Of a DNA stretch of 64,000 bases, positions 1 to 64,000 are shown in pieces. Made by a program: the position numbers and the translations under genes. This stretch comes from Caballeronia glathei (lineage in GTDB: Bacteria; Pseudomonadota; Gammaproteobacteria; Burkholderiales; Burkholderiaceae): NCBI RefSeq assembly GCF_000698595.1, contig NZ_JFHC01000006.1, forward strand, positions 62,001 to 126,000, given 5' to 3'. The stretch's first letter is position 1. Each line of letters starts with the position of its first letter. The notes beneath the pieces were generated by a model. It saw nothing but the letters and a program-made list of their open reading frames with translations. It did no database searches and had not been told where the DNA came from.

Positions 1-1
1 A

Positions 2-1102
2 TGCGCGGCGTCGGCATCGGCGGCGATGGCGATACGCCAGATCGTGCTGAACGCCGTCCCCGCCGTGCAGGCGATCCGCCTCGAACGCGAACTGCTCGGG
101 TCCGGCAACGGCCGCCCCGCGCAGACGTTGCGCACGGCGCGCAGGCCGGTCGTCGGCGACGTGCGGCTCGACGTGCGCGAGGGCGACGGGGGCCTCACGC
201 GCGACTGGGTGCGCTGGCAGTGCGTCGATGACCTGAGTGCGTCGGATCACGATGCGCGCGCATTCGTCCTCGACCGCCTCACCGGGACCGTGCGCTTCGG
301 CGACGGCCGGCACGGACGCATCCCGCCCGCGGGCGGCAACAACATTCGCATCAGCTACAGCGCGGGCGGCGGGGCGCGCGGCAACCGCCCGCCGCACGCG
401 ATCGCGCAGTTGCGCACGACGATTCCGTACGTCGAGTCGGTCACGAACTGCGATCCCGCAACGGGCGGCCAGGACACGGAGAGCGAGTTGTCGCTGCGGC
501 GCGCGGCGCTCGCGCGGCTCAGGCATCGCGACCGCGCCGTGTGCGCCGACGACTACGCCGATCTCGCGCTGCGCGCGTCGCCGGAGGTCATGCGCGCGAT
601 GTGCCGGGGCGGGCGCGATCTGTCGCGTGCGGATTCGCGTGCGCAGAGCGCGCGGGGCGCCGTGAGCGTGGTGATCGTGCCGGACGTCGCGGCAGCCGAG
701 CCGCAGCCGGCGCTTGCGCTTCTCGCGCGCGTGAAGACCTATCTGGAGGCGCGCGCTCCGGCGGGCGTCGAACTGATCCTGCTCGGGCCGGCGTATCTGC
801 GCGTCGCGGTCGATGCGGAACTGGCCGTGGCGCCGGATGCGTCGTCCGAGCGTGTGATCGCCGCGTGCGAGGCGCGCGTGAATGCGTTTCTGCATCCGCT
901 CACGGGCGGGGCGGGCGGGGATGGCTGGGCCTTCGGCAAGGAGCCGCACGCATCGGACCTGCTCGCCGCGCTGGATGAAATCGACGGCATCGACCACGTG
1001 CGCGCACTGCGGCTGCGTTTCGAGGCTGACGCGCGCGATCTGCGGCGCAGCGGCGATTTCCTCGTCAGCGCGGGCCGCCACACGATCCGGGCCAGCCGAT
1101 GA
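2..1102 (+). CDS. Baseplate J-like protein of a contractile injection system (5' partial)
   Basis: The frame is open from window base 2 with no in-frame stop, so the gene very probably starts upstream; the ATG at 26 looks internal. The visible ~366 residues contain the signature VRFGDGRHGRIPPAGGNN followed by a Gly-rich stretch ending in GNRPPHAI, which is typical of the 'putative baseplate assembly protein' family related to phage P2 gpJ and Afp/PVC baseplate wedges. Such proteins build the baseplate wedge of phage-tail-like injection machines. The stop overlaps the start of the next baseplate gene by 4 bases (ATGA), indicating tight translational coupling. The C-terminal half (residues 180-366) has the usual J-like beta-sandwich repeats (VSVVIVPD, then LRVAVDAELAV). 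Family assignment is firm; the exact Afp counterpart is not, because the N-terminus is missing. Confidence 0.8.
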   Translation, partial: CAASASAAMAIRQIVLNAVPAVQAIRLERELLGSGNGRPAQTLRTARRPVVGDVRLDVREGDGGLTRDWVRWQCVDDLSASDHDARAFVLDRLTGTVRFGDGRHGRIPPAGGNNIRISYSAGGGARGNRPPHAIAQLRTTIPYVESVTNCDPATGGQDTESELSLRRAALARLRHRDRAVCADDYADLALRASPEVMRAMCRGGRDLSRADSRAQSARGAVSVVIVPDVAAAEPQPALALLARVKTYLEARAPAGVELILLGPAYLRVAVDAELAVAPDASSERVIAACEARVNAFLHPLTGGAGGDGWAFGKEPHASDLLAALDEIDGIDHVRALRLRFEADARDLRRSGDFLVSAGRHTIRASR

Positions 1103-2226
1103 ACACGCCAGCCACCGCTCTCGGCCGCAACCCGGACGATCTCGACTTCGACGACCTCGTTCGGGAGGGCCTCGCGCTGCTGCCGGCGTACGCGCCCGAG
1201 TGGACGGACCACAATCCGTCGGACCCGGGCGTGACGCTCGTCGAGCTGCTCGCCTATTTCTCCGACATCCTGCTCTACCGCATCGGGCGCGTCACGCCCG
1301 CCGCAAAGCTGCAGTTCCTGCGGCTGCTCAAGGGTGAGCATGACTTCGACGGGCTCGCGAGCGATGCCGCGGGCAGAACCCGGGGCATCGTCGATCCGGC
1401 AGCGGAACTGAAGCGCGCGATCGACGAAACCGTCCGCGAACTGGCCCACATGGACTGCGCGGTGACGCCGCGCGACTTCGAGCGGCTTGCGCTCGACGTC
1501 GCGCAACGTGTATTGCGTGAGCGGCGCGTGCGGGTGCGGTGCATCGCGAATGCGGACCTGAGCGGCGGCCGGATGCGCACGGGCGCCGTGGACGCGCGCG
1601 GGCATGTGAGCGTCGTGATCGCGCCGCCCGCCGACGTGCCGCCGCACGAAGCGGCGAGACTGCGCGACGCGGTGCGCACGCACCTCTTGCCGCGCTGCCT
1701 GCTGACGACGCGCCTGCATGTGGTCGCGCCCGTCGAGCTGGTGGCGGGTATCGGCTTTCAGGTCGCACTGTGGCCGGGCGTGTCGATCGAGGCGGCGCTC
1801 GCGCAGATCGCCATCGCACTGCGCGAGCGTTTCGGCGCGGGCGGGGACGAAGGCGATGCGGATGGTGAAGCCCCGGCGTTCGGCGCGCCGCTTCATCTGT
1901 CCGAGATCGCCGCGGCGATCGACCGCGTGGCGGGCGTCGATTATGTCGAGAACGTGACCGTGTTCACGCTCGGCACCGAACTTGACGCACCCGATGCGAA
2001 TCTCGGCGTGCAGATCGGCGCGAGTTCGACGGTGGGCGTCGATACGCGCATCGGCGGCCAGGGCGGGCTCGGCGCGACGCGGCTGATACGCGACAGCGAG
2101 GGCACGCTCGCGTCGGTCGTGCTGCAGCCGTGGGAAGTGTTGCGCGTCGTGCTCGTGCCGGGGGGCGTCCACGCCATCGGCGGGGGCCGCGACGGAGAAC
2201 GCGAAGGAGGACGCGATCATGGCTGA
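1099..2226 (+). CDS. Second baseplate wedge protein (J-like), eCIS
   Basis: 375 residues. The N-terminus carries WTDHNPSDPGVTLVELLAY (about residues 35-53), a strongly conserved opening of eCIS baseplate J-like proteins. The middle and C-terminal parts repeat the J-like architecture of the upstream gene (TPRDFERLALDVAQRV, then VSVVIAPP, then a segment beginning IGFQVALWPGVS). It would form the second wedge component of the baseplate, in the cytoplasm during assembly. The ATG at 1099 overlaps the previous stop, and the end overlaps the next gene by 8 bases, so the genes are one operon. The separation into two J-like genes is the normal arrangement of Afp11/Afp12-type loci. Function is inferred from family and context. 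Confidence 0.78.
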   Translation: MNTPATALGRNPDDLDFDDLVREGLALLPAYAPEWTDHNPSDPGVTLVELLAYFSDILLYRIGRVTPAAKLQFLRLLKGEHDFDGLASDAAGRTRGIVDPAAELKRAIDETVRELAHMDCAVTPRDFERLALDVAQRVLRERRVRVRCIANADLSGGRMRTGAVDARGHVSVVIAPPADVPPHEAARLRDAVRTHLLPRCLLTTRLHVVAPVELVAGIGFQVALWPGVSIEAALAQIAIALRERFGAGGDEGDADGEAPAFGAPLHLSEIAAAIDRVAGVDYVENVTVFTLGTELDAPDANLGVQIGASSTVGVDTRIGGQGGLGATRLIRDSEGTLASVVLQPWEVLRVVLVPGGVHAIGGGRDGEREGGRDHG

Positions 2227-2944
2227 GCGCACCGGCCGCCTGATGGCGGCGCTCCCCGCGATCTACCGCGCAGCCGACGAGTCCGGCGAGCTGCGTGCGC
2301 TGCTCGGCGCATTCGAGGCGGTCCTGCTCGAAAGCGGCGACCCGTCGGCGCCCGCGATCGCCGAGCGCATCGACGCGATCCCCGGCCTCTTCGCGCCGCT
2401 CGGCGTGTCGACGTCCGCGCAGCTTGCGACGCAGGACGGCCCGTACCAGATCCAGCCGCACGCACGCGAGGGCGCGCCCGAGTGCTTTCTCGCCTGGCTC
2501 GCGCAGTGGGTGGCGTTCGGCCCGTACCGGCATTTTTCCGCGGCGAGGGTGAGGAAGATCATCGCCGGCATCGTGCCGCTCTATGGCAGGCGCGGCACGC
2601 GCCAGTATCTCGAAGCGCTGCTCGCCCTCTCTTTCGACGAGATCGGCACGCTCTCGATCGACGAGGCGCCGCTGCATGGCTTTCTGATCGGCCGAGCGCG
2701 GCTCGGAGAGGATTCCGTGCTCGCCGCCGACGAGCCGTTTCGCTTCAGGGTGGAAATCTTCATCCGCGAAGGCGCGCTGCCCGCGCACGATGAGGAGGCC
2801 GGGCAGCAGGGCGCGCACGACCCGTGGCAGGCACTCGAAGCGCGCGTGCGCGCCATCGTCGATTTCGCGAGGCCGGCGCACACCGAGTACGAGTTGGTGT
2901 TACGAAGAGGCACAGCAAATGCAGAAGAGACAGCTCATCAATAA
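2219..2944 (+). CDS. Phage tail protein I-like (baseplate periphery), eCIS
   Basis: 241 residues. The motif LPAIYR near the N-terminus, the region LLESGDPSAPAIAERIDAIP (residues ~39-58), the LAWLAQWVA segment and then IIAGIVPLYGRRGTRQYLEA are the typical order of the 'phage tail protein' family found in contractile injection systems, which resembles P2 gpI. It is expected to join the baseplate wedges to peripheral fibres. AAGGAGG-like purines lie just ahead of the ATG at 2219 (inside the upstream gene). It overlaps the preceding gene by 8 bases and the following gene by 26 bases. No signal peptide or membrane segment is seen, as expected for a cytoplasmic structural protein. Confidence 0.75.
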   Translation: MAERTGRLMAALPAIYRAADESGELRALLGAFEAVLLESGDPSAPAIAERIDAIPGLFAPLGVSTSAQLATQDGPYQIQPHAREGAPECFLAWLAQWVAFGPYRHFSAARVRKIIAGIVPLYGRRGTRQYLEALLALSFDEIGTLSIDEAPLHGFLIGRARLGEDSVLAADEPFRFRVEIFIREGALPAHDEEAGQQGAHDPWQALEARVRAIVDFARPAHTEYELVLRRGTANAEETAHQ

Positions 2945-3929
2945 AAAGCCTGCGTACTATCGCGGCCAGTTGCTGCTGGAGGACGACTTCATCGCGGAGC
3001 AGCGCTATCACGCGAACGCGCGCTATCGTCACTCGCTCAACCTGCACGGCTGGGGCATCGTGCGCGGTCTCGAAGTGCGGCACGCGGGCGCGAACGAGGT
3101 GGTCGTGAGCCCGGGGTTCGCGATCGACGGCCGTGGCCACGAGATCGACCTGCAACGCGAGGAGAAGCTCGATCTGTCCTCGAATGCGGCCAATGCGGTG
3201 CTGGTCGTGAGTCTCGTCTACGACGAAGAGGACACGCCCGCCGGCGGCGACGACGAGCGGCGCACGCGCAAGTGCTACGCGGTGCTCTCGGCGGCGGTGG
3301 GCGCAGCCGAGGCAGCCGTGATCCTCGCGACCGTCGAGCTCGACGACAAGAGCCAGGTCACGCCAGAGCGCATCACGACCGCCAACCGCCGGTATCTCAA
3401 GACGCTCCTCACGCCGGGGTGCGTGAGCGCGAAGGCGCTCGACGACCATCTGCGCACCGGCTGGCTCAGAATGCCGTTTCGCCCGACGCCGATCCCGGCC
3501 GACAAGGAGGAGGCCCCGCCGGCATTTCGCGTCGGGCCGACGGAGGCGCGCTCGCATCGCGAGATCGACCGGCAGCCCAACACGAAGGGCGCGGCCGGCA
3601 CGATGGCGATCTCGCTTGCGCCGAGCGTGACACGGGTATTGCGCCTGCGCGTCGCGGGCGAGCAGAACGAGGCGCAGATGACGGTCGAACTCTTCATCGG
3701 CGGATGGGACGCGCAAAAGAGCAAGCACATCGCGCGCAGCGTGCTGAAGGAGGAAGTGAAGGGCGGTCCCTACGACAGGACATGGGACATCGCAGGCGGC
3801 GACATTCATCTGGAAACCTCGACGCTCTCCATCGAAATCCGCTGCAGCGGCTACACGCGCGTGTCGCTCGTTGCGGTCGAGGTGAGCTGCGATCCGGCGC
3901 TCCTGCAGGTGGCGTCCGTCATCGGCTGA
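2919..3929 (+). CDS. eCIS-associated structural protein of unknown role
   Basis: The frame is open from 2790 but the start at 2919 is preferred: AAGAGG lies 9 bases upstream and the protein then begins MQKRQLINKKPAYYRGQLLL. That gives 336 residues. The N-terminal pattern (YYRGQLLLEDDFIAEQRYH, then LHGWGIVRGLEV, then VVSPGFAIDGRGHEI) recurs in proteins encoded inside eCIS and tail-like loci, usually next to the baseplate genes. The C-terminal ~130 residues (from about TMAISLAPSVTRVLRLRV) look like a beta-sandwich, possibly carbohydrate- or surface-binding. A wedge-associated or fibre-like role is plausible but I cannot name it. It lies between the tail-I-like gene and the ATPase, 10 bases before the latter. 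Confidence 0.65.
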   Translation: MQKRQLINKKPAYYRGQLLLEDDFIAEQRYHANARYRHSLNLHGWGIVRGLEVRHAGANEVVVSPGFAIDGRGHEIDLQREEKLDLSSNAANAVLVVSLVYDEEDTPAGGDDERRTRKCYAVLSAAVGAAEAAVILATVELDDKSQVTPERITTANRRYLKTLLTPGCVSAKALDDHLRTGWLRMPFRPTPIPADKEEAPPAFRVGPTEARSHREIDRQPNTKGAAGTMAISLAPSVTRVLRLRVAGEQNEAQMTVELFIGGWDAQKSKHIARSVLKEEVKGGPYDRTWDIAGGDIHLETSTLSIEIRCSGYTRVSLVAVEVSCDPALLQVASVIG

Positions 3930-3939
3930 GGAGCATGCG

Positions 3940-6117
3940 ATGCACGCGTTTGCCCATTCGCTCGAACACCTGCTCGCGGAGCTGGAGCGCGTCGACCTGC
4001 TGATCCGCGCGCACGTCGCGGCGTTTCGCGCGGCCCAGACCGAAGACGAGCAGTTTCGCGGCCTCTATGTGTCCGAGCAGCAGGTCGACGCGCTGCTCGC
4101 CGCGCCGCTCGGCATGCCCGCATGGCTCGCTGACGACGCGCCGCGCCGCGACCGGCTCGAGGCGCATGCGTCGCTCGCGCAACGCACGGCGGCCCGCAAG
4201 CGGCTCGCTCTCGATGCGGGCATCGACCTGCGGCTCGAACGGCTGGCGCGGCTTTTCGCGCTGAGTGAACTGGATGTCGGCATTCTGCTCGTGTGCCTCG
4301 CGGTGGAACTCGATACGCGCTATGAAAAGCTCTATGCGTACCTGCAGGACGATGTGACGAAGACGCGCCCCAGCATCGATCTCGTGCTTTCGCTGCTCGA
4401 GCCGGACCCGCTGAAGCGCTTTGACGTGCGCGAGCGGTTCGCCGCCGATGCGCCGCTGCGCTCGGCGCGCCTCATCGAAGTCTTCGACGATCCCGCGCGT
4501 CCTTCGCCGCCGTTCATCGGCAAGGTGGCCAGGGCGGACGAGCGCATCGTGTCGTTTCTGCTCGGCTCCGACCGGCCCGACGCGCGGATCGCGCGCTGCG
4601 TGCAGATCTCGCGGGATGCGCAGAGCCTCGACACCCTGGTGCTCGACGACGACACGAGGCGGGGCCTGCAAGGCATCGCCCGCGCCGCCGCCGATGGGCC
4701 GCGCATGGTCGTGCATCTGCAGGGGCCACCCGGTGCGGGCAAGCGCAGCATCGCGCGGGCGGTGTGCCACGAGCGCGGGCTGCCGCTTCTCGTCGCCGAT
4801 CTCGAACGGCTGCACGCGGATGCGGACGGCAGCCTCGTGGCGCCACTCGATCTGATCGCGCGCGAGGCGCGGCTCGCGAACGCGGCGCTCTACTGGAACG
4901 GCTTCGACACGCTTCTCGCCGCGGAGCGGCGCAGCGCGCTCGAGGCGTGCCTGCGCGTCGCCGGGTCAGCGCCGCATCCGAGCTTTCTCGCGGGCGAAAC
5001 GCCGTGGCTGCCTGGCAGCGCACTAAGGGGCGCGCGCTACGTGAGCGTGACGGTGTCGCGGCCCGCGGTGCCGCAGCGCATCCGCTTGTGGCACCTGGTA
5101 GCGGAGATTCATCGCGTCGCCACCCCGGCGCTCGATCTGACCGGCATCGCGACCAAGTTCAAATTCACGCCCGGCCAGATCGAAGCCTCGATGCGCACGG
5201 CGGCGAGCCTCGCGAGCTGGCGCGATCCGCAGAACGCGCGTGTGAGCTCGCAGGATCTCTACGATGCATGCCGCCTCAATTCGAACCGCACGCTCGCGAC
5301 GCTCGCGCACAAGATCACGCCGCGCTTCGACTGGCACGACATCGTGCTGCCCGCGGACCGTGTCGCCCAGCTGCGCGAGATCTGCAATCACATCAAGTAC
5401 CGCAACCAGGTCTTCAACGACTGGGGCTTCGATCGCAAGCTCGCGTCGAGCAAGGGGCTCACGTTCCTGTTCGCCGGACCGTCGGGCACCGGCAAGACGA
5501 TGGCCGCGGGCATCATCGCGGCGGAGCTTGGGCTCGACCTCTACAAGATCGACCTGTCGCTCGTGATCAGCAAGTTCATCGGCGAGACGGAGAAGAACCT
5601 CGCGCACATCTTCGACGAAGCCGAGACCGCGAACGCCATTCTCTTCTTCGACGAAGCCGATTCGCTCTTTGGCAAGCGCAGCGAGGTGAAGGACTCGCAC
5701 GACCGCTATGCGAACATCGAAGTCGGCTATCTGCTTCAGCGCATCGAGGAATACGAGGGCATCGCGATACTGGCGACGAACTTTCGCCGGAACATGGACG
5801 ACGCGTTCGTGCGGCGCCTGCAGTTCACCGTGGACTTTCCGCTGCCCACCGAAGGCGACCGGCATCGCATGTGGCTCTCGATCCTGCCCGAGCACACGCC
5901 GCGCGACCCCGCGCTCGATCTCGCGCTGATGGCGCGGCGCTACAACCTCACGGGCGGCAACATCCGCAACGTGGCGCTTGCCGCCGCGTTTCTCGCCGCC
6001 GATGACGGCGACATGATCCGCATGACGCATCTCATCGCGGCGACGCAGCGGGAGTATCAGAAGATGGGCAAGCTCGTCGGCGACGGCGAGTTCAGGCACG
6101 CGCCGCCGCCGTCATGA
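3940..6117 (+). CDS. AAA+ ATPase of contractile injection system (Afp15-like)
   Basis: 725 residues with an alpha-helical N-terminal region (1-240) and two AAA-type parts. The C-terminal AAA domain is intact: Walker A GPSGTGKT at residues 513-520, Walker B ILFFDEAD ending near residue 574, and a sensor-1-like ATNF followed by an arginine-rich VRRLQFTVDFP. The first nucleotide-binding site is GPPGAGKR at 262-269, where Arg replaces the usual Ser/Thr, and no clear Walker B follows, so it may be inactive. Afp15-type ATPases are conserved in extracellular contractile injection systems, where they are thought to act in assembly or cargo loading. The gene is the last of the operon on this strand and is convergent with the GH19 gene 23 bases away. 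Confidence 0.82.
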   Translation: MHAFAHSLEHLLAELERVDLLIRAHVAAFRAAQTEDEQFRGLYVSEQQVDALLAAPLGMPAWLADDAPRRDRLEAHASLAQRTAARKRLALDAGIDLRLERLARLFALSELDVGILLVCLAVELDTRYEKLYAYLQDDVTKTRPSIDLVLSLLEPDPLKRFDVRERFAADAPLRSARLIEVFDDPARPSPPFIGKVARADERIVSFLLGSDRPDARIARCVQISRDAQSLDTLVLDDDTRRGLQGIARAAADGPRMVVHLQGPPGAGKRSIARAVCHERGLPLLVADLERLHADADGSLVAPLDLIAREARLANAALYWNGFDTLLAAERRSALEACLRVAGSAPHPSFLAGETPWLPGSALRGARYVSVTVSRPAVPQRIRLWHLVAEIHRVATPALDLTGIATKFKFTPGQIEASMRTAASLASWRDPQNARVSSQDLYDACRLNSNRTLATLAHKITPRFDWHDIVLPADRVAQLREICNHIKYRNQVFNDWGFDRKLASSKGLTFLFAGPSGTGKTMAAGIIAAELGLDLYKIDLSLVISKFIGETEKNLAHIFDEAETANAILFFDEADSLFGKRSEVKDSHDRYANIEVGYLLQRIEEYEGIAILATNFRRNMDDAFVRRLQFTVDFPLPTEGDRHRMWLSILPEHTPRDPALDLALMARRYNLTGGNIRNVALAAAFLAADDGDMIRMTHLIAATQREYQKMGKLVGDGEFRHAPPPS

Positions 6118-6140
6118 ACATCGCCGTTGCGGCCCGTCCG

Positions 6141-6812
6141 CTACACGACGGCGCTGCCGTCGGAAGACTGCACGCCGAGCGCGTTGCTCGCAAGCTCGAA
6201 GGCGCTGTTGCGCCCTTGCTCGCCTTCGTGCGCGGGGTTGATCCTGCCCGTGATCGCGCGGAAGTCGCCTTCGTCCGCGAGTTCGTTGCAGCCGCGCGAT
6301 TGCCAGTACCAGGCGGCGACGAGCGCGGCGGTGTCGGCGTCGTTGCGCACGAGCTCCGGGTTCGCGACGAGATCGACGCCGATGGCCTCTCCGGCACTCG
6401 CGAAGTTCGCCTTGAAGGTGAGCTGGATCAGACCGGAGCCGCGATAGGTCCAGCCGTCACCGCTCGCGGCCGGACCGTTGCCGTGCCGGTTCTGATAGAC
6501 GATATTGGCCAGTTGCTGCTGGCGTGCGGGCGGCACGCAGGTCTCGCCGGGCTGCCGTCCGAGCGCGCTGCATTGGGCCGGCGTCAGCACGGAGAACACC
6601 GCATCGAGACGGTCGGCCGAATAGTTGAATCGCTCCGCGATCGGCGGCAGCGGGAACGTGCCGCTCTCATAGGCGAGTTGCGCGAGAAACGCGGCCTGCC
6701 GCGCGGGGGTGTTGATCTGAAACCGCTCCATTGCACTCATGACTGGCGCGAGCCAGAAATCGGCGCTCGCCTGCGAGGCGCCTGTCGCCGCCATGAACGT
6801 TGCCTGGTCCAT
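6141..6812 (-). CDS. GH19 chitinase-like endolysin
   Basis: 223 residues from the ATG at 6812, which has GGAGA 6 bases upstream; a GTG four codons earlier (6824) is the alternative. Glycoside hydrolase family 19 is recognised from FLAQLAYESGTFP, where the Glu is the likely general acid, followed by IAERFNYSADRL with the second acidic residue, and then GWTYRGSGLIQLT, a hallmark of GH19 lysins. Lysins of this type cut the peptidoglycan sugar backbone. There is no signal peptide, so it would need a holin, another export route, or packing into the injection particle. It faces the eCIS ATPase tail-to-tail. A role in particle release is possible; a stray phage lysin is the alternative. Confidence 0.85.
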   Translation of the reverse strand: MDQATFMAATGASQASADFWLAPVMSAMERFQINTPARQAAFLAQLAYESGTFPLPPIAERFNYSADRLDAVFSVLTPAQCSALGRQPGETCVPPARQQQLANIVYQNRHGNGPAASGDGWTYRGSGLIQLTFKANFASAGEAIGVDLVANPELVRNDADTAALVAAWYWQSRGCNELADEGDFRAITGRINPAHEGEQGRNSAFELASNALGVQSSDGSAVV

Positions 6813-7243
6813 GCTGTTCTCCACATCAGAAAGCCATCCGGCACACCGTCACCGCGCATCGGGCAAGGTGTGAATCAGCGAAGTGCCGCAAGGCCAGTGT
6901 TGGAGTGGACCGCTTTTTTGGGGTGGTTTGCGACGGGCCACGTGCGCGATCCGGGGGAAGGTATCGGACGACGGCCTGATTATCGTTTTAGCACGTAACG
7001 TACGGTGCGGCATCGACTGGATGAGCGCATATGAGGCATTCATCACACTGCGGAAGTTCTACAATGAAAGTCGAAGCACTGGTGTCGTTCGTTACCCGAA
7101 ATGACGCGTGCGCGAATGATGACGCAATCATGCGTGCCGCGAGGCGCAAGGGCAGTTAAGCGGATGTTCAATAGCCGGTCAGGCCGTGCTCATCGTGGGC
7201 GCGGCCGCCACGCTCTCGTGCGATCCGCAAGGAGTCTTCGATC
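6813..7243. other. 431-base intergenic stretch, no convincing gene
   Basis: Between the GH19 start and the DUF4157 gene. Base composition drops visibly around 6960-7130 (runs such as tgattatcgttttagcac), unlike the neighbouring genes. A 73-codon frame on the plus strand (6883-7104) lacks a ribosome-binding site and family resemblance and is not called. The region probably holds the divergent promoters of the two genes. Confidence 0.5.
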
Positions 7244-7930
7244 ATGGACGATCGTGAATCATGGGTGAGGGTGCGCGCCGGGCAGCCGTCGATGGCACGC
7301 AGCGCGACGCAGGCGAAGCGCGCCGGCGAGGGCGACTCCATCGCGCAACACGCGCCCGCACCCGCGCGTGCGGGCGATGCCCGCCAGCGTTCCCTGCTGA
7401 CCCTGCAGATGCAATACGGCAACCAGTACGTCGCGCGCATGCTGAGCCGTTCCGCGAGCGAGGGTTCGATGGACGATGTCGAACGCTCCATCGATTCGGC
7501 GCGAGGAGGCGGACAGGCGCTCGATCATTCCGTTCGCAGCCGCATGGAGCCCGCGTTCGGCGCGGACTTCAGCGGCGTGCGGGTGCATACCGACGCGCGC
7601 GCCGACGAACTGAACCAGACCCTGAGCGCGCGTGCGTTCGCAACCGGGCAGGACATCTTCTTCCGGCAGGGGCAGTACGACCCCGGTTCGTCGAACGGGC
7701 GCGAACTGCTTGCGCACGAACTCACGCACGTGGTCCAGCAGAACGGCCCGGGCGTGCAGCGCAAGATGACGGTGAGCGAGCCCGACGATCCGCATGAAGC
7801 CGAAGCCGACGCGATGGCGCGCGCGGTGATGCGCGACGAACACGAGCCGGGGGTGAACCGCGAGATGGCGCTCGACCGTCAGCCCGAAGCGCCGGCCGGG
7901 GACGAGGACAAGAAGGAGGAGACGCTTTAG
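7244..7930 (+). CDS. DUF4157 protein with HExxH motif (eCIS-associated)
   Basis: 228 residues; AAGGAG lies 9 bases before the ATG. A variable N-terminal ~70 residues is followed by the DUF4157 core: LDHSVRSRMEPAFGADFSGV, VRVHTDARADELNQ, LSARAFATGQDIFF and then the putative metallopeptidase helix HELTHVVQQ (His158, Glu159, His162). A downstream DDPHEAEADAMA supplies a possible third zinc ligand. DUF4157 domains are common in and next to eCIS loci, where they occur alone or at the N-terminus of toxins. Here no toxin domain follows; the tail is a short acidic, Lys/Glu-rich end. It stands alone after the eCIS genes and is a candidate cargo, cargo-processing factor or adaptor. The domain call is firm, the role inferred. 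Confidence 0.85.
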   Translation: MDDRESWVRVRAGQPSMARSATQAKRAGEGDSIAQHAPAPARAGDARQRSLLTLQMQYGNQYVARMLSRSASEGSMDDVERSIDSARGGGQALDHSVRSRMEPAFGADFSGVRVHTDARADELNQTLSARAFATGQDIFFRQGQYDPGSSNGRELLAHELTHVVQQNGPGVQRKMTVSEPDDPHEAEADAMARAVMRDEHEPGVNREMALDRQPEAPAGDEDKKEETL

Positions 7931-7947
7931 CACGCACGCTGCGTGCG

Positions 7948-9189
7948 CTAGAACCTCGACGGACGATAGGGCGAGGGATCGGTGAACGGCGTTTCGCCGC
8001 TCATCATCTCGGCGAGCAGACGCCCCGTGACCGGCCCGAGCGTCAGGCCGTGATGCGCATGGCCGAACGCGAACCATAATCCCGCATGGCGTCCTGCCGG
8101 GCCGATCACGGGCCGCATGTCCGGCGTGCACGGGCGCAGGCCGAGCCACGGCTTGTCGTCGAGACGCTGCCCGAGTCCGAAGACGGGCCGCGCCGCGCGC
8201 TCGGCGAGATCCAGCTGTACCGGGTTCGCCGGACGCTCGCGCGAGGCAAGTTCCACCCCCGTCGTGAGGCGCAGGCCGCGCTTCATCGGCGCGACGACGT
8301 AGCCCGCTTCGATATCGACGACCGGACGCAAGAGCGGCGCGTCCGCTTCGCTTGCATAGTGCATGTGATAGCCGCGCTTCGCCATCAGCGGCATGCGGTA
8401 GCCGAGCGGGCGCAGCACGGCATCGGACCACACGCCGAGGGCGACGACCGCCTCCTGCGCCTCGACTACGCCGTCCGCGGTGCGCACGCGCCAGCCGCGG
8501 CCGGTCGCCTCCAGCGTGAGCGCATCGCCTCGCAGGATCGTGCCGCCCTCGCGTTCGAAAAGGCCCGCATAGCCCTTAGTCAGCGCGCCGGGATCGGACA
8601 CGCTCTTCGGATCGGCCCAGTGGATCGCCCCCGCATAGCCCGGCGCGAGCGATGCCTCGGCGCTGCGCAGCGCCGAGGCATCGAGGATCGAGACGTGCAG
8701 GCCGTGCGCCGCCGCGATGCGTTCGGCATCGGGCGCTTCCTTCTCGAACGACGCGCGCGAGCGATAGGCTTCGAGCCAGCCTGTCGGCCGCACGAGTTCG
8801 CGCAGGCCCGCGCGGTCGATGAAGGCGTCGTGCTCGGCCACGCACCGCGCGACGAGCGGCAGCATGTCGCGTGCGGCCGCCTGCAGGCGGTTTGGCGCCG
8901 ATTCCCACCAGAAGCGTGCGAGCCACGTTGCGTACGAGGGCAGCGAGCGCAGGTCGTAGCGCAGCGCGGTCGAATCGTTGCGCGCAAAGCGCAGCACTGT
9001 GCGCCAGTCGCGCGGAAACGCATACGGCACCACCGACGACGCCTCGATCAGCCCCGCATTGCCGAAGCTCGTTTCCTCGCCCGGCGCGCGCCGGTCGACG
9101 AGCACCACATGCCGCCCGCGCTGCTGCAGATGCAGCGCCACGCTGACACCCACGATGCCCGCACCGAGCACGATGACGTCCTGAGCCAT
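7948..9189 (-). CDS. FAD-dependent D-amino-acid dehydrogenase (DadA-like)
   Basis: 413 residues. It starts MAQDVIVLGAGIVGVSVALH, a Rossmann FAD-binding GxGxxG, and ends with PWLGLRPCTPDMRPVIGPA and FGHAHHGLTLGP, the C-terminal FAD-contact motifs of the DadA/glycine-oxidase family. Such enzymes oxidise D-amino acids to 2-oxo acids and ammonia, passing electrons to the respiratory chain at the inner face of the membrane. It lies 34 bases downstream of an amino-acid binding-protein gene on the same strand, and opposite an arginine-dehydrogenase-like gene and a DauR-like regulator, so the substrate is probably a basic D-amino acid such as D-arginine or D-lysine. The sequence resembles DadA rather than Pseudomonas DauA. 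Confidence 0.82.
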   Translation of the reverse strand: MAQDVIVLGAGIVGVSVALHLQQRGRHVVLVDRRAPGEETSFGNAGLIEASSVVPYAFPRDWRTVLRFARNDSTALRYDLRSLPSYATWLARFWWESAPNRLQAAARDMLPLVARCVAEHDAFIDRAGLRELVRPTGWLEAYRSRASFEKEAPDAERIAAAHGLHVSILDASALRSAEASLAPGYAGAIHWADPKSVSDPGALTKGYAGLFEREGGTILRGDALTLEATGRGWRVRTADGVVEAQEAVVALGVWSDAVLRPLGYRMPLMAKRGYHMHYASEADAPLLRPVVDIEAGYVVAPMKRGLRLTTGVELASRERPANPVQLDLAERAARPVFGLGQRLDDKPWLGLRPCTPDMRPVIGPAGRHAGLWFAFGHAHHGLTLGPVTGRLLAEMMSGETPFTDPSPYRPSRF

Positions 9190-9223
9190 AGGTTCCTTGT
9201 CGGGGTCCGTGAAGGGGCGCCCC

Positions 9224-10015
9224 TTACTTCGCGATGATGTCGCGCTTGAAATACTTCTGCGAGAGCTGACTCAGCGTGCCGTCCTTCTTGAGCCCGTCGA
9301 GCGCCGCGACGATCTTCGCCTTGAGCGCCGTGTCGCCCTTGCGCAGGCCGAAGCCGGTGCCTTCGCCGAGCGTCGCCGGATCCGAGACGGCCGGCCCGGC
9401 GAAATCGAAGTCCTTGCCTTCGGGCTTCGCGAGAAAGCCGTCGATCGCAGTCTGCACTTCCTGCACCGCGCCGTCGAGCCGGCCGGCCGCGAGGTCCGCG
9501 AAAATCTGGTCCTGGTTCTGGTAGGTGACGACCTGCACGCCTTCCTTCGCCCAGTGCTTGCGCACGAAGTCCTCCTGCGTCGAGCCCTGCAGCACGCCGA
9601 CCGACTTGCCTTTGAGGCTCGCGGGAGTCGGCTGCAGTCCCGAGCCGCGCTTCGCGATCATCTGGATCGGCATGATGTAGATGGGCGGCGTGAAGTCGAT
9701 GGCCTGGCGGCGCTTGGCCGTGATGTTCATCGCGGAGTTGATGACGTCGAACTTGCGCGCCTGCAGCGCTGCAATGAGCCCGTCGAAACTGTTCTCGACC
9801 CACACGCACTTCATCTGGAGGCGCTGGCACACCGCGTTGCCGATGTCGATATCGAAGCCCTCCAGCTGACCCGACGCTGTCTTGCTCTCGAACGGCGGGT
9901 AGGACGCCTCGACGCCGAATCTGAGCGTCTGTGACGCGGGCTGCGCCTGCGCGGTGCCGCCGATCGTGAAGGCGAGACTCGCTGCGAGCGCGAGGCAAAA
10001 CAATTTCCGGTTCAT
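9224..10015 (-). CDS. Polar amino-acid ABC transporter, periplasmic binding protein
   Basis: 263 residues from the ATG at 10015. The frame is open further upstream, but that part overlaps the divergent gene and has no signal peptide. From 10015 there is a clear Sec signal (MNRKLFCLALAASLAFTIGG, cut after AQA). The SBP_bac_3 fold is evident from LRFGVEASYPPFES, LEGFDIDIGNAVCQRL and FDVINSAMNITAKRRQAIDF. This family binds lysine, arginine, ornithine or other polar amino acids. No cognate permease or ATPase is in the window, so it must use components encoded elsewhere. It is followed by the D-amino-acid dehydrogenase gene, in the same probable operon. Confidence 0.85.
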   Translation of the reverse strand: MNRKLFCLALAASLAFTIGGTAQAQPASQTLRFGVEASYPPFESKTASGQLEGFDIDIGNAVCQRLQMKCVWVENSFDGLIAALQARKFDVINSAMNITAKRRQAIDFTPPIYIMPIQMIAKRGSGLQPTPASLKGKSVGVLQGSTQEDFVRKHWAKEGVQVVTYQNQDQIFADLAAGRLDGAVQEVQTAIDGFLAKPEGKDFDFAGPAVSDPATLGEGTGFGLRKGDTALKAKIVAALDGLKKDGTLSQLSQKYFKRDIIAK

Positions 10016-10080
10016 CGTGGTCACCGTGTCGTGTGTTGGAAGACAACGCGCGGCGAATGCCGCAGGCGTGACATGAAATA

Positions 10081-10125
10081 TAGACCATAAATAAAATAAA
10101 AGTCTAGAATGGACAAAAATGTCTA
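10081..10125. promoter_or_regulatory. AT-rich divergent control region with TAGAC/GTCTA half-sites
   Basis: Between the divergent binding-protein (start 10015) and dauB-like (start 10149) genes. A markedly AT-rich island contains TAGAC at 10081-10085, GTCTA at 10102-10106 and GTCTA at 10121-10125. TAGAC and the first GTCTA form an inverted pair around an A/T-only core. This is a reasonable operator for the DauR-like regulator encoded at 11138-11830. No experimentally known site was matched. Confidence 0.4.
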
Positions 10126-10148
10126 CACCGAATCGAGGAGTTCCGGAC

Positions 10149-11141
10149 ATGAACGATTTACTTAATTCCGCTGAATCCGCGCCGCTCGTCGCCGATGAAG
10201 CGCAGGTGCGCGCGGCCTTGCCCGCGCTCGACGTGCGCGGTGCGCTCGCGCGCATGTTCGGCGCGCTCGGGCGCAGCGCCGCCGTGCAGCCGCCGCAGAC
10301 GCTCACGCTGTTCCCGCAGCAGGCGGGCGACTTCATCACGTATCTCGGCGTGCTTGCAGAAGAAGAGGTGTTCGGCGCGAAGCTCTCGCCGTACATCGCG
10401 ACGGCCGGTGCGCCGGTGATCACGGCCTGGACGGCGCTGATGTCGATGCGCACCGGCAAGCCGCTGATGTGGTGCGATGCCGGGCTCCTCACGACAGAGC
10501 GCACGGCCGGCACGACCGCGCTCGCCATCGGATATCTGGCGGCGAGCACGAGCACGCGGCTCGCCGTGATCGGTTCCGGCGCGCTCGCGCTCGCCCATGT
10601 GCGGCACGCCGCGCCGCTGCGCGCGTGGGAGAGCATTCGCGTTCATTCGCCTGCGCTTTGCGGCAGCGCGGCGCGCGAGGCCGATGTTCTCGCGGCCGAT
10701 CCGCGCGTCACGATCGCGCAGTCGGTGGCCGACTGCGTGCGCGATGCCGATGTCGTGATGCTCTGCACGTCGTCGGGCACGCCTGTCCTCTCGCTCGACG
10801 ATCTCACCAGGCCCGCGCTCGTCACTTCGATCAGCACGAACGTCGCGCGGGCTCACGAAGTCGATCCGGCGGCGCTGCCCCGGCTCGACGTCTATTGCGA
10901 CTATCGGCGCACCACGCCGGGCAGCGCGGGCGAGATGCTGATCGCGGCGGAGCAGCACGACTGGTCGCCCGAGGCGATTCGCGGCGACCTGGCCGAACTC
11001 GCGAACGGTGCGTGCCCGATGCCCTCGTACGATCGTCACGTGCTGTTCCGCTCGATCGGACTCGGGCTCGAGGACATCGCCGTCGCGCATGCGCTCTACG
11101 CGCATCTGCATGCGCTTGCGCGCGGCCCGCGCGCTGTATGA
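10149..11141 (+). CDS. dauB: Ornithine cyclodeaminase/mu-crystallin family dehydrogenase (DauB-like)
   Basis: 330 residues from the ATG at 10149, which has GAGGAG 8 bases upstream; an in-frame ATG at 10119 lacks a site. Rossmann NAD(P)-binding motif AVIGSGALALAHVRHA around residue 140, and the family motifs GAPVITAWTALMSMRTGKPL and ADVVMLCTSSGTPVLS are present. Members include ornithine cyclodeaminase, ketimine reductases and the NAD(P)-dependent L-arginine dehydrogenase DauB of Pseudomonas aeruginosa. With a D-amino-acid dehydrogenase, a basic-amino-acid binding protein and a DauR-like regulator next door, the DauB role (amination of 2-ketoarginine to L-arginine, read catabolically or anabolically) is most likely. 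The stop overlaps the regulator start. Confidence 0.7.
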   Translation: MNDLLNSAESAPLVADEAQVRAALPALDVRGALARMFGALGRSAAVQPPQTLTLFPQQAGDFITYLGVLAEEEVFGAKLSPYIATAGAPVITAWTALMSMRTGKPLMWCDAGLLTTERTAGTTALAIGYLAASTSTRLAVIGSGALALAHVRHAAPLRAWESIRVHSPALCGSAAREADVLAADPRVTIAQSVADCVRDADVVMLCTSSGTPVLSLDDLTRPALVTSISTNVARAHEVDPAALPRLDVYCDYRRTTPGSAGEMLIAAEQHDWSPEAIRGDLAELANGACPMPSYDRHVLFRSIGLGLEDIAVAHALYAHLHALARGPRAV

Positions 11142-11830
11142 TCGACCACCGCTTACCGCCTCTCATGTCCACTGCGATGCGAAAACGCAAGTCCCCGGCC
11201 AAGAACCCGCCCGCGCGCGCCGCGCTCCTCGAGCGCTACGCGCATATCGCCGACAGCATCACCAGGCTGTTTTTCCCCTATGCGGAAGTGGTGATCCACG
11301 ACCTGACCGATCAGACCGTCGCGTACCTGTCGAACAATCTGTCGAAGCGCGAGGTAGGCGACGAATCGGCGCTGGAGGATGTCGAGGAAACGACCCGCGA
11401 CAAGCTGCTCGGTCCCTACGAGAAAGTGAACTGGGACGGCCGCCGGATGCGCTGCGTAAGCACGGCGCTTTTCGACGATGCGGGACAGGCCGCGGGCGTG
11501 ATGTGCATCAACTTCAACATCGCGGCGTTCGAGGAGATACGCTCGACGCTCGATCTGTTCCTGCGTGGCTCGGGTGTCGTCGCGCAGCCGGTCGAGCTCT
11601 TCAAGGACGACTGGCAGGAGCGCATCAACACGTTCCTCCACGGCTGGCTGCGGGAGCGGCAGATCGCGCTCAACTCGCTCACGCGCGAGCACCGGCGCGA
11701 ACTGGTCGAAGCCCTGCACGCCGAGGGCGCGTTCAAGGGCAAGAGTTCGGCGAATTACGTCGCGAAGGTGCTCGGCATGGGGCGCGCGACGGTGTACAAG
11801 CATCTGCGGGAGATGAAGCAGGGAATGTAA
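11138..11830 (+). CDS. dauR: PAS/helix-turn-helix transcriptional regulator (YheO/DauR-like)
   Basis: 230 residues from an ATG that overlaps the upstream stop (ATGA). ATGs at 11165 and 11177 are alternatives and homologue lengths would fit 11165 as well; none has a good ribosome-binding site. An N-terminal PAS_6-type sensor (YAHIADSITRLFFPYAEVVI, then LSTAL-like FDDAGQAAGVMCINFNI) is followed by a C-terminal HTH_22-type DNA-binding domain (GAFKGKSSANYVAKVLGMGR, then ATVYKHLREMK). DauR in Pseudomonas represses the D-arginine operon; this protein has the same two-domain plan and sits in the same gene context. It probably controls both directions from the AT-rich region at 10081-10125. Confidence 0.72.
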   Translation: MIDHRLPPLMSTAMRKRKSPAKNPPARAALLERYAHIADSITRLFFPYAEVVIHDLTDQTVAYLSNNLSKREVGDESALEDVEETTRDKLLGPYEKVNWDGRRMRCVSTALFDDAGQAAGVMCINFNIAAFEEIRSTLDLFLRGSGVVAQPVELFKDDWQERINTFLHGWLRERQIALNSLTREHRRELVEALHAEGAFKGKSSANYVAKVLGMGRATVYKHLREMKQGM

Positions 11831-11852
11831 GGCACGGTGCCCGGCGGCGCCA

Positions 11853-11875
11853 GGCGCCAATGCGGCGCCAATTTT
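11853..11875 (+). terminator. Possible weak intrinsic terminator after regulator gene
   Basis: GGCGCC (11853-11858) pairs with GGCGCC (11864-11869) around the loop AATGC, followed by AATTTT. The stem is short (6 base pairs) and the T-run is poor, so this is only a candidate. Confidence 0.35.
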
Positions 11876-11955
11876 GAAATCTGGTTGACCATCCGCGTGG
11901 CCGGTTTATCCTTGCGTGTGCGCGAGAGACGCATTCACACATAAAAGGAGGCGCC

Positions 11956-12897
11956 GTGTACGTCAACCACGAGGTTTTCAACGACGCGGACCGGCACGCC
12001 GCGGCGCTTCGCGGCTGGGAGCAGCGCTACGACCAGATCGGCGCGGGCGTGTTCCAGAGCGCGGTCAAGCAGGTTGCCGTGGAAGGCGTGCAGGTGTTCC
12101 AGGAGGCGGCGAACGTGCGCGTGGTCCAGCGCGGCGCGCTGCCTGCCGGCTACACCACGTTCGGGCTCGCGCTGGGCGGCAGCGCGCCGTTTTCGTTTCG
12201 CGGCGCGAGACTCGACCAGGACGCGATGGTCATCACCGCGGGCGCGAAGGAGTTCATGCTGCATTCGCCGGCGGACATGTCGCTCGTGGGCGTCGCGATC
12301 GACCCGGGCGTGCTGCGGATGGTCGCGGATGCGGCGGGCATCGACGTCGAGGACGATCTCTTTTACCGCGACGTCATCGACATTCCGCGCGCAGCCGGCA
12401 TGCGCGTGGGCCGGCGCCTCGTCGAGACGATGGAGCGCGTGCTCGCGCAACCGGCGCTGCTCGGGAACGCGCAGGCCGAGCGCCGCTTCGCGCACGACGT
12501 CGCGGAGGGCATCCTCGATCTCATCACCTACCACGTTCCCGGCCAGTCGAACCGCCTCACGCACGCCTGCCAGAGCGAGATCGTGCGGCGCAGCCACGAG
12601 CTCGTGCTCGCGAGCCCGGAAGAGCCGGTGTCGATATTCGATCTGTGTTCCGCACTGCGCGTAAGCCGCCGCACTATTCAAAACAGCTTTCAATCCATTG
12701 CTCAGACGAATCCCGCGAACTACCTGCGTTCGGTGCGTCTCGCGCAGGTAAGGCGCCTTCTGCTCGCGTCGCGACAGAGCGACGTGCCCGTGAGCGAAGC
12801 CGCGGCCTGCTGGGGTTTTACGCATCTCGGCCATTTCGCGCGCGATTACAAGGCTCAGTTCGGCGAGCTGCCGTCGCAAACGGCGCGGCGTCTCTAG
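11956..12897 (+). CDS. AraC-family transcriptional regulator of the amine dehydrogenase operon
   Basis: 313 residues from a GTG at 11956 with AAAGGAGG ending 4 bases upstream. The C-terminal ~110 residues form an AraC HTH_18 domain: SIFDLCSALRVSRRTIQNSF is the first recognition region and FTHLGHFARDYKAQFGELPS is the usual second. The N-terminal part resembles the ligand-sensing region of EutR/FeaR-like regulators (QVFQEAANVRVVQRGALPAG). It is oriented with, and lies 142 bases before, the aromatic amine dehydrogenase heavy-chain gene, so induction of that operon by its amine or aldehyde is the natural inference. No operator repeats could be assigned with confidence in 12898-13027. Confidence 0.82.
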   Translation: MYVNHEVFNDADRHAAALRGWEQRYDQIGAGVFQSAVKQVAVEGVQVFQEAANVRVVQRGALPAGYTTFGLALGGSAPFSFRGARLDQDAMVITAGAKEFMLHSPADMSLVGVAIDPGVLRMVADAAGIDVEDDLFYRDVIDIPRAAGMRVGRRLVETMERVLAQPALLGNAQAERRFAHDVAEGILDLITYHVPGQSNRLTHACQSEIVRRSHELVLASPEEPVSIFDLCSALRVSRRTIQNSFQSIAQTNPANYLRSVRLAQVRRLLLASRQSDVPVSEAAACWGFTHLGHFARDYKAQFGELPSQTARRL

Positions 12898-13039
12898 CAT
12901 CGCCCGAGCTCGCGCATCTCTCTTTCACCCGACTTTCGGCTATCCCAAATCGGCAACGACGCTTTGCCGTTCCTGGAGCGACCATCTTTTTTCCTCGTCT
13001 TAGAGTCTGTCCACGATAGACACAGACGGAGGAGAAACG

Positions 13040-14197
13040 ATGAAGCGCAGACGGCTGGCCGCCTCGATGGCGGCGGTATTGTCTGGTGTGCTCGCGTGCC
13101 AGATTCAGGTGCACGCAGCGGAGAAGCCCGAAGAACTGACGGTCGCCAAAGTCCCGCCCTACAGCCCGCACCAGGTTTTCGTCCCTGACATCTCGTTCTC
13201 GAGCATGACGGACGCCCGCGTGCACGTGTTCGACGCAGACAGCAACCGGTTTCTCGGCCAGATCGACGCCGGCTTCGGCCCGGGCTTCGCGATCTCGCCG
13301 GACCACAAGACGAGCTACGTCGCGACGACCTATTTCTCGCGCGGCGGACACGGCGCGCGCACCGACGTGGTCGAGCTGATCGACAACAGCACGCTCGACG
13401 TGACGGGCGAGATCGTGATCGCGCCGAAGCACGGCCAGCACGTGCCGTCGCCGTACAACACCGCGCTCTCCGACGACGGGCGCCTGCTGTACGTCGCGAA
13501 CATCACGCCGTCGACCTCGGTGACCGTCATCGATACCGCCGCGAAGAAAGTGCTCGGCGAAATCGACACGGACGGCTGCGTGCTCGCGTATCCGAGCGGC
13601 AACGACCGCTTCTCCGCGCTGTGCGAAAGCGGCAAGGCGCTCACCGTCACCGTCGATGCGGCGGGCAAGGAAAAGAGCCGCAAGCTCTCCGACGCGTTCA
13701 TCGACGTGGACAACGATCCCGCCTTCGTGAACGCGGTGCGCGACGGCAGCCGGTACTGGTTCACGACCTATCTCGGCAGCGTGCGCACCGCCGATTTCTC
13801 CGGTGAAGCACCCGTGTTCGGCGATGCCTGGCCGCTCGTGAGCGCGCAGGAGAAGAAGGCGGGATGGCGGCCGGGCGGCTTGCAGCAGACGGCGCTGCAT
13901 GTAAAGAGCCACCGGCTCTACGTCGCGATGCACAAGGGCGTCGACGGTTCGCACAAGGACCCGGCCACCGAAGTCTGGGTCTTCGACACGACGACGAAAA
14001 AGCGCATCGCGCGCTGGGATCTCGCGAAGCAGAAGGTCGATCCGCTGATCGCGATCCAGGTCAGCACCGACGATCGTCCGCTCTTCTACGGCATCACGCC
14101 GACATCCGATCTCGTCGTGATGGATGCGCAGACCGGCAAGCGCAAGCATGTCGAGAAGCAGCTCGGCTCGACTTCGACGCTGCTCGTCAATCCCTGA
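13040..14197 (+). CDS. aauB: Aromatic amine dehydrogenase, heavy (beta-propeller) subunit
   Basis: 385 residues; GGAGGAG at 13028-13034 precedes the ATG. An N-terminal signal peptide ends at HAA (about residue 27). The body is the seven-bladed propeller of the quinoprotein amine dehydrogenase heavy chain: FVPDISFSSMTDARVHVFDA, FGPGFAISPDHKTSYVATTY, GRLLYVANITPSTSVTVIDT and YVAMHKGVDGSHKDPATEVW. It has no cofactor itself and holds the TTQ-bearing light chain in the periplasm. The gene order that follows (mauE-like, mauD-like, light chain) is that of aauBEDA for aromatic amine dehydrogenase rather than the longer methylamine mau cluster. The downstream aldehyde dehydrogenase also suggests tryptamine, tyramine or phenylethylamine as substrate. 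Confidence 0.88.
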   Translation: MKRRRLAASMAAVLSGVLACQIQVHAAEKPEELTVAKVPPYSPHQVFVPDISFSSMTDARVHVFDADSNRFLGQIDAGFGPGFAISPDHKTSYVATTYFSRGGHGARTDVVELIDNSTLDVTGEIVIAPKHGQHVPSPYNTALSDDGRLLYVANITPSTSVTVIDTAAKKVLGEIDTDGCVLAYPSGNDRFSALCESGKALTVTVDAAGKEKSRKLSDAFIDVDNDPAFVNAVRDGSRYWFTTYLGSVRTADFSGEAPVFGDAWPLVSAQEKKAGWRPGGLQQTALHVKSHRLYVAMHKGVDGSHKDPATEVWVFDTTTKKRIARWDLAKQKVDPLIAIQVSTDDRPLFYGITPTSDLVVMDAQTGKRKHVEKQLGSTSTLLVNP

Positions 14198-14207
14198 GGT
14201 GGCCGCC

Positions 14208-14759
14208 ATGCTCGATCCCGTCATTCTCATGGTCTCTCTCGCGACGATCGCGATCGTCGTGCTGCTGGGCGCCGCGGCCAAGCTGCGCGAGCCCGCGAAG
14301 TTCAGCGACACGCTCGCGGCGTACCACCTGCTGCCGCCGTTCGCGCTGACGCCGGTGGCCTACGCGATCCCCGCGCTCGAAGCGCTCGGCGCGGTCGGCC
14401 TGCTGTTCCCGGCGACGCGTCTCGCGGCGGCCTGTGTCGTGATCGCGCTCTTCGCCGTGTTCGGCACCGCGCTCGCGATCAACGTCGTGCGCGGCAATAC
14501 CGATATCGATTGCGGCTGCGCGGGCTTCACGGCTTCCACGCGCGAAGCGCCGAAGAAAATCGGCTGGTGGCACGTGGCCCGCGTGGCCGTGCTTGCCGCG
14601 GTCGCCTCGGCGGCGCTCGTCACGCAGGACCCGCGCCCGATCGTCTGGTTCGACTATTTCACCGCCGCCGCCGGCACGCTCTGCGCGGTCGCCGCGATGC
14701 TCACGCTCGACATGCTGCTCGCCAATCTTCCCAAGCTCGAATCCCTGAGGAACTCATGA
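14208..14759 (+). CDS. aauE: MauE-like membrane protein for amine dehydrogenase maturation
   Basis: 183 residues from the ATG at 14208 (GAGGT upstream); an in-frame ATG at 14124 lies inside the preceding gene. Four or five hydrophobic segments are visible (VILMVSLATIAIVVLLGAAA; ALTPVAYAIPALEALGAVGL; a third around AACVVIALFAVFGTALAI). The loop DIDCGCAGF holds the Cys pair typical of MauE/DoxX-like proteins. MauE and MauD are needed for disulfide formation and processing of the light chain, which carries six or more disulfides. Its stop overlaps the mauD-like start by four bases. Confidence 0.85.
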   Translation: MLDPVILMVSLATIAIVVLLGAAAKLREPAKFSDTLAAYHLLPPFALTPVAYAIPALEALGAVGLLFPATRLAAACVVIALFAVFGTALAINVVRGNTDIDCGCAGFTASTREAPKKIGWWHVARVAVLAAVASAALVTQDPRPIVWFDYFTAAAGTLCAVAAMLTLDMLLANLPKLESLRNS

Positions 14760-15391
14760 TGCAAACCGCCCTGATCATTTCCACCGCGCTCTCGTGGGCC
14801 GCGTTGCTCGCGCTCGGCGCGATCTGTCTCGCACTCGTTCGCCAGGTGGGCATTCTCTATGAACGCATGATGCCCGCCGGTGCCCTGATGATCGACAAGG
14901 GACCGGCCGTCGGCACGCTCGCGCCGTCGTTCGAACTGATGGACCTCGCCGGGCGCGCCGTGAAGGTGGGCGGCATGTCGGCGGGCGGGCGCAACACGCT
15001 CGTCTTCTTCCTCTCGCCGACGTGCCCCGTCTGCAAGAAGCTGCTGCCACTCCTGCCGTCGATCCAGTCGCGCGAAACGCCGACCGACATCGTGCTCGCA
15101 AGCGACGGCGATATCACGGAGCACGCCGCGTTCTATCGCAAGACCGGTCTCGCGCAGTTCCCCTATGTACTGTCGCAGGAACTGGGCCTTGCCTATCAGA
15201 TCGGCAAGCTGCCCTACGCGGTGCTGCTCGACGACGAAGGTCGCGTGCGTGCGAAGGGGCTCGTGAATACGCGCGAGCATCTGGAGAGCCTTTTCGAAGC
15301 GAAGGAGCGGGGCGTCGCATCGCTTCAGGAATTCGTGCACGGCGAAAGCCACGGGCATGCACCGCACGCTCAGCACGAAAGTCACGCGTAA
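14756..15391 (+). CDS. aauD: MauD-like thiol-disulfide oxidoreductase
   Basis: 211 residues from the ATG at 14756 (CTGAGG upstream); a second ATG follows immediately at 14759. One N-terminal membrane anchor (TALIISTALSWAALLALGAI) is followed by a periplasmic thioredoxin-like fold with the active site FFLSPTCPVCKKLLP (CPVC) and a cis-Pro region GKLPYAVLLDDEGRV. It ends in a His-rich tail (GESHGHAPHAQHESHA), which could bind metal. MauD proteins are required for correct disulfides in the TTQ subunit. It overlaps the mauE-like gene and precedes the light-chain gene by 96 bases. Confidence 0.88.
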   Translation: MMQTALIISTALSWAALLALGAICLALVRQVGILYERMMPAGALMIDKGPAVGTLAPSFELMDLAGRAVKVGGMSAGGRNTLVFFLSPTCPVCKKLLPLLPSIQSRETPTDIVLASDGDITEHAAFYRKTGLAQFPYVLSQELGLAYQIGKLPYAVLLDDEGRVRAKGLVNTREHLESLFEAKERGVASLQEFVHGESHGHAPHAQHESHA

Positions 15392-15413
15392 CGAATGACA
15401 AAGACACGCGCAA

Positions 15414-15434
15414 TGCATGCACGGGATGCATGCA
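15414..15434 (+). other. Short hairpin between aauD and aauA
   Basis: TGCATGC (15414-15420) and GCATGCA (15428-15434) can pair around a 7-base loop. It is the only gap over 50 bases within the operon. It is not followed by a T-run, so it is not an intrinsic terminator; an mRNA-processing or stabilising element for the highly expressed light chain is conceivable. Confidence 0.3.
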
Positions 15435-15487
15435 CAAGACATGCGCGGCTTTCACACATGGATCAATGAGCGAACAGGACGGCGTTT

Positions 15488-16009
15488 ATGAAATGGCTGG
15501 ACTCTTTTTTTGAACACTCGGCGCGAGGCGTCGCGCAGCGCAGCTCGCGGCGCAGCGCGATGGCCAAGCTCGGCAAGGCGCTGGTGGGCTCGGCGATGGT
15601 GCCGCTTTTGCCCGTTGACCGGACCGCCTATGCGGCGGAGCCGAAGAAGCCGGGCGCATCCAAGACCGACGACCCGACGAGCTGCGACTACTGGAAGTAC
15701 TGCGCGATCGACGGATGGCTCTGCAGCTGTTGCGGGGGCACGTCGAGCAGTTGCCCGCCGGGCACGACGCCTTCGCCGATCACCTGGATCGGCACGTGCC
15801 GCAATCCGCACGACGGCTCGGACTACATCGTCTCGTACAACGACTGCTGCGGCAAGACGACATGCGGGCGCTGCTTCTGCAATCGCAACGAACGCGAGAA
15901 GCCGCTCTACAAGCTCTCGCTGAACAACGACATCAACTGGTGCATGGCAAACGGCAATTCGAATTACCACTGCTCGGTGTCGGTGCTGCTGGGAGCAACG
16001 AAGCAATGA
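15488..16009 (+). CDS. aauA: Aromatic amine dehydrogenase, light subunit (TTQ-bearing)
   Basis: 173 residues. The long leader has SRRSAMAKLGKALVGSAMVP then LLPVDR, a Tat-like signal very like that of the methylamine dehydrogenase light chain. The mature part is Cys-rich. By alignment from memory to the Paracoccus light chain, the tryptophan tryptophylquinone would form from Trp100 (SPITWIGTC) and Trp151 (NNDINWCMA), 51 residues apart as in Trp57/Trp108. Asp119 in SYNDCCG matches the catalytic Asp and Asp75 in AIDG the second acidic residue. There are 14 cysteines in the mature part. It catalyses oxidative deamination of primary aromatic amines in the periplasm. Its stop overlaps the next cytochrome gene. 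Confidence 0.9.
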   Translation: MKWLDSFFEHSARGVAQRSSRRSAMAKLGKALVGSAMVPLLPVDRTAYAAEPKKPGASKTDDPTSCDYWKYCAIDGWLCSCCGGTSSSCPPGTTPSPITWIGTCRNPHDGSDYIVSYNDCCGKTTCGRCFCNRNEREKPLYKLSLNNDINWCMANGNSNYHCSVSVLLGATKQ

Positions 16010-16482
16010 GACTCGTCAACACGTTAATGGCCGCGGCGCTCGCATGCGGCTCGTCGTTCGCCTGCGCGCAGGCCGTGCAGTATGCGGGCGGAAAGGCGAC
16101 CTTCGACGGCAAGTGCGTCGTCTGCCATCAGGCGGGCGGCAAGGGCATGGACGGGCTCGCGCCGCCGCTCGTCGAGTACCCGGGCAAGTACGCCGGTTCC
16201 GACGATGGCCGCAAGCATCTCGGGCATACGCTGCTTTCGGGCATGTTCGGGCCGATCAAGGTCAAGGACAAGAACTACAACTTCAAGATGCCCGCGTTCG
16301 CCTCGCTCTCCGACGCGGAAATCGCCGACGTCCTGAACTATGTCGTGTTCGATCTGAACGCGCAGCACGGCAACGCGAAGCCTTTCGATGCCGCCGAGAT
16401 CAAGGCGCTGCGCGCGGCGCCCGTCGATGCATCCGCGGTGCATCAGCGCCGCGAGGGCGTCGTGAAGGGCCTCGGGCTATGA
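16006..16482 (+). CDS. Periplasmic monohaem cytochrome c (first)
   Basis: 158 residues; the start overlaps the light-chain stop (ATGA). A signal peptide (MRLVNTLMAAALACGSSFAC, cut near AQA) is followed by one haem site CVVCH at about residue 37 and a late Met region (YNFKMPAFASLSDAEIADVL) giving the probable sixth ligand. This is a class I cytochrome c. Its place directly after the TTQ subunit suggests that it takes electrons from the amine dehydrogenase, a job done by azurin or amicyanin in other systems. It ends 4 bases inside the second cytochrome gene. Confidence 0.85.
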   Translation: MRLVNTLMAAALACGSSFACAQAVQYAGGKATFDGKCVVCHQAGGKGMDGLAPPLVEYPGKYAGSDDGRKHLGHTLLSGMFGPIKVKDKNYNFKMPAFASLSDAEIADVLNYVVFDLNAQHGNAKPFDAAEIKALRAAPVDASAVHQRREGVVKGLGL

Positions 16483-16940
16483 AGCGGGCCGCCGTCGCCC
16501 TCGCCGCCGTGGCGGCGCTCGCCGCGGACATGGCCGGGCTCGCGCATGCAGAGAGCTACGACGCGGCCCGCGCGAAGGAGGGCTGGGTGCTCAACTGCAT
16601 GGGGTGCCACACGGCGGACGGCTCGGGCATTCCGGGCAAGGTGCCGGCGTTGCGCAATTCACTCGGCCACTTCGTCGGCATGCCCGAAGGCCGCGAGTTC
16701 GTGATGCGCGTGCCGGGCGCGGCCAACTCGGCCTTGAGCGACGCGGAGCTCGCCAACGTACTGAACTGGGTGCTCGACACGATGAATCCGGCAACACGCC
16801 CCGTCGCGTTCAGGCCCTACACCGCGGAAGAAATAGCGGCGCACCGGAGGCCCGCGCTCACCGACGTCGCGAAGACGCGCGCGGGCCTCGTGAAAAGACT
16901 GCAGGCGAACGGCATCACAGCCGTCCCTGAACATTACTAG
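16479..16940 (+). CDS. Periplasmic monohaem cytochrome c (second)
   Basis: 153 residues from the ATG at 16479, overlapping the previous stop. A signal peptide ends at AHA (residue ~23). It has one haem site CMGCH near residue 40, and VMRVPGAANSALSDAELANV supplies the usual C-terminal class I helix; the axial Met is probably Met76 (REFVMRVPG). Similarity to the upstream cytochrome is limited to the fold, so this is not a recent duplication. It probably forms a two-step electron relay with the upstream cytochrome to the terminal oxidase. A small cytochrome c also follows aauA in other aau clusters. Confidence 0.82.
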   Translation: MKRAAVALAAVAALAADMAGLAHAESYDAARAKEGWVLNCMGCHTADGSGIPGKVPALRNSLGHFVGMPEGREFVMRVPGAANSALSDAELANVLNWVLDTMNPATRPVAFRPYTAEEIAAHRRPALTDVAKTRAGLVKRLQANGITAVPEHY

Positions 16941-16958
16941 GAAAGAAGAGGAGACACG

Positions 16959-18473
16959 ATGACGGACCAGAACACCCAGCATCCGCTCGCGATGCTCGAT
17001 TCGACGCGCGCGTTCATTGCCGCGCCCAGGCGCATGCTGATCGACGGCGAGTGGCGCGAGAGCGAGACCGGCGAAACGATCGACGTGATCAATCCCGCCG
17101 ACGCCAGCGTGCTGTGCCGCGTGCCGGGCGCGAGCGAGCGCGACGTGGACCTCGCGGTGCGCGCCGCACGCCGCGCCTTCGACGACTCCGCCTGGTCGCG
17201 CATGAAGCCGACCGACCGCGAGCGCCTGCTGCTCCGCGCCGCCGATGCGATCGAAGCGCACGCTCGCGAATTCGCGGAGCTCGAAGCGCTCGACAACGGC
17301 AAGTCGGCGGCGGTGGCCGAAGCGCTCGACGTGTCGATGGCGGCGCAGTGCTTTCGCTACATGGCGGGCTGGGCGACGAAGATCGAGGGCAGCACCGTCG
17401 ATGCGTCGATTCCCTATAGCCCGTCGAATGCGTACTTCGGCTATACGAGGAAGGAAGCCGTGGGCGTGGTCGGCGCGATCATTCCGTGGAACTTCCCGCT
17501 CCTCATGGCCGCATGGAAACTCGCGCCGGCGCTCGCGGCGGGCTGCACGGTGGTGCTGAAGCCCGCCGAGGATACGCCGCTCTCGGCGCTGCGCCTCGGT
17601 GAACTGCTTCAGGAGACGGGCTTTCCGGCCGGTGTCGTGAACATCATCACCGGCTACGGCAGGACCGCAGGCGCCGCGCTCGCGAAGCACCCGGGCCTCG
17701 ACAAGATCGCGTTCACCGGCTCGACGCCGACCGGCAAGGCGATCGGCCACGCCGCGCTCGACAACATGACGCGCATGTCGCTAGAACTCGGCGGCAAGTC
17801 GCCGGTGATCGTGCTGCCGGATGTCGACATCGAAAGGGCAGCGGAGGGCGTCGCCAATGCGATTTTCTTCAACTCGGGGCAAGTGTGCACGGCGGGCTCG
17901 CGCGTCTACGTGCACGAGAAGGTGTTCGACCGCGTGATGGAACGTGTGGCCGCAATCGCGGATTCGATGAAGCTCGGGCCCGGCCTCGATCCGTCGACGC
18001 AGATCGGGCCGCTCGTCTCGGCGCGCCAGCTCGATCGCGTGCTGGGCTACATCGACGCGGGCCACGCCGAAGGCGCGCGTGCGATCGCAGGCGGTGCGCG
18101 CGGCGACGGCACGGGCTTCTTCGTGAAGCCGACGGTGCTCGTCGACACCGATCATTCGATGCGTGTCGTGCGCGAGGAGATCTTCGGGCCGGTGCTGGTC
18201 GCGATGCGTTTCAGCGATACCGACGCGGTCGTGAAGCAGGCCAACGACACGCCCTACGGCCTCGGCGCGAGCATCTGGTCGAACGATCTCGCACAGGTCC
18301 ACAAGCTCATCCCGCGCATCAAGGCGGGCACCGTGTGGGTCAATTGCCATTCGCTGCTCGACAACGCCGTGCCGTTCGGCGGCTTCAAGCAGTCGGGCTT
18401 CGGGCGCGAACTCGGCCGCGCGGCGCTCGACATGTACACCGAGACGAAATCGGTGCTGATCAATCATGCGTAA
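16959..18473 (+). CDS. NAD-dependent aldehyde dehydrogenase (phenylacetaldehyde dehydrogenase-like)
   Basis: 504 residues; GAAGAGGAG lies upstream of the ATG. All ALDH motifs are present: [20 protein letters not shown], the Rossmann [12 protein letters not shown], the general base in [11 protein letters not shown] and the catalytic Cys in [14 protein letters not shown], then EEIFGPVL and [15 protein letters not shown]. It would oxidise the aldehyde made by amine dehydrogenase (for example phenylacetaldehyde or an indole-acetaldehyde) to the acid in the cytoplasm. It is the seventh gene of the operon, 18 bases after the cytochrome and overlapping the porin gene by 8 bases. The precise substrate is inferred from context. 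Confidence 0.88.
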
Positions 18474-19743
18474 GGACCATCCGATCGTGCGTATTGCAAG
18501 AGGCCCCGCAAGACAACCCGCAAGACGCTCCGCACGAGGCAACGCGAGGTACGGCATCGCCGCGGCGGCGCTGCTCGGCATCTCGACGTGCGCATCCGCG
18601 CAGAGTTCGGTGACGCTCTACGGCAGCGTCGATGCGGGGCTCACCTACACGACCAACCAGCAGTTCACGCGCGCGGACGGCACTGTCGGCTCGGGACACG
18701 GCTGGCAATTCACGGGCGGCAATCTGGTGCCGTCGCGCTGGGGCCTGCTGGGCGTCGAGGATCTCGGCGACGGGCTCAGGGCCACGTTCATGCTGGAGAA
18801 CAGCTTCTATACGGGCACGGGCAACTTCGTGCAGGGCGGGGCGCAGTTCAACCGGCAGGCGTGGGTAGGGCTCGCGAAAGACGGCTTCGGCACGCTGTCG
18901 CTCGGCCGCCAGTACGACTCGTATTCCGACTTCCTCGGGCCGTACGTGTCGAGCAACAACTGGGCGACGCTCTACGGCTCGCACATCGGCGACGTCGACA
19001 ACCTCAACGAGGCGTTCAACTTCAACAACGCTGTCAAATATGTGAGTCCGGACTGGAACGGCTTCACGCTCGGCGGCACGTACAGCCTCGGCGGCATCGC
19101 CGGCGATTTCGCGCAGAACCGCGGCTATTCGTTTGCCGCGACCTATGCGCGCGCGCCGGTGTCGTTCAGCGCGGGTTACCTGAACCTGCGCAACCCGCTC
19201 GATGCCGCGCTGGGCGGCAGCACCGGCTACATCGGCGACTTTGCGTGCAGCAACCCGTCGGCGCTCTACTGCCAGTTGCAGAACGCCGACGCCCTCAAGG
19301 CCTACGGGGCGGCTGCGTCCTACGCGATCGGACCGGCGACCATTGCGCTCACCTACACGCACAGCCTGCTCGATCACAGCCGCTACTTCGCATCGAGTGC
19401 GCAGCCGAACGGCCGCAACGTCGGCTTCGATATCGGCGAGCTGAACGTGACGTATGCGGTGTCGCCGTTCCTGCAGCTGGGCGCGGCGTACATCTACAAC
19501 GTCGCCAAGGTGGACGGCGGGTCGTCGACGCGATTTCACCAGGTGAACCTCGGCGCGAACTACGCGCTCTCGAAGCGCACGGCGCTCTATGGCGTGGCGA
19601 TCATGCAGAAGGCGACAGGGGCGGGCATCGGCATCGATCCGGTGACGGGGGCGGCCGCGAACTACGCGCAGATCCCGAACCTGCCGAACTCGAACAGCGA
19701 CCGGCAGTTGTCCGTGAGCCTCGGCGTGCGGCACAACTTCTGA
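18466..19743 (+). CDS. Outer-membrane porin, Burkholderia type
   Basis: 425 residues. An Arg-rich N-terminus leads into a signal peptide (YGIAAAALLGISTCASAQ), and the mature protein begins SSVTLYGSVDAGLTYTTN, the hallmark start of Burkholderiales 16-strand porins. Alternating beta-strand sequence continues to a C-terminal RHNF with terminal Phe, as needed for BAM insertion. The region SRWGLLGVEDLGDGLRATFM is also conserved. The start at 18466 overlaps the aldehyde dehydrogenase by 8 bases; a later start (for example ahead of YGIAAAALL) would give a more normal signal, so the first ~25 residues are uncertain. It may pass aromatic amines into the periplasm. Confidence 0.85.
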   Translation: MRKDHPIVRIARGPARQPARRSARGNARYGIAAAALLGISTCASAQSSVTLYGSVDAGLTYTTNQQFTRADGTVGSGHGWQFTGGNLVPSRWGLLGVEDLGDGLRATFMLENSFYTGTGNFVQGGAQFNRQAWVGLAKDGFGTLSLGRQYDSYSDFLGPYVSSNNWATLYGSHIGDVDNLNEAFNFNNAVKYVSPDWNGFTLGGTYSLGGIAGDFAQNRGYSFAATYARAPVSFSAGYLNLRNPLDAALGGSTGYIGDFACSNPSALYCQLQNADALKAYGAAASYAIGPATIALTYTHSLLDHSRYFASSAQPNGRNVGFDIGELNVTYAVSPFLQLGAAYIYNVAKVDGGSSTRFHQVNLGANYALSKRTALYGVAIMQKATGAGIGIDPVTGAAANYAQIPNLPNSNSDRQLSVSLGVRHNF

Positions 19744-19757
19744 CGGCGCGCTTCGCG

Positions 19758-20393
19758 TCACATGACGAGCAGCGCAAGGCCGCACAGGACGAGCGCTGCG
19801 CTCCACACCAGATCGACGTTGATCCAGCCCGTGCGCAGGAAACCCAGTCCGCCCGCGCGTCCGTAGACCATCATCGAGATCGCCGCGATCACGGCGAGCA
19901 TGGCGAGCGTATGGATCGTCAGCGCGATCGCGCCGAGCGGAAGCGCGCCGGCGGCGATTCGGCCGCCGGCGCCGCTCCCGGTGCACAGCGGCAGGAGCGC
20001 CGGGATCAGCATGAATCCGGCGCCATGCGCGCTCGACATCACGAACGACCACAGCGCGAGCCCCGCGAGACCGGTGCGCATGCCGACCGCCGGCCTGCCG
20101 CGATGCCCGCGCATCGCGCACCACACGCCCCAGCCGATCAGGAGCGCGCCGCACCCGCGGTTCAGGTAGGTGTGATTGACGAGCGAGCCGAGCGTGAGCA
20201 CGCCGGCGAGCACCAGCGCGACCGACGCCGCATGCCCGATCGCGATCGGCACGAGCGAGAGCAGCACCACGCGACGGCTGTGCGCGTAGAGCCCGAGCGC
20301 GACGGCGAAGAGCCAGCCCATCGCCGGATTGACGCCGTGGAAGGCGCCGAGGCCGGCGGCGCTGGCCCAGAGCGTGGCCGATGCGGTATCCAT
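19758..20393 (-). CDS. Polytopic membrane protein, partner of SBP56
   Basis: 211 residues from the ATG at 20393; longer in-frame starts lie inside the upstream gene. Six or so hydrophobic segments are visible. Conserved-looking histidines lie in or near the membrane: GLGAFHGVNPAMGWLF, VPIAIGHAASVAL and MSSAHGAGFMLIP. The pattern recalls NicO/HupE-type metal transporters, but I cannot assign the family firmly. It begins 20 bases after the stop of the SBP56/methanethiol oxidase gene on the same strand, so the two are probably co-transcribed. Supply of copper to the oxidase or handling of a sulfur product is possible. It faces the porin gene tail-to-tail, 14 bases away. Confidence 0.6.
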   Translation of the reverse strand: MDTASATLWASAAGLGAFHGVNPAMGWLFAVALGLYAHSRRVVLLSLVPIAIGHAASVALVLAGVLTLGSLVNHTYLNRGCGALLIGWGVWCAMRGHRGRPAVGMRTGLAGLALWSFVMSSAHGAGFMLIPALLPLCTGSGAGGRIAAGALPLGAIALTIHTLAMLAVIAAISMMVYGRAGGLGFLRTGWINVDLVWSAALVLCGLALLVM

Positions 20394-20412
20394 GAACGCA
20401 GTGCCGCGCCGG

Positions 20413-21807
20413 TTACGGGTAGCAATACGAATCGGACGAGCAATCGCCGCCTTGCAGCCGGATCTGGTGCGGCCGGTGTCCCTTCGGCCAGTCGATGAAG
20501 AAGTTCTTGTCGGCCGCGATCCCGCCCGAGGGGTCGGCATCGAGCTTGACCATCCAGCCGTCGATGCCCTCGGGGTAGAACTGCGTATCCACCGCGCCGT
20601 ACAGCGAATTCGTGAAATAGACGCGCCGTCCGTCGCGGCTTACTTCGACCATCTGCGGGCCGCCGTTCAGCTTGCCGTTCTTCGCACCCGGGTGCGTCTC
20701 GCGCGACACGATTCCGCCGATGCGCACCTTGCCCGTGAGCTTCGGCGCGAACGGGTCCGATACGTCGTACTGAAGCAGGTCGCCCGTGCCCCAGCACGAC
20801 ACATAGAGGAAGCGGTCGTCCATCGAGAGATCGATGTCGGAGACGAGCGGCGGCACCGCGCCGAAGCCCTTGAGGAGCGGCGGAAGCAGATCGGCGTGGG
20901 CGGGTTCGGCGGGAATGTCGATCACTTTTTTCACGGCCCACTTGTCCTTGTCGCGATACCAGGTCCAGATCGACGACGACAGGTCCTTCAGGCTGATCAC
21001 GCAGTTCACGAAGCCGTAGGGCTTGGTGGGATCGTGCGCGGGGCGCAGTTCGAAGACGAGCTGGTACTCGTCGCCGAAGTCGATTTCCTGCAGGTGCTTG
21101 CGCCGCGTCAGGTCCCAGAAGTGCAGCTTCCGGCCGTATTTCGCGCCGAGCAGGATTTCGGGCACGAGGCCGTCCTCGAAGGTGTCGGGCGTGCCCCATT
21201 CGCTCGTGACGAGCGTGTCGTAGGCGAGATGCCACCAGCCGTCGTAGGCGAGCTGCTGCGGGCCGCGATCGACCTCCCAGCGTCCGAGCGGATCGAAGCT
21301 CTGCTGGTCGAGCATCAGCACGCCGCCGGGCGCCTTGCCTTCGGCGTTGCCGAGCGCCGTCACGTAGATCCCGCCCGGGCCGCAGTGCACCGTGTGCGGC
21401 CGCGTGTAGCCCGTCTTCTCCGCGAGTTCGGCGGGCTCGATCACCTTGACGATCTTGGGCTGCTTCGGATCGGGCTGCGTATCGAGGATATGGATGCGCG
21501 ACGAACGCAGGCCCGGCACGATCAGATAGCGCCGCTCGACGTGCGGATGCGGCGCATTCGGGCACAGGCACGACGAGCACGCGTTCCAGCCGAAGTGATG
21601 CAGTTCGTCGCCGATATTGGGCATCGGCACCTGGCCGACGATCTGCGTGTAGTTTGCCGACTGCGGGTCGACGTCCACGACGGCGAGGGCGTCGGGCTGC
21701 TGCCGCTGTGGATCGAACGTGGCGACGTAGGCGAGTGTCTCGGGCGGCGCTTTCGCGGCCAGCCGCGGTGACGGGTAGAAGCTGGGGTCCGGTCTCCATG
21801 TCGCCAT
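20413..21807 (-). CDS. Selenium-binding protein 56 family (methanethiol oxidase)
   Basis: 464 residues from the ATG at 21807, with GGAG 8 bases upstream. Family motifs include LAYVATFDPQ, the Cys/His segment ELHHFGWNACSSCLCPN, RPHTVHCGPGGIYVTALG, SEWGTP and a late cluster with DIDLSMDDRFLYVSCWGTGD. SBP56 homologues in bacteria are copper-dependent methanethiol oxidases, turning methanethiol into formaldehyde, H2S and H2O2. No signal peptide is seen, unlike the exported oxidase of methylotrophs, so the location may be cytoplasmic. Neighbouring SCO1 and MauG genes known from other methanethiol oxidase operons are absent. Confidence 0.85.
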   Translation of the reverse strand: MATWRPDPSFYPSPRLAAKAPPETLAYVATFDPQRQQPDALAVVDVDPQSANYTQIVGQVPMPNIGDELHHFGWNACSSCLCPNAPHPHVERRYLIVPGLRSSRIHILDTQPDPKQPKIVKVIEPAELAEKTGYTRPHTVHCGPGGIYVTALGNAEGKAPGGVLMLDQQSFDPLGRWEVDRGPQQLAYDGWWHLAYDTLVTSEWGTPDTFEDGLVPEILLGAKYGRKLHFWDLTRRKHLQEIDFGDEYQLVFELRPAHDPTKPYGFVNCVISLKDLSSSIWTWYRDKDKWAVKKVIDIPAEPAHADLLPPLLKGFGAVPPLVSDIDLSMDDRFLYVSCWGTGDLLQYDVSDPFAPKLTGKVRIGGIVSRETHPGAKNGKLNGGPQMVEVSRDGRRVYFTNSLYGAVDTQFYPEGIDGWMVKLDADPSGGIAADKNFFIDWPKGHRPHQIRLQGGDCSSDSYCYP

Positions 21808-22051
21808 GATTCGTCTCCGCTTGCGTGGTGCTTGCACTATAGGACACACGGCCCGGATGCGCGGGTCCATGGCCCGGACAATTCAGGAATCAGGCGGTGC
21901 GGCGAGGCGGGTTAGTACGGTGCTGAATAGCGGGCGGGAGGGGCGGGCGCCGCTCTCGCGGCGGAACTGCAATAAATGCGCCGGTGCGGCTGGAGTTAAT
22001 TTCACGCTCACCTAAAATGTAAGCATGGTCCTGACCTCGGAGGAGGCTGCC

Positions 22052-22231
22052 ATGACCGAGTCGATGATCAGCCTGGTAGTTGGTATCGTCGTGGTGCTCT
22101 GTATTGCGGCCGTGCTCATCACCCGCCGCAGGAGCGAGTTGAAGGCGCAAGGCAAAACCGAAGCCGCACCGAAGGCGCGCTGGCTGGACACGCATCCGCT
22201 TCGCGACTGGTGGATGCGTCACAGGCACTGA
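22052..22231 (+). CDS. Small single-pass membrane protein
   Basis: 59 residues starting at the ATG at 22052, with GGAGGAGG (22039-22046) five bases upstream; an in-frame ATG at 22025 precedes that site and is disfavoured. The hydrophobic segment SMISLVVGIVVVLCIAAVLI is followed by RRR and a Lys/Arg/Trp-rich C-terminal tail (WLDTHPLRDWWMRHRH), giving an N-out, C-in topology. A strong terminator follows at 22259. No family is recognised; small basic-tailed membrane proteins of this sort are common but mostly uncharacterised. Confidence 0.65.
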   Translation: MTESMISLVVGIVVVLCIAAVLITRRRSELKAQGKTEAAPKARWLDTHPLRDWWMRHRH

Positions 22232-22258
22232 GCGCCGTTGAGCGCTGCCCGCTCGACC

Positions 22259-22291
22259 CGCCGCCGCGCCACGCCGGCGGCGTTGTTTTTT
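22259..22291 (+). terminator. Rho-independent terminator
   Basis: CGCCGCCG (22259-22266) pairs perfectly with CGGCGGCG (22275-22282) around an 8-base loop, and TTGTTTTTT follows. It ends the transcript of the small membrane protein gene at 22052-22231 and may also separate it from the convergent gene at 22324. Confidence 0.8.
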
Positions 22292-22323
22292 CCGGGGCGC
22301 GCCGGGCGCAGCGTCCGCTTGCG

Positions 22324-22641
22324 CTAGCGCCTGAGCCCCTTCATGACCTCCGCTTCCATCGCGGCGTGCAGTTCCTCGCTGGCTTCGATCGGGTCCATCG
22401 TCTCGTCGATGAAAGCCGACGCACGTTCGGCCGCCGCGCGGGTTTCGTCGTCGGAGTCTTCGTCGACGAGATCGTCTTCCGGCGGGGGTTCGAGCATGTC
22501 CTTGAGCATCGCCTGCAGTTCCGGGGTATCCCACGGTTCGCCGTGCTGCTTCTTCTTCTTGATGTAGTGCCGCACTTCGGCGTCCTGCTCGGCGGTCAGG
22601 GGAAGCCCGCGAAAGGTGCGATTGGCGTCGATGTCGGGCAT
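22324..22641 (-). CDS. Conserved hypothetical acidic protein
   Basis: 105 residues. A basic N-terminal half (GLPLTAEQDAEVRHYIKKKK) is followed by a strongly acidic stretch (EPPPEDDLVDEDSDDETRAA) and a helical end (SEELHAAMEAEVMKGLRR). GAAAC-CAGGAGAAACGCC gives a good ribosome-binding site (AGGAG) ahead of the ATG at 22641. No catalytic motif, signal peptide or membrane segment is seen. I do not recognise a family; soluble helical, possibly a regulatory or protein-binding protein. Confidence 0.6.
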   Translation of the reverse strand: MPDIDANRTFRGLPLTAEQDAEVRHYIKKKKQHGEPWDTPELQAMLKDMLEPPPEDDLVDEDSDDETRAAAERASAFIDETMDPIEASEELHAAMEAEVMKGLRR

Positions 22642-22775
22642 GGCGTTTCTCCTGGTGTTTCGCCCTCAAGTTTAGCGCTGTTGCCTCGCGCGCGGACAGA
22701 TGCGCACCGCGCGAGAGGCCGCGCGGCCCCGCAGGCCCCCTTGCGCATTACCCGCGGTCATAAGCCGGGCATCCT

Positions 22776-23267
22776 TCATGACGAACGGGTCTTAACGGAG
22801 AGCGGCGGCAGCCTGCGCGCGACCGGCGTTGCCTTGACGATCGCCGTGCTCGTTTCGGCGCGCTCGGTGATCTTCGAGAGGATCGCGTCGAGATGCTCGA
22901 TCGACTGAAGGAAGAGGCGGCAGATGAAGCAGTCGTCGCCCGTCACCTTGTCGCATTCGACGAATTCCGGAATGCGCCGGATCTCCTCTTCGACGAGATG
23001 CAGTTGCCCCGGCATCGGCTTCACGCGCACGATCGCCTGCAGCGTGTAGCCGAGCGCGCGCGGATCGATGCGCACGGCGAAGCCCTGAATCACGCCCTGC
23101 GACTCCAGCCGCCGGATGCGCTCCGCCGTGCTCGGCGCGGACAGGCCGACGCGCCGCGCGAGTTCGCTCACCGCGATGCGGCCGTCGTCGGCGAGAACGG
23201 CGATCAGTTCGCGGTCGATGTCGTCGATCGTGGCGACGCCGGGCGGGAGGGAAAGGCTTTTTGGCAT
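22776..23267 (-). CDS. Lrp/AsnC-family transcriptional regulator
   Basis: 163 residues from the ATG at 23267; the frame is open far upstream without coding sense. The N-terminal winged helix is evident from IDDIDRELIAVLADDGRIAV, then SELARRVGLSAPSTAERIRR (recognition helix). The C-terminal RAM ligand domain follows (ALGYTLQAIVRVKPMPGQL; CDKVTGDDCFICRLFLQSIE). Lrp-like proteins bind amino acids and control their export or breakdown. It is divergent from an EamA-family exporter with 111 bases between them, and a perfect palindrome lies there at 23303-23318, so it most likely controls that exporter and itself. Confidence 0.88.
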   Translation of the reverse strand: MPKSLSLPPGVATIDDIDRELIAVLADDGRIAVSELARRVGLSAPSTAERIRRLESQGVIQGFAVRIDPRALGYTLQAIVRVKPMPGQLHLVEEEIRRIPEFVECDKVTGDDCFICRLFLQSIEHLDAILSKITERAETSTAIVKATPVARRLPPLSVKTRSS

Positions 23268-23302
23268 GATGAGCTTGAAAACGGAAGGTAAAAGCGCGCG
23301 CT

Positions 23303-23318
23303 TGCCTAAGTTTAGGCA
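23303..23318. promoter_or_regulatory. Palindromic operator candidate between Lrp and EamA genes
   Basis: TGCCTAA (23303-23309), two-base spacer GT, TTAGGCA (23312-23318): perfect 7-base arms. It is the only obvious dyad in the 111-base divergent promoter region and is a likely binding site for the Lrp-type regulator. Confidence 0.5.
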
Positions 23319-23378
23319 TGGTTTCGGGCCGCCGGTGCCGATAAACTGAATCGCATCGAACCACGCGTCAAGACCGCC

Positions 23379-24278
23379 ATGACCACAGATGAAACGCGCC
23401 GCGGCGCAATCGAAATGAGCCTCGCGATGCTGATGTCCGGCACGATCGGCTGGCTCGTCGTGTCCTCCGGGCAGACGCCGTTCAACGTGGTGTTCTTTCG
23501 CTGCGTGTTCGGCGGCGCCACGCTGCTCGTGGTGTGCGCCGCGCTCGGCATGCTGCGCCGGCAGCTCTTTTCGTGGCGCATGCTGCTCCTGGTCGCGGCG
23601 GGGAGCGTCGCGATCGTCGGCAACTGGGTGCTGCTCTTCGCCGCCTATTCGCGCGCCTCGATCTCGATGGCGACCACCGTCTACAACACGCAGCCGTTCA
23701 TGCTCGTCGCGCTCGGCGTGCTCGTGCTGCGCGAGCGCGTGACGATGTCGGCGATCGCGTGGCTCGGGGTCGCTTTCATCGGGCTCGTCATGGTGGTGCG
23801 CGTGGAGCCCGCGGTGCTCGCCGTGCCGGGGCAATATCTCGAAGGCATCGCGTTCGCGCTCGGCGCCGCGCTCCTCTACGCCATTTCGTCGATCATCACC
23901 AAGCGCCTGAAGGGCACGCCGCCGCACCTGATCGCGATGCTTCACGTGGGCCTCGGCATCGTCATGCTCGCGCCGTTCGTGCGCTTCGACCAGTTGCCCG
24001 CCAGCGCATCGGGCTGGATCGATCTCGTCGTGCTCGGCGTGGTGAACACGGGGCTCATGTACGTGCTGCTCTACGGCGCGATCCAGAAGCTGCCCACCGC
24101 GATGACGGGCGCGCTGTCGTTCATCTATCCGGTGGTGGCGATCGCGGTCGACTGGATCGCCTTCGGCCAGCGGCTCGCGTGGCCGCAGGTGGCGGGCGCC
24201 GCGCTGATCCTGCTCGCGGCGGCGGGCGTGAATCTCGGCTGGCGCATCGTGCCGGCGCGGCGGGCGCCGGCAGGCTGA
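23379..24278 (+). CDS. EamA/DMT-family exporter
   Basis: 299 residues with ten predicted membrane helices in two EamA repeats. Visible pieces are WLVVSSGQTPFNVVFFRCVF, the end of repeat one TVYNTQPFMLVALGVLVLRE, and the second copy SFIYPVVAIAVDWIAFGQRL. The RERVT and GQRLAWPQ loops are typical of drug/metabolite transporter exporters. Pairing with a divergent Lrp regulator usually marks an amino-acid or metabolite exporter induced by its substrate. Substrate unknown. The end lies 69 bases before rdgC. Confidence 0.85.
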   Translation: MTTDETRRGAIEMSLAMLMSGTIGWLVVSSGQTPFNVVFFRCVFGGATLLVVCAALGMLRRQLFSWRMLLLVAAGSVAIVGNWVLLFAAYSRASISMATTVYNTQPFMLVALGVLVLRERVTMSAIAWLGVAFIGLVMVVRVEPAVLAVPGQYLEGIAFALGAALLYAISSIITKRLKGTPPHLIAMLHVGLGIVMLAPFVRFDQLPASASGWIDLVVLGVVNTGLMYVLLYGAIQKLPTAMTGALSFIYPVVAIAVDWIAFGQRLAWPQVAGAALILLAAAGVNLGWRIVPARRAPAG

Positions 24279-24347
24279 AGCGGTCGCACGGGTTTCGGGA
24301 TGCGCCGCGCTCGGATAGAATGGCGCGCTTTGTCGCAGGCGCTCCCC

Positions 24348-25304
24348 ATGTGGTTCAAGAATCTTCAGCTTCATCGTCTTCCGGCTCACTGGGCCGTCAC
24401 GCCCGATCAGATGGAACAGTGGCTCGCGCCGCACGCGTTCGCGCCGGGCAGCACCGCCGAGATGCAGGCGCAGGGCTGGGCGTCGCCGCGCGATGATGGC
24501 GCGCTCGTCTATTCCACGCATCGCCAGATGCTGCTCGTGTTTCGCGCGGAGAAGAAGCTTTTGCCCGCGTCGGTGGTCAATCAGGTCACGAAGGCGCGCG
24601 CCCTCGAACTCGAGGAGCAGCAGGGCTTCAAGCCGGGGCGCAAGCAGTTGCGCGAACTGAAGGAGCAGGTCACCGACGAACTGCTGCCGCGCGCATTCAG
24701 CATCCGCCGCGATACGCGCGTGTGGATCGATCCGGTGAACGGCTGGCTCGTGATCGATGCCGCGTCGCAGACGCTCGCCGACGACGTCCTCGGCCTCCTC
24801 GTCAAGTCCGTCGGCGCGCTGCCGGTTTCGGGCGTGCGCGTTGCGCGCGCCCCCGTCTCGGCGATGACGGACTGGCTCCTGTCGGGCGACGCCCCCGCGG
24901 GCTTCACGCTGGACCAGGACACCGAGCTGCGGTCGAGCGGCGAGGGCAACGCCACGGTGCGCTATGTCGGACACGCACTGGACGCCGAGGACATGCGCCG
25001 CCACATCGAGGCGGGCAAGCAGTGCATGCGTCTTGCGATGACGTGGAACGACCGCGTGTCGTTCGTGCTGACGCCTTCGCTTGCCATCAAGCGCGTGGCG
25101 GCGCTCGACGTGCTCAAGGAAGCCGCCGACCCCACCGCGCAGAACGACGACGAGCGCTTCGAATCGGATGTCGTGCTGATGGCGGGGGAACTGGCGCGGA
25201 TGCTCGCCGATCTCGTCGAGGCGCTCGGCGGAGAGCTGAACGAGATGAACGAGGCGGGCGGAGCACACGATGCGAGCCGGGCATTGCAGCAGGCGGCGGC
25301 CTGA
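24348..25304 (+). CDS. rdgC: Recombination-associated protein RdgC
   Basis: 318 residues from the ATG at 24348, beginning [11 protein letters not shown], the conserved start of RdgC. Other family regions are [20 protein letters not shown], the helical [40 protein letters not shown] and [20 protein letters not shown]. RdgC forms ring-shaped dimers that coat DNA and limit RecA filament formation. The length is close to the usual ~300 residues. There is no obvious Shine-Dalgarno sequence at this start, but the alternative at 24300 would add 16 residues with no homology. Acts in the nucleoid. Confidence 0.92.
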
Positions 25305-25319
25305 TGCCGCCGGCCGCCC

Positions 25320-26459
25320 TCACTCCGAGGCCGGGCGCACGGCGAACGCGAAGCCGTTCTTGCCGTTGCGCTTGACCTGGTACATGGTTTCGTCGGCGGC
25401 GGCGACGAGCCGCCAGTAATCCGCGACGCGGTCCGGAAAGCTCGCGATCCCGATGCTCGCCCGCACGACGCCAAGCCCCATCTGCTCGTCGGTCTGCGAC
25501 ACGCACGCGATGAGCCGCTGCGCGATCGTGCTCAGCTCGGCGTCGCTTGCGAACGTGCGCACGAGCACGGCGAACTCGTCGCCGCCGATGCGCGCGACGA
25601 CGTCGCCCGTGCGCACCGATTCACGAAAGCGCTTCGATACCGCAATCAGGAATTCGTCGCCGATGCGGTGGCCGAACGTGTCGTTCACGCGCTTGAAGCC
25701 GTCGAGGTCCATGTACAGCACGGCGATCTTGCCGGGGCTCGGCACGCCGTGCGAGCGCGCCGCCGTCTCTCCGAGCGCGGCGAAGAGCTTGCGCCGGTTC
25801 GGCAGGCCGGTCATCGCGTCGTGCAGCGCGGCGTATTCGAATTCGTGCGACATGCCGGCGAGCTGGCGGTTGCGCTTCGCGTACATGCCGAGCGCGGTGA
25901 CGAGCACGCCGAACACGATCGCCGACAGCACGATCAGCGTGTCCGCCACGCGCGAGATGCGCGCGCGCATCGCGGCGCTCACGCGCTCGCGTTCGGCGCG
26001 CCAGTAGGCCGACGCCGTATCGAGCGCCGTACTCGCGGCATCGAAGCCCGCCGCGGGCGACAGCACGGCCCTCGGCAGCGGCGGGGCGCGTGACGGGCTC
26101 GCGTTCACGAGCGCATCGAGCGTGGCGAGCCGCGCGGCAAGCTCGACGCGCGCGCGCCGGTAGCCATCGGGATAGGAGCCGGCGTCGCCCGAGGGCGGCT
26201 GCCACGCGATCGCCGCGCTGCGGGCGCTCTCGGCGCGGTCCACGGCTTCTAGCACGAGGCTGATGTATTCCTGTTCCAGCTGGGCCGAAAAGATCGCCTT
26301 CACCTGAAACGCGAGAAAGAGCAGGCCGATCAGCAGGCAAACGAGCGACGCGCCGGCCATCGGCGCAGGCCCGGGCTTGCGCAGCTGCGCCGCGATCCAG
26401 CGCGGCGCGCGGCTGCGCTCACGGACGGGAATATTCGTCTCGCTGGCTCGAGTTGCCAT
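25320..26459 (-). CDS. Membrane-bound diguanylate cyclase (GGDEF)
   Basis: 379 residues. Two membrane helices (ASLVCLLIGLLFLAFQVKAI near residue 45 and the VADTLIVLSAIVFGVLVTAL region near 175) bracket a periplasmic helical sensor of about 110 residues. A GGDEF domain follows: LHDAMTGLPNRRKLF, YMDLDGFKRVNDTFGH and the active site ARIGGDEFAVLV. The inhibitory I-site RTGD sits five residues before GGDEF, so product inhibition should operate. It makes cyclic di-GMP in response to an envelope signal. No EAL domain. Its start overlaps the upstream gene by 41 bases, which hints at co-transcription. Confidence 0.9.
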   Translation of the reverse strand: MATRASETNIPVRERSRAPRWIAAQLRKPGPAPMAGASLVCLLIGLLFLAFQVKAIFSAQLEQEYISLVLEAVDRAESARSAAIAWQPPSGDAGSYPDGYRRARVELAARLATLDALVNASPSRAPPLPRAVLSPAAGFDAASTALDTASAYWRAERERVSAAMRARISRVADTLIVLSAIVFGVLVTALGMYAKRNRQLAGMSHEFEYAALHDAMTGLPNRRKLFAALGETAARSHGVPSPGKIAVLYMDLDGFKRVNDTFGHRIGDEFLIAVSKRFRESVRTGDVVARIGGDEFAVLVRTFASDAELSTIAQRLIACVSQTDEQMGLGVVRASIGIASFPDRVADYWRLVAAADETMYQVKRNGKNGFAFAVRPASE

Positions 26460-27252
26460 TCTGTCGATAGCTCACGCGGTGAAAGAACGAACCCATGCGG
26501 GCGAAGAGGCTCTCGTCCGGTTTGGCGTGCGTCGCCGGATGACGCCGGTTCTGCGAGACGGCCGGGTTTTGCCGGCTCGCCCGGGTCGATGCCTGCTGCG
26601 GGTTCGGGCTCGCGCTCGCCATGCGGGCGGAACGTCGCGCCGCTTGCGTGGTCCGGGCGGGCGGGGCGGTCGGGGCAGGACGGGCCGTTGCGACCGCGAC
26701 GGCCGCGGCGGAGGGCGCCACGGGCGTCGCAGGCGCAGCCGACGGAGCCGACGGAGCCGCTTCGGCGGCGGCGAGAATCGCGGCGGTCGCCGTCGATACG
26801 GGCGCGAGCGGATCCGGTATCTGCGCGGCGGTTTGCGCGGCGGTCTGTGCGGGAAGTGCCGCGAGGCCCGGTGCAGGAGCGGGTTCGGCCGCGGCATAAG
26901 GCGCCGCGCCCGTTGCGCCCAGCGCGGACGGCGCCTCGCCGGGCATATAGGCCTGCGTCGGCTCGACGATGCCAGTCGAAAGCGTCTGGGCTGCGAGCGT
27001 CGCCTGCGTGATGCCGAGTTCCTGCCGCGCAATGGCCATCGCTTCCACGTACGCGCGCTGATCCTGGTTGAACCAGACCTTGTAGCCGACCGTACCCGCC
27101 ACCCCTATGCCGAGCGCGCTCGCCGAAGCGATCCACAGGGCCAGCCGGCCGAAGCGCCGGGGCGCGTGGGGGGGAAGATCGTCGTGGACGAGGTCGATGT
27201 CGGCATCCGGGCTCGCGGCACCCGATGTCGGCAGCTCGGCATGTCTGAACAT
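26419..27252 (-). CDS. Ala/Pro-rich membrane-anchored protein of unknown function
   Basis: 277 residues from an ATG with GGAGAG upstream. One membrane helix near residues 37-57 (LALWIASASALGIGVAGTVG) separates a short cytoplasmic head from a long, low-complexity Ala/Pro/Thr periplasmic region (residues ~115-215) and a basic tail (ARMGSFFHRVSYRQNGNSS). The low-complexity part has no fold signature. It overlaps the start of the diguanylate cyclase gene by 41 bases on the same strand, so it may work with it, for example as a periplasmic spacer or wall-contact protein. No family recognised. Confidence 0.55.
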   Translation of the reverse strand: MFRHAELPTSGAASPDADIDLVHDDLPPHAPRRFGRLALWIASASALGIGVAGTVGYKVWFNQDQRAYVEAMAIARQELGITQATLAAQTLSTGIVEPTQAYMPGEAPSALGATGAAPYAAAEPAPAPGLAALPAQTAAQTAAQIPDPLAPVSTATAAILAAAEAAPSAPSAAPATPVAPSAAAVAVATARPAPTAPPARTTQAARRSARMASASPNPQQASTRASRQNPAVSQNRRHPATHAKPDESLFARMGSFFHRVSYRQNGNSSQRDEYSRP

Positions 27253-27685
27253 GGCAGCGCTCTCCGAATCGTTTCGTCAGACCTGGCGGCATAACGGCGG
27301 GTAACTGAAGACTTTACCCGCCACCCCGTGCGAGCGTCAGCCGAGACATCGTGAAAAGCCGCCAGTGCCCGCTGCGCGACCCGTCCGGCTGAAGAGAAAC
27401 CGGCGGTTCGTCTGACAAAACCTGCCGGTGCACCCCGCGTGTTTCAACCGTGACGAGGGTGCCGCGACAATGTAACTCGCGGCGTCATCGCAGACAATCT
27501 GCATTAACGCGCGTATTGGAACAGCCGGAACAGCCATTTTCGTCGACCTGCCGCATGCACAGAGACGCCCCGGGCGGATGACCGTCGAAGAAACGGTTTC
27601 GGCCCGCGAATTGACCGGGTGTTGCGTTGCAGCATACGGATAGGTATGATTAGGGTAATCCCTTATTAGCTAGCCGGAGTTTCCC
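27253..27685. other. 433-base intergenic region with promoter for a small ORF
   Basis: Upstream of the Ala/Pro-rich gene (minus strand) and of the small ORF at 27686 (plus strand). Two imperfect inverted segments (CGGCGGGTAA at 27294-27303 and TTACCCGCC at 27313-27321) could form a hairpin: GGCGGGTAA pairs with TTACCCGCC. Apart from that and the sigma70-like promoter at 27622-27650, no gene is supported. Confidence 0.5.
27622..27650 (+). promoter_or_regulatory. Sigma70-type promoter for the small ORF at 27686
   Basis: TTGCGT (27622-27627), 17-base spacer, TATGAT (27645-27650). Both boxes differ little from TTGACA and TATAAT. A start about seven bases later would give a leader of roughly 30 bases before the ribosome-binding site of the ORF at 27686. 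Confidence 0.55.
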
Positions 27686-27814
27686 ATGATCATGTCCCAT
27701 CTCATCGCCCGCGTTGCCGACTTCGTGCGTCTCCAATATGCAGACTTCAAGTACGGGCTCGCCTTTCACGACAAGATGTGCGAGCGCATCCTGCAAGGCC
27801 GCCGCGCGCGATAA
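27686..27814 (+). CDS. Small protein of 42 residues, unknown function
   Basis: Too short for most gene callers. It has GGAG six bases before the ATG and a good promoter 36 bases upstream. The product begins MIMSHLIARVADFVRLQYAD and ends DKMCERILQGRRAR: an amphipathic helix followed by a Phe/Tyr-rich middle and a basic end with one Cys. A start at the second Met (27692) is equally possible. No other long frame competes with it on this strand. A soluble or membrane-surface-associated small protein is suggested; no family recognised. Confidence 0.5.
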   Translation: MIMSHLIARVADFVRLQYADFKYGLAFHDKMCERILQGRRAR

Positions 27815-27873
27815 GGCGCACACGGGCGGCGCCCGCTCGCCGTCCGCCGCCCTGACGGCGCACCCGGCCGGCA

Positions 27874-28722
27874 TCAGGCTTTCGCGGCCTGCCGGCCCGC
27901 CACGACGAGCGCGATGCCGCCGAGCACCGCCGCCGATCCCACCACGAGCCGCGCGCTGAGCGGCTCGCCGAGCAGTCCGATCCCGCCAAGTGCCGCGATC
28001 ACCGGCACGCTCAGTTGCACCGAGGCCGCCGTTGCCGCCCTCAGGTGCTTCACCACCGCGTACCAGATCACGTAGCCCACGCCCGACGTCACCGCGCCCG
28101 AGACCACGGCACAGGCGAAACCCGTGCCATCGAACGAAAACTGCGCGAGCGTAAGCGTGCTCAGCCCCGCCGCGAACGGCACCGCGCGCAAGAAATTTCC
28201 CGCATTGGTCACGACCGGCTCGCCCGCGCCGCGTCCGCGCAACGAATAGATGCCCCAGGCGACGCCCGCGCCCAGCATGAGCACCGACGACAGCAGCGGC
28301 GGCGCCGACACCCCCGGCAGCACCAGCCACGTCATCCCCGCGAGCGCCAGCACGAGCCCCGCCCATTGCCCGATGCGCAATGGCTCGCCGCTCGCGAGGC
28401 CGTAGCCGATCATCGTCGCCTGCACGGCGCCGAAGAGCAGCAGCGCGCCGGTGCCCGCCGCGAGGCGCACGTAGGCGAAGGAAAACCCGGCCGCGTACAC
28501 GAAAAGCGTCAGCGCCGACGTCCAGTTGCCGGCGACGCCGCTCCCGCCGCCGCGCACGCGCAGGATGAGCCAGAGCGCGAGCGCCGCGGCCGCGATGCGC
28601 ACGAGCGTGAAGGTCGATGCGTCGAGCGCGGTGCCTTTTAGCGCGAGCCGGCAGAGCAGGGAATTGCCCGCGAAGGCGAGCATGGCGAGCACCGTCAGGA
28701 GGGCGATTCGCGTGCGCGGCAT
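27874..28722 (-). CDS. EamA/DMT-family transporter
   Basis: 282 residues, about ten membrane helices in two EamA repeats: RTRIALLTVLAMLAFAGNSL at the start, SFAYVRLAAGTGALLLFGAV at the end of repeat one, and YAVVKHLRAATAASVQLSVP with GGIGLLGEPLSARL closing repeat two. The FAGNSLLCRLAL opening is typical of a subgroup of inner-membrane drug/metabolite exporters. No regulator is adjacent, so no substrate can be suggested. It differs clearly from the EamA protein at 23379-24278. Confidence 0.85.
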   Translation of the reverse strand: MPRTRIALLTVLAMLAFAGNSLLCRLALKGTALDASTFTLVRIAAAALALWLILRVRGGGSGVAGNWTSALTLFVYAAGFSFAYVRLAAGTGALLLFGAVQATMIGYGLASGEPLRIGQWAGLVLALAGMTWLVLPGVSAPPLLSSVLMLGAGVAWGIYSLRGRGAGEPVVTNAGNFLRAVPFAAGLSTLTLAQFSFDGTGFACAVVSGAVTSGVGYVIWYAVVKHLRAATAASVQLSVPVIAALGGIGLLGEPLSARLVVGSAAVLGGIALVVAGRQAAKA

Positions 28723-28805
28723 GGGGCGTGGGGTAACGGGCGGAATGGAGTGAATCGGCGGGGACGGCGTGCCACGCTCCTACTGTAGTCCACCTGCGGC
28801 GAAAC

Positions 28806-29717
28806 CTACCCGGTCCTGAACGGCTCGGGCGGCTCGGACGCCGCCTTGCCCGCGGCGGCGCCGAAACGCTCGAATTCGGAGATGACCTGCGCGCCGAAGA
28901 GCAACAGCGTCGCGAGCGCCTCGAGGCTGAAGAGCACGACGATCGCCGTCGTGAGCGAGCCGTACACGACGCTCACCTGCGAGAGTGTCGCGAAATACCA
29001 GACGAGCACATGCCGGGTGATTTCCCACAGCAGCGCGGCCGTGACGCCGCCGATCAGCGCGTGTCGCAGCGACGGGCGCCCCACCGGCATCACCAGATAG
29101 ATCGACGTCAGCACGAAGATTTCGCCCGCGAGCCCGAGCAGGTAGAGCAGCACGCCCGAAAATCGCTTGAGCGACACGTAGGCGCCGAACAGGTCGATGC
29201 TGCTCGCGCCCATCGCCTGCAGGCCGTTCGAGACGAACGTGACGATCAGGAGGCCGACGCCCAGGCACAGGATGTAGCAGTAGGGCAGCACGGCGGAGAG
29301 CAGGAAATGGCGCCGCCGGATCGCGACGCGGTGCACGAAGATCACCGACATCGCATTCTCCAGCACGGTGAACGCGAGCGAGCTGAAGAAGATCATCGTG
29401 ACGAGCAGCAGCCAGCCGATCACGGCGCGATGCGTGAGGAAGTTCGCGAGCTCGCGCACGATCGCGCGGGCCTGCCCCGGCACGAGCCATTCGAGCAGGC
29501 GGGCGAGGGTGTCGAGGAGGGTCTGCTGCCCGACCAGGTTCGAGAGCGCGATCACGATGAGAATCAGGAGCGGCACGATCGACAAGAGCGCGTAGTAGGC
29601 GACCGCGCCCGCGAGCAGCATGCCCTGATTGGCGCGAAACGCCTTCAGCGTCTGCAGGATGAAGGCGCCGGGATGTTTCGCGATGTTCTCGACATTCGGG
29701 CCGAACAGGTTGCGCAT
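28806..29717 (-). CDS. YihY/BrkB-family inner-membrane protein
   Basis: 303 residues from the ATG at 29717, which has GGAGA upstream; the longer frame to 29804 has no support. The YihY/BrkB fold is shown by RANQGMLLAGAVAYYALLSI, VPLLILIVIALSN, YGSLTTAIVVLFSLEALATL and LFGAQVISEFE at the end. Six membrane helices are expected. The name comes from Bordetella BrkB (serum resistance) but the biochemical role is unknown; it is not tRNA RNase BN. The gene is monocistronic here, with 83 bases to the EamA gene. Confidence 0.87.
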   Translation of the reverse strand: MRNLFGPNVENIAKHPGAFILQTLKAFRANQGMLLAGAVAYYALLSIVPLLILIVIALSNLVGQQTLLDTLARLLEWLVPGQARAIVRELANFLTHRAVIGWLLLVTMIFFSSLAFTVLENAMSVIFVHRVAIRRRHFLLSAVLPYCYILCLGVGLLIVTFVSNGLQAMGASSIDLFGAYVSLKRFSGVLLYLLGLAGEIFVLTSIYLVMPVGRPSLRHALIGGVTAALLWEITRHVLVWYFATLSQVSVVYGSLTTAIVVLFSLEALATLLLFGAQVISEFERFGAAAGKAASEPPEPFRTG

Positions 29718-30079
29718 GAGTTCTCCGCCGCGCCGCGAAGCCGGTCCGCTCGCGGGCCGCGTGGTGACGGCGGCTGTGCGAAGGGAGCGATGCCGTGCGG
29801 CCATGCCGGCTCGCGTGGCGGCGAGCGCCGCGCACGCTGTCGATGTAGCAATTTTTGCGCCGCTGGCGTCGTTGTCGGCGCGGCCGCGGGAGTCAGGGGT
29901 TCAGGGCATCGATCGCGTGGCCGGCTCGCGGCGGACGCTGGCGCGCCGCTCCAGGCCACGAATGGCGGCGCAGATGGCAAAACCGGCACGGCCCGCCCTG
30001 ATCGGCCCGACGCCGCGCGCGGCCGCCGGGATCGCGCGCCTCGGCAACGCGGCGCAGCGTTCGTGCACGGCATGCATGT
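29718..30079. other. 362-base gap without a recognisable gene
   Basis: Lies between the brkB-like start and the stop of the epimerase-like gene, both on the minus strand. It is GC-rich and reading frames in it are low-complexity Arg/Pro/Ala translations. It should hold the brkB-like promoter; I see nothing else. Confidence 0.4.
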
Positions 30080-30823
30080 TCATCGCGGCCCTGCATCCGT
30101 CAGGCGCAGCTCCGGCGTCCAGCCGAGCACGCGGCGCGCCTTCTCGTTGCTGACGTCGTCTTTGTCTTCGACGACGTTGAAGATTCCGCCCGACGCCCGC
30201 CGCGTCGCGAGCAGCGCCGCCCAGGCCGCCGCTTCGACGTGCACCGGACTTGGGCCGGACGGCGCCTGCGCGCCGGTGCCGGGGCCATACAGCAGTCCGT
30301 AGCGCAGCACCGTCGCGGCGAGGGGGAACGAATCGAGCGCCCATTTTTCGAGCGCCGCGATACCGCGCACGCTGATGCGGCGATTGCCCTCGGCGTCGAG
30401 ATCGAGCGGCTGATCCTCCGTGAAGGGCTTCGTGCCGGGCGCGTACGCCCACGCGATGCTCTGCGCCACGAACCGCGCGCAGCCCGCCGCGCGCGCGGCC
30501 GCAGCCAGATTGCGCGTGCCTTCGTCGCGAATGCGCGCGTTGCGCAGCGCCGCATCACCCATGCGGGCGGGGTCCAGGCCGGGCGGCAGATCGGTGAGCT
30601 GATGGATCACGACGGCGGGCCCGATGCGCACGAGCGCCGCCGAGAGCGCCGCGGCGTCGAATACGTCGACGACCACGGCAGTCGCGCCCGCCGCTTCCAA
30701 TGCCGCGGCGCGCTCGGCCCGGCGCGTGCCGCCGTAGACGGTGTAGCCCGCGCGGGCCAGCAGGGGAACGAGGGCGGTGCCGATGGCGCCTGTCGCTCCG
30801 GCCAGAAATATTCTTTCACTCAT
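30080..30823 (-). CDS. NAD(P)-dependent epimerase/dehydratase family protein
   Basis: 247 residues beginning MSERIFLAGATGAIGTALVP, an extended-SDR Rossmann motif GATGAIG. ALEAAGATAVVVDVFDAAAL is typical of atypical SDRs; AQSIAWAYAPGTKPFTEDQP follows, and the catalytic YxxxK seems replaced (VRGIAALEKWALD: no Tyr at the expected place, only the Lys). The active-site Tyr is therefore uncertain. The end is short (FNVVEDKDDVSNEKARRVLG). Substrate is unknown. It stands divergent to the MocR remnant. Confidence 0.75.
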   Translation of the reverse strand: MSERIFLAGATGAIGTALVPLLARAGYTVYGGTRRAERAAALEAAGATAVVVDVFDAAALSAALVRIGPAVVIHQLTDLPPGLDPARMGDAALRNARIRDEGTRNLAAAARAAGCARFVAQSIAWAYAPGTKPFTEDQPLDLDAEGNRRISVRGIAALEKWALDSFPLAATVLRYGLLYGPGTGAQAPSGPSPVHVEAAAWAALLATRRASGGIFNVVEDKDDVSNEKARRVLGWTPELRLTDAGPR

Positions 30824-30910
30824 GATCGGGTCCGTCGAATTGTCGTGGGGTCAGGTTAAGCGCCGCCATGGCCGGAAAACAGAGCCAAAAATCGAGGAAA
30901 CGACCGGGAC

Positions 30911-31220
30911 ATGGAACCATGGGCGTCGTTCGCCGCGTCGTGCCCCGGATTCCTTCAGTCCGGCGGGACGACGCGCACGCCGCTGCATCGGCAGGTCTAC
31001 GAGCGCTTGCGGGCGGCGATTCACGATGACGATTCACGACGGCGTGGTGACGCCCGGCGAGCGCGTGACGCCGGTGCGTACGCTCGCGAGCGTACCGGGC
31101 GCGTCGCGCGGCACATTCGGGACAGCGTGCAGCCGGCTCGCGGTGCATGGGTACTTCGTCGTGGGCGTTCAGGCGGGCACGGTCGTTCCGTTTGCTTGCC
31201 GCCCGGACCGCATGGGCCAT
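30911..31220 (+). pseudogene. Remnant of a GntR/MocR-family regulator (frameshifted)
   Basis: Two frames together read as the N-terminal winged helix of a MocR (GntR-aminotransferase fusion) regulator. The first frame gives RTPLHRQVYERLRAAIHDD. From about 31027 the frame changes and gives IHDGVVTPGERVTPVRTLAS, then VPGASRGTFGTACSRLAVHG and YFVVGVQAGTVV. The shift is explained by a 13-base tandem duplication: CGATTCACGA occurs at 31017-31026 and again at 31030-31039. The aminotransferase domain (about 350 residues) is missing altogether. The remnant is followed by unrelated sequence, so both truncation and frameshift have occurred. Confidence 0.7.
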
Positions 31221-31334
31221 CAGGCCGGATGGCTCACCGCCAGACCGGGCGTGGCCCCGAGCAAAAAGCGGAGCGGACACGGACCGGACACTAAAGCTGA
31301 AACCACAGCGCGTCGTCCGCCCGCGTTCCGGACG

Positions 31335-31541
31335 TCAGTTTCTGCGTGTCTCGCTGCGGCCGGCGTCGCTGCGCGCGGCCTCTTCGAGCGCCATGTTCAG
31401 GAAATCGTCCACTTCGCTCGCGGGCAGGTCCGACGCCTCGATGCCGCGCAGGCGGCAAAGCAGCGTAAGCGCCTCGCCGGCGGCCGCGAAGGCGTTGTGC
31501 ATGTCGCGTTGGGTGAGGCGTTTTTTTCTCATGTCAGGCAT
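31335..31541 (-). CDS. Small conserved hypothetical protein
   Basis: 68 residues; GGAGGAG sits 8 bases before the ATG at 31541. The sequence is helical and charged: MRKKRLTQRDMHNAFAAAGE, then LCRLRGIEASDLPASEVDDF, then LNMALEEAARSDAGRSE. No signal peptide or membrane segment. The good ribosome-binding site and sensible composition support a real gene, but I recognise no family and no operon partner. Confidence 0.6.
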   Translation of the reverse strand: MPDMRKKRLTQRDMHNAFAAAGEALTLLCRLRGIEASDLPASEVDDFLNMALEEAARSDAGRSETRRN

Positions 31542-31926
31542 ATCGGCGCTCCTCCGGCGAACTTTAGGGGGACACGGTGATCATGGCCGCACCGCGAGCA
31601 TGCGGAACGCGAGACGCAGCAGCAGCGGCGCCGCAAGGCGCGTTCCAGGGCAACCCGCTGTCACGCGCCGCGTCCGATTGCGGATTAAGCGCCCGCACAC
31701 ACGGCGCGCGGCATCGAGTAATCTCTGCGCAGGGAAAGCCGTACTTGCCGTAGAAGGATGCAACGCAATAAGGCAACGCAATAAGGCAACGCAAAAAAAC
31801 GCAACGCAGCCGTTGTTGAAGTTTCACCGCTGTTGAAATCTGGTCTTTCTTCAGCCGGATCGACGCTCGCGCGGCTTTCGCCGCGAGACGCAGCGCCGGG
31901 GCCGGTGACTTCGCACGGAGGATTCC
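31542..31926. other. 385-base upstream region of the NCS1 gene
   Basis: No gene is seen. It contains the 13-base tandem repeats at 31760-31809 and then the leader of the NCS1 permease gene with GGAGG at 31917-31921. A reading frame running through it on the minus strand is a GC-bias artefact. Confidence 0.5.
31760..31809 (+). repeat. Short tandem repeat, unit GCAACGCAATAAG
   Basis: GCAACGCAATAAG at 31760-31772 and 31773-31785, then degenerate copies GCAACGCAAAAAAAC (31786-31800) and GCAACGCAG (31801-31809). It precedes the NCS1 transporter gene by about 120 bases and could be a slippage-prone or regulator-binding array. Confidence 0.6.
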
Positions 31927-33402
31927 ATGGCCCGCACGCCTGCCGCCGATCCGTCCGCGCTCGACGAGAGCGAAACACCCATCGCCAACCCCGACGAGCG
32001 CCTCTACAACCACGATCTCGCGCCGGTGCCCCGCAGCCGGCGTACCTGGACCGGCTACAGTGTCTTCGCGATGTGGATGTCGGACGTGCACAGCGTGGGC
32101 GGCTACACGTTCGCCGCGAGCCTCTTTCTGCTCGGCATCTCCGGCTGGCAGGTGCTGCTCGCGCTCGCGCTCGGCATTCTCGTCGTGTACGTGCTGATGA
32201 ACTGGGTCGGCAAGCCGAGCCTCGTGCACGGCATCCCGTTCCCGGTCATGGCGCGCGTGAGCATGGGCGTGATGGGCGCGAATCTCGCGGCGCTCATTCG
32301 CGGCGTGGTGGGGATCGTCTGGTACGGCGTGCAGACGTACTTCGCCTCGAAGGCGGTCGCGACGCTGCTGCTGCTTTTCGTGCCTTCCGCAATCGCGCTG
32401 CGCGAGTCGAGCTTCCTGCGCCTCGACATGCTCGGCTGGGTCAGCTTCCTCTTCATGTGGCTGCTGCAACTCATCATCTTCCAGCGCGGCATGGAGATCA
32501 TCCGCCGGTTCATCGACTTCTGCGGCCCGGCCGTCTATGTCGTGATGTTCGTGCTGATGGGCTGGGTCCTCTACCACGCCGGCCTCGACAGCCTGAACCT
32601 CACGCTCGGCGGCGAGGTGCTCTCCGGCACCGACCAGCTGCTCGGCATGGGCAACGCGACGCTGCTCGTCGTGAGCTATTTCGCGGCGCTGCTGCTCAAC
32701 TTCGGCGACTTCTCGCGCTTCGCGAAGAGCGAGCGGCAGATGAAGATCGGCAACTTCCTTGGCCTGCCGGTCAACTTCATCGTGTTCGCGATCATCACCG
32801 TGATCGTGACCTCCGGCAGCACGAAGGTGTTCGGCACGATGATCATGGACCCCGTCGAGATCGTCTCGCGCATCGATAACAAGCTCGCCGTGGCGATCGG
32901 CAGCGTGACGTTCGTCATCGCGACGATGGGCATCAACATCGTCGCCAACTTCGTGTCGCCGGCCTACGACATCGCGAACCTGTTCCCGAAGCATGTCGAT
33001 TTCAAGCGCGGCGGACTGATCGCGTCGATTCTCGCCGTTCTCGTATGTCCGTGGATCTTCGTCGACAGCCCGAAGGCGATCACCATTTTCGTGAGCGTGT
33101 TCGGCGCCGTGCTCGCGCCGATGTACGGCGTGATGATGGCCGACTACTACATCGTCAAGAAACAGGTCGTGAAGGCGGCCGAGCTCTACACGATGTCGCC
33201 CGGCGGGCGCTTCTACTACGACGGCGGCTGGAACCGCGTCGGCCTGGTCGCGCTTCTCGTGTCGGGCTTCATCTCGGTCGGCTGGGAAATCAGCACGCAA
33301 CTGCTCAGGGTATTGCCGGCCAACAACTTCGGCTGGCTGATCGGGGCGGTCTCGGGCGCCGTCATCTATGTCGTCCTGATGCGCGGCGCCAGGCGCATGT
33401 AG
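31927..33402 (+). CDS. NCS1-family nucleobase/allantoin:cation symporter
   Basis: 491 residues with 12 predicted membrane helices and GGAGG upstream. The family is recognised from NPDERLYNHDLAPVPRSRRT, WTGYSVFAMWMSDVHSVGGY and GIPFPVMARVSMGVMGANL in helices 1-3, then a central NFGDFSRFAKSERQMKIG, and VNFVSP-like IVANFVSPAYDIANLFPKHV. NCS1 proteins take up uracil, allantoin, hydantoins, cytosine or related purine-derived compounds with Na+ or H+. No matching catabolic gene is beside it, so the substrate is open. Confidence 0.85.
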   Translation: MARTPAADPSALDESETPIANPDERLYNHDLAPVPRSRRTWTGYSVFAMWMSDVHSVGGYTFAASLFLLGISGWQVLLALALGILVVYVLMNWVGKPSLVHGIPFPVMARVSMGVMGANLAALIRGVVGIVWYGVQTYFASKAVATLLLLFVPSAIALRESSFLRLDMLGWVSFLFMWLLQLIIFQRGMEIIRRFIDFCGPAVYVVMFVLMGWVLYHAGLDSLNLTLGGEVLSGTDQLLGMGNATLLVVSYFAALLLNFGDFSRFAKSERQMKIGNFLGLPVNFIVFAIITVIVTSGSTKVFGTMIMDPVEIVSRIDNKLAVAIGSVTFVIATMGINIVANFVSPAYDIANLFPKHVDFKRGGLIASILAVLVCPWIFVDSPKAITIFVSVFGAVLAPMYGVMMADYYIVKKQVVKAAELYTMSPGGRFYYDGGWNRVGLVALLVSGFISVGWEISTQLLRVLPANNFGWLIGAVSGAVIYVVLMRGARRM

Positions 33403-33474
33403 GCGGCTCTGGATGGGAACGGTGCCCGCACACGCTGTCGACCACGGTTTGAAAAACAAGCAACGGAGCATCCG

Positions 33475-34443
33475 ATGAAAACGATGAAGCTGATCTTCGC
33501 GTGCCTGTGCATTGCGCTGATGTGCGGCGCATGGCCCGCGCAGGCCGATGACATCGCCTTCGCGAAGAGCGGGATCTGCGGGCTCGACGCGCCGCGGCCC
33601 GAGCGCGACGCCGCGCTGCGGCAGCAGGTGGTGCCGGGCAGGAACGGCCCGATCGCGTATTACCGCTTCGGGCGCGGCACGCCCGTCGTATTGATCACGG
33701 GCTATCGCGCGAGCATCGCCGAGTGGGACGCCTTCTTTCTCGGCGAACTGGCGCAGCACCACGAGGTGATCGTGTTCGACAACCGGGGCGTGGGCGGCTC
33801 GTCGCCGCTGCCGGGGCGCTATGGCGTCGAGTACGGCATGCGCGACATGGCCGACGATGCCGCCGACGTGATCTCGCACCTCGGGCTGCGCCGGGTCACG
33901 GTGGTCGGCTGGTCGATGGGCGGCATGATCGCGCAGCAGCTCGCGCTCGGGCCCGCGTCGGCGCGCCTCGAGCGGCTGGTGCTCATTAGCACCGCGGCGC
34001 CGGGCGCGCAAGGGGTGCCGCTGCGGCGCGAAGTGGGCGAGGTGCTGTCGAGCCACGGGCCCGACGCCTTCGCGCGGATCATGGGCGTGCTGTTTCCGCC
34101 CGACGCGGTCGAGGACGCGAAGCGCTGCTTCGGCGGCGACATGTTCCGGCCGTCCGGCTACCGGGCGACGCCGGTGAGCGACGATGTCTCCGCGCAGCAG
34201 AATCGCGCGATCCAGCGCTGGTTCACGAACGACGACGCGGCCCGCGCGCTCGGGAAGCTCGCCGTGCCGACGCTCGTCGTCACGGGCGCGCAGGACGATG
34301 TGCTCTCCGTCGAGAATTCCCGGACCCTCGCGCGCATCATCGCGCCTGCGCGCCTTGCGATCGTCGCTGATGCGGGCCACGCGCTGATGTTCCAGTATCC
34401 GCTCGAGCTCGGCAAAATGGTCAGCGAGTTCGCCCCGCGCTGA
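33475..34443 (+). CDS. Exported alpha/beta-hydrolase
   Basis: 322 residues with a Sec signal peptide (MKLIFACLCIALMCGAWPAQ, cut after AQA). The alpha/beta-hydrolase fold: oxyanion region VVLITGYRASIAEWD, DNRGVGGSS, nucleophile elbow GWSMGG (Ser), an acid in TGAQDDVLSVEN and the catalytic His in ADAGHALMFQYP. The length is normal for a peroxidase/esterase-like single-domain hydrolase. Substrate unknown; the enzyme should be periplasmic. It is 72 bases downstream of the NCS1 transporter, possibly one transcript. Confidence 0.85.
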   Translation: MKTMKLIFACLCIALMCGAWPAQADDIAFAKSGICGLDAPRPERDAALRQQVVPGRNGPIAYYRFGRGTPVVLITGYRASIAEWDAFFLGELAQHHEVIVFDNRGVGGSSPLPGRYGVEYGMRDMADDAADVISHLGLRRVTVVGWSMGGMIAQQLALGPASARLERLVLISTAAPGAQGVPLRREVGEVLSSHGPDAFARIMGVLFPPDAVEDAKRCFGGDMFRPSGYRATPVSDDVSAQQNRAIQRWFTNDDAARALGKLAVPTLVVTGAQDDVLSVENSRTLARIIAPARLAIVADAGHALMFQYPLELGKMVSEFAPR

Positions 34444-34775
34444 GCGTCGCCGCGCCGCTCGGGCGGCGCGCTGTCTGCCGCCGCTCCTTCGAGCCAGTCT
34501 GCCGCGGCCCGGCACGCCTGGGCGCCGCCGGCATTCCCTGGAATTGCGCATGGCGCGGACAGGCCGGGCCGCCTGCCCGGCGGCGCGGCGCGAAGGCGCG
34601 CCTTCTCCTGCCCTCCGGTTCGCGCGTGGCGCCCCCCGGCGCACCCGGCGTGCCCGGCGCAAGCGATCGCTCCTGTTGGACCAAAGTCCAATATCCCCGT
34701 TCTTTCGGTTGTCATACGCTTGACTCAGCGTCGAACGGGGTTTCGTACTGCCGTGCCTGTACGGGGAATTTCGCC
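34444..34775. other. 332-base region upstream of receiver gene
   Basis: CGCGCCG (34451-34457) and CGGCGCG (34464-34470) can form a hairpin after the hydrolase gene, without a T-run. The rest is GC-rich to about 34670, then drops in GC and holds the palindrome at 34676-34691 and the leader of the receiver gene. No gene is supported. Confidence 0.5.
34676..34691. promoter_or_regulatory. TTGGAC-N4-GTCCAA palindrome, copy 1
   Basis: TTGGACCAAAGTCCAA, 6-base inverted arms, 85 bases before the start of the stand-alone receiver gene. The same 16-mer recurs exactly at 35201 and nearly at 49119. A dyad of this kind is a typical binding site for a dimeric activator or repressor. Confidence 0.65.
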
Positions 34776-35162
34776 ATGAGCAAAGTCAAGCCGTTCGTCG
34801 CAGTGGTAGACGATGACGAATCGGTGAGTCGTGCCATCAAGCGGCTGCTGCGTTCCGCCGGCCTCGCATCGGACACCTTCAAGACGGGTGACGAGTTTCT
34901 CGACATGTTCGATTCGATTCCGTCCTACCGTCCCGCCTGCATCGTGCTCGACATCCAGATGCCCGGGCTGAACGGCCTCGAGGTCCAGCGCAGGCTGGCC
35001 GACAGCGGCATTCCGGTGATCTTCATCACGGCGCACGACGAGATCAGCGTGCGCCAGCAGGCGCTCGCGGCCGGAGCGGCCGCCTATCTGCGCAAACCTT
35101 TCAACGACGAGATCCTCATCAAAGCCGTGCGGGCAGCAATCAGCACCGGTCCCACGCCATGA
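34776..35162 (+). CDS. Stand-alone receiver-domain response regulator (FixJ-type)
   Basis: 128 residues from the ATG at 34776; earlier in-frame ATG would start in a non-coding region. It is a receiver domain only: acidic pocket VAVVDDDESVSRAI (Asp13/Asp14), phosphorylation site Asp59 in IVLDIQMPGLNG, Thr85 in FITAHD and Lys107 in YLRKPF. These features match FixJ/NodW-type receivers, yet the LuxR-type output domain is absent, and the protein simply ends. No sensor kinase lies in the window. It is flanked on both sides by the same palindrome (34676 and 35201), which suggests autoregulation within a regulon. Confidence 0.85.
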   Translation: MSKVKPFVAVVDDDESVSRAIKRLLRSAGLASDTFKTGDEFLDMFDSIPSYRPACIVLDIQMPGLNGLEVQRRLADSGIPVIFITAHDEISVRQQALAAGAAAYLRKPFNDEILIKAVRAAISTGPTP

Positions 35163-35199
35163 CGAAATCGGGCCTGCCTCGCGTGCCGGCGAATCGGCT

Positions 35200-35217
35200 A
35201 TTGGACCAAAGTCCAAT
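35200..35217. promoter_or_regulatory. TTGGAC-N4-GTCCAA palindrome, copy 2
   Basis: ATTGGACCAAAGTCCAAT with 7-base inverted arms, 105 bases before the SYLF lipoprotein start. The core is identical to copy 1. It lies in the gap between the receiver gene and the SYLF gene, so the SYLF gene probably has its own promoter here. Confidence 0.65.
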
Positions 35218-35321
35218 TGTTCTAAAGACATGTGGATATCACTATTGAACCTGAACCCGAGCGCCATCCTGCGCGGGAGCGCTTTTCACCGTGGCGTCCT
35301 TTTCCTCAACGGAGGCGCATC

Positions 35322-35882
35322 ATGATCAAGTACTTTCGCCTTATTCTCGCGATCCCGCTGCTGCTGCTCGCCGTGTCGTGCTCGACCCAGCAGACGTCCA
35401 CGCTCGGCGGCGATCCGCAACTGGAAGCCAAAGCCCGCGACGCCCTGAGCAAGCTCAATGCCCACACGCCAAAGACGGTCGAGCTCCAGTCGAAGGCGAA
35501 GGCCGTGCTGGTATTTCCGGATCTCGTCAAGGCGGGCTTCATCGTGGGTGCGCAGGGCGGCGACGGCGTGATGTTCGACAAGGCCGGCAAGGTGATCGGG
35601 TACTACAACGCGTCGGCGCTGTCGTACGGCCTGCAGGCCGGCGCGCAGTCGTTCTCCCAGGCGATGTTCCTCATGAACGACAACGCGACGGCCTATCTCA
35701 ACAGCAGCGACGGATGGTCGGTCGGCATGGGCCCGAGCGTGGTCGTGGTGGACGACGGCATGGGCAAGTCGATGACGACGACCACGCTGCAATCGGATGT
35801 GTATGCGTTCATCTTCGGGCAGGAAGGGCTGATGGCCGGCCTCGGGGTGCAGGGGCAGAAGATCACGAAGCTCAATCGCTAG
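35322..35882 (+). CDS. SYLF-domain (YSC84/BPSS-like) lipoprotein
   Basis: 186 residues from the ATG at 35322 with GGAGG six bases upstream. A lipoprotein signal (YFRLILAIPLLLLAVSC) with probable lipid on Cys20. The SYLF/Ysc84 lipid-binding domain follows: KAKAVLVFPDLVKAGFIVGA, then ALSYGLQAGAQSFSQAMFLM and GWSVGMGPSVVVVDDG, ending with QEGLMAGLGVQGQKITKLN. Bacterial members are periplasmic phospholipid-binding proteins of unclear role, often stress-induced. It is downstream of the palindrome at 35200 and upstream of the glycine-zipper cassette. Confidence 0.85.
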   Translation: MIKYFRLILAIPLLLLAVSCSTQQTSTLGGDPQLEAKARDALSKLNAHTPKTVELQSKAKAVLVFPDLVKAGFIVGAQGGDGVMFDKAGKVIGYYNASALSYGLQAGAQSFSQAMFLMNDNATAYLNSSDGWSVGMGPSVVVVDDGMGKSMTTTTLQSDVYAFIFGQEGLMAGLGVQGQKITKLNR

Positions 35883-36048
35883 GGAAGCAGCAGGCGCCCG
35901 CTCCCCGGGGCGGCGCCGCATCCGCGTGATCACGCATGCGGCACCACGCCGGGCGGCGTGACGTGAAGCCGTGCAACAGCGCGCGCCGGTCCGGCTCGCG
36001 GCATGCGGGCGGGACGGCGGTCCGCGCGAATCTTGGGAGTAACGAGCC

Positions 36049-36522
36049 ATGCGACGAATGCAGCAGGTCCCGATCGGCCTCGTGGTGTGGGCCGTGGCGT
36101 TCGCGGCCGCAGCGCAGCAGCCCATCATCTATCCGTCCAAGGGCCAGAGCCCGCAGAAACAGAACAGCGACACGGTGGAGTGCCAGCAGTGGGCGAAGCA
36201 GACGACGGGCGTCGACCCGGTCGTGCTCGCCCAGCAATCCGGCCAGGCGGCCCCGCCTCAGCAGCAGGGCGGGCGCGTGCGCGGCGCAGCGGGCGGGGCA
36301 GCAGGCGGTGCGGTGATCGGCGCGGTGGCGGGCGACGCGGGCAAGGGCGCCGCGATCGGCGCGGTCACGGGGACGGTGGTCGGCGGCTCGCGCCAGCGCC
36401 GCTCCAACCGCGCCGCGGAAGAGCAGCAGCAGGCGGGCCAGCAGCAGGCCTCGCAGGCCATGGCGACGTTCAACCGTGCTGTCGGCGCCTGCATGTCGGG
36501 CCGCGGATACACGGTCCAGTGA
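36049..36522 (+). CDS. Glycine-zipper envelope protein (cassette copy A, first gene)
   Basis: 157 residues with GGGAG ahead of the ATG. A signal peptide (LVVWAVAFAAAAQ) is followed by PIIYPSKGQSPQKQNSDTVE and TTGVDPVVLAQQ, then a YMGG-like glycine zipper (GGAAGGAVIGAVAGDAGKGA, then IGAVTG), a Gln-rich linker and the end NRAVGACMSGRGYTVQ. The glycine zipper should insert in or span a membrane. A close paralogue lies at 48501-48980 on the other strand, likewise followed by a paralogue of the next gene. Function unknown; probably an envelope-stress protein. Confidence 0.75.
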   Translation: MRRMQQVPIGLVVWAVAFAAAAQQPIIYPSKGQSPQKQNSDTVECQQWAKQTTGVDPVVLAQQSGQAAPPQQQGGRVRGAAGGAAGGAVIGAVAGDAGKGAAIGAVTGTVVGGSRQRRSNRAAEEQQQAGQQQASQAMATFNRAVGACMSGRGYTVQ

Positions 36523-36551
36523 CACGGAGGCGCGCGAGCGGAGATCGAGCC

Positions 36552-36950
36552 ATGGTGACCAGAATGAGGCAAATCGCGCTCGCGGCTGCGCTGCTTCCGG
36601 CCTGCACGTGGGCGTTCAGCGCGGATTTCGACGGCAGCCGCGCGCTCGTGTGCGCGACGGTCGACGCGCACGCCTGCGACGCGGGCGAGGTGTGCCTGCG
36701 CGATCTGCCGGACGGGTTCGGCATGCCGACCTTCATGCATATCGACTTCGCGAAGAAAACGATCGCGGGGCCGAAGCGGACCACGCCCATCCGCTTCATC
36801 GACAAGGGCAAGGACCAGGTGCTGTTGCAGGGCACCGAGCTCGGCTACGCATGGACGATCGCGCTCAGCCAGGCCGACGGCTCGATGGCGCTCACGCTCG
36901 TGAACCGCGAGGACGTGTTCGTCGTGTTCGGCTACTGCATACCGCCGTAA
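36552..36950 (+). CDS. Small exported protein of unknown function (cassette copy A, second gene)
   Basis: 132 residues from the ATG at 36552 (GGAGA seven bases upstream); a second Met at 36564 is possible. A signal peptide ends near FSA (residue ~24). The mature part starts ADFDGSRALVCATVDAHACD, with GEVCLRDLPDGF, FAKKTIAGPKRTTPIRF, then GTELGYAWTIAL and LVNREDVFVVFGYCIPP. Four cysteines may form disulfides. The family is not one I can name. It is paired with the glycine-zipper gene here and in the inverted copy at 48039-48980, where about half of the residues are the same. Confidence 0.72.
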   Translation: MVTRMRQIALAAALLPACTWAFSADFDGSRALVCATVDAHACDAGEVCLRDLPDGFGMPTFMHIDFAKKTIAGPKRTTPIRFIDKGKDQVLLQGTELGYAWTIALSQADGSMALTLVNREDVFVVFGYCIPP

Positions 36951-37017
36951 CCCGCTCGCACGTTTGCGTTGTGCACGATTCGTGTTCCAGCAGTCCGAGT
37001 TGCCCGTGGAGCCTTAC

Positions 37018-38262
37018 ATGGTGATTTCACCTTCGCGGATCGAAACCAGCGGTTCCAGGTGTGCCCGTGCCGCCGGGCCGCGGCTCGTCCGGTTCAGGAT
37101 CGCGCTCGCCGGTGCGGCGCTGCTGATGCTCGCCGCCTGCCACAAGCCGGCATCCGAGCCTCCACCCGCGGCGGTCGACGTGACCGTCATGACGATCGCG
37201 CAGCGCGACACGCCTGTCGACTACGAATTCACCGCCCAGACGCAAAGCTCGCGCGAAGTCGAGATCCGGGCGCGCGTCGACGGCTTTCTCGACAAGCGCG
37301 TCTACATCGAGGGCTCGCTGGTGAACGCCGGGCAGGTGCTCTTCCTGATGGATCCGAAGCCGTTCGAAGCGGCGCTGCAGTCGGCGCGGGGGCAGCTCGC
37401 GCAGCAGCAGGCAAGGCTCGCCGTGACAAAGGCCAATCTCGCGCGCGTGGTGCCGCTCGTCGCGCAGAACGCATTGAGCCAGAAGGACCTCGACGACGCC
37501 ACCGGCAACGAGAAGGAGGCCGAGGCCGCGGTGATCGCGGCAAAGGGCCAGGTCCTCACAGCCGAACTCAACCTGAGCTACACGACGATCAAGTCTCCAT
37601 TGAAGGGCCTGTCGAGCTTTGCGAGGCAACAGGACGGCAGCTACGTGACGGCGACCGCCTCGGGTCTGCTCACCTACGTGTATCAGCTCGACCCGATGTG
37701 GGTGAACTTCAGCGTCTCGGAGAACGAGCTTCTGTCCTACCGGGATCAGGAAGCGAAGGGACTGATCAAGTTTCCTCCAAACCGCGACTTCGAGGTTGCC
37801 GTGATCCTCGCCGACGGCTCGGTGTTTCCGGACCGCGGCCACATCAACTTCACCAATCCCGCGTTCAACACGCAGACGGGCACGTTCCTCGTGCGCGCCT
37901 CGTTCGCGAATCCGCAGGGCGTGCTGCGCCCCGGGCAGTTCGTGCGCGCGCGGGTGTCGGGCGCGGTGCGTCCGAACGCGATCCTCGTGCCGCAGCGCGC
38001 GGTGCTGCAGGGCTCGAAGAGCCACTTCGTGTGGGTGGTGGACAAGGATTCGAAGGCGCATCAGCGTGTGGTCGAAGTCGGCACGTGGAACGGCGACGAC
38101 TGGTTCATCAACGACGGCCTGAAGCCGGGCGAGCGCATCGTCGTGGACGGCGCGCTGCGCGTGGTCGCCGACGCGCCGCTCAAGATCAGCGAGGCGCCGC
38201 CGCAGGCGGCTGGCGGGCCGGCCTCCGCCGCCCGGCCGTCCGCCGCTCCCCTGACGCAATGA
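37018..38262 (+). CDS. RND efflux periplasmic adaptor (membrane fusion lipoprotein)
   Basis: 414 residues from the ATG at 37018 with GTGGAG upstream. A lipoprotein signal with LMLAACHKP (lipid on Cys). The adaptor architecture is complete: lipoyl-like half-motifs (RARVDGFLDKRVYIEGSLV and SYTTIKSPLKGL), a coiled-coil hairpin with Lys/Ala/Gln repeats (SARGQLAQQQARLAVTKANL), a beta-barrel, and a membrane-proximal end (DGLKPGERIVVDGALRVV). It links the inner-membrane pump to the outer-membrane channel. The first gene of a probable operon 37018-46618 with pump, channel and pqiABC. Confidence 0.92.
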   Translation: MVISPSRIETSGSRCARAAGPRLVRFRIALAGAALLMLAACHKPASEPPPAAVDVTVMTIAQRDTPVDYEFTAQTQSSREVEIRARVDGFLDKRVYIEGSLVNAGQVLFLMDPKPFEAALQSARGQLAQQQARLAVTKANLARVVPLVAQNALSQKDLDDATGNEKEAEAAVIAAKGQVLTAELNLSYTTIKSPLKGLSSFARQQDGSYVTATASGLLTYVYQLDPMWVNFSVSENELLSYRDQEAKGLIKFPPNRDFEVAVILADGSVFPDRGHINFTNPAFNTQTGTFLVRASFANPQGVLRPGQFVRARVSGAVRPNAILVPQRAVLQGSKSHFVWVVDKDSKAHQRVVEVGTWNGDDWFINDGLKPGERIVVDGALRVVADAPLKISEAPPQAAGGPASAARPSAAPLTQ

Positions 38263-38275
38263 GCGGACGGGCGAC

Positions 38276-41200
38276 ATGAACATCTCCCACTTCTGCATCG
38301 ACCGGCCCATCTTCGCGACGGTCATCTCGATCGTCATCACGCTCGGCGGGTCGCTTGCAATGCTCGCGAGCCCGATCGCGCAGTACCCCGAGATCACGCC
38401 GCCGCAGATCACGGTTTCGGCCCCGTATCCGGGTGCGACGGCGGACGTCGTCGCGAACAACGTGGCGGCGCCGATCGAGCAGCAGGTCAACGGCGCGGAC
38501 AACATGATCTACATGAGCTCGTCCAGCTCGTCGACGGGCAACTACTCGCTCAACGTGTACTTCCAGATCGGCACCAACCCCGAGCTCGCGCAGGTGGACG
38601 TGCAGAACCGCGTGAACCTCGCGCTGCCGCAACTGCCACAGTCGGTGCAGTCGCAGGGCATTCAGGTGCAGAAGAAGTCGCAGGCGTTCATGATGGTGAT
38701 CGCCATCTATTCGCCGACGGAGCGCTACGACTCGACCTACATCGCCAACTACGCGAACATCTACGTGCTCGACGCCCTGAAGCGCATCCCGGGGGCGAAC
38801 CAGTCGAGCATCTTCGGCACGCCCGACTACGCGATGCGCATCTGGCTCAAGCCCGACCGGATGGCGCAGCTCGGCGTGACGGCCACCGACGTGCAGAGGG
38901 CCGTGGCGAACCAGAACCAGCAGTTCGCCGTGGGCAGCATCGGCCAGTCGCCGACCGGCGCGCCGGTCGAGCAGTCGTTCGCGGTGACGACGACGGGGCG
39001 GCTCGCCGATCCCACGGAGTTCGACAACATCATCATCCGCGCGGCGAGCGGCGATGCCGCGATCGTGCGTCTGAGGGACATCGGCCGCGCCGAACTCGGC
39101 CAGAAGGATTACTCGATCCGCAGCAAGTTCCAGGGCAAGCCGGCGACGGTCATGGCGGTGTACCAGCAGCCGGGCGCCAACGCGCTCGACGTGTCCAACC
39201 AGGTGCGCAAGACGCTCGAGGAGATGAAGAAGACGTTTCCGGAAGGGCTCGAGTACGAAATCGCGATGGACACGACCGAGTTCACGCGCGCCTCGATCTC
39301 CGACGTGGTCCACACGTTCTTCGAAGCACTCGTGCTGGTGGTGATCGTCGTGTTCGTGTTCCTGCAGAGCCTGCGCGCCACGCTGATTCCGGTGCTCGCG
39401 GTGCCGGTGTCGATCGTCGGCACCTTCATGGGCATGCTCGCACTCGGCTTCTCGATCAACATGCTGACGCTCTTCGGCATGGTGCTCGCAATCGGCATCG
39501 TGGTGGACGACGCGATCGTCGTGATCGAGAACGTCGAGCGCAACATGAACGTGCACAAGCTGAATCCGAAGGATGCGGCCAAACGCGCGATGGACGAGGT
39601 GTCGGGCCCGGTCGTGGCCATCGTGCTCGTCATGTGCGCGGTGTTCGTGCCGGTGGCGTTCCTCGGCGGCATCACGGGGCAGCTGTACAAGCAGTTCGCG
39701 ATCACGATCGCGATCTCGGTGGTGTTGTCCGGCGTCGTCGCGCTCACGCTGTCCCCGGCGCTCGCCGCGTTGCTGCTCAAGCCCGGACACCACGAGAAGA
39801 AGGGCTTCTTCAGATGGTTCGACAACGTGTTCGGACGGATGACCGCGGGCTACACGAACTGGGTGAAGCTCGTCATCAAGCGCTTCGTGGTGGCGCTCCT
39901 GCTCTTCGGGGGCATGATCGTGCTCGCGCTGATCATGATGCGTTCGGTTCCGACCTCGTTCCTGCCGCCGGAGGACCAGGGCTACCTGCTCGGCGCGGTC
40001 ATCATGCCCGACGCGGCGAGCCTCGACCGGACCGGCGACGTGTCCCAGCACGTCACCGACTATTTCATGAAGCAGCCGGCCGTGGGCAGCGTCACGATCG
40101 TCGACGGGTACAGCCTGCTCGACAGCCAGAACAAGAACAATGCGTCGACGTTCTTCATCGGCTTCAAGAGTTTCGACGAACGCTACAAGTTCGCCAACAT
40201 CAAGACCCAGAACGCGCGGGCCGTGCTGGTCGACGCCTACGCGGCGCTCTCCAAGGTGAAGGAGGGGATCATCCTGCCGGTCAATCCGCCGGCCATTCCG
40301 GGGCTCGGCACCACCGGCGGCACGGAAATGTGGATCCAGAGCAAGGGCGACGCGACCATTCCGCAGCTCGCGGGCGTGGTGAACCAGTTCCTCGCGAAGG
40401 CGAAGGAACGGCCCGAGCTCGCGCGCGTCACGTCCACCTTCAACGCGGCGTCGCAGCAGCTGATGGTCAACGTGGACCGCGACAAGGCCGAGACGCTCGG
40501 CGTGCCGATCGAGGAGGTGTATAGCGCAATGCAGACGATGTTCGGCTCGCTCTACGTGTCGCAGTTCAACCGTTCGAGCCGGCTGTGGCAGGTGATCCTG
40601 CAGGCGGAGCCTTCGTACCGGCTGCGGCCCGAGGATCTCGACCAGATCTTCGTGCGCAACAAGACCGGCGACATGGTGCCGCTCAAGGCGGTCGTCACCA
40701 CGAAATACGTGACCGGCCCCGATCTCGTCACGCGCTTCAACAATTTCCCCGCCGTCAAGATCACGGCGAACGCCGCGCCGGGATACAGCTCGGGGCAGGT
40801 GCTCTCGACGCTCGAGGCGGTTTCCGACGAGGTGTTGCCGCAGGGCTACGGCGTCGGGTGGAGCGGCGAGGCCTACGAAGCGAGGCAGGCGGGCAACACC
40901 GCGGTGCTCGTGTTCGCGTTCGGGCTCGTGATGGTGTTCCTGATTCTCGCCGCGCAGTACGAGAAGTGGAGTCTGCCTGTCGGTGTCCTGTTGGCGGTGC
41001 CGTTCGCGCTCTTTGGCGCGCTGCTCGCGATCATGCTGCGCGGTCTCGAAAACGACGTCTACTTCCAGATCGGCCTGACGATGCTGGTGGCCCTCGCGGC
41101 GAAGAACGCGATCCTGATCTTCGAGTTTGCCGTGCTGAACCGGGAGGCCGGGCAATCGGTGTACGAATCGGCGGTGACCGCCGCGACCGAGCGCCTGCGT

Positions 41201-41551
41201 CCGATCGTGATGACCTCGCTCGCGTTCATTCTCGGCTGCGTGCCGCTCGCCATCGCGACGGGCGCATCGGCGAACAGCCGCCATTCGATCGGCACCGGCG
41301 TGATCGGCGGCATGCTCGGCGCGACCGTCATCGCGGTATTCTTCATCCCGATGTTCTTCTACGTGCTCGAAACGATGTCGGAGAAATCGGGCGGCGACAA
41401 GAAGACGCCCGGCGGGGCGGGCGGGCCGCCGGCGGCTGGGGGACCGAAAGAGGGACCGAAGCCCGGACCGAGGGAAGGCGGCGCGGGCCCCGTTGGCGCG
41501 GGTTCGGGCGGCACGGCGGCCACGCCGTCGGCCAGGCGCGAGGACGAGTGA
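38276..41551 (+). CDS. RND multidrug efflux pump, inner-membrane subunit (HAE1)
   Basis: 1091 residues, somewhat longer than the ~1040 usual because of a Gly/Pro-rich C-terminal tail of about 45 residues. It begins MNISHFCIDRPIFATVISI, the classic HAE1 start. Proton-relay Asp pair in VLAIGIVVDDAIVVIENVER, GGITGQLYKQFAITIAISVV in helix 6, and AAKNAILIFEFAVLNREAG near helix 10-11 are all present. Large periplasmic loops of the right size form the porter and docking domains. It exports drugs or lipophilic compounds with the adaptor at 37018 and channel at 41553. Located 13 bases after the adaptor. Confidence 0.94.
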   Translation: MNISHFCIDRPIFATVISIVITLGGSLAMLASPIAQYPEITPPQITVSAPYPGATADVVANNVAAPIEQQVNGADNMIYMSSSSSSTGNYSLNVYFQIGTNPELAQVDVQNRVNLALPQLPQSVQSQGIQVQKKSQAFMMVIAIYSPTERYDSTYIANYANIYVLDALKRIPGANQSSIFGTPDYAMRIWLKPDRMAQLGVTATDVQRAVANQNQQFAVGSIGQSPTGAPVEQSFAVTTTGRLADPTEFDNIIIRAASGDAAIVRLRDIGRAELGQKDYSIRSKFQGKPATVMAVYQQPGANALDVSNQVRKTLEEMKKTFPEGLEYEIAMDTTEFTRASISDVVHTFFEALVLVVIVVFVFLQSLRATLIPVLAVPVSIVGTFMGMLALGFSINMLTLFGMVLAIGIVVDDAIVVIENVERNMNVHKLNPKDAAKRAMDEVSGPVVAIVLVMCAVFVPVAFLGGITGQLYKQFAITIAISVVLSGVVALTLSPALAALLLKPGHHEKKGFFRWFDNVFGRMTAGYTNWVKLVIKRFVVALLLFGGMIVLALIMMRSVPTSFLPPEDQGYLLGAVIMPDAASLDRTGDVSQHVTDYFMKQPAVGSVTIVDGYSLLDSQNKNNASTFFIGFKSFDERYKFANIKTQNARAVLVDAYAALSKVKEGIILPVNPPAIPGLGTTGGTEMWIQSKGDATIPQLAGVVNQFLAKAKERPELARVTSTFNAASQQLMVNVDRDKAETLGVPIEEVYSAMQTMFGSLYVSQFNRSSRLWQVILQAEPSYRLRPEDLDQIFVRNKTGDMVPLKAVVTTKYVTGPDLVTRFNNFPAVKITANAAPGYSSGQVLSTLEAVSDEVLPQGYGVGWSGEAYEARQAGNTAVLVFAFGLVMVFLILAAQYEKWSLPVGVLLAVPFALFGALLAIMLRGLENDVYFQIGLTMLVALAAKNAILIFEFAVLNREAGQSVYESAVTAATERLRPIVMTSLAFILGCVPLAIATGASANSRHSIGTGVIGGMLGATVIAVFFIPMFFYVLETMSEKSGGDKKTPGGAGGPPAAGGPKEGPKPGPREGGAGPVGAGSGGTAATPSARREDE

Positions 41552-41552
41552 C

Positions 41553-43112
41553 ATGCGCGCACCGGCTCTCACGCTCCTCGCGCTCGCTTCGCTCCTCGCG
41601 CTCAACGGCTGCCTGCTCGGGCCGAACTACGAGCGCCCCGCGATCGACACGCCCGCCACGTTCCGCTTCGCGCAGGACGACGCGAAGGAAATCGTCGATA
41701 CGGTGTGGTGGGAGCAGTTCCACGACCCCGGGCTCAACGAGCTGATCAGCATCGCGCTCGCCGAGAACAAGGACGTGAAGATTGCGGCCGCGCGCGTCGA
41801 GCAGTTCCTCGGCCAGTTCCAGGTCACGCGCTCGCAGCTGTTTCCGCAGGTCGGCGCCGGCTTCGACGCCGAGCGCCAGCGCGTGCCGATCGGCTCGGCC
41901 GCGCTGCCGGCCGGCGTCGGCCCGGTGTTCAACCAGTTCTCCGCGACGCTTTCGGCGTCGTGGGAAATCGATGTCTTCGGCAAGCTCCGGCGCCAGACCG
42001 AGGCTGCGCGCGCGAGCCTGCTCGCAAGCGAAGAAGGGCGCCGCGCGACGATCCTTGCGCTCGTGACATCGGTGGCGTCGTCGTATATCGCGCTCGTGTC
42101 GTTCGACCGCCAGCTCGAGATCGCCAAGGCCACCACCGAAAGCCGTGCCGATTCGGTGAAGGTTTTCACGCTGCGCTTCAAGTATGGCGAGGTCTCGCAG
42201 ATGGAGCTCGCGCAGAGCCAGTCGGAATACGAGGCCTCGCTCGCCACGATCCCGCAGATCGAGCTGCAGATCGCGCAGCAGGAAGACGCGCTCTCGATCC
42301 TGCTCGGGCGCAATCCGCAGGCGATCCCGCGCGACCGCGAACTCGACGATCTCACGATGCCCGTCGTGCCCGCGGGCCTTCCCTCGGAACTCCTCACGCG
42401 CCGGCCCGACCTGAGGCAGGCCGAGCAGAACCTGATCGCGGCGAATGCGCTGATCGGCGCGGCGCGCGCGCTGTACTTCCCGTCGATCTCGCTCACCGGG
42501 CTGTTCGGCACCGCCAGCACGCAGTTCTCGAGCCTCTTCACGGGGCCGTCGAGGGTGTGGTCGTTCGCGGGTGCGGTCACCATGCCGATCTTCACGGCGG
42601 GCAACATCAGCGGCCAGGTGAAGCAGGCCGAGGCGCAGCAGCAGGAATTTCTCCTCCAGTATCAGAAGTCGATCCAGGTGGCGTTCCAGGAAGTCGCCGA
42701 TGCACTCGTCTCGGTGCAGAAGACCCGCGACGCGCTGCTCGTGCAGGGGCGCCAGGTGGATGCGCTGCGCACGTATTCGCGCCTCGCGCGGCTGCGCTAC
42801 GAAGGCGGCTATACGAGCTACATCGAAGTGCTCGACGCCGAGCGCAGCCTGTTCAACGCGCAGCTGAACTACGCGCAGACGCAGGGCAACGTGTTCACGT
42901 CGATGGTGAATCTCTACAAGGCGATGGGCGGCGGCTGGGTGGGCGACGCCGAGCGCATGACCGCGGCGGTGTACGGCTCGAACGGCCCGCCCCCCGGGTC
43001 TGCCGGATCTGGCGGCTCTGGGTATTCCCAGACACAGCCTGCACAGGAGCCAAAGGCGCCGCCGGCGCCGGCGCCGTCCGGTGCGCAGGGCACGACAGGG
43101 GCGCCTCCATGA
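41553..43112 (+). CDS. RND efflux outer-membrane channel (NodT/OprM family)
   Basis: 519 residues from the ATG at 41553, right after the pump stop. A lipoprotein signal (LLALASLLALNGC) with lipid on Cys20. Two TolC/OMF repeats: DTVWWEQFHDPGLNELISIA, SWEIDVFGKLRRQTEAARAS, then AARALYFPSISLTGLFG and RYEGGYTSYIEVLDAERSLF. The C-terminal 40 residues are Gly/Pro/Ser-rich and untypical. The protein forms the trimeric outer-membrane duct for the pump. The stop overlaps the next gene (pqiA) by four bases. Confidence 0.93.
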   Translation: MRAPALTLLALASLLALNGCLLGPNYERPAIDTPATFRFAQDDAKEIVDTVWWEQFHDPGLNELISIALAENKDVKIAAARVEQFLGQFQVTRSQLFPQVGAGFDAERQRVPIGSAALPAGVGPVFNQFSATLSASWEIDVFGKLRRQTEAARASLLASEEGRRATILALVTSVASSYIALVSFDRQLEIAKATTESRADSVKVFTLRFKYGEVSQMELAQSQSEYEASLATIPQIELQIAQQEDALSILLGRNPQAIPRDRELDDLTMPVVPAGLPSELLTRRPDLRQAEQNLIAANALIGAARALYFPSISLTGLFGTASTQFSSLFTGPSRVWSFAGAVTMPIFTAGNISGQVKQAEAQQQEFLLQYQKSIQVAFQEVADALVSVQKTRDALLVQGRQVDALRTYSRLARLRYEGGYTSYIEVLDAERSLFNAQLNYAQTQGNVFTSMVNLYKAMGGGWVGDAERMTAAVYGSNGPPPGSAGSGGSGYSQTQPAQEPKAPPAPAPSGAQGTTGAPP

Positions 43113-44431
43113 GCCGCGCGCCCCTGATCGCCTGCCATGAGTGCGACCTGTTGCAGCACGAGACGGTGCTCGCGGACGGCGGCGTCGCGCGCTGCCGGCG
43201 CTGCAATGCGGAGCTGTACCGCAGCCGGCCCGACGGCCTGAACCGGGCGCTCGCCTGGACGCTCGCGGCCATCGTGCTGTTCGCGATCGCGAACGCGTTT
43301 CCGATCGTGGGGCTCTCGGTGAACGGCGACCTCGTCCAGACGACGCTCTTCGGCGCCGCGCGCATCCTGTACCGCGACGGCATGTGGCCGCTCGCCGGCC
43401 TCGTCCTCGCGACCACCATCGTGATGCCGCTGCTGCAGATGGTGACCATGACGTATCTGCTGCTGCCATTGCGCTTCGGACGCGCGCCGCTGCATCCGGA
43501 AGTGATGTTTCGCACGCTGCGTCTCTCCGAGCCGTGGGGCATGACCGAGGTGCTGATCCTCGGCCTCCTCGTCGCGCTCGTGAAGCTCGCGCATATCGCG
43601 GGGGTCGTGCCGGGCGTCGCGCTCTGGGCGTTCGGCGCGGTGATGCTCGCGCTCGCGGCGGTCTCCTCCGCCTTCGATCCGCGCGAGTTCTGGGAGCAGG
43701 TCAGCGCGGCGCGCAGGGCCTCCGGCGCCGGCGCGAACCAGACGCACGTGAACCACGAGACGCACGCTGCGCCCATCCACGCACCGGCACCGGCATCGGC
43801 ACCGGCCGCGGCACCGACGGCCGCGCGCGCGGGCCTGTTCGTCTGCCACGACTGCGGGCTGCTGTCGAAGGCGGAGCCTCACGCACACGAGGCGACGTGC
43901 CCGCGCTGCGGCGCGCAACTGCATTTTCGCAAGCCGGACAGCATCACGCGCACCTGGGCGTACCTGATCTCCGCGATCGTCCTCTATATCCCGGCCAACA
44001 CGCTTCCGATGATGGATACGAGTTCGCTCTTCGGCGCGCAGCGGGACACCATCATGAGCGGCGTGGTGTATCTCTGGACTTCGGGCTCGTGGCCGCTCGC
44101 GGTGGTGGTATTCATCGCGAGCATCGCGGTGCCGATGCTCAAGATCATGGCGCTCGTGTTCCTCGTCGTGACGGCGCAGCGGCGATCGCTGTGGCTGCCC
44201 GTGTACCGCACGCGCGTCTACCGGGTGGTGGAGATCGTCGGGCGCTGGTCGATGCTCGACATCTACGTCGTCACCGTGCTCGTCGCGCTCGTGCAGTTCA
44301 ACGCGCTCGCCACCATCAACGCCGGTCCCGCGGCGATCGCGTTCGGGGCCGTGGTCGTGCTGACGATGTTCGCGGCGATGTCCTTCGACCCGCGCCTGAT
44401 CTGGGATCCTACCGAGAGAGACGATGGCTAG
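43109..44431 (+). CDS. pqiA: Paraquat-inducible protein A, fused double-domain form
   Basis: 440 residues; the start overlaps the preceding stop (ATGA). Two PqiA units in tandem, each with a zinc-ribbon (CHECDLLQHE with CRRC, and CHDCGLLSKAEPHAHEATCP with CPRC) and four membrane helices (LAAIVLFAIANAFPIVGLSV; YLISAIVLYIPANTLPMMDT). The linker between them is Ala/His/Pro-rich (about residues 205-245). PqiA is the inner-membrane partner of the MCE lipid-transport protein PqiB. The fusion is normal for E. coli PqiA. Overlaps pqiB by eight bases. Confidence 0.92.
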   Translation: MSRAPLIACHECDLLQHETVLADGGVARCRRCNAELYRSRPDGLNRALAWTLAAIVLFAIANAFPIVGLSVNGDLVQTTLFGAARILYRDGMWPLAGLVLATTIVMPLLQMVTMTYLLLPLRFGRAPLHPEVMFRTLRLSEPWGMTEVLILGLLVALVKLAHIAGVVPGVALWAFGAVMLALAAVSSAFDPREFWEQVSAARRASGAGANQTHVNHETHAAPIHAPAPASAPAAAPTAARAGLFVCHDCGLLSKAEPHAHEATCPRCGAQLHFRKPDSITRTWAYLISAIVLYIPANTLPMMDTSSLFGAQRDTIMSGVVYLWTSGSWPLAVVVFIASIAVPMLKIMALVFLVVTAQRRSLWLPVYRTRVYRVVEIVGRWSMLDIYVVTVLVALVQFNALATINAGPAAIAFGAVVVLTMFAAMSFDPRLIWDPTERDDG

Positions 44432-46037
44432 GCCACCCGACGAACCCGACTTTCCCGAAGCCGTCGCCACGCGCCGCTCGCGCTGGCGGCTGCAGCTTGT
44501 GTGGCTCGTGCCGCTCGTCGCGGTGCTGATCGGCGGCTGGCTCGCGGTGCACGCGATCCTGCAGAAAGGCCCGACCATCACCATCAGCTTCGCCACGGGC
44601 GAAGGGCTGGAAGCGGGCAAGACCAAGATCAAGTTCAAGAACGTCGACGTCGGCGTCGTCACGACGGTCGCGCTGTCGCCCGATCACAAGAGCGTGGTCG
44701 CCACCGCCGAGCTTGCGAAGGACGCGTCGAGCATGCTGGTCGAAGACACGCGCTTCTGGGTCGTGCGGCCGCGCATTTCCGGCGGCACGGTCTCGGGGCT
44801 CGGCACGCTGATCTCCGGCTCGTTCATCGGCATGGACATCGGCGCCGCGCAGGGCAAGTCGCGGCGCAGCTTCGTCGGGCTGGAAACGCCGCCGGTGTTC
44901 GCGAGCGGCGTGCCCGGGCGCGAGTTCGTGCTGAAGAGCGAGAGCATGGGCTCGCTCGATGTCGGCTCCCCCGTCTACTTCCGGCGCCTGCAGGTGGGCC
45001 AGGTGACCCGCTACGACCTCGATGCGGACGGCTCGGGCGTCACGCTGCGCGTCTTCATCAATGCACCGTACGACAAGTACGTGAAGGGCGACACGCGCTT
45101 CTGGCAGGCAAGCGGCGTGGACGTCTCGCTCGACACGAACGGCGTGAAGGTCAACACCGAGTCGCTCGTGGCGATCCTGATCGGCGGTCTCGCGTTCCAG
45201 AGTCCGCCCGATTCGATGGACGTGGCCGAGGCCGGGCCGAACACCGAGTTCCGGCTCTTCAACGACCGCACCGAGGCGATGAAGCGGCACGACCGCATCG
45301 TCGATACCTACGTGTTCAATTTCAAGGAATCGGTGCGCGGGTTGACTGTGGGCGCGCCGGTCGACTTCCGCGGCATCGTGGTGGGCGAGGTCGCGGCGAT
45401 CTATACGCGCTTCGACCGGGTGAACAAGGAGTTCAGCATTCCCGTGGAAGTGCGCTTCTATCCGGAGCGCTTCACGTCGCGCTTCGAGTCGGGCAAGCAG
45501 GGCGGCCGGCTCACGACAGACCGCCGCGAGCTTGCGGACTGGCTGACCGCGCGCGGCCTGCGCGGGCAGCTGAGAACGGCGAACCTGCTGACGGGCCAGC
45601 TCTACATCGCGCTCGATTTCTTCCCGAACGCGCCGAAGGCGAGCATGGACTGGAACACGAGCCCGCCCGAGCTGCCGACGGTGCCGGGCGGACTGCAATC
45701 GCTGCAGGAGGCGGTGACGAGCGTCGTCGCGAAACTCAACAGGATACCGTTCGAGGGAATCGGCAAGGACCTGCGCCAGACGCTCCAGAATGCCGACGCG
45801 CTCTTGAAGACGCTTGACCGGGTCGTCGCGCCCGAGGCCCGCGCGACGCTGATCGCGGCACGCACCGCGCTCGACTCGGCGAGCAACGCGATGCAGCCGA
45901 ACTCGGCGCTCGCGCAGACCACGGTGGACACGATGCGGGAAATGTCGCGCATGGCGGCGTCCTTCCGCGCGCTCGCCGACTATCTCGAGCGCCATCCCGA
46001 GGCGCTCATTCGCGGCAAGCCGGAGGATAAACAGTGA
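44424..46037 (+). CDS. pqiB: Intermembrane transport protein PqiB (MCE domains)
   Basis: 537 residues. One N-terminal membrane helix (LVWLVPLVAVLIGGWLAVHA) and at least three MCE domains: ITISFATGEGLEAGKTKIKF first, then GSPVYFRRLQVGQVTRYDL and GAPVDFRGIVVGEVAAIYT. The C-terminal helical region (TVPGGLQSLQEAVTSVVAKL onwards, ~80 residues) would form the needle-like coiled-coil bridging the periplasm. It moves phospholipid between inner and outer membrane. Overlaps pqiC by four bases. Confidence 0.93.
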   Translation: MARPPDEPDFPEAVATRRSRWRLQLVWLVPLVAVLIGGWLAVHAILQKGPTITISFATGEGLEAGKTKIKFKNVDVGVVTTVALSPDHKSVVATAELAKDASSMLVEDTRFWVVRPRISGGTVSGLGTLISGSFIGMDIGAAQGKSRRSFVGLETPPVFASGVPGREFVLKSESMGSLDVGSPVYFRRLQVGQVTRYDLDADGSGVTLRVFINAPYDKYVKGDTRFWQASGVDVSLDTNGVKVNTESLVAILIGGLAFQSPPDSMDVAEAGPNTEFRLFNDRTEAMKRHDRIVDTYVFNFKESVRGLTVGAPVDFRGIVVGEVAAIYTRFDRVNKEFSIPVEVRFYPERFTSRFESGKQGGRLTTDRRELADWLTARGLRGQLRTANLLTGQLYIALDFFPNAPKASMDWNTSPPELPTVPGGLQSLQEAVTSVVAKLNRIPFEGIGKDLRQTLQNADALLKTLDRVVAPEARATLIAARTALDSASNAMQPNSALAQTTVDTMREMSRMAASFRALADYLERHPEALIRGKPEDKQ

Positions 46038-46618
46038 TGCGCTCCTTCCTGTTGGCAGCCGCGGCGGCCACGCTCATGAGCGGATGCGCGAGCACGCCGC
46101 AGGCGAAGTTCTACACTCTGGGCGCGCGGCCGGCGCAGGAGAACGCCCAGACGGCGCCCGCGCGCCTGAGCATTTCGATCGACGCGGTGACCGTGCCCGA
46201 ACTGGTGGACCGTCCGCAGATGGTCGTGAGAATCGACGCGACGCAGGTCAGGATCGACGAGTACGCGCGCTGGGCCGAGCCGCTGAAAAGCCAGATCACG
46301 AACGTGCTCGTGGCGGACCTCGCGCAGGCGCTGCCGGGCGCGCTCGTCACGGGCTACGGGCAGTGGGCAGGCGAGGCGCAGTCGTACCACCTGCAGGTCG
46401 ACGTGCAGAGCTTCGAATCGGCGGCCGACACGGCGACCATCGGGGCGGTCTGGACCGTGCGCTCGCCGAAGAAGGGCTCGGCGGTGAGCGGGCGCACCGT
46501 CGTGCATGAACCCGTGAGCGGGCAGGGCTACGACGCGCTCGTCGACGCCCACAGCCGCGCGCTCGCGATCATCAGCCGCGACATCGCCGCCGCCATCCGC
46601 GCGGGGCTCGTGCAGTAG
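46034..46618 (+). CDS. pqiC: PqiC-type lipoprotein (ABC-transport auxiliary, DUF330)
   Basis: 194 residues. A lipoprotein signal (MRSFLLAAAAATLMSGCAST), Cys17 lipidated. The domain has the DUF330/PqiC order: KFYTLGARP, VTVPELVDRPQMVVRI, EYARWAEPLKSQITNVLVAD and ending AIISRDIAAAIRAGLVQ. PqiC sits in the outer membrane and is the docking end for the PqiB needle. It completes pqiABC and is the last gene of the long transcript; the next gene is convergent. Confidence 0.9.
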   Translation: MMRSFLLAAAAATLMSGCASTPQAKFYTLGARPAQENAQTAPARLSISIDAVTVPELVDRPQMVVRIDATQVRIDEYARWAEPLKSQITNVLVADLAQALPGALVTGYGQWAGEAQSYHLQVDVQSFESAADTATIGAVWTVRSPKKGSAVSGRTVVHEPVSGQGYDALVDAHSRALAIISRDIAAAIRAGLVQ

Positions 46619-46636
46619 ACCCGGGCACGCGCCGGA

Positions 46637-47944
46637 TCAGCGCGTGCGATGCGCCCGGTGCGGCTGACGCTCGCCGAGCGAATCATAGATGGGCGGACAG
46701 CGCAGCATGATGGGCACGACCATCGCCGTGAAGCAGGCGGCGAGCATCGGCAGCAGCTGGGTGAAGCCGCCCGTCATCTCCGTGACGAGGACGATGCCCG
46801 TCACCGGCGCGCGCACGACCGCCGTGAAGAACGCCGCCATTCCGACGACGGCGAACGCCGACGGCTCGGCGCCGAGACCCGGCAGCCAGTGCGCGCAGGC
46901 CCGGCCGAAGACGAGGCCCGTCTGCGCGCCGAGCACGAGCATCGGCGCGAAGAGTCCGCCGGGCGTACCCGCCGCATACGACACGGCGCCGAGGCCGAAA
47001 CGCACCACGAATACCAGCGCGATGCCGGCCACGGCGCCGCCGCCGGCGAGCGCGCGCTGCGTGAGCGGGTCGCCGCCGCCCGCGAGGTCCGGCGCGAACC
47101 AGGCGAGCAGGCCGACCGCCACGCCGACCAGCGCCGCGCGCACCTCCGCCGGCCAGCGCGCGAGACGGTCGGCGGCAGAGAGGCTCCAGAGGATCGCGCG
47201 GCAATAGGCGACGCCGAGCAGCCCGGCAAGCGCGCCGAGCAAGAGGTGCGCCGGCAGCGTGGCGAAGCCCGGGAACGGGTGCATCGCGACTTCGAAGTCG
47301 GGGACGTCGCCGTGCATCAGCCGCGCGACCGCGATGGCGCCGGCCGAAGCGCCGAGCGCGGCGACGGCGGTGCGCGTCTCGAAGCGCCTCACGAGTTCCT
47401 CGAGCACGAACACCGCGCCCGCGATCGGCGCGTTGAACGCCGTGGCGAGGCCCGCGCCGGCACCGGCCGCGAGCAGAACGCGGCAGTCTTCGGCGTTGCG
47501 CCGCAGCAGCATGCCGAGCCCGTGCGCAATCGATGCGCCCATCTGCACGGTCGGCCCTTCACGGCCGAGCGCGAGCCCCGCGCCGATGGCGAGCACGCCG
47601 CCGATGAACTTCACGGGAATCAGCACGAGCGGCGCGGGCGGCAGGTCTCCGTGCAGCACGCTCTCGACGTGCGGGATGCCGCTGCCGCTCGCCTCGGGCG
47701 CGAAGCGCCTGACGAGCCACGCGGCAAGCGCGGTGCACGCGGCCGCGGCGACGATCACGAGCACGAAGCCGGTCACGTGCTGCGTGTGCCCCCATGCGAT
47801 GAACGCGTGGCGCAATCCGTCCGCGCGTTCGAGCGAAAGCCGGAAGAGCGTGCCGATCGCACCGGCAGCCGCTCCGACGACGAGCGAAACGGCCGCGAGC
47901 GCGACGAGGCCGCGGTGCGGCTCTTCGACTTCGGTGCTGTTCAT
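46637..47944 (-). CDS. ClC-family chloride channel/transporter
   Basis: 435 residues from the ATG at 47944; the frame continues upstream as low-sense sequence. The three ClC selectivity motifs are present: GSGIPHVESVLHG (GSGIP), ALGREGPTVQMGASIAHG (GREGP, gating Glu present) and GTPGGLFAPMLVLGAQ (GxFxP). The late Tyr of E. coli ClC-a (Tyr445) would fall near PPIYDSLG. Ten to twelve helices. It could be a Cl-/H+ antiporter. It lies downstream of the second glycine-zipper cassette on the same strand, with 94 bases between. Confidence 0.88.
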   Translation of the reverse strand: MNSTEVEEPHRGLVALAAVSLVVGAAAGAIGTLFRLSLERADGLRHAFIAWGHTQHVTGFVLVIVAAAACTALAAWLVRRFAPEASGSGIPHVESVLHGDLPPAPLVLIPVKFIGGVLAIGAGLALGREGPTVQMGASIAHGLGMLLRRNAEDCRVLLAAGAGAGLATAFNAPIAGAVFVLEELVRRFETRTAVAALGASAGAIAVARLMHGDVPDFEVAMHPFPGFATLPAHLLLGALAGLLGVAYCRAILWSLSAADRLARWPAEVRAALVGVAVGLLAWFAPDLAGGGDPLTQRALAGGGAVAGIALVFVVRFGLGAVSYAAGTPGGLFAPMLVLGAQTGLVFGRACAHWLPGLGAEPSAFAVVGMAAFFTAVVRAPVTGIVLVTEMTGGFTQLLPMLAACFTAMVVPIMLRCPPIYDSLGERQPHRAHRTR

Positions 47945-48038
47945 GATCTGCGCACGTCCGGTTTGAAGGCTTCGTGCCACGCACTGCATCCGCACGAAGC
48001 GGCAGCGGCGCGGCCTGTCGCGCGCGTGTCGGGGCGGT

Positions 48039-48437
48039 CTACGACGGCGTGCACGCGCCGAACAGCACGAACACATCCTCGCGGTTGACGAGCGTCGTGG
48101 ACATGGTGCCGGTCTTGGTGTCGAGGGCGATGCTCCAGCCGTAGCCGAGCTCCGTGCCCTGCATGATCAGCTGGCCGTCGGACGGCTCCATGTAGCGGAT
48201 CGGGGTCGAGCGCTGTGAGCTGGTCACCGTTTTTTTCGCGAAGTCGATGCGCACGAACTGCGGCGCGCCGAGGATCGCGGGCAGCGTGCGGAAGCACACC
48301 TCGCCGATGTCGCAGAAATGCGCATCGACGGTTGCGCACAGGAGCGGCTTGCTGCCGTCGAAGTCCGCGCCGAGCACCCACGAGGGCGACGAGCACACAG
48401 CGATCGCGAGGGCGGCTGCCCTCAGTGTCTTCAACAT
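48039..48437 (-). CDS. Small exported protein (cassette copy B, second gene)
   Basis: 132 residues, AAGGAG five bases before the ATG. A signal peptide ends near VLG (residue ~23). Mature start ADFDGSKPLLCATVDAHFCD, then GEVCFRTLPAIL, RIDFAKKTVTSSQRSTPIR, GTELGYGWSIALDTKTGTMS and LVNREDVFVLFGACTPS. It is the inverted paralogue of 36552-36950, equal in length (132 residues), with the four Cys kept. The two copies are separated by about 11 kb. Function unknown. Confidence 0.72.
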   Translation of the reverse strand: MLKTLRAAALAIAVCSSPSWVLGADFDGSKPLLCATVDAHFCDIGEVCFRTLPAILGAPQFVRIDFAKKTVTSSQRSTPIRYMEPSDGQLIMQGTELGYGWSIALDTKTGTMSTTLVNREDVFVLFGACTPS

Positions 48438-48500
48438 GGCTGCTCCTTCTGCCTGTCCCGGCCGCCGATGCCGCGCGGCGTCCGGCTGGTGTCCTGGTGT

Positions 48501-48980
48501 CTATTCGACCGTGTAGCCGCGGCCGGTCATGCAGGCGCCCACCGCGCGGTTGTAGGTCGAAAGCTCGCTCGACGCCTGCCCCTGCATGCCCTGCTGCTGC
48601 ATCTCGGCCTGTTGCTGCTCCCGGCGCATGCGCATGCCGGAGCCCATCGTGCCGACGAGCGCGCCGATCCCCGCGCCTTCGCCCCAGTGGCCGCCGGCGG
48701 CGCCGCCGATGAGCGTGCCGAACAGCGCGCCGCCGCCCGCGCCGCGAAAGAGCCTGCCACGCTGCTGCTCGGGCGGCGGGCTGCTCGCCATGCGCTGCGC
48801 GAGCGCGACGGGATCGACGCCGGTGGTCTGCTGCGCCCACGAGCGGCATTCGGCGGTATCGGTCTGCTGGCGCTCCGGACTCTGCCCGCGAGCGGGGTAG
48901 ATGATCGGCTGTTGCGCCGCTGCGGCACATGCCAGCGACGAGATCGCGAGGCCGCTCAGAAGTCGAACGATTCGTTGCAT
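48501..48980 (-). CDS. Glycine-zipper envelope protein (cassette copy B, first gene)
   Basis: 159 residues from the ATG at 48980, chosen because the sequence around it (GAGCC before ATG) lines up with that of copy A at 36049; a start at 48995 would add five residues. A signal peptide (LLSGLAISSLACAAAAQ) is followed by PIIYPARGQSPERQQTDTAE, TTGVDPVALAQR, a glycine zipper (GGGALFGTLIGGAAGGHWGE, GIGALVGTMGSG), a Met/Gln-rich linker and the end NRAVGACMTGRGYTVE. It is upstream of the other cassette gene by 63 bases and downstream of the palindrome at 49116-49137. Confidence 0.74.
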   Translation of the reverse strand: MQRIVRLLSGLAISSLACAAAAQQPIIYPARGQSPERQQTDTAECRSWAQQTTGVDPVALAQRMASSPPPEQQRGRLFRGAGGGALFGTLIGGAAGGHWGEGAGIGALVGTMGSGMRMRREQQQAEMQQQGMQGQASSELSTYNRAVGACMTGRGYTVE

Positions 48981-49115
48981 GGCTCGGTGTCCCATGAAAT
49001 CCCCGCGACCGCTTGGTCCGCGATATCCGGGCTGCGGTTCGAATGACGTGACCGGTCCATCACGGCCTCGCGGCGGATGAACTGAACGGATTATTGGTGC
49101 GCGCGAGCCGCAAGG

Positions 49116-49137
49116 CTATTGGACCTTGGTCCAATAG
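49116..49137. promoter_or_regulatory. TTGGAC palindrome, copy 3 (perfect 10-base arms)
   Basis: CTATTGGACC TT GGTCCAATAG: a 22-base perfect dyad with a two-base spacer. It is a longer form of the palindromes at 34676 and 35200, 136 bases before the start of cassette copy B on the minus strand. The stop of the potassium channel gene lies 116 bases to its right, so it can only serve the cassette. Confidence 0.65.
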
Positions 49138-49252
49138 GGCCGGGCGGGCCAGCGGGGGCGGATGGGACGGACGGGGAGGACGGGCGGCCGCGAGCGCCGG
49201 GTGCCGCGCGCGCACGCAAACGTCCTACGGATGGTCCTGCGCCCGTGCCGCG

Positions 49253-49957
49253 CTAGTCCTGTGCCTCGCCGGACCCGCCGCCCGCCGCGTGCAGCGACAC
49301 GAGGCGCGCCAGCACGATGGCCGGATACAGCTGGCCGATCAGCGCTTCGAGAATCGCAAGCGATCTCGCCGCGGGCGCGAGCGGCGTGACGTCGCCAAAG
49401 CCGACGGTCGTGAGCGTGACGAAACTGAAGTAGATCCACGTCGCGTGGTCGGCCGGACGGTTCGCGTGCTCATCCATGCCGGTGAACGCCTCGCCGATGC
49501 GAACGCTGACGAGCTCGTACGCCTCGGCCCACACCACGCCGATCAGGATGTAGAGCGCGACGGCGCCGAGGATGCGGTCGAATGTCACCGTGCCGCCGCT
49601 GAACACCTTGATGCCGATGACCGCCCCGAGTATGCCCAGCGAGACGAGCGCCGTTTCGTCCGTGACGCCGGGCATCGCGCCCTCGGGCACGAGCCATGCC
49701 AGCCAGCGCACGACGATCGCGACGGCCGCGACCGCGGTAATCACCGCGAACTGCATGCGGCGGTCCGACACGGCCGCGACGCCCGTGAGCAGGATGAGCG
49801 TGAGCAGCACGTCGCGCAGGATCCGCGAGACGAGGCTTTCCGGCGCGAGCGAGAAGGGCATGACGAACACGTTGATCACCAGCAGGATGAGGAGCACGGC
49901 CATGCTGCCGATGCGCAGCCGCACCGAGCGATATCGCCACCATTGCGGGCTTTTCAT
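49253..49957 (-). CDS. Two-pore-helix type ion channel (potassium channel-like)
   Basis: 234 residues, GAGGAG ahead of the ATG at 49957. Several hydrophobic helices (IGSMAVLLILLVINVFVMPF, FAVITAVAAVAIVVRWLAWL, LGAVALYILIGVVWAEAY) are followed by a pore loop with selectivity-filter sequence SFVTLTTVGFGDVTPLAPAA and a last helix SLAILEALIGQLYPAIVLAR. TVGFGD is a K+-type filter. There is no C-terminal RCK domain, so gating would be voltage- or membrane-linked. The channel may be cation-selective; function in the organism is unknown. Confidence 0.83.
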   Translation of the reverse strand: MKSPQWWRYRSVRLRIGSMAVLLILLVINVFVMPFSLAPESLVSRILRDVLLTLILLTGVAAVSDRRMQFAVITAVAAVAIVVRWLAWLVPEGAMPGVTDETALVSLGILGAVIGIKVFSGGTVTFDRILGAVALYILIGVVWAEAYELVSVRIGEAFTGMDEHANRPADHATWIYFSFVTLTTVGFGDVTPLAPAARSLAILEALIGQLYPAIVLARLVSLHAAGGGSGEAQD

Positions 49958-50258
49958 TGCGGGCTCCTCGCCGAGCGGACGGCTGCTGCGCCGTTCTCAA
50001 TGTAGGCGAGTTCGATGAAGTAGCAACCCCGGCGTCGGAGGCAACGCGTCGCCGGCCGCCGGCGGGAGGGCCGGCGCTCAGGCGCCGGGGCGCTCCGCCG
50101 GCTTGAAAATTCCGGCGCCCTGACGGAAACTCGCGTGCTGGCGGGGCTGCGCGCATGCGTCCCGTGGTTCTGGCCGACCTCGTTTCGCCGCTTCGGCCGA
50201 TGCCGCACATGAAACGCCGAAACGCGCCCGAATTCATCACACCTCATCTGGAGCACGC
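49958..50258. other. 301-base divergent upstream region
   Basis: Lies between the minus-strand ion-channel gene and the plus-strand LysE gene. A very GC-rich block at about 50040-50130 has repeats of GCCGGC/GGCGCC able to fold. It holds the two divergent promoters. No gene supported. Confidence 0.4.
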
Positions 50259-50879
50259 ATGTCTACTGCGGGTCTTTTCCTCACCGCCAGCGGAGTCGGT
50301 CTGGCGGTTGCCGCGCCCGTCGGTCCGATGGGCATGCTGTGCATCCGGCGCACGCTTACCGAGGGCCCGCGAGCGGGCCTCTCGATCGGCTTCGGGATCG
50401 CGTGCGGAGATGCCATCTACGGGCTCGTGGCCGCGTTGGGCATGGTGAGCGTCTCGCGGTTCATGCTGGCCTACGACAAGCCGCTGCATCTCGTCGCGGG
50501 CCTCTTTCTGCTTTATCTCGGCATCCGCACGTTCATGCACAAGCCCGCGGACGACGCCGCGAACGCGGCACCCGCTCCCGCCGGCATGGGGCGCGCCTTC
50601 GCCAGTTCGCTGCTGCTCACGCTCACCAACCCTCAGACGATCATCATGTTCGCCGCGCTCTTCGCGACGCTTGCGCCGCGCGGGGCGTTCTCGCCGGGCG
50701 TCGCTTTGACGACGGTGCTCGGCGTGTTCTGCGGGTCGATTGCGTGGTGGTGTTTTCTCGTGACGGTGGTGTCGGGCGCGCGCCATGCGCTCGGCGTCAG
50801 GGTGCGCCGGCTGATCGACCGCGCCGCGGGGCTCGCGCTGGCCGGATTCGGCGTCGCGGAGATCCGGCGTTCGGTCTGA
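50259..50879 (+). CDS. LysE/RhtB-family amino-acid exporter
   Basis: 206 residues with GGAG ahead of the ATG. Six membrane helices in the LysE pattern: GVGLAVAAPVGPMGMLCIRR in the first, GLSIGFGIACGDAIYGLVAA, then SLLLTLTNPQTIIMFAALFA in the fourth. PVGP and TNPxxI are family signatures. It exports amino acids or their derivatives across the inner membrane. No adjacent regulator is seen. Its end is followed by a short repeat-rich stretch. Confidence 0.85.
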   Translation: MSTAGLFLTASGVGLAVAAPVGPMGMLCIRRTLTEGPRAGLSIGFGIACGDAIYGLVAALGMVSVSRFMLAYDKPLHLVAGLFLLYLGIRTFMHKPADDAANAAPAPAGMGRAFASSLLLTLTNPQTIIMFAALFATLAPRGAFSPGVALTTVLGVFCGSIAWWCFLVTVVSGARHALGVRVRRLIDRAAGLALAGFGVAEIRRSV

Positions 50880-50978
50880 CGCGCGCGGGACCCGCAAGCG
50901 GCCCGGAAGCACGCGCAGAAGGGGGCCCGGAAGCGCCCCGGAGGCGGGTCGGAAAGCGGCTCAGAAATCGGCTCAGAA
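50880..50978. repeat. Degenerate short repeats between convergent genes
   Basis: GCCCGGAAGC occurs at 50901-50910 and 50925-50934, and CGGCTCAGAA at 50957-50966 and 50969-50978 (the last reaching into the neighbouring gene). They sit between the LysE stop and the end of the lipocalin-like gene. No T-run is seen, and I read it as simple repeat drift, possibly a weak bidirectional terminator. Confidence 0.4.
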
Positions 50979-52088
50979 GCCCACGCGCCGTGAATAGCCC
51001 GTCAGTTCGAGATAGCCGCGCCCGGCCGTTCGCGCGCCCTGCCGCGCGGTGACGGCGCCTTCCCAGTAGATCGCGCCGGTGCTCGCGCGGCTGTCGAGTT
51101 CCTGGTCGTCCATGAGGGGCATCAGGTCGAGCGTGACTTCGCCCGCGCGCAGCTGCATCGCAACCGGATAGTCGATGCCGGTGCGCGGTGAGCGCCAGCG
51201 GCGCAATGCGCTGAAGCTCACGTCCGACGGCGCCAGTGCGGCGACGCTCCCGTCCGCGCGTCTCAATGCGCCGCCCGCCCAGAACTTGCCGCCGGTCTTG
51301 TCGCGCATCTGGAAGGCCATGAGCGCGCTGCCGTCGTCGAGATTGATGCCCGCCCAGTCCCAGCCGAGCGCCTCTTCGGCCAGATATTCGGACGACCATT
51401 CGTGATCGAGCCACGCGTCGCCGCTCACGCGCTCGGCCTTCCCCTGCCGCATGACCGTGCCGCTCACCTTCAGGTGCGGCGAGCTGTAGTAGTAGCTTGC
51501 CTGCGCGGGGCGGGGACCTTTCGAGCTGTAGCCCTGATCGCCCTGGACGAGCGGCGGCTGCGTTGTTTCGAGGACCAGCTGCAACGTGAAATCGCGTGCT
51601 TCGATCGTCGTCCGGTAGCGGTCCCCGGGCGTGCGCATGATGAACCACTTGCCGATGTGGACGTCGGTGTCGCCGTCGGCCGCCGTGGCGAGACCGAAGC
51701 CGCTGCGCGCCGAGCGCTCGTCGTGCTGCAGCTTGCCGAGCGCGGGATCGGAGATCGCGGCGTGAGCGAAGAGCAGCTCCCGGGGCGCGAAACGGCTGGG
51801 ATTGCGCTGATCGAGCGGCGGGCGCGAGCGGAAGAACGTCACCTGAAAGCCGAGCGGCGCGCCCGATGCGGTGCGCAGCCAGCCGGTCACGTACCACCAT
51901 TCGGTGCGAAATTCCGCGTGCGAGCCGTAGTCGCGCGGAAACGCCAGCGCATGGCCCGGCACCACGGCGGGGTAGACGGGCATGTCCTTCTGCTGTTCGT
52001 GGCGCTGCTCGGCGCGCGCAGCCACGAGCCACGCGCCGAGCAGCACGGCGAGCAGCGCAGCGAAGAGAAGCGGTGCGTGCCGTCTCAC
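50973..52088 (-). CDS. Lipocalin-like exported protein (AttH/CrtC family)
   Basis: 371 residues from a GTG at 52088, which overlaps the permease stop (GTGA) and has GGGAGG upstream. A signal anchor (LLFAALLAVLLGAWLVAARA) is followed by RDYGSHAEFRTEWWYVTGWL, the family hallmark EWWYVTG, and later SGDAWLDHEWSSEYL and WDWAGINLDDGSALMAFQMR. AttH-like proteins are paired with ABC permeases of the macrolide/lipoprotein type, as in the Agrobacterium att cluster; a lipid- or hydrophobic-ligand binding role is inferred. Periplasmic, possibly membrane-anchored. Confidence 0.83.
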   Translation of the reverse strand: MRRHAPLLFAALLAVLLGAWLVAARAEQRHEQQKDMPVYPAVVPGHALAFPRDYGSHAEFRTEWWYVTGWLRTASGAPLGFQVTFFRSRPPLDQRNPSRFAPRELLFAHAAISDPALGKLQHDERSARSGFGLATAADGDTDVHIGKWFIMRTPGDRYRTTIEARDFTLQLVLETTQPPLVQGDQGYSSKGPRPAQASYYYSSPHLKVSGTVMRQGKAERVSGDAWLDHEWSSEYLAEEALGWDWAGINLDDGSALMAFQMRDKTGGKFWAGGALRRADGSVAALAPSDVSFSALRRWRSPRTGIDYPVAMQLRAGEVTLDLMPLMDDQELDSRASTGAIYWEGAVTARQGARTAGRGYLELTGYSRRVGF

Positions 52089-54625
52089 CAGTCCTCCCGC
52101 ACCGCGTGTATCGCGCCCGCCGACATCGCCCGCCGCCCGCTCGCGAGCGCGGTCAGCGACGCCGCCGCGATGAGCGCGAGCGCCAGCGCCGCGAGAAGCC
52201 GCCAGGGCATGCTGAGGTCCATGGTCCAGTGAAACGACTGCGGGTTGACCACGTGGACCAGGATCAGCGCGATCGCCCAGCCGAGCACGCAGCCCGCCAC
52301 GACGCCGAGCGAGGCGAGGAGCGCGCCTTCGAGCGCCAGCATCGCGCCGATCTGCGAGCGCGTCACGCCCACGTGCCGCAGCACGCCGAACTCGCGCGAG
52401 CGGGCGAGCGCCTGCGCGCTGAAGCTCGCGGCGATTCCGAACAGGCCGATCGCGATGGCGACCGCCTCCAGCAAATAGGTCACGGCGAAGCTGCGGTCGA
52501 ACGCGCGCAGCCCCGCTTCGCGCATCGCGCCGGGCGTCGTGATGTCGAGGTGTCCGGCGCGTTGCGCGAGGCGCTCTCGCAGGCGCTCTGCGACAGCCTC
52601 GGTGGTGGCGCCCGGCGCGAGCCACAGGGCGGCGTCGGTAATGCGCGAGTCGCCGCTTGCGCGCTGGTAGTCGTCCAGATCGATCACGACCGCGCCGTTC
52701 TGGCGGACATAGTCGCGCCAGACGCCCGCCACCGTGAACGCGACCTGGCGCCCCGCGATCGGCAGCATCACGCGCTCGCCGGTGCGCATGCCGTAGAGGT
52801 CCGTCATCGCCTCGCTGACCCAGACGGGCGGCGGCTCGCCCGCACGCGGCTCGACGGGCGGGCCGGTGAGCGCGAGACGCGCCTCGGGATGCCGCTTGTC
52901 GATGGGCCGCGCGATCAGCGCCACCGCAGGCCGGCGCGGATTCAGCAGGATCTGGTTCGCGCGCGCGAACTCGACCCGGGCGACGCCGGGCGTCGCGGCG
53001 ATCGCGGCGCGCTCGGCGTCGGGGAAAAAGCCGGTGTCGCCGGTGTCGGAGGTGCGCAGGTAGAGCTGCGCGGGCAGCACGGCGTTCAGCCAGCGGTCGA
53101 CGGAATCGCGAAAGCTCGCGACCATGATCGCCATCGCCGCCATCAGGCTGAAGCTCGCGAGAATGCCGGCAAGCCCGATCGACGCGCGCCCCGGCGCCCC
53201 GGCGAGCTGCGCGAACGCGAGGTGGGGCACGGCGTGGCGCACGCTCGGCAGGATCGCGAAGGTCCAGTGGGCGAGGCGCGGCATCAGCAGGATCGCGCCG
53301 ACTAGCAGCAGGGCGACCGACACGTAGCCGAAAACCGGCAGTCCCGCGACCGGCTTCGCCTGCGTCAGCGCAGCGCCCGCCACGATGATGCCGAGCGCGG
53401 GCCACGGCGTGGAGAGGCGGCGCAATACGGTTTCCTCGTCGCCGGCCTTGAGCGCCTGCGCGGGCCGCGCGCGCGCTGCTTCCCACGCGGGCGCAAGGCT
53501 GCCGGCAAGCGACGCCGCAATGCCGAGCGCGGCAAAGCCGAGCGCGCTCGCCACGCTCGCGTGCAGCGTCGGGCGCACGCCCGGGAAATAGCCGCCGCCC
53601 AGGTCGCCGCCCCAGTAGCGCAGCACCGCCGCCGCGAGGCCGAGCCCGAGCACGATGCCGAGCACGGCGCCCGCGAGCCCCTGCGCGGCGCCTTCGGCAA
53701 GCAGCATGCGCGAGAGGCCGCCGCGCGTCATGCCGAGCGCGCGCAGCAGCGCAAGCTGCGTGCGCCGCCGGATCACCGAGAGCGCCTGCGTCGAAAACAC
53801 CAGGAACGCGCCGGTGAAGAGCGCCACGAGCGCGAGCACGTCCAGATTCACGCGATACGCCCGCGAGAGGGTCGCCGTGACGCGCAGCTTGTCCTCGGGT
53901 GCGAACGCCGCGACGCCCGCGGGCAAAAGCGGCGGCAGCGTGCGGCGAAACGCGTTCGCATCGACGCCCGGCGCGAGCTTCAGGTCGATGCGCTGGATGA
54001 GGCCGATCCGGCCGAAGCGCCATTGCGCCGCGCCGATGTCCATCACCGCGAAGCGCAGCCCCTCGCCCGCGGCGGGCAACGAACCCGCCACGCGCAGCGC
54101 GACGGTGTCGAGGCCGGTCTGCACGGTGAGCGTGTCGCCGGGTTTGAGCCCGAGCCAGGCGAGCGCGGCCGGGGAGAGAAACACGGCCGACGGATCGAAC
54201 AGGTCGAGGCGCTGCGGCTCGCCGTCAGCCTCTTTCGCGGCCGGCTGGCCGACGAGCCCGGGATTCACCGCGACCGCGCGAAACGCGTCGATGCCGAAGA
54301 GCCGCAGCGCTTCCTGCTGCCCCGGCAGGCGCGCCTCGACCTCGACGACGGGGCTCGCCTCGGCCACCTGCGGAAGGCTCGCGATGCGCGCGTAGACCGT
54401 TTCGTCGAAACCCGTGCGCGGGCCGCGGATCTCCAGGTCGGCGGCGCCCATCAGCGAGCGCGTCGCCTGCGAGAACTCGGCGAGCGCCGCATGGTTGATC
54501 AGGTGCACCGCGTAGCCCATCGCCACGCCGATCGCGATCGCGATCACGCTGAGCGCGACGCGCCCGGGATGCGCGCGCAGTTCGCCCGCGAGCAGGGTCT
54601 TCAGGAGCGCGGAGACGAGGCGCAT
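52085..54625 (-). CDS. FtsX/MacB-type ABC transporter permease
   Basis: 846 residues with about eight to ten membrane helices and two large periplasmic loops. It begins ALLKTLLAGELRAHPGRVAL, then AIAIGVAMGYAVHLINHAAL. Two FtsX cores are visible: ALFTGAFLVFSTQALSVIRR and AIAIGLFGIAASFSAQALA. RTQLALLRALGMTRGGLSRM and SREFGVLRHVGVTRSQIGAM are the conserved cytosolic coupling loops. The single protein has both halves fused, where att-type loci may have two permeases. It couples ATP hydrolysis to extraction of a lipid-like or lipoprotein substrate. Three bases downstream of the ATPase. Confidence 0.88.
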   Translation of the reverse strand: MRLVSALLKTLLAGELRAHPGRVALSVIAIAIGVAMGYAVHLINHAALAEFSQATRSLMGAADLEIRGPRTGFDETVYARIASLPQVAEASPVVEVEARLPGQQEALRLFGIDAFRAVAVNPGLVGQPAAKEADGEPQRLDLFDPSAVFLSPAALAWLGLKPGDTLTVQTGLDTVALRVAGSLPAAGEGLRFAVMDIGAAQWRFGRIGLIQRIDLKLAPGVDANAFRRTLPPLLPAGVAAFAPEDKLRVTATLSRAYRVNLDVLALVALFTGAFLVFSTQALSVIRRRTQLALLRALGMTRGGLSRMLLAEGAAQGLAGAVLGIVLGLGLAAAVLRYWGGDLGGGYFPGVRPTLHASVASALGFAALGIAASLAGSLAPAWEAARARPAQALKAGDEETVLRRLSTPWPALGIIVAGAALTQAKPVAGLPVFGYVSVALLLVGAILLMPRLAHWTFAILPSVRHAVPHLAFAQLAGAPGRASIGLAGILASFSLMAAMAIMVASFRDSVDRWLNAVLPAQLYLRTSDTGDTGFFPDAERAAIAATPGVARVEFARANQILLNPRRPAVALIARPIDKRHPEARLALTGPPVEPRAGEPPPVWVSEAMTDLYGMRTGERVMLPIAGRQVAFTVAGVWRDYVRQNGAVVIDLDDYQRASGDSRITDAALWLAPGATTEAVAERLRERLAQRAGHLDITTPGAMREAGLRAFDRSFAVTYLLEAVAIAIGLFGIAASFSAQALARSREFGVLRHVGVTRSQIGAMLALEGALLASLGVVAGCVLGWAIALILVHVVNPQSFHWTMDLSMPWRLLAALALALIAAASLTALASGRRAMSAGAIHAVREDW

Positions 54626-54628
54626 CGC

Positions 54629-55402
54629 TCAGGCCTCGGAGCGGGTGGGGTGCGTCGGGAGCGTCGATTGTGCCGGTTGTGACGGTTGCGTCGCCTGGGG
54701 AGCGTGAAAGGGTGCGAGGCCCTCGGCCGTGAGCAGCAGGATGCGGTCGGCGGTGGCGGCCGCGAGCGCCGAATGCGTCACGATCAGGCCCGCGGTGCCC
54801 GCGGCGGCGCCCGCCTTGACCCGCTCGCGCAGGAGGCGCAGCACTTGCTGCGCCGTGTCCGGATCGAGATTGCCGGTGGGCTCGTCGGCGAGTATCAGGC
54901 GCGGCGCGTGCACGAGCGCGCGGGCGATCGCCACGCGCTGGGTCTCGCCGCCCGAAAGCTCGCGCGGCAGGCTGTCGTGACGCGTTTCCATGCCAAGCTC
55001 GGCGAGCATCGCCACCGCGCGCGAATGCGCGTCGCGCCGGCTCGCGCCGTTCAGAAGGAGCGGCAGCGCGACGTTCTGCGCGACCGTCAGATACGGCAGC
55101 ACGTGAAACGCCTGGAATACGAAGCCCATCGAGCGGCGCCGCAGCAGGGTGGCCGCTTCGTCGTCGAGCGTGCACATATCCTCGCCCGCGACCACGACGC
55201 GGCCGCTGTCGGGCTTGTCGAGGCCCGCGATCAGGTTGAGCAGCGTCGACTTGCCGACCCCCGATTCGCCCATCACGGCGACGTATTCGCCGGCGCGCAC
55301 CGTGAGACTGACCGAGCGCAGCACGGTGCGGCCGTGCGTGCCGCCGTGGGCCTTCGTGATCGACTCGACTGCCAGCACGTTCGTTCCGTCCGGTGGTTGC
55401 AT
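54629..55402 (-). CDS. ABC transporter ATP-binding protein (LolD/MacB type)
   Basis: 257 residues from the ATG at 55402; no good ribosome-binding site is visible, but longer frames make no sense. Walker A GESGVGKS in AVMGESGVGKSTLLNLIAGL, Q-loop GFVFQAFHVLPYLTVAQNV, signature ELSGGETQRVAIARAL (LSGGE) and Walker B LILADEPTGNLD are all intact. The tail of about 25 residues is Pro/Thr/Ser-rich. It drives the FtsX-type permease encoded next. With the lipocalin-like gene it forms an att-like transporter. Confidence 0.88.
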   Translation of the reverse strand: MQPPDGTNVLAVESITKAHGGTHGRTVLRSVSLTVRAGEYVAVMGESGVGKSTLLNLIAGLDKPDSGRVVVAGEDMCTLDDEAATLLRRRSMGFVFQAFHVLPYLTVAQNVALPLLLNGASRRDAHSRAVAMLAELGMETRHDSLPRELSGGETQRVAIARALVHAPRLILADEPTGNLDPDTAQQVLRLLRERVKAGAAAGTAGLIVTHSALAAATADRILLLTAEGLAPFHAPQATQPSQPAQSTLPTHPTRSEA

Positions 55403-55631
55403 ATGGGGAGCACGGTCGCGAGGAGGAGAGGGCGATGTCCATTCTAGTCGCGGTTGCGGCGCCGCGCCCGAGGTCTTCCGAACGGAACGCGACTGTGCCG
55501 TGCCATTTTCGACCCCACGCAGGTCTCGCCACTGCTCGAACGGACAAAACGACGCAGCCGCTTCACAATAGGTGTTCAACTCAGGGTCATCCACCCCGGG
55601 TATTCAACCCAGCCGAGCGCACACCGCCGCC

Positions 55632-56276
55632 ATGTTGCCCGCCGAATTCCGCCACGGCACCCGCGATCCCGCCGACGGCGCCTGCGCCGAATCTGGCGCC
55701 GACCCGATCGGCGCGGCGCAGGCGAGTTTCAGCTCGCTGTCGACCTACGCCCTGACGCTGCACTCCGCAAGCGCGCACGGCGAAAACGTGCGGCTGCGCT
55801 ATGCGTTTCGCAAGCCGGGGTTCGTGCGCATGGATTTCATCGAGCCGCACGGGGGCGCGACGCTCATCTACAGTCCGCTGACGAAGGCCTCCCGGGTCTG
55901 GCCGCGCGGCTATCCTCGCTTTCCGTCGCTCGAACTCGACGCGGACAATCCGCTGATCCGCGGTCCGCACGGGCATCGCGTGGACGAATCCGATCTCGGC
56001 GCGCTGCTGCACAACATCCGCGCGCTGCAGGCGGGCGGCAGCACGTGCGTCGGCGGCGAGGAACGCGTCGGCACGCGCCGGACGACGCAGGTGGTGGTTG
56101 AGGGCGCGCCGGGGCGCACGGTGGCGCGCGTGCATCGCTATCTGCTGTGGCTGGATGCGGCGAGCGCGCTGCCGCTCAGGGTGGTGAGCGAGTCCGTGCT
56201 CGGCGAGCCGATCGATACGGTGGTCATGGACGACCTGTGTGTCGACGTGGCGCTGCCGCCGGATTTCTTCGGCTGA
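55632..56276 (+). CDS. LolA-like outer-membrane lipoprotein-sorting domain protein
   Basis: 214 residues from the ATG at 55632; an ATG at 55572 would add 20 poorly coding residues. No signal peptide is seen in either form. The domain reads AQASFSSLSTYALTLHSASA, RLRYAFRKPGFVRMDFIEPH, GATLIYSPLTKASRVWPRGY, and later YLLWLDAASALPLRVVSES, which fits the LolA/DUF1571-like beta-fold with a substrate-side basic loop. The lack of a signal is odd for a LolA relative. It is divergent from the att-like ABC operon, 229 bases from its ATPase start. Confidence 0.6.
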   Translation: MLPAEFRHGTRDPADGACAESGADPIGAAQASFSSLSTYALTLHSASAHGENVRLRYAFRKPGFVRMDFIEPHGGATLIYSPLTKASRVWPRGYPRFPSLELDADNPLIRGPHGHRVDESDLGALLHNIRALQAGGSTCVGGEERVGTRRTTQVVVEGAPGRTVARVHRYLLWLDAASALPLRVVSESVLGEPIDTVVMDDLCVDVALPPDFFG

Positions 56277-56311
56277 TTGCTTCAGCCGGAATACGTGGGC
56301 AGCCTCCGGCA

Positions 56312-57052
56312 ATGGTCACCGCGACTTTCCGCTTCTACGAGGAACTGAACGATTTCCTGCCGCCCGCGCTGCGCCGGCGCGACTTCGAGCGCACCTGCGC
56401 GCGCGCCGCGACGGCCAAGCACATGATCGAGGCGCTCGGCGTGCCGCACACGGAAGTCGAGCTGATCCTGATCAACGGGGAATCGTCGGGCTTCGGGCGG
56501 ATTCTTTGCGACGGCGACCGCGTCGCGGTGTATCCGGTCTTCGAGGCGCTCGACGTCGCGCCGTTGCTGCGCGTGCGTGAGCGGCCGCTGCGCGTGACGC
56601 GCTTCGTCGCGGACGTGCATCTCGGCGCGCTCGCGCACCTGCTGCGCATGACGGGCTTCGACACGCTCTACGACCCCGGCTTCGAGGACAGCGTGATCGC
56701 CGGCATCGCCGCGCGCGAGCACCGCATCGTCCTCACGCGCGACTGCGAACTGCTCAAGCGCCGCGACATCACGCACGGATGTTTTGTGCACGCACTGAAG
56801 GGCGAGGCGCAGCTTCGCGAGATTTTCGAGCGGCTCGACCTCGCGCGCAGCGCGCGGCCCTTCACGCTGTGCCCGCACTGCAACGCGCCGGTGCGCGTCA
56901 TCGACAGGGCCCTCGCCAGGCCGCGCGTGCCCGCGTGCGTGTACGAGGGCTACGAACGATTTACCACCTGCGACGCCTGCGGCCGCATCTTCTGGGAGGG
57001 CTGGCACCGCGAGCGCCTCTTCGCCATGCTCGAAGGGCGTCTGCCGGGCTGA
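56312..57052 (+). CDS. Mut7-C RNase-domain protein with ubiquitin-like N-terminus
   Basis: 246 residues from the ATG at 56312. Residues 1-80 are a ThiS/MoaD-like ubiquitin fold (TATFRFYEELNDFLPPALRR, ILINGESSGFGRILCDGDRV). Residues 90-165 are the Mut7-C PIN-like RNase: RFVADVHLGALAHLLRMTGF, DTLYDPGFEDSVIAGIAARE and RIVLTRDCELLKRR with the acidic residues. Residues ~180-235 hold a zinc ribbon (CPHCNAPVR and TTCDACGRIFWEG). This two-domain fusion is standard in bacteria; the RNA target is unknown. It follows the LolA-like gene after 35 bases, perhaps co-transcribed. Confidence 0.85.
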   Translation: MVTATFRFYEELNDFLPPALRRRDFERTCARAATAKHMIEALGVPHTEVELILINGESSGFGRILCDGDRVAVYPVFEALDVAPLLRVRERPLRVTRFVADVHLGALAHLLRMTGFDTLYDPGFEDSVIAGIAAREHRIVLTRDCELLKRRDITHGCFVHALKGEAQLREIFERLDLARSARPFTLCPHCNAPVRVIDRALARPRVPACVYEGYERFTTCDACGRIFWEGWHRERLFAMLEGRLPG

Positions 57053-57134
57053 TTGCACGGTGATCCGCACGATCATTCGGGCCGCGCACGCGTACAATCA
57101 AGCATCGTCTGCATCGCTTCGACAGACTTCCCCC

Positions 57135-58112
57135 ATGAGCCGCCTGCCGCGCCGCCGAATGCTTGTCGCGTCCGCCGTGGCCGCACTCGGCACGCTAGGC
57201 ACGCTCGCCGCGCACAAGGTCACCATCGCCCTCGTCATGAAATCGCTCGACGACCCGTTCGTGATCGCGATGGTGGAGGGCGCGAAAAACTATCAGCGGC
57301 ACTACGCGTCACAGCTCGACCTGACGACGCGCGGCACCGCGAGGGAAACCGACATCGACGGCCAGATCCGCCTGGTCGAGGAACTGATCGACGCCCGCAC
57401 GAACGCCATCGTGATCGCGCCCGCCGATTCCACTGCGCTCATGCCCGCGGCCGCGAAGGCGATCGGCGCGGGCATTGTCGTGATCGCGATCGACAATCCG
57501 TTCGACGCCGCCGCCGAAGAGGCCGCGGACGTCTCGATTCCGTTTGTCGGGCCGGACAGCCGCAAGGGCGCGCGGCTCGTCGGCGCGTATCTCGGCAAGC
57601 GGCTCAGGCCGGGCGACGAAGTCGGGATCATCGAGGGCACGCAAGGCGGCCACAATGCGCAGGAGCGCACCGCGGGCTTCAGGCTGGCGATGGACGCGGC
57701 GGGCGCGAGGGTCGTCGCCGTGAGCGCGAGCGACTGGAGCGCGGGGCGCGGCCGCGTCGCGGCGCTTGCGATGCTCGGCGAGCATCCGCGCCTGCGCGCG
57801 CTGCTCTGCGGCAACGACAACCTCGCGATGGGCGCGGTCGAGGCGATCCGCGCGTCGGGCAAAACGGACAAGGTGTACGTGACGGGCTACAACAACATCG
57901 AGGAGATCGACCCGATGATCCGCGACGGCCGCGTGCTGGCCACGGTCGAGCAGTTCGCGGCGAAGCAGGCGGTGTTCGGCATCGACGTGGCGCTAAAGGC
58001 GCTCGCGGAGAACCGCAGGCAGGAGGACCTGTCGCAGTTCATCGAAACGCCGGTTCAGCTCGTCACGAAGGAAACATCGAAGACGCTGCGCATGGGCGCA
58101 GTGCAGGCGTGA
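57135..58112 (+). CDS. Sugar-type periplasmic binding protein (peripla_BP_4)
   Basis: 325 residues from the ATG at 57135. An N-terminal twin-Arg-like leader (RLPRRRMLVASAVAALGTLG) suggests Tat or Sec export. The fold: VTIALVMKSLDDPFVIAMVE, GQIRLVEELIDARTNAIVIA, PADSTALMPAAAKAIGAGIV, GTQGGHNAQERTAGFRLAMD and LLCGNDNLAMGAVEAIRASG. These match ribose/galactose-type sugar-binding proteins or sensors. There is no permease or ATPase on its strand; the ribose-type transporter operon next door is convergent and has its own binding protein. It may serve that system or another. Confidence 0.82.
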   Translation: MSRLPRRRMLVASAVAALGTLGTLAAHKVTIALVMKSLDDPFVIAMVEGAKNYQRHYASQLDLTTRGTARETDIDGQIRLVEELIDARTNAIVIAPADSTALMPAAAKAIGAGIVVIAIDNPFDAAAEEAADVSIPFVGPDSRKGARLVGAYLGKRLRPGDEVGIIEGTQGGHNAQERTAGFRLAMDAAGARVVAVSASDWSAGRGRVAALAMLGEHPRLRALLCGNDNLAMGAVEAIRASGKTDKVYVTGYNNIEEIDPMIRDGRVLATVEQFAAKQAVFGIDVALKALAENRRQEDLSQFIETPVQLVTKETSKTLRMGAVQA

Positions 58113-58186
58113 CATGAGCGTGGCGGCATGCCGCCGCCACGTATGCGATGCGAAAAGTTCGTGCGCAAAAAAATGGCGCCCCGGCG

Positions 58187-59137
58187 TCAGCGCGGCGACG
58201 ACCAGCCCTTGTAGTTGCCGATGTTCTCGCGCGTGATGAGCGTCGAAGGCATCAGGATCATCGGGTTGGCGGGCTTCTTGCCGTTCATGATCTCGTAGCC
58301 GACGCTCACGGCGGTCTGCGCCATCGTCCACGGGTCCTGGCTCGCGGACGCCTGAATCAGCGTGTCGCTCTTGAGCGCCGTTTCGATGTCCGGCGCGCCG
58401 TCCACCGACGTGATCACGATGTCCTTGCGATGCAGCTGCTTGGCCGCGAGGTCGCTTCCCACGGCCTGCGGATCATTGATCGCGAAGAGCCCGTCGATCT
58501 TCGGGAAACGCGTGAGATAGCCCTGCATCGCGTTCATGCCGCCTTCGCGCGAGCCCTTCGCGTCCTGGTCGTCGGAGAGGATCTTGATGCCCGGCTCCTT
58601 CGCGAACACGGACTTGCAGCCCTTCACGCGATCGACCACGGCGGAGACGGGCGGCCCGTTCTCGATGATCACGTTGCCCTTGCCCTTCAGCTTCTTCGCG
58701 ATGAAGTCGCAGGAGAGCTCGCCCGCCTGCACGTTGTTCGTCTGCACGGTCGCGTCGGCGCCCGCCGCGGCCACGTCCACCGCGATCACGACGATGCCCG
58801 CCGCGCGCGCCTTCTTCACGGCCGGCTCGATCGCCTTCGGGTCGGCGGCGTTGAGCAGGATCAGGTCGACGTGGGCGGAGATGAAGTTGTCGATCTGGGT
58901 GAACTGCTTGTTCATGTCGTAGTCGGCGGAGACCGCCGTCACCTTGACGCCCGGGTTGATCTGCTTCGCCTTCGCCTCGGCACCCTTCGTGATGGTCACG
59001 AAGTACGGGTTGCCGAGCGAGCCGACCGTGATGCCGATCGCCTTGAGCGGCTTGTCGGCGGCTTGCGCGGCACCGGACGCGACAGTGAGGCCCACGGCCA
59101 GCGCGACGCCGGCGGCAACGATTTTTTGCTTGAACAT
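58187..59137 (-). CDS. Ribose-type ABC transporter, substrate-binding protein
   Basis: 316 residues from the ATG at 59137 with GGAGA upstream. Sec signal KQKIVAAGVALAVGLTVASG, cut after AQA. Peripla_BP_4 motifs are complete: KAIGITVGSLGNPYFVTITK, DNFISAHVDLILLNAADPKA, IVVIAVDVAAAGADATVQTN, LFAINDPQAVGSDLAAKQLH and SASQDPWTMAQTAVSVGYEI. It captures a monosaccharide or polyol in the periplasm. It is the last gene of the ROK-ATPase-permease-binding protein operon, 97 bases after the permease, a gap that may hold an extra ribosome-binding or processing site. Sugar not identified. Confidence 0.87.
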   Translation of the reverse strand: MFKQKIVAAGVALAVGLTVASGAAQAADKPLKAIGITVGSLGNPYFVTITKGAEAKAKQINPGVKVTAVSADYDMNKQFTQIDNFISAHVDLILLNAADPKAIEPAVKKARAAGIVVIAVDVAAAGADATVQTNNVQAGELSCDFIAKKLKGKGNVIIENGPPVSAVVDRVKGCKSVFAKEPGIKILSDDQDAKGSREGGMNAMQGYLTRFPKIDGLFAINDPQAVGSDLAAKQLHRKDIVITSVDGAPDIETALKSDTLIQASASQDPWTMAQTAVSVGYEIMNGKKPANPMILMPSTLITRENIGNYKGWSSPR

Positions 59138-59234
59138 GTTATGTGTCTCCAGTGTGGTCCGAGAGGTATGACGCGTGCGAGCGGGGAGCAAGCGGACCTG
59201 CACGCTCCCGTGCGCATCGGTGAAAGAGGTTGCT

Positions 59235-60269
59235 TCAGGTGCGGGCGGAGCCGCGCTGGCGGTAGCGGTCGAGCGCCACGGCGCCGATGATCACGAGCCC
59301 CTTGATGATGTATTGCCAGATGTCGGACACGCCGAGCAGCACGAGGCCGTTGGTCAGCACCGCGATGATGAGCGCGCCGATCAGCGTGCCGACGATCGAG
59401 CCCACGCCGCCCACGAAGCTCGTGCCGCCGAGAATGACCGCGGCGATGGCGTCGAGTTCGTACGACTGGCCGAGCTGCAGGCCGTTCGCCGCGTAGAGCC
59501 GGGCAGCCGACATCACCGCGCCGAGCCCGGCGAGCACGCCCGATGCCGCGTAGACGAAGAGCTGGATGCCCCACACCTTGATGCCCGAGAGGCGCGCCGC
59601 TTCCGGGTTGCCACCGACCGAGTAGATCCGCAGGCCGAGCACGGTGCGCCGAAGGATGAACCACGAGAGCACCACCACCGCGATCGCGATGATCACGAGC
59701 CACGGCACGCCGAAGAGCGTGTCGTTGCCGATGAAGGCGAAGGGCAGTTGCGGGTTGAAGATGGTCGTGTCGTTGCCGATCAGCCGCGCGATGCCGCGCA
59801 CCGCGGTCAGGGAGCCTAACGTGACGATGAAGGGCGGCAGTTTCAGGAGCGCGATCAGCGCGCCGTTGACGAGGCCGAAGCCGAGCCCGACGAGGAGCGC
59901 CGCCGGAATGCCGAGGTAGCCCCAGCCGGGAATGTTCGACGTGATGAGCGCGACCACCGCCGCCGCGGACAGGATCGAGCCGACCGACAGGTCGATGCCG
60001 CCAGTCAGAATGACGAAGGTCATGCCGGCCGCGAGCACGACGTTGATGGACGCCTGCTGCGTGACGATCGAAATGTTCTGCAGGCTGAAGAAGCCCTCCG
60101 TCACCACGCCGAAGCCGATGCACAGCAGGATCAGCACGGGCAGCATGCCCGCCGTGCGCATCAGCGTCTGCATGCGTTCCTTGTGCTCGATGCGCGACTG
60201 CCGCTGCGACTGGCTCTGCGCGTTCGCCGCTACGGCGTCGGTGTTCGGCTGCTTGATGGGGTTGCTCAT
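59235..60269 (-). CDS. Ribose-type ABC transporter, permease
   Basis: 344 residues from the ATG at 60269 with AGGAGG six bases upstream; the longer frame reads into the ATPase gene. About ten membrane helices. BPD_transp_2 markers are MTFVILTGGIDLSVGSILS, ALLKLPPFIVTLGSLTAVRG, RIYSVGGNPEAARLSGIKV and AVILGGTSFVGGVGSIVGTL. These match RbsC/XylH/AraH-type permeases. The inner-membrane channel for the operon's sugar. 53 bases separate it from the ATPase gene. Confidence 0.9.
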   Translation of the reverse strand: MSNPIKQPNTDAVAANAQSQSQRQSRIEHKERMQTLMRTAGMLPVLILLCIGFGVVTEGFFSLQNISIVTQQASINVVLAAGMTFVILTGGIDLSVGSILSAAAVVALITSNIPGWGYLGIPAALLVGLGFGLVNGALIALLKLPPFIVTLGSLTAVRGIARLIGNDTTIFNPQLPFAFIGNDTLFGVPWLVIIAIAVVVLSWFILRRTVLGLRIYSVGGNPEAARLSGIKVWGIQLFVYAASGVLAGLGAVMSAARLYAANGLQLGQSYELDAIAAVILGGTSFVGGVGSIVGTLIGALIIAVLTNGLVLLGVSDIWQYIIKGLVIIGAVALDRYRQRGSART

Positions 60270-60322
60270 GTCGTCCTCCTGAAATGCGTATCTGTGTCTC
60301 GTATCTGCGTCTTGTTGCGGGC

Positions 60323-61867
60323 TCACGCGGCGAGCGCGGGCCGCGAGCCGGTTGCCAGCTCGATGATGGCTTCCTGTTCGATGGGCTTGCCGGTGTATCC
60401 GCCGAGCTCGCCCGCAATCTCGCCTTCGCGCATGACGAGCACGCGGTCGGCCACGCCGATGATCTCGGGCAGTTCGCTCGAAATCACGATGATGCCCACA
60501 CCGGTGCGCGCGAGCTCGTTGATGATCCGGTAGATCTCGGACTTCGCGCCGATGTCGACGCCGCGCGTCGGCTCGTCGAGAATCAGCACGCGCGGCTGCG
60601 TTTCCAGGAGGCGCGAGAGCAGCACCTTCTGCTGGTTGCCGCCGGAGAGCGCCCCCGCGTTCACCCGCGCGTTCGGCACGCGGATGGAGAGCGAGGCGAT
60701 CGCGTCGCGTGCGCGGGACGCGCCCCGGGCGAGGTCGAGCACGCCCATGCGCGCGTCGCGGCTGCACACGGCCACGTTGATGTTGTCGCGCACGCTCATG
60801 TCGAGAAAGAGCCCCTGGCCCTTGCGGTCTTCGGTGAGATAGACGAGGCCGGCGTCGATTGCGTCGCGCGGCGTGCGCACGTTGAGCGGCTTGCCGTCCA
60901 TCGACACCTCGCCGCGCACGCGCGGCTCCGCGCCGAAGATGAGGCGCGCGAACTCGGTGCGCCCCGCGCCCACCAGCCCGGCGATGCCGAGCACCTCGCC
61001 CGCGTGCAGATCGAGGCTGCAGCCGCGCACGCGGCCTTCGTCGGCGATGTCGCGGGCCTGCAGGACCACCTTGCCGGGATCGTAGGGCGCGTGCTCCTTC
61101 TTGTAGAAGCCTGAAATGTCGCGGCCCACCATCATGCGCACGAGGCTTTCCGCCGACAGTTCGTCGCGCGTGAGCGTGCCGACGTACGAGCCGTCGCGCA
61201 GCACGGAGACGCGGTCGGAAAGCTCGTAGATCTCCGCCATGCGGTGGCTGATGTAGATGATCGCGATGCCTTCGGCGCGCAGCGTGCGGATCAGCTCGAA
61301 CAGGCGGTCCGTCTCGCGCGAGGAGAGCGGGGTGGTCGGCTCGTCCATCACGAGGATGCGGGCGCGGGCATGCACGGCCCGCGCGATCTCGACGAGCTGC
61401 TGCTCCGCGATCGACAGGTCGCCCACGAGCGTATGCGGCTTGAACGATGCGCCGAGGCGCTTGAGCACATCCTCGCAGCCGCGCTCCATGCCCGCGCGGT
61501 CGACGAGCCCGAGCAGGCCGCCCTTTTTCAGTTCGCGCCCGGCGTGGATGTTTTCCGCCACCGACAGATTGGGCGCGAGGCTCAGTTCCTGGTAGATCAC
61601 CGCGACGCCGAGCGCGCGGGCCGCGAGCGGACCGTCGATCACGGACACCTCGCCCTCGATCAGGATCTCGCCGCCCGGGTCCGCCTGGTAGGCGCCGGAG
61701 AGGATCTTCATCAGCGTGGACTTGCCCGCGCCGTTTTCGCCCATCAGCGAATGCACCTCGCCGGGGTAGACGGTAAGGCGCACGTTGTCGAGCGCGCGCA
61801 CACCGGGAAACGTCTTGCTGATGCCGCGCATCTCGAGCAGCGCGGGCCTCGCCTCATGACTGGACAT
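60323..61867 (-). CDS. Ribose-type ABC transporter, double ATPase
   Basis: 514 residues: two ABC domains as in RbsA/XylG. Domain one has Walker A GENGAGKS ([19 protein letters not shown]), signature [16 protein letters not shown] and Walker [13 protein letters not shown]. Domain two has [16 protein letters not shown] in place of a canonical Walker A (as usual for this family), signature [16 protein letters not shown] and Walker [13 protein letters not shown]. It energises the sugar permease. Its start overlaps the regulator stop by 14 bases, with GAGGTG as ribosome-binding site inside that gene, so regulator and transporter are co-transcribed. Confidence 0.92.
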
Positions 61868-63104
61868 GGTTCACCTCATTCGATTGGGCACCGGCACCCT
61901 TGAGAATCCCCGCTCGCGGAGAAAAGTTGAAGTACATCGGCAGCGTGGCGGCGCCGATCGCGCCCGCGTCCGTTCCGAACGTGCCGCGCACGAGCGCCGG
62001 GACGCCGCGCGATTCCGGCGCGTTGGCCGTCATGGTCGCGTGCAGGCGTTCGATCAGTGCGTCGAGCAGCCCGGCGTCGATGTCGGCGTCGAGCACGACG
62101 ACCGGCACGTCCAGCACGCACAGCATCGCGCGCAGGGCCGGGGCGAGGGCGTCGACGCAATCTTCGAGCCACTCGTCCACGGCCGGCAGACGGCGCGCGA
62201 CGCAGGCTTCGAGCTCCGCGCGCGTGCCGACCGGCGCGCCCGTGTAGCGCAGGTGGCGTGCCAGAGCATTGAGCGACGCGCGCGAGAGCAGGATGTCCCA
62301 CTGGCCCGCCGGCTGCGGCGCCGACGGCAGGCGGCTCGGCGGCACCGGCATCACGCCGATGTCGCCCGCATTGCCGCTCACGCCGCGCAGACAGTCGCCG
62401 TCCACCGCGATGCCGCTGCCGATCGCCGGGCCGAGGAACAGGTAGATGAAGTCGTTGCGCTGCCGCCCGCAGCCGTAGAAGAGTTCCGCGATGGCGGCCG
62501 CGTTGCCGTCGTTTTCGTTGAACACGGGCAGCGCAAGGGCGCGTCCGAGCGCGGCCGGGAAGTCCATCTCGTCCCAGGCGCGAAACGTGTCGGACGGCAG
62601 GCCGAGCTCGCGCAGCCAGCTGCCGAGATTGAACGGCTGCGCGATACCCACGCCCGCGAGCCGCTCGCGCTCGTCCCGCGTGAGCAGCTGGAGCATGCTG
62701 CGGATGTCGCGGGTCAGGAAGTCGAGCACTTCGTTCGGGTGGGGCAGAAGCATGTCGTACGACGTGCGCGCGAGCACCGCACCCGCGAAGTTCACGAGCA
62801 CCGTCTCCACGCTCGTGCGCCCGAGCCGCACGCCGACACCGAACGCGCCGCGCGGATCGAGCCGGATCAGCGCCGCGGGCTGCCCGCGCTGGCCTTCGAG
62901 GCGCCGTCCCGTGAACTCGATCAGCCCCGCCTTGCCGAGCGAGGTGATGATGCTGCCGACCGCGGTGCTCGTGATGTTGGCGTGGCGGGCGAGGTCCGCT
63001 TTCGATGCGGGCTCGGTGCGCCGCAGCGCCTGCAGCAGCAGGCGCTCGTTATAGCGGCGCACATTGGCCGAGTTGCTGCCCTGGCCGATATGAGGACTTC
63101 TCAC
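61854..63104 (-). CDS. ROK-family transcriptional regulator (XylR/NagC type)
   Basis: 416 residues from a GTG at 63104 with GGAG upstream. An N-terminal winged helix ([40 protein letters not shown]) is followed by a ROK sugar-kinase-like domain ([53 protein letters not shown]). The region [20 protein letters not shown] lacks the full Cys cluster of ROK kinases, fitting a non-enzymatic sensor. It likely represses its own operon through the AT-rich palindrome at 63140-63164 and is released by the transported sugar. Confidence 0.88.
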
Positions 63105-63363
63105 GCTTGGTGTCTCCGGGACCCGATCGTCTGGGCGAATAAATAAATCACGTTGATTTATTTAATACCGCATTGGACGGCCTGTACAGGAGGGAAATCC
63201 CGGGGGGACACGTAAGCTGGCGAAAATGGCTGTACGCATGTACAGTATCGGCCATCTGGATCAGGGATATTCGACGCGTGAGCGCCCGCTTTTTACCGAC
63301 CGCAGCCGGCTTTTACCGTGAAGCGCGGCCTGTGCCAGCCAGTCATGAAACCCCCGGCAACCG
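63105..63363. other. Divergent promoter region between ROK operon and polymerase gene
   Basis: 259 bases, unusually AT-rich around 63137-63170. It holds the ROK operator palindrome. Nearer the polymerase gene, 63230-63300 has GTACAGTATCGGCCATCTGG, where CTGTACGCATGTACAG (63231-63245 region) resembles a dyad; whether a LexA box (CTG-N10-CAG) is there can be argued: CTGTACGCATGTACAG fits CTG-N10-CAG. No gene is supported. Confidence 0.45.
63140..63164. promoter_or_regulatory. AT-rich palindromic operator of the ROK-regulated operon
   Basis: TAAATAAATCA (63140-63150) and TGATTTATTTA (63154-63164) are perfect 11-base arms around CGT. The start codon of the ROK gene is 36 bases away. Such AT-rich dyads are typical of XylR/NagC-type ROK operators and stand out in this GC-rich genome. 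Confidence 0.7.
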
Positions 63364-64000
63364 ATGAGCGCTGACACCCGCCGCATCGCGCATCTGGACA
63401 TGGACGCGTTTTATGCGTCCGTGGAATTGCTGCGCTATCCGGAATTGCGCGGCCAGGCGGTCGTGATCGGCGGCGGGCGCAACGCCACGCCCGAAATGCT
63501 TCCTGACGGCAGCCGCCGCTTCAGCCGCCTGCGCGACTATGCGGGGCGGGGCGTCGTGACCACGTCCACGTACGAGGCGCGGGCGCTCGGCGTTTTCTCC
63601 GCCATGGGCATGATGAAGGCGGCGCAGCTCGCGCCCGATGCGATCCTCCTGCCCACCGACTTCGATTCCTACCGCCATTACTCGCGGCTCTTCAAGGCGG
63701 CCGTCGCGGCGTTCACGACGCAGATCGAGGATCGCGGCATCGACGAGATCTATATCGACCTGACCGACCTGCCGGACGATGCGAGGACGCTCGGCGCACG
63801 CATGAAGCAGGCGGTGCGCGACGCGACCGGGCTCACGTGCTCGATCTGCATCGCGCCCAACAAGCTGCTGGCGAAGATCGGCTCCGAGCTGGACAAGCCC
63901 GACGGGCTCACCATCCTCGGCGCGGACGATCTTGAGCGGCGCATCTGGCCGCTGCCCGCGCGCAAGGTGAACGGCATCGGGCCGAAGGCGAACGAGAAGC
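63364..64000 (+). CDS. Y-family DNA polymerase (DinB-like), 3' partial
   Basis: The frame runs from the ATG at 63364 to the window end, 212 residues, no stop. It reads RRIAHLDMDAFYASVELLRY with the catalytic Asp12 in the DinB/UmuC start, VVTTSTYEARALGVFSAMGM, and the second active-site pair Asp127/Glu128 in RGIDEIYIDLTDLP (E. coli DinB has LDEAYLD). Then SICIAPNKLLAKIGSELDKP and the helix-hairpin start KVNGIGPKANEK. About 20 extra residues (40-61, including PEMLPDGSRRFSRLRDYAG) lie between IGGGR and RGVV compared with E. coli DinB. Error-prone translesion synthesis is the expected role. Confidence 0.85.
   Translation, partial: MSADTRRIAHLDMDAFYASVELLRYPELRGQAVVIGGGRNATPEMLPDGSRRFSRLRDYAGRGVVTTSTYEARALGVFSAMGMMKAAQLAPDAILLPTDFDSYRHYSRLFKAAVAAFTTQIEDRGIDEIYIDLTDLPDDARTLGARMKQAVRDATGLTCSICIAPNKLLAKIGSELDKPDGLTILGADDLERRIWPLPARKVNGIGPKANEK

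What the first reader, a model, noticed from the sequence alone, without database searches (positions are those of the whole stretch)
2..7930. Downstream part of an extracellular contractile injection system (eCIS)
Seen: two J-like baseplate proteins, a tail-I-like protein, a protein with the GQLLLEDDFIAEQ / LHGWGIVRGLEV pattern, and an AAA+ ATPase in one overlapping operon, followed by a DUF4157 protein. Known: this order is that of Afp/PVC-type injection systems, which deliver toxins. Inferred: a complete particle locus (sheath, tube, spike) should lie immediately upstream of the window. In Burkholderia-like bacteria such loci are rarely studied and the target is unknown.
Basis: partly seen in the sequence, partly recalled or inferred. 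Interest (0 to 1): 0.7.

Follow-up and report, generated by a model that had tools for sequence, protein, structure and literature searches.

The report
Kinase-linked contractile injection system
The sequence holds the end of a complete phage-tail-like injection machine of a soil bacterium, and just upstream sits a set of membrane kinase, phosphatase and sensor genes that travels with such machines and probably decides when they act.

Summary
In detail: window 1-7930 is the 3' half of a contractile injection system (CIS); sheaths, tubes, LysM, hub, spike, gp25 and cap lie directly upstream on the same contig. 'Afp/PVC-type' is only partly right: of six proteins with a solved match, five score best against the cytoplasmic Streptomyces CIS, and no long fibre gene fits at the usual place.

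The new point lies upstream of the window. A divergent cassette (VWA-FHA, PP2C, FHA, one or two Ser/Thr kinases, two small envelope-type proteins, S41 protease, often DUF4280) resembles the phosphorylation pathway of type VI secretion. It flanks all 11 loci of this CIS clade that I examined, in two families. In a 100-genome test the same 7 genomes hold it and the window's Cis13-like protein, one of them only the C-terminal domain: there the cassette adjoins a different CIS that carries this carbohydrate-binding-module-like domain on another scaffold. The domain was found convincingly in none of 55 other genomes with CIS genes. I propose that the cassette gates or docks the machine through it. 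Association is shown; mechanism is inferred.

The parts
1..1102 (+). 3' part of baseplate J protein 1 (Afp11-like); the whole gene is C6:60199-63102, i.e. it begins 1801 bases before the window
   Evidence: Pfam Baseplate_J 2.6e-17; best solved match CISSc 9gtp_1K 2e-47
1099..2226 (+). Baseplate J-like protein 2
   Evidence: TIGR02243 1.4e-35, under its cut-off; 9gtp_1K 3.9e-16; no Pfam hit
2219..2944 (+). Tail-I-like baseplate protein
   Evidence: TIGR02242 2e-11, CIS12_fam 5.4e-7, both under cut-off
2919..3410 (+). Cis13-like protein, N-terminal GQLLL domain, shared with fibre-position proteins of several other CIS
   Evidence: CIS13_fam 3.8e-12 on residues 10-106, under cut-off; N-domain HMM hits in other CIS loci
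3411..3929 (+). Cis13-like protein, C-terminal CBM-like beta-sandwich domain, found convincingly only in loci that carry the kinase cassette; proposed docking or receptor-binding domain
3940..6117 (+). AAA+ ATPase (Afp15/Pvc15-like by position) with N-terminal winged-helix domain
   Evidence: AAA 6.6e-30, WHD 8.7e-56
6141..6824 (-).
   Evidence: Glyco_hydro_19 7e-13; PHROG endolysin 7.9e-65
7244..7930 (+). Stand-alone eCIS_core (DUF4157) protein with HELTH motif, candidate effector adaptor
   Evidence: eCIS_core 1.8e-34; the only match in the genome; motif

Best explanation
The window carries the baseplate, ATPase and effector end of a complete contractile injection system of the branch that also holds Streptomyces and some cyanobacterial CIS, in a Caballeronia-like bacterium. 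The machine belongs together with a divergently transcribed cassette just upstream (C6:39807-48914): two Ser/Thr kinases, a PP2C phosphatase, an FHA protein, a VWA-FHA protein, two small proteins that look like coiled-coil envelope proteins, an S41 protease and a DUF4280 tip protein; several have predicted membrane spans. Proposed working: an envelope signal read by the predicted periplasmic parts (VWA domain, kinase 2 tail) activates the kinases; phosphothreonine-FHA contacts recruit or license the particle at the membrane; PP2C resets the state. The particle is recognised through the C-terminal CBM-like domain of the Cis13-like protein at the fibre position (window 3411-3929). On firing, the tube delivers a cargo; in this genome the candidate is the GH19 hydrolase with the stand-alone DUF4157 protein as adaptor. 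Shown: the complete locus, the cassette, its conservation and its co-inheritance with the CIS and with the C-terminal domain. Inferred: topology, phosphorylation control, docking, place of firing, cargo.
For: Locus completeness. Cassette identity; in the copies of five genomes HRD and DFG motifs are in 10 of 10 kinases, the PP2C motifs complete in 4 of 5, SAAE of S41 in 5 of 5. Conservation: seven cassette families in 12 of 12 cassette loci, kinase 1 in 8, DUF4280 in 8; same order and divergent strand in 11 of 11 clade loci. Co-inheritance: of 100 genomes of one other family, 7 hold the VWA-FHA and 7 the Cis13-like protein (6 full-length, G1113 the C-domain alone), the same 7, same contig, divergent. 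Besides the query's own genome, one of 398 genomes of the same order has a strong VWA-FHA (G1053), and it lies beside the CIS. Of 72,556 plasmid records 59 hold the sheath at 1e-40; one holds VWA-FHA and one the C-domain, the same record. Swap: G1113 has the cassette (Kin2 80% identical to G1053) beside a CIS with a sheath about 30% identical and in a distant tree clade, yet the C-domain is kept at 53% identity on a DUF6519 scaffold. C-domain in 3 of 3 cassette controls and convincingly in 0 of 55 other genomes with CIS genes. 6 of 7 cassette genomes of the second family have no IcmF/TssM match, so the cassette does not serve a T6SS there.
Against: No experiment shows phosphorylation or docking. 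Clade members come from two families and share descent; the matching distance matrices would also follow from vertical inheritance, and the 7 genomes lie in one genus. The order-wide test has one independent positive and scored at most 3 candidates per genome. In the protein database the Cis13-like protein has 211 relatives at 1e-10 but the VWA-FHA only 13 at 1e-20 (both capped at 8000 candidates); low sensitivity to the second family's 31-36% identical copies is the likely cause, but cassette-free relatives are not excluded. The CBM-like fold fits a receptor-binding role on a foreign cell equally well. The G1113 graft is one case and could be a recombination scar. Kinase 1 is absent in 4 of 12 cassettes. 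A hydropathy scan finds a Kin2 span in 4 of 5 copies. The CISSc affinity of the sheath is unspecific. A GH19 or GH24 gene beside the ATPase could be a phage-type release enzyme, favouring lysis and an extracellular particle.
Confidence: 0.55

Rival explanations
1. Ordinary extracellular CIS: particles are assembled in the cytoplasm, released by lysis (GH19/GH24 enzyme helping), bind a target cell through the CBM-like domain of the Cis13-like protein and inject. The cassette only regulates production or release.
For: Complete eCIS core and DUF4157. CBM-like fold of the C-domain, also matched by phage receptor-binding and tail proteins. A lysozyme-type gene beside the ATPase: GH19 in G000, G013, G004 and P. 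caribensis, GH24 in G105. The N-domain is shared with long fibre-position proteins.
Against: No room for a fibre gene between tail-I and ATPase in the 11 clade loci: the open frames overlap or lie within about 120 bases; a fibre elsewhere is not excluded. Closest solved relative of five proteins is a cytoplasmic CIS. It does not by itself explain why the C-domain tracks the cassette across a change of CIS. G105 pairs its lysozyme with an LprI-family lysozyme inhibitor, which looks more like toxin plus immunity than release. No GH19 was seen in the second family's stretches.
Confidence: 0.3
2. The cassette belongs to a type VI secretion system or to general signalling and is a neighbour by accident.
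For: Kinase, PP2C and FHA resemble the T6SS threonine phosphorylation pathway; the genome has IcmF genes on contigs C21 and C86.
Against: No IcmF on C6; the C21 contig has its own kinase 2 kb from IcmF, 39% identical to Kin2. 6 of 7 cassette genomes of the second family have no IcmF match, one of them a single-contig genome. Matching occurrence with the CIS.
Confidence: 0.04
3. Tailocin or prophage remnant.
For: The CIS genes are tail-like; the GH19 protein matches phage endolysins.
Against: DUF4255, AAA+ ATPase with WHD, DUF4157, two sheaths and two tubes are CIS features; none of the locus proteins scanned is a capsid, portal, terminase or integrase.
Confidence: 0.02
4. The C-domain and cassette stay together in G1113 only because a new CIS recombined into the middle of the old locus, leaving both edges as scars.
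For: Cassette at the left edge and C-domain at the right edge are what such an event would leave.
Against: The C-domain is whole, in frame at the end of a DUF6519 protein and 53% identical over 165 residues, which suggests it is kept for use.
Confidence: 0.25

Closest known systems
Streptomyces coelicolor cytoplasmic CIS (CISSc; PDB 9GTP/9GTS; PMC12237407, passages read)
   Same: Best solved matches for sheath, J1, J2, LysM and cap; no conventional fibre gene at the usual place; DUF4255 cap
   Different: Gram-negative host; two sheath genes; separate hub and spike genes; divergent kinase-phosphatase cassette. CisA homologue not searched. The annotated S. clavuligerus relative shows no such cassette in its stretch.
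Afp / PVC extracellular CIS
   Same: Core gene set: tubes, sheaths, cap, LysM, hub/spike, gp25, J protein, AAA ATPase
   Different: Lower similarity than CISSc for the five proteins named; no Afp13-like long fibre at its usual place; no recognisable Afp14 tape measure, only an 842-aa low-complexity protein at the tape-measure place
Anabaena thylakoid CIS (7B5H)
   Same: Best solved match of tube 1. A Nostoc plasmid CIS is in the sister clade in the sheath tree and has the chaperone-DUF6760-tube-long protein-LysM order.
   Different: In the Nostoc locus: longer J proteins, other proteins at the fibre place, and a kinase-bearing 'AAA family ATPase' gene instead of the cassette
Type VI secretion threonine phosphorylation pathway (PpkA-PppA-Fha, TagQRST; PMC10482370 and PMC12607579, passages read)
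   Same: Kinase with predicted membrane span and C-terminal tail (Kin2), PP2C, FHA proteins, envelope-type accessory proteins beside a contractile machine
   Different: Not beside TssJLM; VWA fused to FHA; two kinases in 8 of 12 loci; S41 protease and DUF4280 protein; Kin2 39% identical to the kinase on the host's T6SS contig
DUF4157 effectors and adaptors (PMC8213781, PMC11297309, passages read)
   Same: HExxH eCIS_core domain at the 3' end of the locus
   Different: Stand-alone 228-aa protein without a recognised cargo domain; DUF4157 frames in the second family are 427-1640 aa (five of them belong to the other CIS of G1113)

Membership tests
Contractile injection system of the eCIS lineage | Tube (gp19), sheath, hub/spike, gp25, Baseplate_J, DUF4255 cap and AAA ATPase in one locus | tested here: met
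   Pfam hits over cut-off for each
Contractile injection system of the eCIS lineage | DUF4157 core domain in or near the operon | tested here: met
   eCIS_core 1.8e-34 at window 7244-7930
Contractile injection system of the eCIS lineage | PAAR tip protein | tested here: met
   DUF4280 (PAAR-like) 5.8e-32 at C6:39807-40196, at the end of the cassette; PAAR_motif itself only 0.043. No other tip gene seen in the CIS operon.
Afp/PVC subtype | Long receptor-binding fibre (Afp13) after the baseplate genes | tested here: inconclusive
   The place holds a 336-aa Cis13-like protein with CBM-like C-domain; no sequence match to a solved chain
Afp/PVC subtype | Closest sequence relatives are Afp/Pvc proteins | tested here: not met
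   Of six proteins with a solved match CISSc ranks first for five, Anabaena for tube 1. Sheath 2, tube 2, hub, spike, gp25 and ATPase were not compared.
Cytoplasmic (Streptomyces-type) CIS | Closest sequence relatives are CISSc proteins | tested here: met
   the sheath clade branches with Nostoc, Rhodococcus, Paracoccus, Deinococcus and S. clavuligerus plasmid CIS, support 85/84 for the widest fork. Caution: the sheath of the distant CIS of G1113 also ranks CISSc first.
Cytoplasmic (Streptomyces-type) CIS | Particles stay in the producer's cytoplasm | not testable with these tools
   No imaging
Cytoplasmic (Streptomyces-type) CIS | CisA membrane partner | not tested
   CisA relatives were not searched
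Type VI secretion system | TssJLM membrane complex next to the machine | tested here: not met
   IcmF (PF06761) only on C21 and C86 in G000; no match in 6 of 7 genomes of the second family. TssJ and TssL were not searched.
Type VI secretion system | ClpV ATPase | not tested
   Not searched genome-wide; the locus ATPase is AAA+WHD
T6SS threonine phosphorylation pathway | Membrane kinase, PP2C and FHA protein in one cassette | tested here: met
   membrane spans by hydropathy only
T6SS threonine phosphorylation pathway | Linked to a T6SS | tested here: not met
   so it is described as working like the pathway, not as a member
T6SS threonine phosphorylation pathway | TagQRST sensor proteins | not tested
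   Two small envelope-type proteins and an S41 protease are in the cassette; no Tag models were searched
Prophage or tailocin | Capsid, portal, terminase, integrase (prophage) | tested here: not met
   None among the locus and neighbour proteins scanned; C6:1-40000 was listed as frames but not scanned

The most novel reading that the evidence does not exclude
An eCIS-lineage machine that evolved, independently of type VI secretion, a membrane phosphorylation gate in its own producer cell: the CBM-like end of the Cis13-like protein is the plug that fits the envelope cassette. Cassette and plug form a portable control unit that can be moved to another CIS, as in G1113. This would be a third kind of contractile machine beside released eCIS and T6SS: cell-held and kinase-triggered.
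Probability: 0.35. Interest if true: 0.85.

Novelty: new variant of a known kind. Interest (0 to 1): 0.65.

Why it matters
How contractile machines other than T6SS decide where and when to fire is open; Streptomyces CisA is one answer. A conserved kinase-phosphatase-FHA-VWA cassette bound to one CIS clade, plus a single fibre-position domain that goes with the cassette to another CIS, gives a concrete, testable link between an envelope signal and a CIS. It may also explain some VWA proteins near eCIS, which Geller et al. 2021 listed among domains that seem to target eukaryotes (PMC8213781, passage), as signalling parts.

Tried and rejected
Prophage or tailocin: rejected, no head or integration genes among the locus proteins scanned. 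T6SS: rejected. Afp/PVC subtype: lowered, see membership. Cassette as a general feature of CIS: rejected. It is in 0 of 19 other Pvc16_N loci of a 398-genome phylum sample within the stretches fetched, up to 20 kb on each side (G428, G447 and G525 had short flanks), and in 0 of 38 other sheath stretches of the same order, looked at upstream only (8 of the 38 had under 8 kb upstream: G825, G895, G1003, G725, G829, G1052, G893, G970). The whole-genome VWA-FHA search over the order sample also gave no strong hit there, with at most 3 candidates scored per genome. A near relative without cassette is G866: similar chaperone, DUF6760 and ATPase genes, but no cassette in its stretch, no VWA-FHA and no C-domain.

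Tape measure: the 842-aa protein between tube 2 and LysM has no Pfam, PHROG or NCBIfam hit; only its ends are conserved, so 'tape measure or lumen protein' is position only. PADLOC gave IetA and TRIP13 hits for the ATPase, read as generic AAA+ similarity. The Cis13-like protein gave no solved homologue by sequence; Foldseek's top whole-model hits have TM about 0.2 and were not used; only the C-domain hits of VIA-align are quoted, and these show a common fold, not a function. The viral fold library was not searched. Rows against my reading: G726 matches the C-domain at 7.7e-5 over 71 residues with stops inside, counted as no match; in G1113 the Cis13-like match covers residues 165-324 only. The kinase VAIK pattern matched 4 of 10 copies; Kin2 reads YAVK there. 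Left out of the sheath tree: 3 of 74 loci (G866 short frame, G428, G635), besides one duplicate copy of G567. A Deinococcus plasmid has annotated PP2C and VWA genes, and Nostoc a kinase-bearing gene, near their CIS; both differ from the cassette in make-up, but signalling genes near CIS are thus not unique to this clade.

Literature: no title or abstract listed in the searches names this cassette (searches gave no paper; some listings were cut at 8 or 20 rows). The library holds open-licence PMC papers only; the dbeCIS paper and subscription journals were not read. The Mantel-type test is confounded by host descent and is not used as proof.


Full report
WHAT IS THERE. The window is bases 62001-126000 of contig C6 (178,976 bases) of an 8.64 Mb genome. 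Upstream on the same contig are, in order, a DUF4255/Pvc16_N cap (C6:49425-50039), sheath 1 (50081-52024), sheath 2 (52056-53363), tube 1 (53378-53824), a tail-assembly-chaperone-like gene (53821-54189; PHROG 508, 1.6e-6), DUF6760 (about 54180-54359), tube 2 (54367-54804), an 842-aa low-complexity protein (about 54804-57332; start not certain), LysM/CIS_tube (57323-58030), GPD hub (58027-59097), base_V spike (59094-59741) and gp25 (59792-60202).

WHOSE IT IS. The nearest named relatives found by the Cis13-like protein are Caballeronia humi (76%) and C. calidae (74%), which the genome collection places in the window's genus (G013, G004). In that genus 5 of 58 genomes match at all and 3 of 58, the window's own included, hold a close copy, so the locus is patchy.

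WHICH CIS IT RESEMBLES. I compared seven proteins of the locus with solved chains. Sheath 1 scores 274 bits to 8bky/9gtp, 248 to 9ezm (organism not shown), 164 to Anabaena, 151 to AlgoCIS and 146 to Afp3. J1 scores 165 bits to 9gtp against 42, 40 and 23 for the next three, J2 62 against 22, the cap 75 against 58, LysM 76 against 66. Tube 1 ranks Anabaena first; the Cis13-like protein has no match. 9GTP is the S. coelicolor CIS, reported as cytoplasmic, without fibres and needing the membrane protein CisA (PMC12237407, passages read). The sheath rank is weak evidence, since the sheath of the distant CIS of G1113 also ranks 8bky first (258 bits). In a tree of 71 sheath C-terminal parts the 11 loci of this clade form one group (100/100), sister to Nostoc and Rhodococcus plasmid CIS, then Paracoccus/Deinococcus, then S. 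clavuligerus (the outermost of these forks has support 85/84; 3 of 74 loci were left out).

THE CASSETTE. Divergent from the cap gene, C6:48914 down to 39807 encodes VWA plus FHA, PP2C, FHA, a Ser/Thr kinase, two small proteins that I read as coiled-coil envelope proteins, a PDZ/S41 protease, a second Ser/Thr kinase and a DUF4280 PAAR-like protein. In the copies of five genomes, HRD and DFG motifs are present in 10 of 10 kinases, all PP2C patterns in 4 of 5, SAAE of S41 in 5 of 5. A hydropathy scan puts a mid-protein span in 5 of 5 VWA-FHA copies, a span in 5 of 5 PP2C and 4 of 5 Kin2 copies, and hydrophobic stretches in 5 of 5 and 4 of 5 copies of the two small proteins; kinase 1 could be judged only in G000, where it has a C-terminal span, because the other copies were cut to the matched part. 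The make-up recalls the T6SS pathway in which membrane kinase PpkA phosphorylates Fha and PP2C PppA reverses it (PMC10482370, PMC12607579, passages read).

HOW FIRM THE LINK IS. Seven cassette families occur in 12 of 12 cassette loci, kinase 1 in 8, DUF4280 in 8 within the stretches held; order and opposite strand are the same in 11 of 11 clade loci. Several of these loci were found through CIS genes, so three tests looked from both sides. (i) In 399 genomes of the order the VWA-FHA alignment gives strong full-length hits only in G000, the query's own genome, and G1053; the other 14 of 16 genomes have short or weak hits (at most 3 candidates scored per genome). G1053 proved to have the CIS and the cassette apart from DUF4280. 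(ii) In 100 genomes of G1053's family, VWA-FHA and the Cis13-like protein (both at 1e-20) occur in the same 7, on the same contig, divergent, 17 to 32 kb apart; in G1113 only the C-domain matches. All 7 lie in one genus, of which I count 23 genomes in the list, so descent explains part of this. (iii) Of 72,556 plasmid records 59 hold a sheath match at 1e-40, one holds VWA-FHA (1e-20) and one the C-domain (1e-3): the same record. Negative side: 0 of 19 other Pvc16_N loci from the phylum sample and 0 of 38 other sheath stretches of the order show the cassette, with short flanks in some. T6SS service is unlikely in the second family: 6 of 7 genomes have no IcmF match. A point not settled: the protein database lists 211 relatives of the Cis13-like protein at 1e-10 and 13 of the VWA-FHA at 1e-20, two searches of different sensitivity.

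THE SWAP. In G1113 the cassette (Kin2 80% identical to G1053) adjoins a different CIS: sheath about 30% identical to the clade, different gene order, five DUF4157 genes. Its sheath lies among cassette-free loci, next to G928b (98/90), so the tree needs two changes of the cassette label. The CIS-side piece kept at high identity is residues 166-323 of the Cis13-like protein, 53% identical over 165 positions, now the C-terminus of a 662-aa DUF6519 protein. Split profiles show that the N-terminal GQLLL domain is shared with fibre-position proteins in other CIS (G484, G567, G442, G339, G334, weaker in G417b and G536), while the C-terminal domain hits only the 12 cassette loci among the stretches held. 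Searched over 58 whole genomes, it is found in 3 of 3 cassette genomes and convincingly in 0 of 55 other genomes with a CIS sheath or cap match; G726 has one marginal hit with stops. Phage records have none.

HOW IT LIKELY WORKS. Best reading: the CIS is assembled in the producer and its deployment is licensed at the envelope by a phosphorylation switch, with the C-domain as the particle's contact. The rival, a released particle using the C-domain as receptor-binding tip, cannot be excluded. The cargo is unsettled: the only DUF4157 match of this genome is the stand-alone protein, and the slot next to the ATPase holds a GH19 enzyme here, in G013, G004 and P. caribensis, and a phage-type lysozyme with an LprI-family protein in G105, which suggests peptidoglycan-cutting cargo with immunity, or a release enzyme.

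NOVELTY. The CIS is a member of a known kind. The dedicated kinase cassette and its paired fibre-position domain make it a new variant. No listed title or abstract in my searches describes it; large parts of the literature were not searchable.

Noticed in passing
window 6141-6824 (-): GH19 hydrolase gene inside the region, not mentioned in the finding; matches phage endolysins in PHROGs.
   Followed up: partly
   Followed up: partly
G000:C31:44244-44741 and C70:9085-9333: Two further sheath-like hits in the same genome, the second under the Pfam cut-off; not examined.
   Followed up: no
L183 (Deinococcus sp. AJ005 plasmid) 9280-10696: Annotated PP2C and VWA genes about 7 kb from a CIS sheath, among AAA and recombinase genes; a different context but worth a look.
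   Followed up: no
L182 (Nostoc sp. UHCC 0926 plasmid pn3) 6373-12354: A 5.98 kb gene annotated as AAA family ATPase carries a Ser/Thr kinase domain by profile and lies about 4 kb upstream of the CIS, next to a response regulator.
   Followed up: no
G1068:C12:160384-161280: A second, partial VWA-FHA relative about 38 kb from the first one in the same genome.
   Followed up: no
L036 (C. calidae, G004), start of the ATPase gene: The relative of the ATPase aligns in two pieces near its 5' end (residues 1-54 and 77 on), which may mean a frame change or a sequencing error; described only.
   Followed up: no
C6:50081-52024: Sheath 1 seems, by eye, to have a long charged insertion in its first half; lengths vary between relatives. 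Not studied further.
   Followed up: no
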